Below are positions 1 through 39,564 of a stretch of DNA of 39,564 nucleotides, piece after piece. The DNA is from a virus. Position 1 is the first letter of the stretch. Each line of letters starts with the position of its first letter. The notes under the pieces are model-generated. The model made no database searches and was not told the origin of the DNA. It worked only from the letters and a program-made list of their open reading frames with translations. The position numbers and the translations under genes were made by a program. Where the stretch lies: positions 1 through 39,564 of IMG/VR virus record IMGVR_UViG_3300027917_000087; one strand, given 5' to 3'.

Positions 1-156
1 GAAGAGTGGGAAGTATTGAAAGTGAAGAAGAACATCCTGGAAGATGCGTTCCCTCTAATTCAGATAACCGATGAAGCTCTTATGGCTGGCGGTATGCCGC
101 CAGAAGAAACCCAGGACGATCTTATCTATTTAATTAACCGACTTGTGGGAGGTTAG
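1..156 (+). CDS. C-terminal end of an upstream phage gene (partial)
   Basis: Frame 1 is open from the first base to a TAG at 154-156. It gives about 51 residues ending in INRLVGG, with an acidic, helix-prone character. The start lies outside the window. It sits directly before the lysis-like genes and one gene block upstream of the capsid protein, so a portal or other head gene is possible by position. The visible residues carry no motif that proves this. The gene's last codons (GGGAGGTTAG, 147-156) also serve as the ribosome binding site of the next gene, which indicates one transcript. Confidence 0.6.
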   Translation, partial: EEWEVLKVKKNILEDAFPLIQITDEALMAGGMPPEETQDDLIYLINRLVGG

Positions 157-160
157 AGCT

Positions 161-349
161 ATGGGAGCAGAAGCTATTTATGTGGTCCAGGCGATCATAG
201 CCTTACTAGGTTTGATCGAAAAACATGGGGATGCCAAAAAGATAAAAGATGAAGAGGTAGACGCTGAACTAGCGAAAGTCAGGGCAAAATTCAAGGCAAA
301 GGACCCCTCTATCTTACCCGATAATCCTAATGACGATGGGGGTGATTAA
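161..349 (+). CDS. small membrane protein, possible holin or lysis accessory
   Basis: This 62-residue protein starts at ATG 161, placed just after GGGAGGTTAG. An in-frame TTG at 143 lies inside the preceding gene and is not needed. Residues about 4-19 form one hydrophobic helix (AIYVVQAIIALLGLI). A charged Lys/Glu/Asp tail follows and ends in an acidic DDGGD. There is no signal peptidase site. It is followed within 1 nt by a second small membrane protein and, two genes later, by the endolysin, so holin or antiholin is the natural reading. A structural role cannot be excluded. No family is recognised with certainty. Confidence 0.6.
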   Translation: MGAEAIYVVQAIIALLGLIEKHGDAKKIKDEEVDAELAKVRAKFKAKDPSILPDNPNDDGGD

Positions 350-350
350 A

Positions 351-584
351 ATGCCTAACAATGTGAAACTGAACAAAAATAGAACCTACGTCATGGGGCT
401 CTCTATTATTGTTCATCAAATGCTGAATGAGTTCGGACTAAAGGAAATTACAGGGGAACAAGTGTCGGTCTTAATTGACCTTTTGCTTGGGGCTGGGACC
501 ATTCTTTTCAGATGGTTAGCCGATAAAAACTCGAAGAAGGCGATAGAAGCGGCACTTTATACTCCAGTTCCTAAACCTAAGTAG
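351..584 (+). CDS. small two-helix membrane protein, candidate holin
   Basis: The 77-residue product starts at ATG 351, preceded by GGGGGTGA. An in-frame ATG at 330 would overlap the previous gene by 20 nt and lacks a good binding site. A moderately hydrophobic segment at about residues 13-25 is followed by a strong one at 38-55 (VSVLIDLLLGAGTILFRW). A basic Lys-rich tail ends in PVPKPK. Two membrane segments, small size, charged tail and location before the M15 endolysin fit a class II-like holin, which would permeabilise the inner membrane to release the endolysin. Family assignment is by inference only. Confidence 0.6.
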   Translation: MPNNVKLNKNRTYVMGLSIIVHQMLNEFGLKEITGEQVSVLIDLLLGAGTILFRWLADKNSKKAIEAALYTPVPKPK

Positions 585-595
585 GAGAGAAAACA

Positions 596-940
596 ATGAA
601 AAAGTTAATAGCTATATGTATGTTGTTAATCGTTCCTGTCCTGGTATTTGCTTTGCCAGGGGTAAAACCAAAGACAGCAGTATGGAATGAAAACACCGAA
701 ACGGATCTCGCTGGGTATTTTGTCTATTGGGGTACTCCAGGGTCCTTCAATAATACCGATAAAGTGGATGTCGGAAATGTAACAAGCTATGACTTGGAAG
801 GGATACCAGGACCGCAGATAACGCTTACAGCTTATGACACAAGCATGAACGAAAGCGAGTTTGCCGATCCTGTCCCTTTAGACGGAACCGCCCCAGCAAA
901 ACCCTCTTCATTATCGGTAATTCCGACTCCAAGCCCATAA
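596..940 (+). CDS. secreted FN3-like small protein in the lysis region
   Basis: This 114-residue protein has a textbook Sec signal peptide: MKK at the N-terminus, a hydrophobic core at residues 4-18, and likely cleavage near VFA/LPG. There is no lipobox cysteine at the cleavage site. The mature part resembles a single fibronectin type III or related beta-sandwich domain (segments GYFVYWGTP, TSYDLEG, LTAYDTSMNES) with a Pro/Ser-rich tail. AGGAGAGAAAACA precedes the ATG. Lying between the holin candidates and the endolysin, it could act in the periplasm or cell wall as a spanin-like, wall-binding or superinfection-blocking protein. None of these can be shown from the sequence. Confidence 0.7.
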   Translation: MKKLIAICMLLIVPVLVFALPGVKPKTAVWNENTETDLAGYFVYWGTPGSFNNTDKVDVGNVTSYDLEGIPGPQITLTAYDTSMNESEFADPVPLDGTAPAKPSSLSVIPTPSP

Positions 941-966
941 TCCTTCCTTTATGGGGTGGGAGGAAG

Positions 967-999
967 ATGCACATAATCATAACGGATGAAAAGCCATGA
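967..999 (+). CDS. 10-codon leader ORF coupled to the endolysin
   Basis: ATG at 967 follows the strong binding site GGGAGGAAG (958-966). It opens a 10-codon frame, MHIIITDEKP, that stops with TGA at 997-999. That stop overlaps the ATG of the M15 peptidase (996-998) in an ATGA arrangement. The peptidase start itself has no comparable Shine-Dalgarno sequence, so ribosomes finishing this mini-ORF probably re-initiate on the endolysin. The peptide may have no function of its own. Confidence 0.5.
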   Translation: MHIIITDEKP

Positions 1000-1403
1000 A
1001 ACCAGGGAAAGTGTCAGACAACTTCACAATAAAAGAGTTCCGTTGCAAATGCGGCTGTGGCATTTGTAACGTAAGCGAATCTCTTTTAAATCGGCTCGAA
1101 AGCCTAAGAAAGTATGTTGACAACGATCCCATTCATGTAATTAGCGGCTGTAGATGCCCTACTCACAATAAGAACGAAGGTGGAGTTGTTGATAGTGCTC
1201 ATGTTACCGATGAGGATCAGGAGTGCGAGGGAGCAGACATTACAAGCCGCAATATGTTTAAGCTCTTACAGGGGGCTATGATTATATTTGACAGGGTTGG
1301 CATCAAGGACATGAAAAGGAATATGATCCACGTTGATACCGACAAAACAAAACCCCAACCGTATTTTTGGACGTATCCAAAAAGAGCTAAAGTAAGAAAG
1401 TAA
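996..1403 (+). CDS. endolysin, peptidase M15 family
   Basis: The 135-residue product matches the M15A/M15_3 family of zinc D-Ala-D-Ala or L-Ala-D-Glu carboxypeptidase-type enzymes used by phages to cut peptidoglycan peptides. It shows FTIKEFRCKCG at the N-terminus, SGCRCPTHN at residues 50-58, a zinc-site block SAH (His69) through GAD (Asp81), and MIHVD with His112 and Asp114. The spacing between His69 and Asp81 is longer than the usual HxxGxAxD because of an acidic insert (VTDEDQECEG). The protein is unusually Cys-rich near residues 17-23 and 52-54. It probably acts after holin action, and its start is translationally coupled to the upstream mini-ORF. Confidence 0.88.
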   Translation: MKPGKVSDNFTIKEFRCKCGCGICNVSESLLNRLESLRKYVDNDPIHVISGCRCPTHNKNEGGVVDSAHVTDEDQECEGADITSRNMFKLLQGAMIIFDRVGIKDMKRNMIHVDTDKTKPQPYFWTYPKRAKVRK

Positions 1404-1411
1404 TACCGTTG

Positions 1412-1427
1412 CCTACCATTGGGTAGG
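1412..1427 (+). other. small hairpin in the endolysin-capsid gap
   Basis: CCTACC and GGTAGG form a 6-bp stem with a 4-nt loop in the 92-nt gap before the capsid gene. No T-run follows, so it is not a convincing terminator. An RNA stability or processing role is possible. The rest of the gap holds the capsid gene's GGAGGT site (1483-1488). I saw no clear -35/-10 promoter pair. Confidence 0.3.
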
Positions 1428-1495
1428 AGTGTTACGAGAAAAAGAACCTAGAAGAGCCTTCGAGCACTCAAACCTATTATTTGGAGGTAACGAAC

Positions 1496-2509
1496 ATGCC
1501 TGAAATCACAACCTACGGAGATATATCACCAAGAACCGCCGCACACGCCGCCGCACAGTTACTTGAAAGAGGGCAACATTTGATGGTAACTGAAAGATTC
1601 GGTCAGGCAAAACCCCTACCAAAGAAGCACACTCAAACCGTTAAGTTTAGAAGGTATGAGAGCCTTGCGAGGGCTACTTCCCCCTTGGCAGAGGGTGTAA
1701 CCCCCCCTGGGCAAAAATTAACCAAAACGGACATTACCGCCGTTCTCCAACAGTATGGTGATCTGGTTACGATTACCGATGTTGTTCGGGACACTCACGA
1801 AGATCCTGTTCTTCGGGAAGGCGTTGATGTAGCTGGAGAGCAGATCCAGGAAACCGTTGAGGTTATCAGGATTTCCAAGCTGAAAGCTGGAAGTACCGTA
1901 TTCTATGCTGATAGCGTGGCATCCCGATCTGTAGTAAACGGCACTATCAAGGCTGGGGATCTTCGCCAGATTGTTAGATTCTTTAACAAGATGAAAGCGA
2001 GAAAGATCAGCCAGATCGTGAAAGCATCGGCAGAGGTATCCACCGAACCAGTAGCCGCCGCTTTCTTCGCTATGTGCCATACCGATCTGATCTCTGATAT
2101 TAGAGATACGGCTGGCTTTGTTCCTGTGGAGCAGTATTCCAACAGCGATAAGGGACTTCCTGGGGAAGTCGGTAAAGTGGAAGAGATTCGCTTTATCGCT
2201 ACCGCCCTTTTCGAGCCCTGGATGGCGGCTGGTGCTTCTGGAACAACCTATCTCTCTAATGGATCCATCCCAAGTGCCGCCGCCGCTTGTGATGTTTACC
2301 CTGTAATCGTGGTGGCACAAAACGCCTATGGGATCGTTCCCCTTCAAGGAGAAGGAGCTGTTACCCCTACGGTCATTAACCCCACTCCTACCAAGTCGGA
2401 TCCGTTAGGTCAGCGTGGATCTATTGGCTGGAAAACGTGGCAGACGGTAGCCATTCTGAATCAGAGCTGGCTTGCCCGATATGAAGTAGCGGCAACCGCA
2501 AAACCGTAA
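1496..2509 (+). CDS. major capsid protein, N4-gp56 family
   Basis: The 337-residue protein starts at ATG 1496 behind GGAGGT. The upstream in-frame TTG at 1481 overlaps that binding site. It has the features of the N4-gp56 family HK97-fold capsid proteins: an early ISPRTAAHAAAQLL helix, a basic segment QTVKFRRYESL, the loop region SPLAEGVTPPGQ, LQQYGDLVTITDVV, and a C-terminal domain ending in GSIGWKTWQTVAILNQSWLARYEVA. Length is within the family's usual 300-400 residues. It forms the icosahedral shell. The gene has good spacing on both sides and a possible weak terminator downstream, as expected for a highly expressed product. Confidence 0.92.
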   Translation: MPEITTYGDISPRTAAHAAAQLLERGQHLMVTERFGQAKPLPKKHTQTVKFRRYESLARATSPLAEGVTPPGQKLTKTDITAVLQQYGDLVTITDVVRDTHEDPVLREGVDVAGEQIQETVEVIRISKLKAGSTVFYADSVASRSVVNGTIKAGDLRQIVRFFNKMKARKISQIVKASAEVSTEPVAAAFFAMCHTDLISDIRDTAGFVPVEQYSNSDKGLPGEVGKVEEIRFIATALFEPWMAAGASGTTYLSNGSIPSAAAACDVYPVIVVAQNAYGIVPLQGEGAVTPTVINPTPTKSDPLGQRGSIGWKTWQTVAILNQSWLARYEVAATAKP

Positions 2510-2517
2510 CTCTAACC

Positions 2518-2560
2518 GTTAAATGGGGTGAGCTTTATATTAACCCTTAACCTTTTCTTT
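2518..2560 (+). terminator. weak terminator-like structure after the capsid gene
   Basis: GTTAA (2518-2522) and GGGT (2526-2529) can pair with ACCC (2543-2546) and TTAAC (2547-2551), with a small bulge. CTTTTCTTTT follows. The stem is imperfect and AT-rich, so at most it is a partial terminator. The next gene's GGAGGA site follows directly. Confidence 0.3.
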
Positions 2561-2574
2561 TGGAGGAACAAACC

Positions 2575-3249
2575 ATGCAGATAATCAGAGGAACTTTTCA
2601 AGGAGTAGGAGCCGCATGTTACCTTTGCCTGGGGGGAGTCCCATCAAAGCTAACTTTGTGGAACCTTTCAGACACAACCGAGATCATACAGATCTTGGAT
2701 TGGACCAAGGAAATGAGGACGGTTGCCAAGTCATTTGATGGTAATCTGCTTACTTTCCAAGCCGCCGCCATAGCTGGATCCGATCTTGCGGCTGGGGCTG
2801 GTATTTCCGCTTACGAAGGTGGGGATACCACCGATGGTACTGAAACGTACCTGGGGCTTGATCGGGAGCCCAATAAGTTTGACAAAGGGGCTGGGGATCC
2901 GATTGACACCTGGACCCTGGGGAATGTAACGAACAAAACTGGAAACCTTAACGCTGTAGCGAATATCACCTATCCTCACAAGGTAGGTATTGGCTCCCTT
3001 ATCAAGATTGATAGCGGAGCTGGGGTCCAGACGAGAGTTATCACAGCTTTTACCAGTAACGGTGAAGCGGCAAATGAGGTAACACTCGACTACGCACAGC
3101 CTTCTGGAAAGATCACCTACCTGGGTGGTATTTTCACTTTTGTTCAGATGACTTCTGGATTGGTAGCACCCAAGGGGGTTTACATCCAGGAAACCGCCGC
3201 TATCAATGTTGATAGTGAGATTGTGGCATTTGAAGCTGTAATGGACTAA
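2575..3249 (+). CDS. putative virion structural protein downstream of the capsid
   Basis: The 224-residue product starts at ATG 2575 with GGAGGA 7 nt upstream. It is rich in Gly, Ala, Thr and Val, with short alternating strands, and reads as an all-beta virion protein. Examples are LTLWNLSDTTEIIQIL near the start, and GIGSLIKIDSGAGVQTRVITAF and KGVYIQETAAINVDSEIVAFEA later. No catalytic motif or membrane segment is visible. Its position immediately after the major capsid gene and before a strong terminator suggests a head decoration or minor capsid protein. I do not recognise a named family. Confidence 0.6.
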   Translation: MQIIRGTFQGVGAACYLCLGGVPSKLTLWNLSDTTEIIQILDWTKEMRTVAKSFDGNLLTFQAAAIAGSDLAAGAGISAYEGGDTTDGTETYLGLDREPNKFDKGAGDPIDTWTLGNVTNKTGNLNAVANITYPHKVGIGSLIKIDSGAGVQTRVITAFTSNGEAANEVTLDYAQPSGKITYLGGIFTFVQMTSGLVAPKGVYIQETAAINVDSEIVAFEAVMD

Positions 3250-3270
3250 CCCACTAACCACAAAATTCCC

Positions 3271-3317
3271 AAGAGGATCCTTCGGGTGAATTTTCACCAG
3301 GGGGATCCTCTTATTTT
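3271..3317 (+). terminator. strong nested-hairpin terminator overlapping the next RBS
   Basis: AAGAGGATCC (3271-3280) pairs perfectly with GGATCCTCTT (3303-3312), and ATTTTT follows. The loop contains a second perfect stem, GGTGAA-TT-TTCACC (3285-3298). The T-run runs straight into TTGGAGGATATTATG, the ribosome binding site and start of the next gene. The structure therefore can both end head-gene transcripts and occlude translation of the downstream gene on read-through RNA. Confidence 0.85.
3284..3300 (+). repeat. 17-bp near-palindromic repeat, copy 1
   Basis: GGGTGAATTTTCACCAG lies in the terminator loop and matches copy 2 at 3564-3580 in 16 of 17 bases. Its core is an inverted repeat, GGTGAA/TTCACC. 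It could be an operator or simply the inner stem of the terminator. Confidence 0.4.
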
Positions 3318-3328
3318 TGGAGGATATT

Positions 3329-3898
3329 ATGGCAGAGAAAAAGAAATCCCAAGAGCAAGAAAAGAAACCGCCAGAGGAAAAGGTAGTAAAGTTTGAGGAC
3401 CTTTCAACCGAAGAGAAAGAAAGGGCAAAACAGGCAATTTTACAGGAAATGAAAGATACAAACATCATTCCGAGTAACCCCGATTCCCCCCACGTTAAGA
3501 GGATCCTTGAAGATGGTGGTGGGGTTAAAGAGGATGAGAACGCCTATGTGGAAACTTACTGGTGGGTGAAATTTCACCAGAGAAGCAATCCGATAGACGA
3601 ATTGAGGGTGAAGCTCACAGTAAACGGTGATTGTTTATTGATCGAGCGAGGGGCGAAAGTACCGCTTCCTAACCGATTCCTGGAGTGTGCGGATCACACT
3701 ACGCATGAAGAATACTCCCAGGAACCAGGGGAAACAAGGAAAGTGGTGAGTGTCGTAACTACCTTTCCCTATGAACGGCTGGGGGAAGCAACAAAGGAAG
3801 ATTACGAAAGATTCAGAAAAGAAGGAACACAGGCAACGAAGGATCAACTGGTGAAAGATGGAACTATGAGTGAACGAGAAGCAAGGAATCTAAACTAA
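3329..3898 (+). CDS. acidic hypothetical protein, possible scaffold or virion protein
   Basis: The 189-residue protein starts at ATG 3329 after GGAGGA. Residues 1-60 are highly charged and helical (Lys/Glu-rich, KSQEQEKKPPEEK), as in scaffolding or coiled-coil proteins. Residues about 68-150 contain a compact beta-rich part (ETYWWVKFHQR, ELRVKLTVNG, VPLPNRFLECADH, VVSVVTTFPYERL). The C-terminus is again charged and helical. It ends in TAATG, sharing a base with the start of the head-tail adaptor, so the two are co-translated. It carries the second copy of the GGTGAAATTTCACC repeat in its coding region. No family is recognised. Confidence 0.6.
   Translation: MAEKKKSQEQEKKPPEEKVVKFEDLSTEEKERAKQAILQEMKDTNIIPSNPDSPHVKRILEDGGGVKEDENAYVETYWWVKFHQRSNPIDELRVKLTVNGDCLLIERGAKVPLPNRFLECADHTTHEEYSQEPGETRKVVSVVTTFPYERLGEATKEDYERFRKEGTQATKDQLVKDGTMSEREARNLN
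3564..3580 (+). repeat. 17-bp near-palindromic repeat, copy 2
   Basis: GGGTGAAATTTCACCAG contains the perfect 14-bp palindrome GGTGAAATTTCACC (3565-3578). It lies within a coding region where it encodes WVKFHQ. It matches the copy in the upstream terminator loop except for one base. AAGAGGATCCTT also occurs both near this copy (3497) and near the first (3271). Confidence 0.4.
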
Positions 3899-4746
3899 TG
3901 GCTGAAAATTATACGTTTGGGAAAGATATTGCCGAGGATGCTTTTCAACGAGCTGGGATCCACGAATCTGTAGTAACTGATAAGATGAAGCGTTTTGTCA
4001 ATCGAGCTTATTTCGATCTGCTACAGCAAGCTCCCTGGACCTTCGCTTTGAAGCATCCCCCAGGAATTATTAATACCCTGGCTGATGAATCGGACTCGCT
4101 TACTGCAACGGAAGGATCCGCAACAGCCACGATCACAACCGATTCGGCGGCAACTGATTTTTCGGGGAGAAAGATATGGTTAGATGCCAATCAGATCCCC
4201 TACCGTATAATCACCCATTCTGGCACTACCCTTACCCTTGATGCCACCTGGAAAGAGGATAGTGTGTCGGCTGGAGATTGTACTATCTTCCAGGATGAGT
4301 ACGATCTGGCTTCGGATTGCCTACGTCCCTGGTCCATGAAAAGTAGGAATAGCCAGCTCCCGATAGAGTTTAAAGGGGCTATTGCCATGCACCAGCAGAC
4401 AGATCCAGAAAGCTACGGTCAGATGATTATTGATGTATCGCTCATTCAGCATAAGAAGGTCAGGTTTAAACCCTGGCTAAAAGAGTCAGTTACCATTGAG
4501 TATATCTATGCGGAAGAGAAAGATCCTCTTGACTTTACAGGGGTTGATCCAGGAGATACCCCAGCAGTTCCTTCCTGGGATCGGCAAGTGATCGCAGATA
4601 TGGCTTTGTTGCTCCAGCTCTATGATTGGCTCGATAAGGAACCAGCTCACGCAACCAGGATCCAGAGCCTTGGACAGCAGATAAAGGATAAGATTGCAGA
4701 AATGAAAGTGTTCTACAATATAGAATCGGATCACTTTACTGCATAG
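3898..4746 (+). CDS. head-to-tail adaptor/connector protein
   Basis: The 282-residue protein begins with the pattern typical of phage connector adaptors (P22 gp4-like and podovirus tail-tubular A-like): FGKDIAEDAFQRAGI, then MKRFVNRAYFDLLQQAPWTFALK. A beta-rich insert (SATATITTDSAATDFSGRKIWL, about residues 70-125) looks like a small beta-sandwich. The C-terminal half ends in long helices (VIADMALLLQLYDWL, IQSLGQQIKDKIAEMKVFY). Such proteins sit beneath the portal and join head to tail. The start overlaps the upstream stop (TAATG). Position after the capsid gene supports the call, though the exact family is inferred from pattern. Confidence 0.65.
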   Translation: MAENYTFGKDIAEDAFQRAGIHESVVTDKMKRFVNRAYFDLLQQAPWTFALKHPPGIINTLADESDSLTATEGSATATITTDSAATDFSGRKIWLDANQIPYRIITHSGTTLTLDATWKEDSVSAGDCTIFQDEYDLASDCLRPWSMKSRNSQLPIEFKGAIAMHQQTDPESYGQMIIDVSLIQHKKVRFKPWLKESVTIEYIYAEEKDPLDFTGVDPGDTPAVPSWDRQVIADMALLLQLYDWLDKEPAHATRIQSLGQQIKDKIAEMKVFYNIESDHFTA

Positions 4747-4755
4747 GAGAAACTA

Positions 4756-5511
4756 ATGGGCTTATTCAGCAAAACCAGAACTAAGCGGATTGTCCCCCCT
4801 GAAAGGAAATTCGCAAATGCCATGTTGATGAGGGAAGCTATTAATAGATCTTCTGGCATTGAATCCAGGGGAGATCAGCTTCAAAGACAATTAAGGAGAT
4901 CCCAGGCATTAGGTGATTTTGCGAACCAGAGAAGTGGGCTTTTTAGAACCCTGGGAGAGAGAGGGATTGAAGGACCTGGGGCTTATTCCAGGGCATCCAG
5001 GGCTGGGGCTGGTGGATTGGCTTCTCTGATCGGGGCTCAAACCGCCTTTGATATTCAGAAAAGGCAGGGTGCAATTCCTATCTATAATACTCTCCTGGCA
5101 GAAAACCAGCCATACACCAAAACCAGGAAGAAAACTGGATTCATGGAGAAAGCGGCTCCTTATTTAAAATTAGCAGGGAGTGTGGGCGGCTCTTATGGCG
5201 ATATGTCTAAACAAGCTGGCGAAGATGCGGAGAAGGACTTCCAGACCAAAAGCGGTCAATTCGGCGGTACAGGCGGTGCAGTTCCTAGCGGCGGCGGTAC
5301 AAGTGGCGGTCCCCCCATGTCCTCTGTCAACCCTGATAAGGCTCCTACTGGCACAAGCGGCGGTCCCCCTATGTCCTCTGTCAATACCGACTCTTCCCTT
5401 TTGAAGAAGAAGAAAAACGGTGGTGGGTTAAGTAATCTGATGGGTATGTTCTCTTCAATGTTCGGTGGTGGAAAAGGCGGCGGTATGTCTATGCCAGCAG
5501 GGGGGAAATAG
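4756..5511 (+). CDS. Gly-rich internal/tail protein, paralog A of a tandem pair
   Basis: The 251-residue protein starts behind AGGAGAAACTA. Its first 140 residues align with the next gene: MGLFSKTRTKR, ERKFANA, LGERG, ENQPYT and KAAPYLK all have counterparts. The C-terminal 100 residues are low-complexity Gly/Ser/Pro with two copies of GTSGGPPMSSVN, a KKKK run and a Met/Gly-rich tail. The Arg/Gln-rich helical N-terminal part and disordered tail resemble small ejection or internal virion proteins of podoviruses. That role is inference from position next to the injected giant protein. Confidence 0.6.
   Translation: MGLFSKTRTKRIVPPERKFANAMLMREAINRSSGIESRGDQLQRQLRRSQALGDFANQRSGLFRTLGERGIEGPGAYSRASRAGAGGLASLIGAQTAFDIQKRQGAIPIYNTLLAENQPYTKTRKKTGFMEKAAPYLKLAGSVGGSYGDMSKQAGEDAEKDFQTKSGQFGGTGGAVPSGGGTSGGPPMSSVNPDKAPTGTSGGPPMSSVNTDSSLLKKKKNGGGLSNLMGMFSSMFGGGKGGGMSMPAGGK
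5299..5384 (+). repeat. direct repeat encoding TSGGPPMSSVN twice
   Basis: A 32-nt unit at 5299-5330 recurs at 5353-5384 (54-nt spacing) with two mismatches, both silent. A third, diverged version beginning ACAAGCGGCGG occurs at about 6115 in the paralogous gene, so it predates or accompanied the gene duplication. Confidence 0.7.
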
Positions 5512-5514
5512 AAT

Positions 5515-6246
5515 ATGGGCATGTTCTCTAAGACCAGGACAAAAAGGGTTATCCCCGAAGAGAGGAAGTTCGCCAATGCCCAGCTAATCAAAGAATCTAT
5601 TAGACGATTAACTGGAAAGGAATCTGATGCCGAGAAATTACAGGCACAGAGAAGAAGGCAATCGGCTCTTCAAGATGTTGACATCGAGAGAGCTATTGAT
5701 CGGAGAGCTCTTGGCGAAGCTGGGGTAGAAGCTCCAGGAGTATATGAAAGAGCTGTCCGACAGGGAGAAGGGGCGTTAGGATCACTAATAAAATCTAACA
5801 CAGAAGCCGAGATAAACCGAAGATCGGGAGCTACACCGTTACTTGGCACGTTACTTAGGGAAAACCAGCCTTACACTCAAACGAGAACAAAAAAGGGTTT
5901 CATGGGCAAAGCGGCTCCCTATGTGAAAATGGGGGGAAAGATCGCTGGTGGTATCGTAGGTGGTATCTACGGCGGTGCGGCTGGTGCAAAGATGGGTGCG
6001 GAAATGGGCGGCAAACCTGGGGAAGCTATGGGTGAAGCTGATGCTGGTGCGGCTGGTGCTTCCACTTCATTCGGGGGTACTGGTGGAGGAACAGGGGGAG
6101 ATCAGGCTCCAGCAACAAGCGGCGGTCCCCCTACGGCTTCAACACAGACAGATTCACAGCTTGTAACTAAGAAAAAACAAACAGGGGGAGCCCAGGGATT
6201 ACAGGGGCTAATTGGTATGTTCGGCGGTGGAGCTACAGGAGGTTAA
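5515..6246 (+). CDS. Gly-rich internal/tail protein, paralog B of a tandem pair
   Basis: The 243-residue protein is a diverged copy of the preceding gene, with matching starts (MGMFSKTRTKRVIPEERKFANA) and matching ENQPYTQTR and GFMGKAAPYVKMGGK blocks. The N-terminal 120 residues are Arg/Glu-rich and helical. Residues 138-170 hold a glycine-zipper-like stretch (GGKIAGGIVGGIYGGAAGAKMGAEMGG) of the kind that can insert in or pack against membranes. The tail is again Gly/Thr/Ser-rich with ATSGGPP. The glycine-zipper segment is absent or shortened in paralog A, suggesting the copies have specialised. A virion or DNA-ejection function is likely but unproven. Confidence 0.6.
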   Translation: MGMFSKTRTKRVIPEERKFANAQLIKESIRRLTGKESDAEKLQAQRRRQSALQDVDIERAIDRRALGEAGVEAPGVYERAVRQGEGALGSLIKSNTEAEINRRSGATPLLGTLLRENQPYTQTRTKKGFMGKAAPYVKMGGKIAGGIVGGIYGGAAGAKMGAEMGGKPGEAMGEADAGAAGASTSFGGTGGGTGGDQAPATSGGPPTASTQTDSQLVTKKKQTGGAQGLQGLIGMFGGGATGG

Positions 6247-6248
6247 TT

Positions 6249-7244
6249 ATGCCAACTCAATATGGTGGATTAGGGGGCGGTAGAGGATCATCCCCCTATC
6301 AGTACAACATTATCAGACCGCCAGGGGGCGTTAATGAGGTGGGATCGCAGTACACCGATATGGACCGAGATTACTTCGGGGAGTTTATGGATGCTTACCG
6401 ATCTGGCAAGGAACGCAGAAAAGCGGAAAGGCTCCAAGCCCAGGAACAGGCTATGAAGATCTCTGAAATGCTTGGATCTGTACCGCCAGAGCTGGAAGAT
6501 GAGATCCTTGGACCAATACAGCCAGATGATCCCACTTTAGGCGAAAGAGCCCTGGGCGGTTTAGGGCGATTGGTTGGGATTGATACTGAAATGGGATTAC
6601 AGCCCGAACAGTTTGAGATACCAGAAGGCGGCAAGTTATCCACTCAATACGAGCGTGATGTAGAAAAATCCCAACGAGAAGCCGCAACAGCCGCCAGTAA
6701 AGAAGAAATGCGTTTTCTTCGGGGGCTTATCGGGAAAAAATACCAATCGGATCTCAACGTCCAGGAAAAAAAGGAATTGTTCAATCAAGGATTATGGAAC
6801 CCTTCTTTGAGTTATGCCCAAAGAATTGAGCTTATTCACGAAAAAGAGAGGGCAAAGAAAAAAGCTGGGACCGTAGGTGGTAGGAAACAGACCGCCAAAG
6901 AGAAATTAAAAGACGATCTCTATACAGGTAGGAAAACCTTAGAGGATTTAGATGATGCCGATTTCCTAATCCTGGATAAATTCTGGTCCTCTATGACACC
7001 AGAAGCACGAGCCGAAGATGCTTTGAGTTATGCTGAAAATCTTGTATCTTCCTACACAAAAGGTAAAATTCCAAAACCGACAGAGGAAGAGATAAACCAG
7101 ATGGTTGATAGGATGGCAGAGCAGTACGTTCAGAAACAAAATGATCTTATCGGCAAAATGGGCGGTAAAGGGTCTAGGAGAGGGAAAGGTGGTACATCCA
7201 GGAGCAGGGCTGATAGGCTGAATCAAATTATGAACGCACAGTAG
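6249..7244 (+). CDS. coiled-coil putative virion protein
   Basis: The 331-residue protein starts at ATG 6249 after GGAGGTTAATT. A Gly/Pro-rich head (about residues 1-35) is followed by a long charged helical region (residues about 45-300) with heptad-like Lys/Glu/Ala/Leu patterns. The C-terminus is basic and Gly-rich (GKMGGKGSRRGKGGTSRSR), suited to nucleic-acid contact. There is no membrane segment or enzyme motif. It lies between the paralogous Gly-rich pair and the giant polyvalent gene, in the place where podoviruses carry internal or ejection proteins. No named family is recognised. Confidence 0.55.
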   Translation: MPTQYGGLGGGRGSSPYQYNIIRPPGGVNEVGSQYTDMDRDYFGEFMDAYRSGKERRKAERLQAQEQAMKISEMLGSVPPELEDEILGPIQPDDPTLGERALGGLGRLVGIDTEMGLQPEQFEIPEGGKLSTQYERDVEKSQREAATAASKEEMRFLRGLIGKKYQSDLNVQEKKELFNQGLWNPSLSYAQRIELIHEKERAKKKAGTVGGRKQTAKEKLKDDLYTGRKTLEDLDDADFLILDKFWSSMTPEARAEDALSYAENLVSSYTKGKIPKPTEEEINQMVDRMAEQYVQKQNDLIGKMGGKGSRRGKGGTSRSRADRLNQIMNAQ

Positions 7245-7256
7245 GAGGGTTTAAAG

Positions 7257-10200
7257 ATGCCCCTACGGTTAGAAGAGCAATATCCTTATTATGCCGATAG
7301 GATAGCAAATGCCAGGGAAGAAGGATTTTCAGAAGATGAAGTATTTAATTGGATCCAGGACAGAGTAAAAGAAGCCCTAGATGAAGGTTATGATGAACAG
7401 GAAATCTATGACTTCATGGGGTCCCCACAAGGTTTCCAACCACTATCCGAAGCTGATTTATCAGGTGCGGATGCCATTAGCGGAGCAGAACAACCACCGC
7501 CAGAACCCATAGAACCATACAGCATAATACGTCCAGATGCCATTACAGAAGCCGACCCAGGGCAAGGTCCTATCAGAACAAGGCATCAGCTCGAACCAGA
7601 GGACGAGATTCGTTTCCAGGAATGGTACAAGAAACATGCGAAAAAATGGGGGCTCGATCCAGATCCCGATGCTTTTGAGCATAAGTACGATTATCGGGGA
7701 GCGTATCTCAATGGCGTGGAACCTGATGAAACAGGACATTGGGCATCAGCTTTCAAGGATCCCGATCATCCTAACCGATTCGTGGATGGAGTGGACACAA
7801 TCACAGGGCTTACGGCTGATGATTTTAACCCCGATTTACCAGGGGCAGAGCTACGGCAAGCAGAGCGAGAGGAAGAGAATGGCGTTATTAACCGCATCAA
7901 GGAGCTGGGGGAACTACCGCCAGAACAAATTCTTCCTGGTGGATTAGGTCTAATTGTCGAGGAAGGTATAAAGCAGGGGAAAAAGGTTTTAACCAGGAAG
8001 CCCGATGAGGAAGCCGCAAGAGCCCAAAACATTATTGGTATAGCGAAGGCGTATGATATACCTATCGAGCGAGCCAGGAAGGATTATGATAGGATTATAG
8101 AAGGATTGGGATTAAAAGGCGGTCCCGAAACAATACCAGGGCTCGCCGAGGAAATGGCTATGAAGTTCATGCTGGTCCCGATTGCGGCTGGCATTATAGC
8201 TAATCCTCTTACAATTCCTTCCGTTGTCCTGGGCGTGGGTGCTTTCATGGCGTTAGATGAAGCGGAGAGTTACATCGTCCAGAAAACCCAGGGAGAGGAC
8301 TACAAAGCCCTGGCAGGGAGAAACTTTTCCGAATTACTGCCAGAGGAAGCGAATGAGTTTGCCAGGGAGAGTTTAGATCTTCTTAGCTTTATTGCCAAAA
8401 TTCAAGCCCTTCGGATGAGCCAGGGAACTACCGCAAAGATCAGGAGTGGCACACAAAAGCTCTTTGAGCGATTCACTAAAGAGGTAGTTACCGAGTACGG
8501 AATCCCCAGGAAATACACTTTCCGACCATCGGAAGTAGATGCTGTATTCAGAAGAGCGAAAGATCAAGAAGTAAATCCCCAGGCAGAAGCGGTCATTAAG
8601 GACCTTATGGGAAGAAAAGGACTCTCCCGAAAAGAGGTCCAGGAAGCTATAGATAAAGGTCTTGAAGTCGAGATAACGGCTGAAAAGATAGTAAAAATAG
8701 CCGATAAACCGTATTGGGGCAAAATTAAGAGCCTGTTCGGGATTAAACCTTTCAGCAGGGAGATTTCAACCACAGCAGGGGGGAAAATAGAAGCGAAAAT
8801 CCCCCGAAGAGCCCTACCCCCTGGCAAGGGAAAGAAAGGCGAGAAACCCCCCACTCAACCCCCCTCTAAGCCGCCAGAAGCCCCCACAGAGGAAGTAAAG
8901 CCAACTCTTGAAGAAGATCTAGGGACCCTGGGAGAAAAGCCGCCAGAGGTCCGTTTAAGTGGCAAGATTGGCAAAATAGACACCTATGGCAGACTAAGAA
9001 GGACCAAAACCCGACTTACCAAACAAATAGAAGAATTACCCGAAGAGAAAAGGGCTCCTTTGCTTGAACAGCTCGAAACCAAAGAGAAGGAGTTATTTGA
9101 GAAGCTAACTCCAGAAGAGCGAGCTAAGTTCGAGAAGAAGCCCAAAGGGAAGAAAAAAGAGCCTATCGTTACGGAACCCCCAAAGGAACCAGAGCCAGAA
9201 TTAACCGATGAAGAGATAGCACAAAGAGCCATAGCAGAAGTAGAAGCCCTGGATGAAGCCCCTTTTAAAGAAATGGGTAGGCTCGCTGGAGTGGAGTTTA
9301 GATCATTTTATCCTACGCCAGAAGGTCCTACCGTTAGTTTCCACGATCCTGAATCTGGAGGTGATCTTGGATTGCCACTAAAGGATCTCACCTTTGAAGG
9401 ATTGCAAGCGGAAATCAAAAGGGTTAGAGAGTACCTACCCGAATTGACCGAAGAGGAAAAAGCCGCCAGGAAGGAAACCCTGGGGGAAACACCGATAGAA
9501 GATCTTTTAAAGCCAGAGGATCCGATTGAAAAAGATTTGTTGTCAGGAACAGGATCTCTATCTGATCGGCTTAATAGTGCTATGGACAGGGTGGATGCGG
9601 ATGAATCCCTATCCCCCCAGCAAAAAAAGGAGAAAAAAACAGCACTACAAGTAAAATACAACGAGATAGCAGATCGAGCCCAGGGGATTACAGAGGTCCC
9701 CCCATTGACCGAAGAGCAACGGCAGAGGATAAAAGAAGAAGTAAGTGGGCTTCAAGCAGAGTTTGAGGGGCTTAAAGATCGGATAGCTAAAGCTAAAAGA
9801 TCTGAACTTGCAGGGATCTTCACCGAAATAGTGGATGCTGGGTGGGACGAAAACTCCAGGAACGAGCTGGAAAAGCTGATCGACAAAAGGCTAGAGGAAA
9901 CACAAGACGATCTAGCCGAAGCTCCGTTTACCGAAGGGGAAAGACAAGATCTTATAAAAAAAGTCCTTGAATTTCGTAAGGATATTAGAGGGAAGGATAA
10001 AGAACGCTTTGCCGAGAAGGTTACGGACGAAGATCTGGTTAAAATGTCAGAAGCGATTGATAGGGTCAAAGAGAGGGTGGACCAGGACATTATCAATCGA
10101 CTAGAGGAAATAGCCAAGGGATCAGAGAAAAAGAACCTTCTTAGACAATTCAGGCGAGATTATGAGCGTGGGGCTCTCCCAGCTCCAAAGGACTTTAAGG

Positions 10201-13200
10201 ACCATCCTGAACTCATGGAAGCCTGGGGAGGAAAAGAAGGGGTTATTAAAGCCTACAAAGAGCTGGACCCTGAATCTCCCATAGAAGAGTTTTTAGAGGG
10301 CAAGGACTTTAAAGCGGCGATTACAGGCGATGATCCCATAGGAAAGAACGCAGAAGGCAAACAGCTCTATGAGGATGAGAAAGGGGTAAGATCCTACTAC
10401 GAGGACAACTTTAAAGTAACCGAGCCAGTAACAATACTCCCTACAGGTGAAACCTTTGTAGAAGGAAGAAGGGATGAATACAAGACGGTTGAAGAGCTCG
10501 AAAAGGAGAAAAGGGATACAGAGAATCCCATTGTGGTCCAGTTCACCGATGAGAATAATATCCAACTAGCCGTAAGGAAGTTAAAAGATGGTCAGTACGG
10601 CGTAACTATATCTGATCTCGATGCTGGGGAAGGGCTGGGAACCGTTACGAAGTTTAAGGACAAAGCCGCCGCATTAAAGATGTTCGACTCTGAAAAAGAG
10701 CAGATGATTAAACGGCAGACCCCCAGGGAGAAAACAGCCGAACCGCTTAAAATGAATGATGAGGATCTTATTGAGTGGTTAAAGAAGGAAAAAAGACCTA
10801 CCTATCCCAGCGAGGACCTAGTATCCCTTATTCGATACCCCGACCAGCAAAACGCTCCCCTGGCATTGGAGAAGATTAAACGCTATTTGCACGAGAATGA
10901 AAATGCCTATAAAGAGTACAAGGAAAAAATGGGTGAATTTCCTGAATTGGCATTTTTACCAGAGCAGTACGAAGTAGCTCAAATGATATATAATCGGTTG
11001 ACAAAAGGACCAAAATCTGATATAAAAGAAGGTGTAAAGGAGCCGAAAGATGCTGAATCCATTGGGCAGAGAGATACAGAAGCATTGGGAGGAAAACCGC
11101 CCGAAACTGGTGAAGCAGTTGAAGGCGAGGGGGAAGGAGAAGGCGTTCTTCCAGAACCTACAGGAGAAGGCGGCAGAGCTGGGGGAAAGCCTGTGGAAGA
11201 AGGGGCTGAACCCCGACCAAGTGAGAGAGGTGGTAAGGGAGCAGTATTACCCACCAAGCGAAAAGGACCAGCCAAAACTAGGGGAGCCCCTCAACTTAGA
11301 CCAGGAAACAACTACTCCATAACAAGTCCCACCGAAAAAGAATCCATCACTAACGTAGGAACCGAAGTAGAGAGGTATGATCGTAATATAGAAGCGATCA
11401 AACTTCTAAAAGAGCTTGAAGCATCGGGCAAAAAAGCTACTCCAGATCAGCAGAAGGTTTTAGTTCGGTATGTTGGCTGGGGTGGATTGCCTAAAGTCTT
11501 TGACCGATGGGGTCAGGCTAATTGGGTCCAAAGAGGGAAAGAACTAGAAGAGCTCTTAACCGAAGAAGAGTATGATGCCGCACGAAGAAGCACTCCAAAC
11601 GCTCACTACACTTCACCTAAAGTAATCGACATTATCTATGATGCCCTTAAACAGATCGGGTTTAAGGGAGGGAAAGTCCTGGAACCGTCAGCAGGGATAG
11701 GGCATTTTATAGGAATGATGCCCCCTGAATTGATGGGTAGGTCAAAGTTTACTGGTATCGAGCTGGATCCCATTACTGGTAGAATAGCTCAACAGCTCTA
11801 CCAGGGGCATGATATTAGGGTATCAGGATACGAGGATGTAAGACTTCCAAACAACTTCTACGATGTTGCAGTTGGGAATGTTCCCTTCGGGGATTACAAG
11901 GTCTACGATCCAGAATACAAAGGGCTTAAAGTCCCCATTCACGATTACTTCTTCATCAAAACCCTGGATAAGATAAAACCAGGGGGGATTGCCGCATTAA
12001 TTACCAGCCGTTATACCCTGGATAAGCAAGACACTAAAGTTAGAAAAATGATCGCTGATAAGGCAGATCTTGTAGCGGCTTTTAGATTGCCCTCTTCTGC
12101 TTTTAAGGGGATTGCCAATACCGAGGTAGTAACCGATATTCTCATTCTTAGAAAGAAAGTTCCAGGTGAAGTATTTAAGGGCGAGGACTTCATAAAAACA
12201 AAAGAAACAAAACTTAAAAAAGACGAGAAGCAAGGAAACGTCCAAACAAATGAATACTACCATAATAATCCTGGTATGATCCTGGGGACCGAGAGCCTTA
12301 CTGGTAGTATGTATGCTGATAGCACTTATACAGTAGAAGGAATCTTAAAAGAGGAACAAAGAACCTATGGAAAGGAGATCCTTGGGAATCTTATCTCTAA
12401 ACTCCCTACTAATGTGTATGTTGAAGGATTTGCAAAACCGCCAGCCGAGCCAAGTCCCGATGATATTATTGGAGTGAAGGGTGATGTAAAAGAAGGCGGT
12501 TACAAGGTAGAGGGCGGCAAGATTTACCAGAGAGAAGGCGATAATATGGTGAAGGTTGATTTCCCAGCAGGGAATATCGTCAGAGCCAAACGGCTTATCG
12601 CTGTCAAAGATGCGGTTAGGGATCTTATAAGAGTACAGTTACAAACCGAGGAAGGAGAAAGGCGACCAGGGGACAGCTTCGAGAGAGCACAAAAAGAGCT
12701 AAACAGGCTCTATGATGATTTCGTAAAGAAACATGGGTATGTCAACAGCAAAGCAAATTACCCCTTACTTCAAGGTGATCCCGATGTACCCATATTACTA
12801 GCCATAGAAAAATACGATCCTAAAACTGGAAAGGCGTTTAAAACGCCTTTTTTTACGGAAAGGACCATTCAGAAGTACACCAGACCAGAGAAAGCGGATA
12901 CGGCTGGTGAAGCCCTCTTGATCTCCCTTAATGAGAAGGGAAGAGTAGATTTTGAAAGAATGACGGAACTCACAGGAAAAAACCCTGAAACACTCCAGGC
13001 AGAGCTTAAAGGGCAGATATACAAGAATCCCGATGGTGAAACCTGGGAGATTGCAGATGAATACCTTACAGGGGATGTAAAGTCCAAGCTGGAAGCCGCC
13101 AGGGAAGCCGCTAAATACGATGAGGACTATATTACCAATGTGGAAGCCCTGGAGAAAAATCAGCCGCCAGATGTTCCAGCAGAGGAAATAACAACAAGGT

Positions 13201-16200
13201 TAGGTGTAACCTGGATCCCTGAACAGGATTATAAAAACTTCATAATGGAGATTTTAGAAAGTCAGGCGGCAGAGGTGAAGGTTGATTACGTCCCTACTGG
13301 TGGGTGGATAGTCAGGGCGAGAAGAGGAAGGAGTGGAACGTGGTCAAGCACACAGTATCCGCAATCCGAACAAAGTAGGCTTAAATACGCAACAAAAGAA
13401 AGAACCACCTTAAAACTCCTGGATGCCGCTTTTAATTCCAGGAATGTGGTTATAAAGATCAGGGACGATGATGGTAAAGTTATAGGGACCGATCAGGTAG
13501 CAACCGCAGAAAACATGCGAATCATACAAGAGCTCCAGGACCTTTTCAAAGAGTGGGTATTAAAGGACCAGGAAAGAAGATCCCGATTGTCAGCTAAGTA
13601 TAACGAGGAAATGAACAGGATCCGACCCCGAACAAGTTTTGATGGATCGCATTTAACTCTCCCTGGAAGTAACCCAGGGATTGTTATGAGAAAGCACCAG
13701 AAGGATGGAGCCTGGAGGATTATTACCAGTAAAAGAAATACCCTGCTCGAACATGAAGTAGGGGCTGGAAAGACTTACACCATCATAGCGGCGGCTATGG
13801 AATCCAAACGGCTGGGGCTCGTTAAAAAGCCGATGATTACCGCTTTCAAGCATCAAGTACCCGATTTCCAGAAAAGTATATACGAACTCTACCCAGCCGC
13901 TAGAGCACTCGTCCCGACACAAAAAGACTTCACCCCACAAAACAGAAGAAAGATCCAGGCTCAAATAACTACAGGTGATTGGGATATTATTGTCCTCTCC
14001 CATGAACAAGCTGAAAAGCTGTCTATGTCGAAAAAGGCACAAAGAGATTACATAGAGGAACAGCTTGCCGAAGTGGAGTTTGCCCTGTCAGATGCCAAAG
14101 AACAGGGACTTAGAAAATCAGATCCCACCGTTAAGCAGATCGAGAAAGCTAAGTTACGGTTAATGGCACAGTTAAAAGAATTAATGGACTCCCCGAAAGA
14201 TACAGGAGTTACCTTTGAAGAGCTTGGGGTTGATATGCTTTTGGTTGATGAAGCCCAAAAGTATAAGAACCTTCAATATATGAGCACAAGATCCAGAGTT
14301 TCAGGATTGGGGAATCCACAAGGGAGCAAACGAGCGAATGACCTTTACATGAAATCCAGGTACATTAACAAGCTGAATGGTGGCAGGGGCATTGTGTTTA
14401 CAACCGCTACGCCAGTTACTAACAGCATGGTAGAGATGTACTCTGTTTTGAGATACCTCTATCCCGAAGCCCTGGAACAGATGGGGGTTAAACATTTCGA
14501 TGCGTGGGCTAACCAATTCGGTCAAGACGTTACATCCCTGGAAGTAGAGCCTACAGGACAGGGATTCAGGATGAACACGAGATTTAGGCGTTTTGTCAAT
14601 ATGCCTGAATTGATGCAAGTCTACCGAGAAGTTTCCGATATTCAGACACAGGAAATGCTAAAACTCCCTAGACCGCAAATTAAAGGGGGAGCCCAGGAAG
14701 CCGTAGCGGTGGAATCATCGGACGCTCAAAAAGAGTTTGTAGATGAGCTGGTAAAAAGAGCCGAGGATGTAAGAAGCGGCGGCGTGGATCCCAGGGATGA
14801 TAATATGTTGAAGATCACCACCGATGGAAGAAAAGCGGCGGTGGATATGCGGCTTGTGGATCCTACAGCAGAGGATTATCCAGACAGTAAACTTAATAAG
14901 GCGGTTGATAAGATCTACGAGATCTGGAAAAAAACCGAGGGAAATAAAAGCACCCAGCTTGTTTTCTCTGATCTAGGAACGCCAAACACTAAGGGCTTTA
15001 ATGTCTACGCCGATATGAAAAGTAAACTTGTTCGGCTGGGCATCCCGAAAAATGAGATAGCGTTTATCCATGATGCTACAACAGAAGCACAGAAACAAAG
15101 CCTTTTCGATGATGTTGTTGATGGAAAGATAAGGATTCTGTTCGGCTCTTCTGAAAAAATGGGAACAGGAATGAACGTACAGAAGAAACTCATAGCCCTT
15201 CATCACATGGATCCACCCTGGACCCCAGCTCTCATTGAACAGAGAGAAGGAAGGATCCTTCGGCAAGGGAATGAAAACGATGAAGTTGAGATATTCAGAT
15301 ATGCCACTACTGGCACTTTTGATGCTTATATGTGGCAAACCCTGGAGAATAAACAGGGATTTCTAGGTCAGGTTAAAAGAGGGGATATTAGCAGAACGGT
15401 TGAAGATATTGATGGTAGAGCCCTATCATTCGCTGAAATGAAAGCGATTGCTTCTGGTGATCCGATTGTGAGAGAACGGATTGAAACAGAAATGAGGGTA
15501 AACGAACTTAGGAATCTGCACAAAGCATGGCAGAGAAAACGCTGGGGAGCCGAGGACACCATAGCGAGGGGACCGCACAAGATAGAAGGGTATCAGACCG
15601 AAATTGATATGATGGAGAAAGATATTGCCCTTCGTGAAAAGAATCCCCTGGTGGAAGTTGATGGGGTTAAGCAGTTTGAAATAATGGTAGGAGAACAGAG
15701 ATTTGCAGATCGAGTAGAAGGTGGCGAAGCATTTATAAAATTCTACCAGGAACAGAAACCTATAAAACCCGATGAAGATTCGGTCCTGGCTGGGAAATAC
15801 AGGGGATTCGAGCTTCGATTAAAGAAGTTTAAAAAACTAGCCCCCCGATTGTTCTTGAAGGGGGATGCCACTACCTATGAAGTCGGGCTCCCCTGGATGA
15901 TAGATGAGGATGTAGAGAAAGCAGATCCTTCGGGCATTATGACCAGGATTGAGAACGAAGCTAACCGAATTGATACTTACATCCAAAACGGCAAGGACAG
16001 GATAAAGATCATCGAAGAGGAAGTAGAAGCCGCCCAAAAGAGCCTGGAAGAGCCTTTTAAGCACGAACAGGAGCTTAGAGAAAAAGAGAAGAAGATGGAC
16101 GAGCTCTTGGAAGAGCTGGAGCCAGGGGATGAGGAAGTAGGAGATACAGAGGGGATCCTGGAGAGGAAAAGGCAGATAGGAGAGGAAAAGCTAGAGGGAG

Positions 16201-19200
16201 AAGAAGAACTTGCCTATGATCCAGAGAGGGGGATTTTCAGGACCAGATTGCAAGAGCCAAGCGGTGAAATGGTTTGGAAAGCAGTTAGAGGGGAGAAAGT
16301 AGAGCTGAAAGAAGGGTATGACTTCTTTGCTTATAAGGATGCTGAATCTGAAACGTGGCATGTTATCGAACAATCGACAGGTTTAGCCATAACTGGAAGA
16401 GGTATTTACAGTAAGGCAGAAGCGGTCAAACAGGCGAACAACAATCTTGCAAAAGCAGGGGATGAGAATTTTAGAAGAGCCGTAGAAGCAAAATTAGAAG
16501 AAATTAAGCAAGAAGAAGGTAGGCTTGAAGAACCTCTTTCCAATTATAGCTTACTGAAAGAAGATGCAAAAACAGCCTTCGGTGGTGAAAAAAGGCAAGC
16601 TAGAGTCATAGAGAATATGGCGAAACAGTTAGATCTCTTCGAGAAAGAAACAGGAATTAGAGGACTAACTGAAAGCGTTAAGGCTTATAAGGGTAGCCTA
16701 GCGGATACTCTTAGGAAAAACAAAAGCGTTGATTTGAGAGGGTATAGACTTACCAAGGGGGACGAAGCAAGGGAAATTGCTGAACTGTTCCAGATATACA
16801 GAAACCCCAAAATGGAAATAATGCACGAAATATACACCGATAAAGAAGGAAAGGTCTTAGCTCATACGGCGGTTACTTCTGGTGCAGTTAATTATGTAAG
16901 GTTTAAAGACACTTTACGGAACATCCAGGAAACCAAGAGAAGAATGAAACGTCTTGGAGCTAATAAAGTTCATTTTCTTCACAACCATCCTTCGGGAACA
17001 TCCTGGATGAGTGAATCAGATAAGCAAATGGGATCCTATATGAAATTGCATCTAAAGGGGAAGATGGGGGAGTATGTCGTTATAGATCATGGTACTTTTG
17101 CCTATCTAACAAAAATAAATGTTAAGAGATCCCCAGGGGTATTTCCGAATTTTTCCTACAATGTAGAACAGGACCAAAAACCGTTTCAGCTAAAGAGGGG
17201 GGCTGGAATGTGGATGGTGAGCAAGAAGAAATCCCCTGCTCTAATTGGTCCTGATGTTGTAGCTGGATTTGCCAAGGATTTAATGAAGAAAAACAGAACG
17301 GTAGTGGCTTTCATAGATTCACAGAATCAGGTGCAGGGATGGGCTTCTGTCAGCGACTATACTTTCCTGATGAAACCGAACTGGAAGGAAATAATAAGGG
17401 ATTACACGAAAGCCCACGATGCTACGTCAGCTATTCTCGTTACAGGGTCTAAAGAGGTTAGGAACCTGGGTAATGCTCCAGTAGGAGATGTTCTTACAGA
17501 AATACTATATGACAGGGGAGAGGACGTATCGCCAGGGGAAAGATTTGAAAGCGTAAGAAGAAGCGAACCGCAGAGATTTGATGATACTAGAAAGTGGATC
17601 CACGAGCAAAAGACAGCAAGAAGGCTTTTTGAGGAACAAGCCCCCTACGGTGAGGACCTAACGCCAGAACAAGCGGAAGCCCTGGCAAGGGCAGAAGAGC
17701 AAGTGGCAAAGATGATGCACGATGCTAGACAGCGAGGGATCAGATTCGGTAGAAAGTATTTAAAGAGCCTGGGCTATACACCTAAACAGATCACACAGAT
17801 CTTAAAGGTGAAAAGATTCATGCAGAACAAACAGCAGAAACTAGGAACGCCGAGGGAAAACGCCGTTAATGTTTTGGAAATGCACTTGCGGTCAGCAGAA
17901 AGATTAAAGTCGTTAAAGAAAACAAATTATCCTAGACTCTACAGGACCTTAAAACGTGGGGTAGTTGATGTAAGCGGCAATATAAAACCGAGAATGTTGA
18001 AGGCTGGTGAACCTGGGAAAGTAGCAGTTATAAGACACGATCTATCGGCTGGGGCTACTCCCTGGGCTCAAAGGCAGTTTGAGGAAGCGACAGATAGGAT
18101 CTACGGAAAAGGCGAGTGGGGCAAAGAGCTTTCCAGGCAAAATGAAGAGATCCTAAATATGGTTATCAATTCCCGAAGGATCGTAACGATTGATAACTAC
18201 AAAGAAGGTATGAAGCATCCCGAAGGATACACAGGGGACCATCACGCTGATTATCTTGACTACGAGAACTTTAAACACGCTTTTAAGAACGCAAAGACAC
18301 CAGATGGAAAACCCCTTGATATGGATATATCAGAGGACTTCTATCGGGAACTTATAGAGAGATCTAATCTCTGGTTTGATGAAATGAACAGGATGCTTAA
18401 AAAGCTCTATGATAAAGGATTGATTTCAGAAGCCAGCTACGATGCTATGGTGGAGATCGGTGAATATGCTCCCCGATTCTTTATCCAGCACATAGATCCC
18501 GATAAGTCCTACACCTTCGGCGGTGGAAAGACCATTACCGTTTCTAGTAGCGGAATTAAGAAACTGGAAAGCGGCAGTTATGAAACCCTGGAGCTCGATT
18601 CAAGGTTGTTACTCTATCAGGTCATAGCCAGGACCGAGAACAGGATAGCCAAAAATGATGCTAATTTGGCACTATGGGAGCTCGCAGAGCAAGTTCCTGA
18701 AAATGGACTTGTGAGAAAAGCGGTCATTCAGAGCTACACGCCGAAGGGTGTTCCGAACTTCGAGAAAACCCCAGCCAGACACGAAGAAATTGATGTAATG
18801 ATAGACGGTCAGAGAAGAAGGATGTTTATGCCTGATGAATGGGCAAGAGAGTGGGTGATGCGAGATCCTTCTATAGATCAGGGCGTAGCTAACTGGATTG
18901 GCTGGCTGTCAGGAGCTAATCTTCTTAGACCTATGGCAACTGGTATGTTCGCTCCAGAGTTTTTCATTACCAATCTAGCCAGGGATGCGGCTCACTTATG
19001 GGTAGTTACCGATACTTTCTCCAGCTTCCTTCCCTATGCTATGGCACAGTACGGAAAGGCTATTAAGGCGGTTTACAAAGATGCTCTCGCTAAAACAGGA
19101 CTCTATGAACTATATATAAAATACGGCGGCGGCATGAATTTCCTCACAAAACAGGGTCATTTCACTCCGACAAAGTATTCAAAGACCCTGGAGAAATTTG

Positions 19201-20597
19201 AGAAAATAGGCTCCTACCTGGGCGAATCGTCAGAAATCTTAAACCGTTTGGCTCTAATGCAGATGGAAATGTGGAAGGCTGGCGTGGATAAAATGGAAGA
19301 GGGTAGCCCTGAATGGGAAAGGGCGGTCCAGGAAGCCGTATGGGTAGCCAGGAACTATATCGACTTCTACCAGGGTGGGTCCTGGGCGAAGATGCTCGAT
19401 ACAGGAGTTCCCTATTTAAACGCTGGGATCCAGGGGACCAGGGGGATTGCCAGGGCGGTTAATCAGGATTGGAAGAAAACCACCTGGAAGATCTCACAGC
19501 TTATGATGCTCGCTACTGGTCTATATCTTGCCAACTACTTAATAAACAAGGAAACGCTTGACAACATATCCGAAAGCGATCAGATAAGGTACTGGTGTAT
19601 AACCATGCCTGGGAAGATAACCGACTCGAAGGGGAATAAAAGGGGCTGGTATTTTATTGTTGCCAAGGATCAGGGACAGAGATTTTTTGCACAGATAGCA
19701 GAGCAATCTATGAGAGCTATGATGGGTGAGCCAGTAATGTGGAACAATCTGCAAGAAGGGTTTAAAGATATGATCCCTGTTATTCCTACTCAAATGCTAC
19801 CGCCGACAATAGATGCTATCTATGGCTACGCAAATAACAAAGATTTTTGGCTTCAAAAGGAAATTTGGCGAGATAAGTTCAATCCTGTAGGAAGGATCGA
19901 GCCAAGGTTAGAATATACCGACTACACCCATCCAGCTCTGGTTGAGTTCGGGGATGTAACAAACACTTCGCCAGAACGGTTGAAATATATCCTGGAACAG
20001 TTTTTTACCTATGGAAATGTGTTTACTTCTATAGTGGGCGGTGCGACAAGAATGATGATGAGAAAACTCCCAGGAAATGAAGGAGATAAGGTTTTGGAGG
20101 AAATTTTAGCTAGACAGCCTGGGATCAGAAAATTAGTAAGGCTTACCAGGGAAACCCCCGATATTGAGAGAAGAGAAGCTAACGATGCTTTACGAAGGAT
20201 TTATAGCAGAAGGTTTGAACAGAGAAGAAAGGTTATGAATCTATCCGAAGAGTATTATGCACAAGAGAAACAGAAAATGCCAGAAGCAGAACAAACGGCG
20301 AAACTGCTCAATTCCTATATCGCAGAACAGCCAGAAGGCGATAGGAAGCGGCTTACAGAGATGTTTGAGGATTATCCCTTGTATGATGATATTCCAGACA
20401 GGGGATGGTGGCTATCCCTTCGGGGTATGCCAGCAGAAGCAAAAGCGTATGTGTATTTCAGCAAATGGGTGAGAGCCAATCCAGAGAAACGAGAGCAACT
20501 GGAGAGCATGAGATCCTACATGCCTGGAATGAAAAGTGATGCCTTTGTGGAAGAATTTTCAAAACTTTATGAGAAATCGAAGGAACTATCAAAATGA
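7257..20597 (+). CDS. giant polyvalent protein: DNA methyltransferase, SNF2-like helicase, JAMM/RadC-like domain, LPD38-like C-terminus
   Basis: The 4446-residue product starts behind GGAGGGTTTAAAG. Residues about 113-185 match a domain common in phage virion proteins (RFQEWYKKHAKKWG, YDYRGAY, ETGHW). A hydrophobic patch lies at about 300-330, then a long Pro/Glu/Lys coiled region to about 1330. An N6-adenine-type methyltransferase follows, with SAM motif LEPSAGIGHF at 1475 and catalytic NVPF at 1541-1544. Next is a helicase/ATPase of the DarB-like type: Walker A GAGKT at 2169-2173, DEAQ at 2331-2334, TATP at 2383-2386, QREGRILRQGN at 2662-2672. An intact JAMM motif follows: Glu3191, His3242, His3244, Ser3252, Asp3255. 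The last 700 residues resemble LPD38 (PEFFITNLARD near 3900). Such proteins are packaged and injected to protect phage DNA. The stop overlaps the next start (ATGA). Confidence 0.9.
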   Translation: MPLRLEEQYPYYADRIANAREEGFSEDEVFNWIQDRVKEALDEGYDEQEIYDFMGSPQGFQPLSEADLSGADAISGAEQPPPEPIEPYSIIRPDAITEADPGQGPIRTRHQLEPEDEIRFQEWYKKHAKKWGLDPDPDAFEHKYDYRGAYLNGVEPDETGHWASAFKDPDHPNRFVDGVDTITGLTADDFNPDLPGAELRQAEREEENGVINRIKELGELPPEQILPGGLGLIVEEGIKQGKKVLTRKPDEEAARAQNIIGIAKAYDIPIERARKDYDRIIEGLGLKGGPETIPGLAEEMAMKFMLVPIAAGIIANPLTIPSVVLGVGAFMALDEAESYIVQKTQGEDYKALAGRNFSELLPEEANEFARESLDLLSFIAKIQALRMSQGTTAKIRSGTQKLFERFTKEVVTEYGIPRKYTFRPSEVDAVFRRAKDQEVNPQAEAVIKDLMGRKGLSRKEVQEAIDKGLEVEITAEKIVKIADKPYWGKIKSLFGIKPFSREISTTAGGKIEAKIPRRALPPGKGKKGEKPPTQPPSKPPEAPTEEVKPTLEEDLGTLGEKPPEVRLSGKIGKIDTYGRLRRTKTRLTKQIEELPEEKRAPLLEQLETKEKELFEKLTPEERAKFEKKPKGKKKEPIVTEPPKEPEPELTDEEIAQRAIAEVEALDEAPFKEMGRLAGVEFRSFYPTPEGPTVSFHDPESGGDLGLPLKDLTFEGLQAEIKRVREYLPELTEEEKAARKETLGETPIEDLLKPEDPIEKDLLSGTGSLSDRLNSAMDRVDADESLSPQQKKEKKTALQVKYNEIADRAQGITEVPPLTEEQRQRIKEEVSGLQAEFEGLKDRIAKAKRSELAGIFTEIVDAGWDENSRNELEKLIDKRLEETQDDLAEAPFTEGERQDLIKKVLEFRKDIRGKDKERFAEKVTDEDLVKMSEAIDRVKERVDQDIINRLEEIAKGSEKKNLLRQFRRDYERGALPAPKDFKDHPELMEAWGGKEGVIKAYKELDPESPIEEFLEGKDFKAAITGDDPIGKNAEGKQLYEDEKGVRSYYEDNFKVTEPVTILPTGETFVEGRRDEYKTVEELEKEKRDTENPIVVQFTDENNIQLAVRKLKDGQYGVTISDLDAGEGLGTVTKFKDKAAALKMFDSEKEQMIKRQTPREKTAEPLKMNDEDLIEWLKKEKRPTYPSEDLVSLIRYPDQQNAPLALEKIKRYLHENENAYKEYKEKMGEFPELAFLPEQYEVAQMIYNRLTKGPKSDIKEGVKEPKDAESIGQRDTEALGGKPPETGEAVEGEGEGEGVLPEPTGEGGRAGGKPVEEGAEPRPSERGGKGAVLPTKRKGPAKTRGAPQLRPGNNYSITSPTEKESITNVGTEVERYDRNIEAIKLLKELEASGKKATPDQQKVLVRYVGWGGLPKVFDRWGQANWVQRGKELEELLTEEEYDAARRSTPNAHYTSPKVIDIIYDALKQIGFKGGKVLEPSAGIGHFIGMMPPELMGRSKFTGIELDPITGRIAQQLYQGHDIRVSGYEDVRLPNNFYDVAVGNVPFGDYKVYDPEYKGLKVPIHDYFFIKTLDKIKPGGIAALITSRYTLDKQDTKVRKMIADKADLVAAFRLPSSAFKGIANTEVVTDILILRKKVPGEVFKGEDFIKTKETKLKKDEKQGNVQTNEYYHNNPGMILGTESLTGSMYADSTYTVEGILKEEQRTYGKEILGNLISKLPTNVYVEGFAKPPAEPSPDDIIGVKGDVKEGGYKVEGGKIYQREGDNMVKVDFPAGNIVRAKRLIAVKDAVRDLIRVQLQTEEGERRPGDSFERAQKELNRLYDDFVKKHGYVNSKANYPLLQGDPDVPILLAIEKYDPKTGKAFKTPFFTERTIQKYTRPEKADTAGEALLISLNEKGRVDFERMTELTGKNPETLQAELKGQIYKNPDGETWEIADEYLTGDVKSKLEAAREAAKYDEDYITNVEALEKNQPPDVPAEEITTRLGVTWIPEQDYKNFIMEILESQAAEVKVDYVPTGGWIVRARRGRSGTWSSTQYPQSEQSRLKYATKERTTLKLLDAAFNSRNVVIKIRDDDGKVIGTDQVATAENMRIIQELQDLFKEWVLKDQERRSRLSAKYNEEMNRIRPRTSFDGSHLTLPGSNPGIVMRKHQKDGAWRIITSKRNTLLEHEVGAGKTYTIIAAAMESKRLGLVKKPMITAFKHQVPDFQKSIYELYPAARALVPTQKDFTPQNRRKIQAQITTGDWDIIVLSHEQAEKLSMSKKAQRDYIEEQLAEVEFALSDAKEQGLRKSDPTVKQIEKAKLRLMAQLKELMDSPKDTGVTFEELGVDMLLVDEAQKYKNLQYMSTRSRVSGLGNPQGSKRANDLYMKSRYINKLNGGRGIVFTTATPVTNSMVEMYSVLRYLYPEALEQMGVKHFDAWANQFGQDVTSLEVEPTGQGFRMNTRFRRFVNMPELMQVYREVSDIQTQEMLKLPRPQIKGGAQEAVAVESSDAQKEFVDELVKRAEDVRSGGVDPRDDNMLKITTDGRKAAVDMRLVDPTAEDYPDSKLNKAVDKIYEIWKKTEGNKSTQLVFSDLGTPNTKGFNVYADMKSKLVRLGIPKNEIAFIHDATTEAQKQSLFDDVVDGKIRILFGSSEKMGTGMNVQKKLIALHHMDPPWTPALIEQREGRILRQGNENDEVEIFRYATTGTFDAYMWQTLENKQGFLGQVKRGDISRTVEDIDGRALSFAEMKAIASGDPIVRERIETEMRVNELRNLHKAWQRKRWGAEDTIARGPHKIEGYQTEIDMMEKDIALREKNPLVEVDGVKQFEIMVGEQRFADRVEGGEAFIKFYQEQKPIKPDEDSVLAGKYRGFELRLKKFKKLAPRLFLKGDATTYEVGLPWMIDEDVEKADPSGIMTRIENEANRIDTYIQNGKDRIKIIEEEVEAAQKSLEEPFKHEQELREKEKKMDELLEELEPGDEEVGDTEGILERKRQIGEEKLEGEEELAYDPERGIFRTRLQEPSGEMVWKAVRGEKVELKEGYDFFAYKDAESETWHVIEQSTGLAITGRGIYSKAEAVKQANNNLAKAGDENFRRAVEAKLEEIKQEEGRLEEPLSNYSLLKEDAKTAFGGEKRQARVIENMAKQLDLFEKETGIRGLTESVKAYKGSLADTLRKNKSVDLRGYRLTKGDEAREIAELFQIYRNPKMEIMHEIYTDKEGKVLAHTAVTSGAVNYVRFKDTLRNIQETKRRMKRLGANKVHFLHNHPSGTSWMSESDKQMGSYMKLHLKGKMGEYVVIDHGTFAYLTKINVKRSPGVFPNFSYNVEQDQKPFQLKRGAGMWMVSKKKSPALIGPDVVAGFAKDLMKKNRTVVAFIDSQNQVQGWASVSDYTFLMKPNWKEIIRDYTKAHDATSAILVTGSKEVRNLGNAPVGDVLTEILYDRGEDVSPGERFESVRRSEPQRFDDTRKWIHEQKTARRLFEEQAPYGEDLTPEQAEALARAEEQVAKMMHDARQRGIRFGRKYLKSLGYTPKQITQILKVKRFMQNKQQKLGTPRENAVNVLEMHLRSAERLKSLKKTNYPRLYRTLKRGVVDVSGNIKPRMLKAGEPGKVAVIRHDLSAGATPWAQRQFEEATDRIYGKGEWGKELSRQNEEILNMVINSRRIVTIDNYKEGMKHPEGYTGDHHADYLDYENFKHAFKNAKTPDGKPLDMDISEDFYRELIERSNLWFDEMNRMLKKLYDKGLISEASYDAMVEIGEYAPRFFIQHIDPDKSYTFGGGKTITVSSSGIKKLESGSYETLELDSRLLLYQVIARTENRIAKNDANLALWELAEQVPENGLVRKAVIQSYTPKGVPNFEKTPARHEEIDVMIDGQRRRMFMPDEWAREWVMRDPSIDQGVANWIGWLSGANLLRPMATGMFAPEFFITNLARDAAHLWVVTDTFSSFLPYAMAQYGKAIKAVYKDALAKTGLYELYIKYGGGMNFLTKQGHFTPTKYSKTLEKFEKIGSYLGESSEILNRLALMQMEMWKAGVDKMEEGSPEWERAVQEAVWVARNYIDFYQGGSWAKMLDTGVPYLNAGIQGTRGIARAVNQDWKKTTWKISQLMMLATGLYLANYLINKETLDNISESDQIRYWCITMPGKITDSKGNKRGWYFIVAKDQGQRFFAQIAEQSMRAMMGEPVMWNNLQEGFKDMIPVIPTQMLPPTIDAIYGYANNKDFWLQKEIWRDKFNPVGRIEPRLEYTDYTHPALVEFGDVTNTSPERLKYILEQFFTYGNVFTSIVGGATRMMMRKLPGNEGDKVLEEILARQPGIRKLVRLTRETPDIERREANDALRRIYSRRFEQRRKVMNLSEEYYAQEKQKMPEAEQTAKLLNSYIAEQPEGDRKRLTEMFEDYPLYDDIPDRGWWLSLRGMPAEAKAYVYFSKWVRANPEKREQLESMRSYMPGMKSDAFVEEFSKLYEKSKELSK
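12830..12854 (+). terminator. intrinsic-terminator-like hairpin inside the giant gene
   Basis: AAAGGCGTTTAAAACGCC followed by TTTTTTT forms a G/C-capped stem (GGCGTTT/AAACGCC region) with a 7-T run on the + strand. It falls at about codon 1858, in the linker between the methyltransferase and helicase parts, and codes for KAFKTPFF. The form is that of a Rho-independent terminator. Translating ribosomes would normally suppress it. Confidence 0.5.
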
Positions 20598-23500
20598 GCC
20601 TACGAAAGAATATAGAAGGTCAATTTGGGCTGGATAGAAGAGATTCCGCAGTTCGGAAGCAAGATGGGATCCTCTACGAGCTGGAAAATCTAATGGTGGA
20701 CGAGGGGACTCTTAGGACCAGGGAAGGAATGACAAGATTCCACGCCGATTACCTGGAGCAAAACAAAAGAGTTCTAGCCCTTCATAGATATTGGGGATTC
20801 GATGCCAACGATGGGACCGAGATAAAAGAGTTCTACGCCGCTATCGCCGCTAAGATAAAGAAATGGAGTGGATCAGCCTGGGAAGATATGGCGTTACCGC
20901 CAGATGTTACCCTTACGGACGATGAGAGGGGCGTTTTCAGGCAAGTGAGGGACAGGACCTATTACAGTAATCATGTCGAGCCTGTCCTGATGCTCAAAAA
21001 GGGGGACGATCAAGTACACCATGCTGGCATACCAGAGGTGAATCAGAGAAAAGAAATCTGTAATTGTGAAACCCTGGAGGTGGCATCGGTCCAAAAAACA
21101 GGGAACGCTCCTACCCTTAACGATGGGGAGTGGACCATCTTCACCGATGGGGAAACCAGAAATCTTCAATACTACCTGGATTCTGGCTTTGATCGGCACA
21201 CGAAGGGGGATTATGGCATTACCCTGGAACAGCACGAAGCAGGGAAAACAATGGAAGCAATCTATGTATTGCCTTCTGTTTTGAATCTTGAATGGTTCTT
21301 TGGTCCTACTAATGGGACAGCCGAATCAGGTAGCGTAGGGAACACCCTAAAGGACACAGGAGCCTTTAACGAAACCCATGTAGGGCAACAGATCAAAAAC
21401 AATACTGATGGGTCCCAGGGGGTCATTCTGGAGCTTGTGGATGCGGATAATGTAAGGACTACGTTATCAGGGGGGACCCTTAACACCTGGAGCCAGTTTG
21501 ATACTTACAGTATCGGATCACCCTCATCAGAAAATGATTATATCGCTTTCGATGTATTCAGGTGGGAGAAGATTGACATTGATGAAGTGGTGGTAGAGTT
21601 TAGTAGTGTGGCTCCTGATAACAACGGAGATTTCTCGAAGGGATTCAGGTGCGTGGTATATTCTGATGAGGGGTTCGAGCACTATAACCTGAAACAGAGG
21701 ACCATGCTTGCGGAATGGGCTAATAATGCACATGGAGATAGGCTATTCTTCTGTAAGTTCAGGAAACGGTGGTTTGTCCCCATTGGAAGTGCCGATGATT
21801 GGGACTCGATTAAATATGTGAAAGTACAGCTCCAGCAGAACGCTAACTCCCCCAATGTCGGTCCAGCTAAAATAACCATTGATAATATAAGGTTAGAAAA
21901 GACACCCCCACTCGCAGGGGAATTGAAGATCCAGGTTGCTACTTGTGATGCTACCGAGATCTGGACTAATGCAGTAGATGATTACGCCAGGGCAACAGAG
22001 GGGTTATCGTGTAAAGGGATTGCTAACGGCGTAACGGCTATTTACAACTTCCAAACGGCTGTCAAGAATTTGCAAGATTACGCAGACGGTGTTTCGATAA
22101 ACGGATCAGATGAGTTTATTTTTGATGTTTGCGGTACAGGAACAGAGGTAACTCTGAACATTTCAATAACTATGACGCTGGTTGATACAACCAATAGAAC
22201 GGCTGTAGGGGTCTTTCTTTCTGCTATGAATTTTGCGGATATACAGGTTAGAAGCCTGAACGTCCAGCAGTTTTTGGAAATGTCGGGGTTTGATTGGAGT
22301 CAGGTAAAGGAGCTTCGAGTAAATGTCCAGGGATTTCCTTATGCTTATATCGACAACATCAGGATCCAGCCAGCCGCAGTATCAAAGCTCATAAACAAGT
22401 TTATGCCATTGGATATTATAGCGGCAAAGCTGATCGAGGAAGGGATTGACCATTTATTCGGTAATAATCCTATCGTTGATGCCATTACGGACTTTTTCTT
22501 CCATGCCTACGCTACATTTACCAGGAAAGCTACAGGGCAGGGATCTTTTCTCTACCCCGACACTTCTAATGGACGGTATAAATTCGGTGATTTTTCTGCT
22601 CCCTGCTTGACCCTTGCGGCTGATCCTGGTGGATCCTTTAGCATGTCTTTCATTCAGAACACAGATCTTACCGAGTACAAGGACTACAATTTTAACCTGG
22701 ATGCCTTTTTTCACCCGAAAGAATACAGCGATACACATACCTTCGGTATTGATTGGGTGGAAGTCCCAGCTTCGGACTCTGATGAGATGAGTATATGGGT
22801 GAGCTCTCCTGATTGGAAAGCGGTAAACAGGATTATATTCAGGTTTTATACGAATCAGAAAGCATCCTGGAGCTCATCAGTAAAAACCAGTACGCATAAT
22901 GGAGCTGTTTACGATGGTGGAAAGGTCCTGGTGTCCACAAATACTTCCATTGATTTTAGGGGGAAGATAGGAAAGCGGATATACAATGAAACTTCTGGCG
23001 ATTGGGGAATAATCGGCTGGGCTCCTTTGTCAGCATCAGATAAGCATAAATGTAGTACCTGGGGTGTAACGTGGAACAATGGGGACGTTTTCTCTTTTGA
23101 TGGGTTCCTTTTTGGTGGGGCTGGGCAGAAACCTGTACCAGATACGGATGATTACTATGAATACATTTTTGATGTTCAATCGTCTTTGAGAAGATTACAG
23201 CTTTTAGGGGATAAAAGTATAAGAAAAACCCTTTCAAAATACCCTGTAGAAAACAGAGAGGTTATTGAGGGGCTTCGGACCATGTATAAGGATGATGGTT
23301 TTGACAGGATCCAGGCAGAGCCGAAAACAGGAGGGGCGGCTGGGGGGATCTCGATGGTTATATCCTGGAAACGTGGAGATATGGTCCATCACAAAAGATC
23401 AGATTCCCCCTGGAAAGGTTTTCAATGTATCGCTTCTCATCAGATAGTGGTAGAAGCAACAAGCAAGAAATCGGCACAGGTATCATTTAATGATTGGATA

Positions 23501-24835
23501 ATGAAGAAAAAGGGAGCCGTCCGAGGGGAAGTTGCTTACAAAATGCGATTAGAGGACGATCAGGGCTATCTAGGTCCGATTTCCGATGCTTCCAATACAA
23601 TCTCCCCGAAAGGAGTAGATGTTCTTTTAACCGATCTCTATGTTCCTACCGACACCAGGATCAAAAGAAAACGGCTTTACAGACCAGATGTAGGTGGAGC
23701 TTACCGTTACCTGGATACAGTTGATCGGCAAGTAGTTGAATACCTGGACCAAGTGCCAGAGGACCTATTGGGAGAGCCAATAGAGGAAGAGCTCTTCAAA
23801 CCACCAAAAGCTAATGTTATGAGCAAGGTCCAGAATAGAATGGCGTATGCTGATATTATCGACAGGGACGGTAGACACCGACCAGGAAGAGTTCAGCTTT
23901 CCCTTCCGTTCAGACCTCATCAATGTTCCGATGATGATGTATTCGATGTTCTCCCCGAAGATGGTCAGAGGATAACAGGGTTTGAATGGCATTATGGGCT
24001 TTACTATTGTTGGAAAGAGAAGAGCTTCTATACGGTGGATCCTAACAGTTTCGAGTACATTCCCAGGGAAAAGGAAATCGGATTGATAGCACGAGATAGT
24101 CTAGCCGCAATTCCTGGGCTTGGCTATGGCTGGCTCTCCCATGAAGGGCATAAGTTCGGAGATGCGAATAATATAGATCACTTTACTGGAAGGCTTATTT
24201 GGGACGATATAAAGGGATACGATAAATCTATCCTTAGAAAAGCTGTAGGGTTCTATCACGATGATTACTATTACTGCTTCGTAGGGAATACAAATGAACA
24301 TGGATACGCTTTGCATATCCCCACTAAATCATGGTTCTATATTCCTGATTGGAACGTACAATGCGTGAGCATCTTCAATGCTGGATCGGATAACAGCGAG
24401 GTTTATGCTGGTTCAAATTATGGTTATATCAACAGGCTGTTTAACGGCAATACTGATATTTCTGATGATCTGGCATCAACGGTAAGTCAAATTTCCTGGG
24501 CTTTCAGAACATTGGACTATGACTTCGAGCAACCAGTAAATTATAAATATCCCAGGTGGATCCTCACTCACGCTAAAAATCTGGTTAGCGGTGCGGCTAA
24601 CAGGGTGCAAATGATTATTACTCCTTATCTGGATCAACTGCCAGGAGATCCATACACAACAATAACAGTTCAAGGGACAGGATATTATCAGTATCAGGCA
24701 AATGGTAGGGCTCCCACAATCGGCGGCGAGAAAGGAACATTGGTAGGTATGCGAGTTACAGGATCGAAGCGTGTAGCTATCAGAAATTTCTTTATCGAAG
24801 CTGGGGATCTTGGCTTTAGACCTAACTTATGTTGA
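20594..24835 (+). CDS. large tail protein, propeller-like nozzle/hub with carbohydrate-binding-type inserts
   Basis: The 1413-residue protein starts in an ATGA overlap with the giant gene. Residues 1-150 have the pattern of podovirus tail nozzle/stabilisation proteins: ENLMVDEGTLRTREGM, then LALHRYWGF, IKKWSGSAWEDM, FRQVRDRTYYSNHVEPVLM and a GIPEV turn, as in beta-propeller blades. Two long inserts each end in a jelly-roll signature (IDNIRLEK near residue 430, IDNIRIQP near 587), suggesting carbohydrate-binding-module-like domains. Blades resume near residue 900 to 1280 (YKMRLEDDQGYLGPISDAS, RIKRKRLYRPDVGGAYRYL, AGSNYGYINRLFNG). It is probably the distal tail hub through which DNA exits. Family placement is by pattern. 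Confidence 0.6.
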   Translation: MSLRKNIEGQFGLDRRDSAVRKQDGILYELENLMVDEGTLRTREGMTRFHADYLEQNKRVLALHRYWGFDANDGTEIKEFYAAIAAKIKKWSGSAWEDMALPPDVTLTDDERGVFRQVRDRTYYSNHVEPVLMLKKGDDQVHHAGIPEVNQRKEICNCETLEVASVQKTGNAPTLNDGEWTIFTDGETRNLQYYLDSGFDRHTKGDYGITLEQHEAGKTMEAIYVLPSVLNLEWFFGPTNGTAESGSVGNTLKDTGAFNETHVGQQIKNNTDGSQGVILELVDADNVRTTLSGGTLNTWSQFDTYSIGSPSSENDYIAFDVFRWEKIDIDEVVVEFSSVAPDNNGDFSKGFRCVVYSDEGFEHYNLKQRTMLAEWANNAHGDRLFFCKFRKRWFVPIGSADDWDSIKYVKVQLQQNANSPNVGPAKITIDNIRLEKTPPLAGELKIQVATCDATEIWTNAVDDYARATEGLSCKGIANGVTAIYNFQTAVKNLQDYADGVSINGSDEFIFDVCGTGTEVTLNISITMTLVDTTNRTAVGVFLSAMNFADIQVRSLNVQQFLEMSGFDWSQVKELRVNVQGFPYAYIDNIRIQPAAVSKLINKFMPLDIIAAKLIEEGIDHLFGNNPIVDAITDFFFHAYATFTRKATGQGSFLYPDTSNGRYKFGDFSAPCLTLAADPGGSFSMSFIQNTDLTEYKDYNFNLDAFFHPKEYSDTHTFGIDWVEVPASDSDEMSIWVSSPDWKAVNRIIFRFYTNQKASWSSSVKTSTHNGAVYDGGKVLVSTNTSIDFRGKIGKRIYNETSGDWGIIGWAPLSASDKHKCSTWGVTWNNGDVFSFDGFLFGGAGQKPVPDTDDYYEYIFDVQSSLRRLQLLGDKSIRKTLSKYPVENREVIEGLRTMYKDDGFDRIQAEPKTGGAAGGISMVISWKRGDMVHHKRSDSPWKGFQCIASHQIVVEATSKKSAQVSFNDWIMKKKGAVRGEVAYKMRLEDDQGYLGPISDASNTISPKGVDVLLTDLYVPTDTRIKRKRLYRPDVGGAYRYLDTVDRQVVEYLDQVPEDLLGEPIEEELFKPPKANVMSKVQNRMAYADIIDRDGRHRPGRVQLSLPFRPHQCSDDDVFDVLPEDGQRITGFEWHYGLYYCWKEKSFYTVDPNSFEYIPREKEIGLIARDSLAAIPGLGYGWLSHEGHKFGDANNIDHFTGRLIWDDIKGYDKSILRKAVGFYHDDYYYCFVGNTNEHGYALHIPTKSWFYIPDWNVQCVSIFNAGSDNSEVYAGSNYGYINRLFNGNTDISDDLASTVSQISWAFRTLDYDFEQPVNYKYPRWILTHAKNLVSGAANRVQMIITPYLDQLPGDPYTTITVQGTGYYQYQANGRAPTIGGEKGTLVGMRVTGSKRVAIRNFFIEAGDLGFRPNLC

Positions 24836-24843
24836 GGTGAGAA

Positions 24844-26172
24844 ATGGCACTAGGTGAAAAACTGCCCCCCGAATACGATCAAGGGAAAATAGAAGGAATC
24901 CTAGAAACTCTTGAACGAAAAGTAACAGGGGTAGAACGAGTATCTAAAAAGAACTTACAAGATCTTAGCGTAGAAATAAACGATAAGATAACCGATGTAG
25001 AACAACGGTTAAATGATAAGATCGAGCAAGTGGCAAAAGAGGATGATACGTTCCCCACAACTTTGCCCATTCCCTTAAACTTGAAAGTGTTTGAAGCGAT
25101 TACTTTTGGATTCGCTCATGTCGATCCTTTTCAAAGGCTTCGATACTTCGGGAAACTGGTTAATTATGAGTTTTACGGATCTCAAAACGACTTCAATAAC
25201 ACCAGCCTTAACATTACCCCCCAGGCAGATCCCTATGAACAAGTAGGGATCCATCGAGGAACAGGGACGGTAAGTAGTCCCGATTCCTACCTTAACACCG
25301 AACATCCCACAGACGATGATCTTTCCTTTGTCCTGGATGATAGGCTTTTTAATCCTTTATGGGTAGGTCTTTTAAAGGAAAAAAGGCTTATCCTGGAGAA
25401 TCTTACCAGGAGAGCAAAGGGTAAGTGTGATGATACGGAAGCTGGTAAATTAAAAGATGCTGATGGGGATTTCATCACTAAAAACATTGTAGCTGGTATG
25501 TACGCTCACAACATGAAAGACAACAAGGATGCTAACTGGACCGAGGTTCTCTCTGTATCGGCTGGGGAACTATCCCTGCAAGACGATATTTTTGAAGAAG
25601 GGGACGATTACGAAGTGGGTACAGGGAGGATTTCAGGGTATAAGCTAGGGAAAGCGAAGTATCAGATCCAGGCAGAAGGGGTTACATGGGTAGAGGGGGA
25701 TGAGTGGAGGATAAAAGACTATCCGCAGAATAAGCTCTTTAGCATCGGGGCTTTTTGCATGTTTACCAAGAGGGTGGGAAATTACTATGTTGTAGCCAGA
25801 TCGGTAGGAAGAGGAAATAGCTTTTCAGCCTTTACCGATTCAGTTCAAAGCGTTGGGCTATCGAGTAGCGGCAACTTACCAGCTCCAGTTATTGTTTATC
25901 CCATACATGCCCAGGCTCCCGAAGATGGGGCTGGAGTGTCGTGTACCCTGGTGGACGGCTACCCTGTATGCCCTAATCATGGAACGCTCCCCCTAAAATG
26001 GGACGATCCCTATATTACTGGCGGCACGAGGGAAGTAGCTCATTTTGATATTTTTGGATTTGAAAGAAGTGTCGTTGAAGTAGTGTATGAGGATCTGGAG
26101 CTCGATGATCCTACACTCTATAAAGTCCTTAGAGAAACCGCCGCAGACGGTACAGAAGGAGATGTTTCGTAA
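24844..26172 (+). CDS. tail/fibre protein with N-terminal coiled coil
   Basis: The 442-residue protein starts behind GAGGTGAGAA. Residues about 12-65 form a clear heptad coiled coil (ILETLERKVTGVERVSK, EINDKITDVEQRLNDKIEQ), typical of trimerising fibre stems. The rest is beta-rich with no enzyme motif. It includes a domain around residues 90-190 and a C-terminal part (HFDIFGFERSVVEVVYE) resembling half of an FN3-like fold that continues in the next gene. Its stop shares a base with the next start (TAATG), and the junction splits what looks like one chain of FN3-like modules. The two proteins therefore probably work in one fibre complex. Confidence 0.6.
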   Translation: MALGEKLPPEYDQGKIEGILETLERKVTGVERVSKKNLQDLSVEINDKITDVEQRLNDKIEQVAKEDDTFPTTLPIPLNLKVFEAITFGFAHVDPFQRLRYFGKLVNYEFYGSQNDFNNTSLNITPQADPYEQVGIHRGTGTVSSPDSYLNTEHPTDDDLSFVLDDRLFNPLWVGLLKEKRLILENLTRRAKGKCDDTEAGKLKDADGDFITKNIVAGMYAHNMKDNKDANWTEVLSVSAGELSLQDDIFEEGDDYEVGTGRISGYKLGKAKYQIQAEGVTWVEGDEWRIKDYPQNKLFSIGAFCMFTKRVGNYYVVARSVGRGNSFSAFTDSVQSVGLSSSGNLPAPVIVYPIHAQAPEDGAGVSCTLVDGYPVCPNHGTLPLKWDDPYITGGTREVAHFDIFGFERSVVEVVYEDLELDDPTLYKVLRETAADGTEGDVS

Positions 26173-28712
26173 TGGCAGTATATCGCTATAGAAGGTTCCA
26201 TTGGCTAAAGCCTGGGACCTTAAATACTTTCAAGGTGCAAGCCATATCAGGGCTAAATAAGAGCGAGTTTTCAGAGATTGACATTAGGACCTCTGGCTTT
26301 GATGGTATGGATTGGGACCAGCCCTGGGCTAAAGTGGTGGCTCGTCCTGTATTCTGGAACAGGACCATAGTTATTACCTGGACCCCGATCATGGAGCCTT
26401 TACGGATGGATTTCTACAGGTTATTTAGGAAACCAACCGATGTACCATCAGCAGGGGAGTTAGCGGATAATTCAACTGATAACGCCTATTGGCTGGAAGA
26501 TACAGGAAGAAAGACAAGGCGTGTAGATCATATTCTTGGGACGGATCCCGATATAGAAAAAGAGGTGGTTTATTACTATTGGGTATGGGCTTTTGACAAA
26601 GGGGGGAATCCTTCGGTGCATTATCTTGGCGGTAGCGGTCCTAACACCACTCCAGATAATGCGGAGTTTGGGAAGCCAGAAGTACCAGTAATATACCCAG
26701 CTCTTTTTGAGTACGAGCATCAGGAAATCGTGAAATGGCTTACTGATGTTACTGTTAAATTCAGATGTTCGGGGGGAGCAGAAGGGTACTGGATGCAAAA
26801 AAAGCAGAAGGGGAGGGTTATGTGGGGACCCCTTGTGTGGGTAGACCATGATGGAGATCTGGTAAACCAGGAAGCTATCATGCAAAATCTGATAGCTGGT
26901 AAGACCTATCAATTTAGAGTAAAAGCAGTAAATGTCCCTGTAGCTCTAGTTTCAGATTGGAGTACGGTAGTTGAGAAGGAAATACCCTATGATGATGAGC
27001 CGCCAGCAGAGATCCAGCTCGTAGCGGCGAGAAGGTTTTTCAGGAGAGGGTTTGAAAAGGGTGAGTTTATCAGGGTTCAATGGAAAAGACCGCCGTTAGC
27101 GATAATGAGTGAACAGATCGAGCGTTATGAAGTGTATCGGAAAGTGGGTAGCGATGCCCAGGCAGAAACCTATAAAGACGAGATCAATGCCAATACTGCT
27201 ACCGTCTACGATGAAATGAACAATTTTGAAGGGACGAGATTTGTTGATGATGATGTTGAAGAACTTACAACTGCTTTAGCTAATTTTGATTGGGATGGGG
27301 ATTATAATGGTGGAGCTACGGACCAGGATAGAAGAACAGCCATTATAAGCGGCGGTACGCTTGTTGGAACATTGAACGGTGGGGCAACTATCACGACAGA
27401 TCAGGTATATGAAGGGTCCTACTCTTTGAAACTGCTCGCATCTACGCTTAATTATCTATCATTTGTCAACAATGGCATTTTCAGTAGTAGTGAAGGCTAT
27501 GTGAGTATTTGGTGGTATCCGACAAGTCTAGGATTTGGGATAACCGATATATTCAGGGCTTACTATGATGCTAACAATTATCTTAATATAAAATACTTTT
27601 CTGCAAGAGTATATGTAGATTGGATGAGTAACGGTAGTTTAGAGCAATTTCAGTTGTGTTCCCCTTCGCATCCTGTGGTAAATACTACCTGGAATCATTT
27701 TGAATTGCGGTGGAAAGTTTCTACCAATACCCTGGAGTGTAGAAAGAACAATGGTGGGTTTGGTGATGATGGGGAAACCTGGAGAGATCTATCTCCTACC
27801 GCCCTTGCTCAATTTGCAAGCGAGCCCACTACGGTTACGCTAGGTCCAGCCGCCAGCTCTGATAATTTTGTAAACTATATTGATAGCGTTGAATCCTGGG
27901 GGTTCGATGGTCCTGTAGCTGAACAGTTTTATCATTATTGGGTGAGAGCCGTTGATGTAGACGATAGGGCTAGTACGGTTACGATGCTCGATAGTTACGA
28001 TAAGATCTCATTTACCAAGCCAGATCCACCAGAGAATACCGATATTATTCAAAACGCAGTTCAGGTCATAATTTTCAAGCTCTTTACCATGAAATTTACC
28101 TGGGATCCAGTAGATGAAGCTGTATGGTACAGGGTGAAAATAAGGATGAAGGGAGCTGGAAGGGCTAATTTTGGACCCTGGCTTTATACCCCCCGACTTC
28201 CAGAAGAAAGAGTTACAGATGTTGATGATGATAATCCTACAGGGACCCCGAAGTATGTTTATCCTTTTTGGGTATTGAAAGACACCGCAGTACAATACTC
28301 TGTAAGTGCAGAAAACATGGCTGGGGAAAGTTGGAGCGAGATAAAGGAGGAACTTATAAACTCCGATGATGAAGGTCCATCGGTTATCCAGAATTTTACA
28401 GGGAATTGTCATGGTTTTCTCTTTTTTGGGATTAAATTTTGGATGGGATATACCCTTAAATGGGATGATTTACCCTGGTATGAAGGCGTAGCTTCTTATG
28501 AGGTTTATTGGTGGAATGGATCATCTTGGCAATCTGTAGGACACAAAGGACCTACGATAATTCCTGGCAAGAAAGTTGTCTTTAACGGATGGGCTTTACC
28601 AGTAGCAGGGATGCACAAATTCAAGGTAATAACAACAGATGGTGATGATAATACCTCTGAATCAAGTATCCTGGAACTTCCCTGGTCAGCCTTTTGGAGT
28701 ACCAGCCTATGA
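26172..28712 (+). CDS. multi-FN3 tail fibre protein with a lectin-like insert
   Basis: The 846-residue protein is a string of fibronectin type III-like modules. Repeated features are VxRPVFWNRTIVITWTP, YQFRVKAVNVPVALVSDWS, YWVRAVDVDDRAS, VQYSVSAENMAGESWSE and HKFKVITTDGDDNTSES. A concanavalin A/LamG-like beta-sandwich (about residues 413-574) interrupts one module (YEGSYSLKLLAS, VSIWWYPTS, WNHFELRWK, YIDSVESWGF). Such chains form extended virion appendages that touch host glycans. It overlaps the upstream stop (TAATG) and shares its own stop with the next start (ATGA). Confidence 0.7.
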   Translation: MAVYRYRRFHWLKPGTLNTFKVQAISGLNKSEFSEIDIRTSGFDGMDWDQPWAKVVARPVFWNRTIVITWTPIMEPLRMDFYRLFRKPTDVPSAGELADNSTDNAYWLEDTGRKTRRVDHILGTDPDIEKEVVYYYWVWAFDKGGNPSVHYLGGSGPNTTPDNAEFGKPEVPVIYPALFEYEHQEIVKWLTDVTVKFRCSGGAEGYWMQKKQKGRVMWGPLVWVDHDGDLVNQEAIMQNLIAGKTYQFRVKAVNVPVALVSDWSTVVEKEIPYDDEPPAEIQLVAARRFFRRGFEKGEFIRVQWKRPPLAIMSEQIERYEVYRKVGSDAQAETYKDEINANTATVYDEMNNFEGTRFVDDDVEELTTALANFDWDGDYNGGATDQDRRTAIISGGTLVGTLNGGATITTDQVYEGSYSLKLLASTLNYLSFVNNGIFSSSEGYVSIWWYPTSLGFGITDIFRAYYDANNYLNIKYFSARVYVDWMSNGSLEQFQLCSPSHPVVNTTWNHFELRWKVSTNTLECRKNNGGFGDDGETWRDLSPTALAQFASEPTTVTLGPAASSDNFVNYIDSVESWGFDGPVAEQFYHYWVRAVDVDDRASTVTMLDSYDKISFTKPDPPENTDIIQNAVQVIIFKLFTMKFTWDPVDEAVWYRVKIRMKGAGRANFGPWLYTPRLPEERVTDVDDDNPTGTPKYVYPFWVLKDTAVQYSVSAENMAGESWSEIKEELINSDDEGPSVIQNFTGNCHGFLFFGIKFWMGYTLKWDDLPWYEGVASYEVYWWNGSSWQSVGHKGPTIIPGKKVVFNGWALPVAGMHKFKVITTDGDDNTSESSILELPWSAFWSTSL

Positions 28713-29611
28713 GAATTAGCGAGAGTGTCCTAGATAGTGGTGGATCCAGGGTATTAATCAGCCAAAACGCACAGCAAGATCCCACTACCCTTGTATGGAC
28801 TTCCAATAATTCAAATGAGGATAGTTTTTTATTAGAAATGGTTGACAGCACTACCAACCAGGGGTATATATCAGTTCAACATGCCCCTAAATCTGGTGGA
28901 GCTCTATCCTGGACAGAAGTTTTCAGGATGAACTACGATGGATCCATCTCGCTAAATAAAGTAACGACTATTCCTGATGCTCCAGGGGCGAACATCGTTA
29001 AGTTCTTTGCAGAAGAATACATCGGGCGGTTAATCCCCAAGATGAGGACCGCCAGCGAAACGATTAATTTACTCCAGGGTGTAGGGACGAGCAGAGTGTG
29101 GCGGCAAAGTTCTTTTCCTGGAACGCCGAAAGAAGGCGATATTCTCATAAAGCCTGGGGGAGTGGTTGGGCTTCGGTATGGTGAGATCTATGTTGAGGAC
29201 AATTCAAATGTAACAACCATAACAAACACCCTAACCTATTATCAAGTAACTGTATTTGACACAAACGGAGAATCCAACGGCACTACGCCAGACCATACTA
29301 ATGACCATATAGAGATTGACCATGATGGGGTTTATTTGGTCCTGGTAAGTGCATCGGTCAAGACAGAAGTGGCAGGGACAGGGGATGTCTACGAATGTGA
29401 AGTAAAACTAAATAACGGTGCAACTTCCGTACCAAACCTTCATTGGGATCGGCAATTAGCTGGCGGTGGCGGTGATGTCGGATCGACAAGTGCATCGGGA
29501 ATTGTTTCTTTAGAGGACGGTGATACGGTAGAGGTATGGGTACAAAACAAGACAGGGACGGATAATCTTATCTTTGAAGATATTACACTTACTGTTATAG
29601 AGATTAAGTAA
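28709..29611 (+). CDS. tail fibre tip protein with C-terminal TNF/C1q-like jelly roll
   Basis: The 300-residue protein starts at ATG 28709, overlapping the upstream TGA. An in-frame TTG at 28694 is less likely. The N-terminal 85 residues resemble phage fibre repeats (LLEMVDSTTNQGYISVQHA, FRMNYDGSISLNK). Residues about 155-300 read as a TNF/C1q-like jelly roll: YYQVTVFD, DHIEIDHDGVYLVLVSASV, YECEVKLNNG, VSLEDGDTVEVWVQNKTG and a final strand LTVIEIK. Such domains trimerise at fibre tips and often bind receptors. It is the last gene of the tail block. The 50-nt gap to the next gene holds no clear terminator. Confidence 0.65.
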   Translation: MRISESVLDSGGSRVLISQNAQQDPTTLVWTSNNSNEDSFLLEMVDSTTNQGYISVQHAPKSGGALSWTEVFRMNYDGSISLNKVTTIPDAPGANIVKFFAEEYIGRLIPKMRTASETINLLQGVGTSRVWRQSSFPGTPKEGDILIKPGGVVGLRYGEIYVEDNSNVTTITNTLTYYQVTVFDTNGESNGTTPDHTNDHIEIDHDGVYLVLVSASVKTEVAGTGDVYECEVKLNNGATSVPNLHWDRQLAGGGGDVGSTSASGIVSLEDGDTVEVWVQNKTGTDNLIFEDITLTVIEIK

Positions 29612-29661
29612 CCTGGATCCTTCTGGAGCCATAAACCTAAAAGGCAAGAAAGGAGTGTGTT

Positions 29662-30276
29662 ATGGAACAAAAATTAGATTTTACGGAAGATGTACTTCGG
29701 CATTGTGGCGGTAGATTAACTACACACGATGCCGATTTGCTTTTTAAGACCGCAAGCGAGATAGAATCAAAGAACATATTGGAGATCGGCTCGATGGACG
29801 GATGCTCCACTATGATCCTTGGTTCTATTGCCAGGGAAACAGGGGGGCTAGTTCAATGTATCGAGCCAGCCCCGAAACAAAAATGGCGGCACAACATTGA
29901 ACGGTTGAAGCTACAAAAGTGGGTGCAGATGCACTTTGCTACAAGCCCCTGGCTTCCGATTGAAACTATCATTAATCTTTGTAAACCGCCAATAAAAGAT
30001 AAAATGACCCCTTTGGATTTCCTCTTTATTGATGGGGATCACCGTACAAGGTGGGCTATTGTTGACTACCATTTTTATATGCCTTATGTACGCATGGGTG
30101 GCAGAATCGGCTTTCACGATTGGTGGGATCAGCATGATGCTGGAAGATGGGTTAGAGAAGCGGTTGAGATCATCATGCGAGATGATGAGCCATTTCTTAA
30201 AATGGTAGGAGAAACGAGGAATAAAAGGGGCTTGATTGTCTATGAAAAAATCGGAGATCACAACAGGCACAGATAG
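29662..30276 (+). CDS. class I SAM methyltransferase, Methyltransf_24-like
   Basis: The 204-residue protein starts behind AAAGGAGTGTGTT. It has SAM motif I LEIGSMDGCST (residues about 40-50), then an acidic-loop residue in CIEPAPK. The hallmark LFIDGDH (about 119-125) is followed by DYHFYMPYVRMGGRIGFHDWW. This is the layout of small-molecule or sugar O-methyltransferases of the Methyltransf_24 type found beside glycosyltransferases, not of DNA methyltransferases. It opens the glycan-enzyme cassette and overlaps the next gene by 35 nt. A likely job is capping or decorating a sugar, with the substrate unknown. Confidence 0.8.
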   Translation: MEQKLDFTEDVLRHCGGRLTTHDADLLFKTASEIESKNILEIGSMDGCSTMILGSIARETGGLVQCIEPAPKQKWRHNIERLKLQKWVQMHFATSPWLPIETIINLCKPPIKDKMTPLDFLFIDGDHRTRWAIVDYHFYMPYVRMGGRIGFHDWWDQHDAGRWVREAVEIIMRDDEPFLKMVGETRNKRGLIVYEKIGDHNRHR

Positions 30277-30994
30277 AAAAGGCTGGGATAATATAGGCGT
30301 TCTCGTTACCTCTCATCCTAAACAGCAAAAATTCTGGAATCAGGCTTTCGCTACCTGGGCTGGGTTCCCTCATTATATGCTCCTGGGCTATGACGATGAA
30401 AACATTGATGGTGTCCCTATTGAACAATTCATGCCACCTGTAAAGGCGATATTTTATACTGGCTACAAAGCTGGGTATTTAGGGCATTTCAGGGGGGAAC
30501 TTCAACAGCTACAGATCGGGGGTAGAATCCTGGAGCAACAGGGGAAGGAGTTTTTCTATAAAACTGCCGCCGATAACGCATGTTATCGCTGGAGGAACAT
30601 TCCATCCATGCACAAGGTCCTGAAAAAATTTGATCTTGTAATATGCGGCACGACACAGATGTTTGGTTATGTTTGGGCGTTAAACAAGATTATGAAGATC
30701 TGGCACGAAAAGATGAAAAGCGGCGGTGCGGAGCTTTTTGTTTATAGCCAGATCAAGGCACATGGAATTAGAGTGAGATATGAAAAAGCCCCATTATGGA
30801 ATGACGTTTTGGGGCTTGTTCATATCCAGGGGGAATGTGCATTAAACCAGGGAACAAACGTCATGCGTACCTGGATAGATGGGCAGAAATGGACACCAGA
30901 CTTTAAACATCGGGACCTAACCCCTAAACGACTAGATCACTATAAAGATACGGACCTGATATTCCCCAATGAAGATACTTTACGAGAGAAATAA
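30242..30994 (+). CDS. putative glycosyltransferase-like protein
   Basis: The 250-residue protein starts at ATG 30242, inside the end of the methyltransferase gene. An upstream TTG at 30236 is an alternative. It shows a strand IGVLVTSHP, an acidic YDDEN near residue 45, GHFRGELQQLQIGGRIL, and FYKTAADNACYRW with an acidic pair that could bind a metal-nucleotide. ICGTTQMFGYVWALNK and a C-terminal IQGECALNQGTN follow. This order of elements is reminiscent of GT-A-type glycosyltransferases in polysaccharide clusters, and the neighbours support that, but no diagnostic signature is decisive. It overlaps the radical SAM gene by 26 nt. Confidence 0.45.
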   Translation: MKKSEITTGTDRKGWDNIGVLVTSHPKQQKFWNQAFATWAGFPHYMLLGYDDENIDGVPIEQFMPPVKAIFYTGYKAGYLGHFRGELQQLQIGGRILEQQGKEFFYKTAADNACYRWRNIPSMHKVLKKFDLVICGTTQMFGYVWALNKIMKIWHEKMKSGGAELFVYSQIKAHGIRVRYEKAPLWNDVLGLVHIQGECALNQGTNVMRTWIDGQKWTPDFKHRDLTPKRLDHYKDTDLIFPNEDTLREK

Positions 30995-31790
30995 GAGAAA
31001 CGCTGATAGGATAGTTCGTTGTTATTTGACCTTGGATTGCACTTCAAACTGTTCTTACTGTAGTGCTGGGGTTCCTCATATAGCCTGGAGCGTAAAAAAG
31101 GTATGGATCCCAGCCGAAGAATGGGCAGAGGGATTAAACAGGAGAAATCGTGCGGCGGTCCTGGCTGGGGGAGAGCCTTTCCTCTATCCTGAATTTGGCA
31201 AGCTCATAAGCCTTATCAATAGGACTTATCCATGCTGGATATACACTAACCTGGAGCTGGACCCGAAACCCTTGATTGAGAACGCTACTAAACCGTTTCC
31301 GATTCTGGCAAGTTTGCATCAATGGTGCGATTTTGAATTATGGTATAAGCACGTTCAGGCTCTTTGGGATGCTGGGCATTTCTTGAAGTTCCATATAGTT
31401 AAAGCTGGTAATTACAAAAAAGTTACCGATTTCCTTGAAGCTAAAGGAATTGTAGGAAAATACAGCACAAAACTATGTGGGGATCAGAATGTAGGATTAA
31501 AGTCGAGAGGGGAAGCTACGAATAAACAATACCCTAAAGTAGATTGTTCCAGTAGAATTTACCTCTTTGGACCTGATGGATTCAGGTATTCATGCGTGAG
31601 CAGAATGGGAAGGCAAGAACAGCTATGGAAACAGGAACATATCACAGATGAAGATTCTGGTGATTGGATCTTTACCTCTTGCGATAACTACGGATTGTGT
31701 ACTGGATGCGATAACAATATAGAGGGAAAAGTGGTTTATGGTAACGATAGCCCCAACGATACCGATAAAGCAACCGACAAAGAAGGTTAG
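30969..31790 (+). CDS. radical SAM protein with SPASM/twitch-like C-terminal cysteines
   Basis: The 273-residue protein carries the radical SAM 4Fe-4S motif CxxxCxxC at Cys24, Cys28 and Cys31, and the SAM-binding AGGEPFLYPEF at about residues 66-76. Six further cysteines (170, 193, 209, 238, 244, 247) include CX5CX2C at the C-terminus, consistent with an auxiliary Fe-S cluster of SPASM or twitch type. Such enzymes modify peptides or carbohydrates by radical chemistry. In this cassette a glycan or a virion peptide is the likeliest substrate, which is inference. The protein is short for a full SPASM enzyme. Its start lacks a strong Shine-Dalgarno, so coupling to the upstream gene is probable. 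Confidence 0.82.
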   Translation: MKILYERNKRNADRIVRCYLTLDCTSNCSYCSAGVPHIAWSVKKVWIPAEEWAEGLNRRNRAAVLAGGEPFLYPEFGKLISLINRTYPCWIYTNLELDPKPLIENATKPFPILASLHQWCDFELWYKHVQALWDAGHFLKFHIVKAGNYKKVTDFLEAKGIVGKYSTKLCGDQNVGLKSRGEATNKQYPKVDCSSRIYLFGPDGFRYSCVSRMGRQEQLWKQEHITDEDSGDWIFTSCDNYGLCTGCDNNIEGKVVYGNDSPNDTDKATDKEG

Positions 31791-32589
31791 CGGAAATCAC
31801 ATTATCGGGTTTACGGCATCAACTGGCAGAAGCGGAACAATGTATATCTCTAAAATGCTGGCTATGGCGAATGATTGTTACACTTCCCACGAGTTCCTGG
31901 TAAAAGAGATTCGCCAGCCAATCAATGAGCTCTTTTCTGATGCGAAAGACAAAGGGATCCAACAAGCGGAAAGGATCTGGAATGATAAAAGCGTACCACA
32001 GCTAAACGCTTATTCGGACAAGCCGTACATTGAAAGCGATGCGAGATTTCTAACCGTAGCGTATTATTTTGCTCTTCGGGACATAGAACATTCCCGACTT
32101 AGGATAATAAACCTTTACAGGGATAAAGCGAGGATTGCCCTGGGAAATGCGAAGGCTGGGGGGTATAGGAAGGATCACAGGAAGCACAAAGTTAATGTTC
32201 ACACATTGGTCTATCCTTTAGGATGGACGAATGTAACCCTGCTCCCGAAACCCTTCGAGGAAATGAGTTCGATGGAGCTGGCGGTATGGGGAGTCTTTGA
32301 AACTATAGAACGCCAGAGAAGGTTTAAAGAAGTGTTTCCCGATGTTCCTACTTTCGATTGGGACATGGACACAGATTCCCCTAGTATCAGTAGGTGGATG
32401 GATCTCTTGTCCTTCCTGGGACTCAAAATGACACAAAAGCTGGCAGATGCGATAGGGAGAAACCCTATGATAAATTCTACGTTTCATAGGAACGGACCTT
32501 TCCAACATACCCTGGAAGAAGCCCAGGAAGCGGTTGACAATCACAAGGTAGTATTTAACCCAAACCCTAGACCTAAAGGATTTTTATGA
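31738..32589 (+). CDS. sulfotransferase (PAPS-dependent type)
   Basis: The 283-residue protein has the 5'-phosphosulfate-binding loop of sulfotransferases, ASTGRSGTMYIS (about residues 27-38), close to the N-terminus. A strand-helix pair RLRIINLYRDKARIAL follows, matching the 3'-phosphate-binding region, where an Arg after a strand contacts PAPS. A basic stretch (GGYRKDHRKHK) and a helix-rich C-terminal half complete the fold. The enzyme would transfer sulfate from PAPS to a sugar or tyrosine-type acceptor. It starts inside the end of the radical SAM gene (53-nt overlap). Its stop overlaps the start of an APS-kinase-like gene, which could supply its donor. Confidence 0.7.
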   Translation: MVTIAPTIPIKQPTKKVSGNHIIGFTASTGRSGTMYISKMLAMANDCYTSHEFLVKEIRQPINELFSDAKDKGIQQAERIWNDKSVPQLNAYSDKPYIESDARFLTVAYYFALRDIEHSRLRIINLYRDKARIALGNAKAGGYRKDHRKHKVNVHTLVYPLGWTNVTLLPKPFEEMSSMELAVWGVFETIERQRRFKEVFPDVPTFDWDMDTDSPSISRWMDLLSFLGLKMTQKLADAIGRNPMINSTFHRNGPFQHTLEEAQEAVDNHKVVFNPNPRPKGFL

Positions 32590-33002
32590 TCGTTTGGATA
32601 ATGGCACAGAAGAGGACAGGGAAGAGTACCCTTGCGAGGATCCTTAAACCATACTTTGAAAATTGTGTAATTATTGGCGATCCTGTAAAAGAAGCGGTCC
32701 TAAAGAATATCCCAGCCGAGGAAAGACCGAAGGCTATTTACACCGCCTATGCTAGATTAGCCAAGGTCTTTGATCGGCAGGGCTGTAATGTTTTCGTTGT
32801 CGGTGGCGTGGAAAAGAAAGAATGGAGAATAGAGCTAAAAAAGATTATTGATTTTAAGACAATCTATCTTTATCGAGAAGCAGTTCCAGAAGTGGTTGAC
32901 TTCGAGCCGCTTGATGGATGGGAAGAACATAAATACTTGAAAATCACCAATATGGATATTAGGGAAACGGTGGAGTATTCGCTAGAGTACCTCAACAGCT
33001 AA
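32586..33002 (+). CDS. small P-loop kinase, possible APS kinase
   Basis: The 138-residue protein begins with a strand IVWIMAQ and a P-loop ending GKST (Gly12-Thr15). The first P-loop glycine is replaced by Ala7. The later segment, FDRQGCNVFVVGGVEKKEWRIELKKI, follows the order seen in adenylylsulfate kinase (helix, strand, then Arg-containing helix), and FKTIYLYREAVPEVV is consistent. It is shorter than typical CysC (about 200 residues), and a nucleotide or gluconate-type kinase is an alternative. The ATGA overlap with the sulfotransferase gene is the best argument for PAPS supply. Confidence 0.5.
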   Translation: MIVWIMAQKRTGKSTLARILKPYFENCVIIGDPVKEAVLKNIPAEERPKAIYTAYARLAKVFDRQGCNVFVVGGVEKKEWRIELKKIIDFKTIYLYREAVPEVVDFEPLDGWEEHKYLKITNMDIRETVEYSLEYLNS

Positions 33003-33024
33003 CGCCAGAGCAAAGGAGGAAAAG

Positions 33025-34170
33025 ATGCCAGAGCAAACACAAATAGAAGAGCCACAAGGTAAGGTAGCATTTTACGGACCCTGGATAGGGGAGTTTGGTT
33101 GGGAATTAATGGCATGGCAAGCGTGGTGTAGGCTCAATGCCAGAAATTTTGACAAAGTGTATGTGTGTAGTTTTTCCGATATGGCTCCACTTTATGAGGA
33201 TTTCGCTACATTCATACCGCATGGTTACAAGAAAAGACATCTTGATTGGACAGATACTTCCAATGTTCAAATTGAGATACCAGCAGACGTTACCACAAAG
33301 GTAGCTCCCTTTAAGAAATATAAGCTCCCTGCACAGCATTTTATAACCTTCGGGGAAAGGACCAGAAGTGTTAAACCCCGATACCTCATTCACGCCAGGG
33401 GGATAAACAAGGGCGGCAAGAACTATCCACTCGATAGGTGGGAACATTTAGCTGGATGTATCGGTGATAATGTAGCTTCGGTAGGAACCCTACTGGACCA
33501 TCACATAAAAGACACAGAGGATTTAAGGGGGCTTCCCTTGAATACCCTGATGGATGAAATGGCAAATGCCAATGTGGTGATCGGTCAATCTTCGGGTGTA
33601 ATGCACTTGGCGGCTTTGTGTGGAGCTCGTTTAGTCGTGTGGGGGGATCCTAGAACTTATTTTGGCGAATCCCTGGACCAGAGGTATCATAAAACGTGGA
33701 ATCCCTTTAAGGTCCCTGTAAGATTTATCCCTCATCCCGAATGGGATCCAGATCCAGATTTAATCTTAGAAGCGATTATTACCCCCTGGAATAGACCGAA
33801 GATTCAAATGGCACAGCCGCCAGATATTGAGCAACAGGTGGCGAAGGCGGTCCAAGAAGGTGGGAAGGTCCAGGTCCCCAGGGAATTGAGAGATATTCTG
33901 AAAAGGGCTGTAGAAAGTAACAGGGCTATGGTTACTGTTCATTGGATGGAAGGAGAAACTTTAAAACACTATTGGACTACCAATCATTTCCCTGTAAATG
34001 AAATGATCCCCTCTATGGAGCATATAAAAGGTGATATGAAGAAGGGGGGGGTTAAGGAGAACAAGATAATTCACGCTCCAGTAGAAAGGAACTACACGCC
34101 GCCAGAGCCACCGCCGATAGAGGGTGGTCCACCAGAAGAGGAAGCCCTGGAGCCTGGGAAATGGATCTAA
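33025..34170 (+). CDS. GT9-like (heptosyltransferase-type) glycosyltransferase
   Basis: The 381-residue protein starts after GGAGGAAAAG. It begins FYGPWIGEFGWELMAWQAW, a GT-B N-terminal glycine loop. The donor-site region ANVVIGQSSGVMHLAALCGARLVVWGDPR (about residues 181-210) is typical of GT9/ADP-heptosyltransferase-like enzymes. Residues from about 270 onward are an extra helical domain, and the last 35 residues are Pro/Glu-rich and disordered (TPPEPPPIEGGPPEEE). The enzyme should transfer a nucleotide-activated sugar. Both acceptor and sugar are unknown. It overlaps the next gene by 10 nt. Confidence 0.72.
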   Translation: MPEQTQIEEPQGKVAFYGPWIGEFGWELMAWQAWCRLNARNFDKVYVCSFSDMAPLYEDFATFIPHGYKKRHLDWTDTSNVQIEIPADVTTKVAPFKKYKLPAQHFITFGERTRSVKPRYLIHARGINKGGKNYPLDRWEHLAGCIGDNVASVGTLLDHHIKDTEDLRGLPLNTLMDEMANANVVIGQSSGVMHLAALCGARLVVWGDPRTYFGESLDQRYHKTWNPFKVPVRFIPHPEWDPDPDLILEAIITPWNRPKIQMAQPPDIEQQVAKAVQEGGKVQVPRELRDILKRAVESNRAMVTVHWMEGETLKHYWTTNHFPVNEMIPSMEHIKGDMKKGGVKENKIIHAPVERNYTPPEPPPIEGGPPEEEALEPGKWI

Positions 34171-36251
34171 TAAAGGTAGAACTTAGAAACGGTAATGCCC
34201 TGGGCGATATTTTGATGATGACTTGCGTTGTCAGGGACTTTAAGAAGCAGTATGCGGATAGGTTTTTGGTGCGTGTAAAGACGAAATGTGCTCATGTTTG
34301 GGACCATAACCCCTATTTGAGCGATTTCGAGGAATATGATATTTCTTGCAATTTAGGTCCCCTGAAAGCGACAAACGGATCTAACACGAGTGGGCTCCAC
34401 TATGCCAATGGATTCAGGCTTTCCCTGGAGCAAAACATAAATCTCCCCATTAACCAGGGACATATAAAGCCAGATCTTCATTTGTCCGATGCAGAAAAGA
34501 ATCAACGATGGATAGATGGAAGATACTGGATAATAGTAGCTGGGGGGAAAGATGATTTTACAACTAAATGGTGGGTGCAAGAACGCTGGCAGAAAGTTGT
34601 CGATGCCCTTCCCTGGATCACATTTGTCCAGGTAGGGGAGTTAAAAATAGACCATCACCACAAGCCCCTGGAAGGGAAAAACGTCATAAATCTCCTTGGC
34701 AAAACCCAGGATCCAGAAACAGGGCTTAGAGATCTGTTCAGCCTTTTTTATCATTGTGATGGATCGGTGGGGCTTATCTCCATGCAAATGCACTTAGCGG
34801 CGGCTTTTGATAAGGCTTGTGTGGTGGTAGCAGGGGCGAGGGAGCCAAGATCCTACGAGAACTATAACGATCATGTGTATCTCACTAACCAGGGGACGTT
34901 ACGGTGTAAAAACCATTGTGAAAACTGCAAGCATTACCATGAAGCTATCGCCTTAAAGAAGAAAGAGAAGCATTGTTCAATAGTCAACGGTAAGATCCCC
35001 CAGGATCTTTTTTACAGTAAACAACTATGCCCTGATTACGATCCGATAAATCCTACCCTTCGGTACATTTACGGATGCTGGAAGAAGGGGATTAATAGTT
35101 GTTCCAATAACGTAAAAATTAATGGGGAAAGATACGCTAAGTGCATAGCGTTAATTCAGCCAGAGGATGTTATCAAGGGCATTGAATCTTACTATAAAAA
35201 TGGGGCTCTTACGCCAATCGAGAAGCCAGCTACTTTACAAGTAACCTTTACCCCCAAGGAAACCAGCAGTAAACAAACGCTGGTATGGGATAAACCGATC
35301 TTTAAGATGTTCGGGAACGCACATAACTATATAGGCGGCGAAAAGTCTATGACCTGGATAATGCGAGCTATGCAAAAGAAGGGTTATCACGTTCAGTTTG
35401 TCCCTTCCAAGCAAGTGTGCTCTACCTTTAGAGCCAACATTCCAGGGGTAGAAATTACAAACCGCCTTACGGATCCTTGCGAGATATTTATGCTCTATGC
35501 CAACGATACCGTCTATAGTTTTCAAAAGGAAGAGTATGCTATATTTGAGCACATAACCGCCGAAAAGAAAGTTATGATGCTCAATTACAAGATTGGCGGT
35601 GCGGCTAAAGCGGAATGGGCTAAAACCTGGGACCTTTACGGATTTCTTTGTAGTCAAATGGAAGCGGATTATCTAGGGTCCGTCCCAGGGGTTAATACTT
35701 TCGTGCTTCCCCCAGCAGTAGATATAGATGAATTTCTCAACCAGGGAGAGATTACCTACAATAGAACACTTCACATGGTACGGCATAGCTCCCAGGGGGA
35801 CAAAAAATACGCTCACGATGAGAATGAAATAATAGAAGCGATCAGAGAGAAAAGCCCTACAACTCTGTTTTCTTATATGCCAGGACCTACTTTTTTGAGA
35901 GATATGCACAAGGTGGCTAATTTATATTTCAGCCAGATCCCTGTGATAGAATTTCTGAAAAAGGGAACGTGCTACTGGTATAGACTTCCCGAAGGTTATT
36001 CGGACCAGGGACCGAGGACTATAGTTGAAGCTATGGCAATCGGGCTACCCTGTCTTGCGGATCCCAGGTGGGGAGCGAAAGACAGAATAACCGAGGAAAC
36101 AGGCTGGTTATGCGAGAGCTTCCAGGAGTATGTGGATACTATTGTTTCGCTTGATGCGAAGATAGTTCAGCATAAAGGAGAAGCATCGAAAAACCGAGCC
36201 AGGGAGCACTTTCACCCTGATAACTGGATAAAGGCGATTGTAGAATTTTAA
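34161..36251 (+). CDS. two-headed glycosyltransferase: GT9-like plus GT4-like
   Basis: The 696-residue protein joins two GT-B enzymes. Residues 1 to about 345 are GT9-like: a start RNGNALGDILMMTCVVRDF, a central GGKDDFTTKWWVQERWQKVV, and SVGLISMQMHLAAAFDKACVVVAGAREP near 204-231. A Cys-rich block (about 250-330) recurs in phage and bacterial GT9 relatives. Residues about 375-696 are GT4-like, with a GNAHNYIGGEKSMTWIMRAM start and the donor-binding EGYSDQGPRTIVEAMAIGLPCL near 611-632. Fusion suggests that two consecutive sugar additions are coordinated. It ends the cassette just before a strong terminator. Confidence 0.75.
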   Translation: MDLIKVELRNGNALGDILMMTCVVRDFKKQYADRFLVRVKTKCAHVWDHNPYLSDFEEYDISCNLGPLKATNGSNTSGLHYANGFRLSLEQNINLPINQGHIKPDLHLSDAEKNQRWIDGRYWIIVAGGKDDFTTKWWVQERWQKVVDALPWITFVQVGELKIDHHHKPLEGKNVINLLGKTQDPETGLRDLFSLFYHCDGSVGLISMQMHLAAAFDKACVVVAGAREPRSYENYNDHVYLTNQGTLRCKNHCENCKHYHEAIALKKKEKHCSIVNGKIPQDLFYSKQLCPDYDPINPTLRYIYGCWKKGINSCSNNVKINGERYAKCIALIQPEDVIKGIESYYKNGALTPIEKPATLQVTFTPKETSSKQTLVWDKPIFKMFGNAHNYIGGEKSMTWIMRAMQKKGYHVQFVPSKQVCSTFRANIPGVEITNRLTDPCEIFMLYANDTVYSFQKEEYAIFEHITAEKKVMMLNYKIGGAAKAEWAKTWDLYGFLCSQMEADYLGSVPGVNTFVLPPAVDIDEFLNQGEITYNRTLHMVRHSSQGDKKYAHDENEIIEAIREKSPTTLFSYMPGPTFLRDMHKVANLYFSQIPVIEFLKKGTCYWYRLPEGYSDQGPRTIVEAMAIGLPCLADPRWGAKDRITEETGWLCESFQEYVDTIVSLDAKIVQHKGEASKNRAREHFHPDNWIKAIVEF

Positions 36252-36282
36252 TTGCCCTAAAATAGCCTAATAAAAAAGCTAC

Positions 36283-36317
36283 AAAAAACCCTTGATATTA
36301 GTATCAGGGGTTTTTTT
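36283..36317 (+). terminator. strong bidirectional intrinsic terminator
   Basis: AAAAAACCCTTGATA (36283-36297) and TATCAGGGGTTTTTTT (36302-36317) form a long stem with one G-U pair and a TTAG loop, flanked by A and T runs on both sides. It closes the glycan-enzyme cassette and would stop transcription from either direction. The following GGAAGGA is the binding site of the Fe-S protein gene. Confidence 0.88.
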
Positions 36318-36330
36318 ATGGAAGGACCTC

Positions 36331-36639
36331 ATGGAAATAAAGCCGAAGTGTAAGAAATGCGGTGGTTGTTGCAAATCACCGTTTATCGCTTTTGAGGGCA
36401 TTGACCTGGATAAAGGCGATCCGCTAGAGCTGGTTAGATACTATAACTACCATAATTTTGATCCCATGCAGAAGGTAATCGGGGGGAAAAGGGTCCTTTG
36501 TATAAGGATCCCCATCCCTTGCAATTACCTGGATGAAGAAACAGGGCTTTGTGTGATTTACGATAATCGTCCCATTGTTTGCCGAGATTATTTTTGTGAG
36601 AAAGCAATCGGGGATGCAATTAAAGTAGTAGGAGAATAA
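36331..36639 (+). CDS. YkgJ-like Fe-S (or Zn) cluster protein
   Basis: The 102-residue protein starts at ATG 36331 behind GGAAGGACC. Extending the frame to 36292 would place the start inside the terminator. It has the cysteine layout of the YkgJ/UPF0153 family: CKKCGGCCK at the N-terminus, PCNYLDEETGLCVIYDNRP in the middle, and VCRDYFC at the end. Members bind a metal or Fe-S cluster and often accompany radical SAM or modification genes. It lies between the glycan cassette and the Ser-rich adhesin, 1 nt before the latter. Its partner here may be the radical SAM enzyme, which is inference. Confidence 0.82.
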   Translation: MEIKPKCKKCGGCCKSPFIAFEGIDLDKGDPLELVRYYNYHNFDPMQKVIGGKRVLCIRIPIPCNYLDEETGLCVIYDNRPIVCRDYFCEKAIGDAIKVVGE

Positions 36640-36640
36640 A

Positions 36641-39319
36641 GTGGCTTTTACCGCTACGACTAACAAAGTTACGTCAGGACCGAGCAACAGCGATCCTCTT
36701 GTTCAGGCTTTTAACTGTTTTGCGAACACAAGGATACTAGCCCTTTTTATATGGTCCAACAATAATGCACAGAGGGCAGGGGGGGCTCCTTCGTTTAACA
36801 GCGTTCCGATGCAACAGGCTGGAACTACGAGGATAGCTGGTAACGAAGTTTCTTCTGAATTATGGTACATGCTAGATCCCCCTACTGGAACGGCATACGA
36901 TATTAGTGTCCCTAATACCAATGCGGATGATATTGGTATTCATGCTCAAACCTTTCAGGGATCGACAAAGGCTGTATTGTTCGCTTCGGGTGGGACTACT
37001 ACTGATAGTTCTACTCCATCGGTAACGCTAAATAGCGTTCCTGATGGATCGGCTGTAATGTCAGGTAATGCAAGTGGTTATAAAGACACCCCTACCGCAT
37101 ATTCCCATACGCAAATTTATGCGTATGATGGTCCAAACTGGAGTTCAGCTAGTCAGTATGAGATAAAAAGCGGAACAGGAAACACTACGCATCAATTCAC
37201 CTACGGTGGCTCTGATGATGTTGCCATGTGTGCGGCGGCTTGGGAAGAATCTTCGGAGTCAAGTTCATCGAGCTCGATGAGTTCAAGTTCGAGTTCTCTT
37301 AGCTCTTCCTCTTCCTCTTCGTCCTCATCTTCTTCGGAATCCAGCTCTTCAATCGCTTCCTGGTTTATTCGGGAGTATTTTGAAGATGCTACAGACTACG
37401 ATGAAACATTTTGGACAAGTTATGCGGATGGTACAAACATTGTTGATCCAAACTACGATGCTTCTCTTGTTACTGGTGCTCCTGATGAGTGGGGGAGTGA
37501 ATGTTGTAGATTTGCGAGGGTACAAACCTCTGGTGGTGCGTACATTTATACACCACCAACATTTTCTGGTCAGGGGGGAAATACCGAACAGACCCATTAT
37601 GTCAGAATGGATTTTATCATACAGAGTGCTAGCTGGAACTCTGATGATGATCGCTTTTTGCTTTTCTCTACCTATGATGAAGGTACGTCCGTTTTTGGCA
37701 TATATGTTTGGTACAGTTCGGGAGTGTATAGGCTTACCGCTTTTTTTAAGGATGATTGGACCTTAAACTATTATGTCGGTCCAGCCATAACCACAGACCA
37801 GTTATATAGAATTGAAGCAAAATGGGATTTAAGCGATGAAACCTGGGAATGGAGAATAAACGGAGTAACGGAAGATCAGGGGTCTTTAACAGGATCGGCG
37901 TTAGACCACCAGCCCACTTCGTATTATTTTGGTGTTTTTGCAGGTATTGGATCATTCACCGCTAATATATTCGCCGATTTTGTTATAGCGAACAGGGTAG
38001 AATGGGACTACTCATCTTCGAGTGAATCCTCATCCTCTGGATATTCATCGAGCTCCAGCTCCAGTTCTTCGATTTCGAGTTCATCCTCTTCGAGTTCAAT
38101 CAGTTCCAGTTCATCCTCTTCCAGTTCTTCGATTTCGAGTTCATCCTCATCGAGTTCGGTTAGTTCGTCCTCATCCAGTTCTTCGATTTCAAGCTCTTCC
38201 TCTTCGAGCTCGATCAGTTCAAGTTCATCCTCATCTTCGCTTTCGAGCTCCAGTTCCAGTTCTTCAATTTCAAGCTCTTCCTCTTCGAGTTCGATCAGTT
38301 CAAGTTCATCGAGTGAGAGCAGTTCAAGTTCCAGCTCTTCTCTTAGTTCTTCAAGTTCATCATCTTCGATTTCCAGTTCCAGTTCATCAGAGTCGAGCTC
38401 TTCTTCATCATCGAGCATTAGCTCGTCAAGCTCATCGAGCTCTATTAGTTCCAGTTCGTCCTCATCCAGTTCATCAGAGTCGAGCTCGTCCTCATCATCG
38501 AGTATTAGCTCTTCCAGTTCAAGCTCTTCGATTTCGAGCTCTTCTTCTTCCAGTTCTATTAGTTCCTCATCTTCCAGCTCCAGTTCATCGGAGTCGAGCT
38601 CTTCCTCATCATCAAGCGAGAGCTCTTCCAGCTCCAGCTCATCAGAGTCGAGCTCATCTTCATCATCGAGTATTAGTTCTTCGAGTTCCAGTTCTTCGAT
38701 TTCAAGCTCGTCCTCTTCAAGCTCGATTAGTTCAAGCTCTTCTTCTTCCAGCTCTTCGATTTCGAGTTCGTCCTCTTCGAGCTCGATCAGTTCATCGAGC
38801 TCCAGTTCTTCACTATCGAGCTCTTCATCCTCTGAATCGAGTTCTTCAAGTTCGAGTTCTTTAAGCTCCAGCTCTTCAAGTGAAAGCAGTTCGAGTTCCA
38901 GTTCTTCGATTTCAAGCTCTTCATCTTCCTCATCATCGAGCGAGAGCTCTTCTTCATCGAGTTCATCAGCCATTCCCGATGTAGGAACAAGGTGCTGGGG
39001 GCATGACAACATAGATACTGGATTGGATGATTATGCTGATGATTTTTCTAACTGGAGTGGGACCGCTACTGCTTCTGGATCAGGGGACACCGAGATTCTA
39101 ACTGTTTTGGATAGTGAAGAAGGAATTTCAAACAAAGTTCAAACAGGAGCTAAAGAGCTTGTCATTGAGTATGACTACTACAGGACAGGAAGCGGTACGC
39201 CAGGAACGATTTACTACAAAACTGCCGCAACCGAGGGAGCTCTCGATGCCCAGGGCTGGACCCTTTACACTTCACATTTCACTTCCCTGGGATGGGTTCA
39301 GGTGAGGGTGCTTAATTAA
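36641..39319 (+). CDS. Ser-rich multidomain adhesin/tail fibre
   Basis: The 892-residue protein uses a GTG start behind AGGAGAATAAA, 1 nt after the YkgJ-like stop. Residues 1 to about 203 form a beta-sandwich common in phage adhesins (NTRILALFIWSNN, SSELWYMLDPPTG, AMCAAAWEES). A first Ser linker (about 204-237) precedes a LamG/concanavalin-like domain (about 240-455: WFIREYFEDATDYDETFWTSY, YRIEAKWDLSDETWEWRIN). A second linker of about 319 residues (458-776) is almost pure Ser in Ser8-X units. Residues 777-892 form a last beta domain. There is no signal peptide, in keeping with a virion protein. The Ser tracts are plausible O-glycosylation targets. Confidence 0.75.
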   Translation: MAFTATTNKVTSGPSNSDPLVQAFNCFANTRILALFIWSNNNAQRAGGAPSFNSVPMQQAGTTRIAGNEVSSELWYMLDPPTGTAYDISVPNTNADDIGIHAQTFQGSTKAVLFASGGTTTDSSTPSVTLNSVPDGSAVMSGNASGYKDTPTAYSHTQIYAYDGPNWSSASQYEIKSGTGNTTHQFTYGGSDDVAMCAAAWEESSESSSSSSMSSSSSSLSSSSSSSSSSSSESSSSIASWFIREYFEDATDYDETFWTSYADGTNIVDPNYDASLVTGAPDEWGSECCRFARVQTSGGAYIYTPPTFSGQGGNTEQTHYVRMDFIIQSASWNSDDDRFLLFSTYDEGTSVFGIYVWYSSGVYRLTAFFKDDWTLNYYVGPAITTDQLYRIEAKWDLSDETWEWRINGVTEDQGSLTGSALDHQPTSYYFGVFAGIGSFTANIFADFVIANRVEWDYSSSSESSSSGYSSSSSSSSSISSSSSSSSISSSSSSSSSSISSSSSSSSVSSSSSSSSISSSSSSSSISSSSSSSSLSSSSSSSSISSSSSSSSISSSSSSESSSSSSSSLSSSSSSSSISSSSSSESSSSSSSSISSSSSSSSISSSSSSSSSSESSSSSSSSISSSSSSSSISSSSSSSSISSSSSSSSSSESSSSSSSSESSSSSSSSESSSSSSSSISSSSSSSSISSSSSSSSISSSSSSSSSSISSSSSSSSISSSSSSSSLSSSSSSESSSSSSSSLSSSSSSESSSSSSSSISSSSSSSSSSESSSSSSSSAIPDVGTRCWGHDNIDTGLDDYADDFSNWSGTATASGSGDTEILTVLDSEEGISNKVQTGAKELVIEYDYYRTGSGTPGTIYYKTAATEGALDAQGWTLYTSHFTSLGWVQVRVLN
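37250..37351 (+). repeat. polyserine linker 1
   Basis: About 34 codons, nearly all Ser, with sparse Glu, Met, Leu and Ile, separate the N-terminal beta domain from the lectin-like domain. All six Ser codons are mixed, so the repeat is clear in protein but blurred in DNA. Confidence 0.85.
38012..38968 (+). repeat. polyserine linker 2, Ser8-X period
   Basis: About 319 codons encode Ser runs separated by single Ile, Glu, Leu or Val, most often eight Ser then one other residue (27-nt period). Near the start the runs read 9, 8, 10, 8, 8, 8, and later runs are 6, 8 or 10. TCN and AGY codons alternate irregularly, with recurring blocks such as AGTTCTTCGATTTCGAG. The region links the lectin-like domain to the C-terminal domain. 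Confidence 0.92.
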
Positions 39320-39328
39320 GGATAAACT

Positions 39329-39564
39329 ATGGCGACTAAAGTAACAGTATATGTAGATCCAGATGCCACAGGGCTTAATAACGGAACATCATGGGAAAAT
39401 GCCTACACTTCCCTTAATGCCGCCCTAGCCGCCGAAGCAAAAGATCTTACGGCATCAGACGAGTATTATTACTTTGAATGTCGGGCTAGTCAGGGAAGCG
39501 TTGACAATACGGCTGTAAATGTTACGTCAACGTGGGTAACTGATGATACTAGGTGGGTTCTCAT
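39329..39564 (+). CDS. start of a beta-helix tail-spike-like protein (partial)
   Basis: ATG 39329 follows AAGGATAAACT and the frame stays open to the window end (78 codons). The N-terminus reads VTVYVDPDATGLNNGTSW followed by ENAYTSLNAALAAEA. This is the entry motif of many right-handed parallel beta-helix proteins (pectate-lyase-like, tail spikes and adhesins). The gene follows the Ser-rich adhesin in the same transcript direction, so a second receptor-binding or polysaccharide-degrading protein is likely. The C-terminus is not visible. Confidence 0.7.
   Translation, partial: MATKVTVYVDPDATGLNNGTSWENAYTSLNAALAAEAKDLTASDEYYYFECRASQGSVDNTAVNVTSTWVTDDTRWVL

Follow-up and report, generated by a model that had tools for sequence, protein, structure and literature searches.

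What would a virus do with a protein of 4446 residues encoded in one reading frame, and what is the purpose of the JAMM-type motif within it? The question is raised by the window analysed here, i.e. the whole 39,564-nucleotide stretch of IMG/VR virus record IMGVR_UViG_3300027917_000087 (Table 1). An earlier note, made from the letters alone, had described the gene as one uninterrupted frame of 4446 codons that fills a third of the window and encodes a phage polyvalent protein, and both descriptions hold. The frame (33.7% of the window) contains no internal stop codon where about 273 would be expected from base composition, while the other two forward frames carry 286 and 359 stops across the same span; the product joins a number of unrelated domains, uncharacterised LPDs among them, in one chain, as phage polyvalent proteins do. 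A frame-fusion artefact was considered and is ruled out by the stop-free frame together with relatives that are equally long.

Table 1. Features within and around the giant gene; positions are counted from the first nucleotide of the window.
Feature	Position	Strand	Remarks
Major head protein gene	1481..2509	+	4.7 kb upstream of giant gene
Gene whose homologues precede the giant genes of loci L095 and L019	3898..4746	+	
AGGAGG, Shine-Dalgarno-like site	7243..7248	+	8 bases 5' of ATG
Single ORF, DarB-like phage polyvalent protein, 4446 aa	7257..20597	+	ATG start, no stop inside
N-terminal third, aa 1-1339	7257..11273	+	No family found; charged, partly proline-rich
DarB-like methyltransferase and SNF2 core, aa 1352-2937	11310..16067	+	PHROG 10089
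Adenine methyltransferase part; motif I aa 1474-1483, NVPF aa 1541-1544	11355..12317	+	
SNF2-like ATPase part, aa 2058-2716	13428..15404	+	
RadC-clade JAB domain, aa 3160-3300	16734..17156	+	Assigned by Pfam, profile and fold
LPD38-group C-terminal region, aa 3593-4446 (by homology)	18033..20594	+	Best aligned part aa 3978-4246
1413-aa ORF, no family match	20594..24835	+	Overlaps the giant gene's stop (ATGA)

The sheer size of the protein, to which the earlier note had drawn attention, has precedents. Single DarB-like genes of 11-15 kb located after structural genes are a known class in podoviruses, with JC1 gp69 (4515 aa), Pavtok gp27 (5007 aa) and the giants of SopranoGao (4369 aa) and VvAW1 (3640 aa) as representatives. 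These proteins resemble the window protein in being encoded by a single ORF of 3.6-5.0 thousand residues, in the methyltransferase-SNF2 core (about 40% identity) and, for VvAW1 and JC1, in an LPD38 C-terminus. They differ in that those tested lack a Pfam-detectable RadC domain, the position after the core being taken by either a divergent JAB-like domain or a zincin. An N-terminal lytic transglycosylase, which some of them carry, was not found in the window protein. The combination of a DarB core with RadC and LPD38 is undescribed, and the window protein is in other respects typical of a known class. A search that covered mainly the open literature turned up no DarB-type phage protein described as having a RadC domain.

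The methyltransferase and the SNF2-like ATPase that the earlier note had recognised are borne out. The motifs VLEPSAGIGH, NVPF, GAGKT, DEAQ, TATP and QREGR start at residues 1474, 1541, 2169, 2331, 2383 and 2662, and the core matches PHROG 10089, annotated as 'DarB-like antirestriction', with 1605 bits; it has the make-up of that family, an adenine methyltransferase fused to an SNF2-type ATPase with motifs intact. Against the cores of VvAW1, SopranoGao, Pavtok and two gut contigs, identity stands at 39-42%, and across six sequences N-x-P-F of the methyltransferase and GAGKT, D-E, T-x-T-P and QREGRI-RQGN of the ATPase are invariant. Profile searches, which had been proposed as a check, gave a divided answer at the level of Pfam: Helicase_C (26.8 vs 23.5 bits) and RadC (30.3 vs 22.1 bits) exceed their curated cut-offs, whereas SNF2-rel_dom (23.5 vs 24.9 bits) and Eco57I (16.8 vs 25.3 bits) stay below theirs. 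SHOCT and other sub-threshold Pfam matches were set aside, and a sequence search of the PDB with the whole protein returned no match. The N-terminal 1339 residues, with one hydrophobic segment (residues 306-324), matched no family and no relative tested, and could possibly serve as a packaging or linker region; the post-core stretch of residues 2937-3160 likewise had no match in any relative tested.

At the other end of the chain, the LPD38-like C-terminus proposed in the earlier note is recovered by indirect means. Neither hmmscan nor a direct family search detected LPD38 (PF18857) in the window protein. Residues 3593-4446 are homologous to the C-terminus of a 1577-residue protein of Desulfofustis phage LS06-2018-MD01 (27% identity, E 1e-55), in which Pfam does detect LPD38; homologue P0002 exceeds the LPD38 cut-off in a genome search with 28.7 bits, and a profile-profile alignment with LPD38-bearing C-termini covers 238 columns (probability 98.3, E 2.4e-14). 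By transitive homology and profile-profile alignment, the C-terminus is thus assigned to the LPD38 group. When viral contigs were scanned with the C-terminal third as a single sequence, there was no match, and an alignment query was required to find its relatives. LPD38-type C-termini also occur in phage proteins without a DarB core. Maribacter phage Panino (L004) has a long protein of the LPD38 type, annotated as a tRNA methyltransferase, that adjoins a large tRNA cluster with a tmRNA (14506-17269).

The JAMM motif is complete in the window protein (E3187, H3242, H3244, S3252 and D3255, with HNHPSG starting at residue 3242), as expected from the earlier note, and the type of the domain can be refined. 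Its five residues are invariant across 19 relatives of the domain, which matches the expectation for an active site. A profile of these relatives retrieved RadC of Chlorobium tepidum (2QLC) as its only match in the PDB (E 4.9e-12), and an AlphaFold model of the domain (pLDDT 79, pTM 0.78) has the same nearest fold (Foldseek E 4.6e-8; Z 14.9, rmsd 2.4 over 122 residues), compared with Z values of at most 8.4 for other MPN folds and at most 7.8 for ubiquitin-type JAB enzymes. Family, profile and predicted fold together place the domain in the RadC clade and not with the deubiquitinases. The Chlorobium protein has fold and motif in common with the window domain, but it is a cellular RadC outside any polyvalent protein.

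The subtype to which the window domain belongs, with the signature Q-[IV]-Y-R-[ND]-P-x-x-E ... HNHPSG, was also found in 12 IMG/VR and five bacterial contigs, where its carriers are long ORFs of about 1000-4600 residues and varied make-up. The nearest RadC domain (45% identity over 113 residues) lies on a Deltaproteobacteria MAG contig, VGSW01000024.1 (L107), in a protein of over 4100 residues (positions 3-12386) that shares RadC and the LPD38 C-terminus with the window protein and has ParB-like and Strawberry-notch helicase domains in place of the DarB core. A survey of polyvalent proteins had reported RadC only in those of conjugative elements and LPD38 only in those of phages (Iyer et al. 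2017); the window protein and its counterpart on this contig, each with both domains, are exceptions to that split.

What, then, occupies the corresponding position in related proteins? The sequence following the core was compared in 66 proteins whose core is followed by 500 or more residues, drawn from the window, annotated phages and 80 core-bearing IMG/VR contigs. An HExxH motif 100-500 residues past the core end was present in 30 of them and a JAMM-type motif within 700 residues in 15, none had both, and the remaining 21 had neither; shuffled tails would give 0.8 and 0.16 occurrences, respectively. The 30 HExxH cases include HEVLH and HEVYH of L045 and L065, as well as HEILH of Pavtok and L069, which lies further downstream and is maybe not a zincin. 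An alignment of 14 divergent cases shows H-E-x-x-H, a later E and E-G-x-A-E to be invariant, a pattern by which the slot zincins are judged real, even if that of VvAW1 reaches only 15.1 bits against MPTase-PolyVal, under the cut-off. The window protein itself has no HExxH in any of its 4446 residues.

The 15 JAMM-type proteins comprise the window protein, L090 (RadC, 67 bits) and a clade of 13 Bcep22-like rows. In the latter, i.e. L054 and 12 related loci, a domain with GHEYL...HNHPSx-PLSxxD stands about 130 residues after the core, its HxHx6SxxD spacing one residue shorter than that of RadC. Pfam sees this domain weakly (RadC at about 12-14 bits in some), the E, H, H, S and D are conserved, and its profile found no credible match in the PDB by sequence; its predicted fold falls weakly into the JAB/deaminase group with a nearest neighbour that is not decisive. 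Motif and weak fold matches suggest that it is JAB-like. On a tree of the core, the JAB state requires three changes, a single clade of all JAB rows is rejected (p-AU 7.1e-67), and the 13-row clade has sister rows that bear zincins. Overall, zincin and JAB domains seem to have been swapped at this slot several times over.

The mutual exclusion of zincin and JAB applies to the slot and not to the whole chain, because in L060 a JAB domain follows the core and a zincin-like HEAFH precedes it; an initial formulation, in which a chain never held both, was dropped for this reason. Position is variable elsewhere too: L023 has a JAB of the window type before the core instead, and several proteins carry their zincin ahead of the core, with none following it. 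The slot also accommodates ART-PolyVal (an ADP-ribosyltransferase) in L045, MuF_C in L021 and LPD37 in Pavtok, so that domains replacing one another there need not share a function.

Several lines of evidence bear on whether the protein enters the virion. DarB of phage P1 resides in the virion head and protects DNA in cis (PMC9024508; Iyer et al. 2017); it has a mass of 250 kDa and a packaging signal within its first 30 residues (PMC9024508). CsCl-purified virions of JC1 contain gp69, a DarB-like protein with LPD38, represented by 51 unique peptides (PMC9144972). P1 DarB shares the methyltransferase and the SNF2-type ATPase with the window protein and is unlike it in size and in acting with DarA and other Dar proteins. 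The giant gene of the window follows structural genes, as in known podoviruses, and lies near a virion gene, as expected of polyvalent proteins, namely that for the major head protein; the L095 homologue of the gene at 3898 matches an 'internal virion protein' family. Packaging of the window protein is proposed because JC1 gp69 and P1 DarB are found in virions and because of the gene position. The head gene upstream, the indirect internal virion homology and the relatives also make plausible, in an indirect way, the earlier note's placement of the gene in a podovirus ejection slot, of which the location after structural genes is the observed part. The giant gene and the 1413-residue ORF behind it may be translationally coupled because of their ATGA overlap.

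We propose, with about even confidence for and against, that the window protein is an antirestriction protein of the DarB-like, LPD38-bearing class that is packaged and injected and in which the JAB domain replaces the zincin as processing peptidase. Going by gene position and relatives, it would be synthesised late and packaged. Upon entry with the DNA, the SNF2 motor would track along the incoming double strand and the fused adenine methyltransferase would modify it, with the result, judging from P1 DarB and the intact motifs, that host restriction enzymes would not cut. The RadC/JAB domain in the place of the zincin would most likely do the same proteolytic job and mature or release parts of the giant chain, as the repeated swap at one position suggests, while the LPD38 C-terminus, reportedly confined to phage proteins, may form a virion- or ejection-related part. 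The peptidase role is favoured because JAB domains repeatedly occupy the slot of a zincin, which lends weight to the idea, already put forward in the earlier note, that the JAMM domain processes the polypeptide. That idea also meets resistance, since we know of no RadC protein with demonstrated peptidase activity. To our knowledge, P1 DarB has neither RadC nor LPD38; that it occurs in virions at about 250 kDa, and has no JAB or zincin-slot domain known to us, counts against processing.

A quite possible, though less than probable, alternative retains the same packaged DarB-like protein but has the RadC/JAB domain act on nucleic acids or nucleotides, e.g. DNA ends or a host nucleotide signal, and not on peptides. 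The assignment to the RadC clade by family, sequence profile and fold speaks for it, as does the company that the domain keeps, DNA-acting domains here and ParB-like and Strawberry-notch helicase domains in L107. For RadC, the polyvalent-protein survey anticipates a nucleic-acid processing role (Iyer et al. 2017), and a survey of polymorphic toxins likewise predicts a nuclease-like role. The recurrence of JAB domains in a zincin peptidase slot points the other way, and according to a review, the structural neighbours of DinG-linked RadC-like domains are metalloproteases, with no nuclease among them (PMC11981726).

It is improbable that the protein is a long structural one that retains its enzyme domains as relics, with selection acting only on an internal virion or ejection role. 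The position after structural genes and the LPD38-type C-termini of phage proteins that lack the core would fit such a history, but the methyltransferase and ATPase catalytic motifs are intact at an overall core identity of only about 40%, and the JAB motif is intact at about 25% identity. More improbable still is the earlier note's other suggestion, that the JAB domain removes ubiquitin-like tags with which the host defends itself. Its support is confined to the complete JAMM motif and the occurrence of ubiquitin-type JAB enzymes and BubCD among the weaker fold matches; the match to RadC is far above those, and JABs of the RadC type are reported as unlikely to have a groove for the ubiquitin tail (Iyer et al. 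2017).

The proposal that the JAB domain is a processing peptidase has a wider form, which we advance tentatively and consider less likely than not: that an interchangeable metallopeptidase slot follows the core and that RadC-clade JABs fill it as working peptidases. RadC is a very common bacterial domain with an unsettled biochemical role. If true, RadC would gain a first function, as a domain that processes injected phage proteins. The exchange of RadC and zincin at a single site opens the peptidase idea to testing.

The remainder of the window has features of its own. A tail-fibre-like protein with a weak match to the BclA C-terminus is encoded at 28694-29611 (+), followed at 29662-36251 (+) by a block of genes that probably act on surface sugars or metabolites (Methyltransf_24, and weak matches to radical SAM and to glycosyltransferase families 9 and 1). 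An ORF of 892 residues without a family (36641-39319, +) contains a polyserine tract of about 300 residues between non-repetitive parts, with single I, E or L interruptions at fairly regular steps; a shift in base skew over this gene is probably due to its serine codons.

Follow-up and report, generated by a model that had tools for sequence, protein, structure and literature searches.

The window, by which we mean the whole stretch of DNA analysed, comprises the 39,564 bases of IMG/VR record IMGVR_UViG_3300027917_000087, a fragment from a virus of bacteria. A major head protein (phrog_1357, 6e-61) and an endolysin (phrog_894, 2e-23) are encoded at its left end, and a single open frame of 4446 aa (7257-20597, + strand) lies within the structural region. 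The cassette considered here contains the following genes and features:

29662-30276, + strand: SAM methyltransferase (Methyltransf_24, 2.6e-15)
30969-31790, + strand: radical SAM protein (Radical_SAM, 1.4e-5, under the Pfam cut-off)
31738-32589, + strand: P0001, sulfotransferase-fold protein of 283 aa, ATG start (from relatives and fold)
32586-32589, + strand: ATGA stop-start overlap of the P0001 and P0002 genes
32586-33002, + strand: P0002, lid-less APS-kinase-like P-loop kinase of 138 aa, ATG start (from a profile with relatives and a model)
33025-34170, + strand: possible GT9 (heptosyltransferase-like) protein, weak match (PF01075, 0.0035, sub-threshold)
34161-36251, + strand: possible two-part glycosyltransferase (PF01075, 8.1e-5, over the cut-off; PF13692, 0.0022, below the cut-off)

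The sulfotransferase gene starts (31738) inside the 3' end of the radical SAM gene, and the kinase gene starts in the ATGA with which the sulfotransferase gene ends, confirming the overlap and translational coupling proposed in the preliminary description of this DNA. The N-terminal part of the 34161-36251 protein is GT9-like and its C-terminal part GT4-like; the glycosyltransferase assignments near the pair, made from these sequence matches, are weakly supported. The location of the pair in a glycan-type or tail cassette, beside tail-fibre-like genes, is supported by its methyltransferase, radical SAM and GT9-type neighbours, in agreement with the preliminary description. At the end of the cassette lies a gene for a putative metal-chelating protein with a CxxCxxCC motif (36292-36639, + strand; PF03692, 6e-10), and an 892-aa protein with long Ser runs interrupted regularly by single I, E or L residues is encoded directly after the cassette (36641-39319, + strand). 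Megablast gave no match for the cassette DNA.

P0001 had been described as a sulfotransferase with a TGRSGT loop, and its ORF, coordinates and loop were all confirmed. ASTGRSGT occupies residues 27-34, and TGRSGT itself (residues 29-34, first strand) corresponds to the [TK]xRSGT form of the 5'-PSB (5'-phosphosulfate) loop, with an HE pair (His51-Glu52) sixteen residues past it. The loop motif with this spacing to HE occurs once in the window and in none of 100 shuffles. Searching viral contigs for loop, spacing and HE together gave 78 loci, in almost all of which the motif lies in an open frame. Because loop and HE formed the search pattern, their columns are necessarily invariant among the collected relatives; the remaining columns were unselected. 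The nearest relatives, L071 and L075, are 24% identical to P0001 over about 190 residues and have the loop, a YFES-like strand, an R-x7-S segment and a WxxxE helix in matching order; L071 and another relative, L011, exceed the Pfam cut-off for Sulfotransfer_1. The nearest cellular relative found was a sulfotransferase of Rhodopirellula sp. JC639 (L217:5932-6825; 24% identity over about 230 residues), which has the CASTGRSGT loop in common with P0001 and is encoded in an exopolysaccharide-type locus with glycosyltransferases, with no kinase seen in the stretch examined. A profile built from P0001 and 43 viral relatives matched human TPST1 (8e-9) and the bacterial proteins Cpz8 and SgdX2 in the PDB. 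The AlphaFold model of P0001 is of moderate confidence (pLDDT 68, pTM 0.67), and its best match is a PAPS sulfotransferase domain (4gox; Z 14.2, 193 residues, 3.4 A). Other sulfotransferases gave Z values of 13.9 (4gbm) and 11.7 (TPST1, 5wri), whereas unrelated P-loop kinases gave values of 8-9. The predicted fold and the family relationships together identify P0001 as a P-loop sulfotransferase.

The second protein, P0002, had been said to resemble adenylylsulfate kinase, and this resemblance held in both profile and structural comparisons. A profile of P0002 and 39 relatives placed APS kinases first (7yq0, 1e-29), and APS kinases occupied the top ranks of Foldseek and VIA-align searches with the P0002 model (pLDDT 89.5). 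The comparison with CysC-type folds proposed in the preliminary description gave Z values of 16.9 to 2yvu and 16.8 to 7yq0; gluconate kinase followed closely at 15.6, so the fold alone cannot decide the substrate of P0002. P0002 matches a clear APS kinase from L029 (PF01583, 2.4e-20) at E 1e-5; a further pattern scan brought in short phage kinases, several of which it matches at E values between 1e-8 and 1e-6. Model and profile point to a short member of the APS kinase family without a lid. When the mini-kinase alignment was used, with a narrow pattern, to scan bacterial genomes, no relative passed confirmation.

The profile searches envisaged in the preliminary description thus recovered sulfotransferases and APS kinases when relatives were included, but no match above threshold for either protein taken alone. 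Single-sequence searches with P0001 found nothing in Pfam, PHROG or NCBIfam. Those with P0002 gave no PDB match and sub-threshold matches to PF01583 APS_kinase (E 0.081), the adenylyl-sulfate kinase PRK05541 (E 0.0067) and DNMK (0.0074). Neither protein matched anything in phage records, and close-relative scans were also empty. The assignment of both proteins therefore rests on their relatives and folds. DNMK, thymidylate kinase and AAA_18 were rejected as the family of P0002, because their matches were weak and partial and the profile and fold searches put APS kinases first.

The residues expected to handle the donor are partly conserved. In common with PAPS sulfotransferases (Sulfotransfer_1, _3 and _4; the TPST, Cpz8 and CurM/OLS domains), P0001 has the TGRSGT loop, a catalytic-type Glu (Glu52), Arg128 and the fold, but it differs from them in the 3'-PB site, in which the R-x7-S arrangement is broken by a Gly (Gly136) at the position of the Ser. 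This Ser is present in all 43 aligned relatives and in 72 of the 73 members of the wider motif set, P0001 being the sole exception; it is also kept in the Rhodopirellula protein. The PAPS 3'-phosphate site, on the absence of which the preliminary description would have abandoned its reading of P0001, is thus half present, with Arg128 retained and the Ser replaced. In both sulfotransferase-like proteins of L210 the 3'-phosphate Ser is replaced by Asn, and Gly136 of P0001 is followed by Asn137. Judging from L210, this Ser is no absolute rule across the sulfotransferase superfamily.

P0002 is likewise altered. It shares with APS kinase/CysC (PF01583, TIGR00455) the fold, the GKST of the P-loop (residues 12-15, including Lys13), the GD of the DGD motif, the APS-type Arg47, and Arg81, but is 138 aa long, rather than about 175-200 aa, and has no lid. 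The usual first Gly of its P-loop is Ala7, with Ala also found in L029. The DGD-xx-Arg motif is replaced by I-G-D-x-x-K (residues 30-35), with Asp32 kept, Ile30 for Asp and Lys35 for Arg; the N-R motif is lost, the usually aromatic position is Ile42 and a conserved Pro is Glu76. P0002 is the only one of 40 aligned sequences to differ at the first DGD Asp, Arg35 and Pro76 columns, whereas its Arg47, the second phosphosulfate Arg, is invariant in this alignment. In CysC from Mycobacterium tuberculosis, Arg483, Phe492 and the lid residues Lys562 and Phe576 contact APS; Arg559 also belongs to the lid (PMC4373884). Asp480, Arg483, Phe492 and Arg497 of this enzyme correspond to Asp32, Lys35, Ile42 and Arg47 of P0002, the equivalences being read from motifs rather than from a superposition. 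The lid segment (Arg559, Lys562, Phe576 region) has no counterpart in P0002 or in the aligned sister phage kinases. The sequence of P0002 suggests that the phosphosulfate-holding charges survive and that the APS pocket is altered.

The residues retained in P0001 (Arg128, Glu52) and P0002 (Lys13, Asp32, Arg47, Arg81) argue for a sulfation pair, and Gly136, the eroded APS pocket and the moderate model of P0001 argue against it. Given Gly136 and the altered kinase residues, PAPS chemistry is the best, but unproven, reading for the pair in the window. The joint loss of residues handling the 3'-phosphate keeps two kinds of alternative alive: another donor, or a transferase using host PAPS alongside a degraded kinase. 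Under the first, the pair would have co-diverged, the kinase phosphorylating a different nucleotide-activated group and the Ser-less transferase accepting that product rather than ordinary PAPS. Both members have changed exactly where a 3'-phosphate donor is written and read, sister pairs are largely unchanged there, and both reading frames are intact; however, the phosphosulfate-binding positions are still positive (Lys35, Arg47), other proteins of this kind can also lack the Ser (both L210 proteins have Asn, and Asn137 comes directly after Gly136 in P0001), and we know of no candidate alternative donor for such a pair. We regard this co-divergence as rather unlikely, and still less probable the fuller scenario in which the pair, derived from a module of mini-APS-kinase and sulfotransferase, jointly left PAPS for a different donor and decorates the virion or a glycan.

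Other viral records bear on the second alternative. Among 50 of them that have TGR[SC]GT sulfotransferases, only two also had a Pfam APS kinase. The majority of phage sulfotransferases must therefore draw on PAPS from the host, and an accompanying kinase is the exception. P0001 may also rely on the host in this way, P0002 having decayed or taken on another role; the presence of a kinase gene would then be no sign that sulfation matters more to this phage. This normal reliance on the host and the erosion of the P0002 pocket at otherwise nearly invariant sites favour such an explanation, but the P0002 frame is intact and ATGA-coupled, its fold is confidently predicted, and the P-loop, Asp32, Arg47 and Arg81 are kept. 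We attribute a low probability, about one in five, to this possibility.

The pairing itself recurs. A short kinase gene abuts a sulfotransferase gene in L117, L132, L136, L181, L029/L081 and L210, with one gene between the two in L206, and a single frame in L194 (6696-7637, + strand) matches APS_kinase (1.5e-22) and then Sulfotransfer_1 (9.6e-9). The sulfotransferase matches in L132 (E 0.0026) and L181 (0.018) are under the Pfam cut-offs. Overall, a sulfotransferase is beside, near or fused to the kinase in eight of the 11 contigs of the nearest P0002 relatives, versus a sulfotransferase match anywhere in the record for six of the 39 other mini-kinase records (Fisher p 6e-4, a descriptive value, the groups having been drawn after the loci were viewed and the record lengths being unequal). 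The pairing of kinase and sulfotransferase is no accident; several sulfotransferase subfamilies are represented among the partners in the sister modules, and such pairs may therefore have more than one origin. These modules have the same pairing as the window and the same short, lid-less type of kinase, but their kinases (L117, L132, L136, L181, L194, L081, L206 and L210) keep the APS-site residues, with DGDxxR and the following N motif, and most of the partner sulfotransferases retain R-x7-S. Like the window pair, they are often found among virion structural or glycan genes. The kinase adjoins capsid-, tail- or terminase-type genes in L117, L194, L200 and L136, as read from the neighbouring translations without profiles, and a tail-fibre-like protein of 938 aa is encoded immediately upstream of the L194 fusion frame. 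L081 has two methyltransferases beside its kinase-sulfotransferase pair, 35-39% identical to that encoded at 29662-30276 in the window (39% for one of them), together with a large protein reading as a glycosyltransferase; the cassette theme is thus common to two phage contigs that are otherwise dissimilar. In L210 (4619-5993, + strand), a tandem pair of GSGTRV sulfotransferase-like genes lies by genes for a mini APS kinase and for methyltransferase-like and radical-SAM-like proteins.

Other viral mini-kinases have different neighbours, often an NMNAT-like nucleotidyltransferase. HIGH nucleotidyltransferases of this type lie beside mini APS kinases in L200 (1814-2536, + strand), L132 (9770-10171, - strand), L081 (4983-5432, + strand) and L116 (1771-2148, + strand), and in L200 the two are fused. 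The identification of this protein as an ATP sulfurylase was rejected, as its best family and PDB matches are NMN adenylyltransferases; it may supply APS or some other activated group. A second abundant group of viral mini-kinases (L116, L150, L189, L215 and similar), with a KDYSxxGRRKN motif, is found near genes reading as carbamoyltransferase-, oxygenase- and halogenase-like and near the nucleotidyltransferase, with no sulfotransferase nearby. Cj1415 is a relative of APS kinase, kin to CysC. It belongs to the cj1415-cj1418 locus for O-methyl phosphoramidate decoration of the capsule (PMC3907429). The use of such a kinase in a capsule decoration pathway, and the many viral mini-kinases that adjoin a nucleotidyltransferase without a sulfotransferase, raise the possibility that P0002 is a cytidine diphosphoramidate kinase of the Cj1415 type. 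We consider this very unlikely, as the partner gene here encodes a sulfotransferase, the nearest relatives of P0002 pair with sulfotransferases, and family searches and motif scans recognised no nucleotidyltransferase in the window.

Viral cysC genes are usually catalogued as auxiliary genes of assimilatory sulfate reduction, and a review files them there without validation (PMC12713726). Such a role for P0002 is highly improbable: the gene is coupled to a sulfotransferase gene within a glycan/tail cassette, and the scanned genes of the window included no recognisable cysH, cysD or cysN. Nor did a family search and motif scan of the 39.6-kb fragment find any motif or family match for ATP sulfurylase, so APS would have to come from elsewhere, that is, from the host. 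The preliminary description had the phage carrying donor synthesis; the phage does carry a gene of the APS kinase family, but this would account for the last step only. CysNC and PAPS synthase fusions also combine sulfate-activation steps in a single polypeptide, but in them the fusion partner of APS kinase is ATP sulfurylase, whereas in L194 the partner is the sulfotransferase.

We therefore favour the reading of the pair as a phage sulfation module in which the kinase makes PAPS and the transferase uses it, and give it an even chance of being correct. P0002, as a minimal lid-less APS kinase, would convert APS made by the host into PAPS by phosphorylating the 3'-OH, and the translationally coupled P0001 would then transfer the sulfate of PAPS. 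The likeliest acceptor is a sugar or protein made or modified by the cassette with its methyltransferase, radical SAM and GT9-type proteins. The analysis establishes the folds and families of both proteins, the gene coupling, and the recurrence and fusion of such pairs in other phages; catalysis, the use of PAPS by this diverged copy and the choice of acceptor are inferred. That the pair would make PAPS from APS and use it had also been the central proposal of the preliminary description; the families and the module agree with it, but Gly136 and the altered APS pocket leave it unestablished for this copy.

Phage sulfotransferases have been described as being of unclear function (PMC10580990), and our targeted literature searches turned up no account of a module combining kinase and sulfotransferase in phages, although one may exist elsewhere. 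The recurring pairing and the one fusion indicate that at least one viral cysC clade belongs to donor-plus-transfer sulfation modules, of which the window copy is a natural variant with both donor-handling sites changed. The proteins are small, and the idea of a donor-plus-transfer module is directly testable with them.
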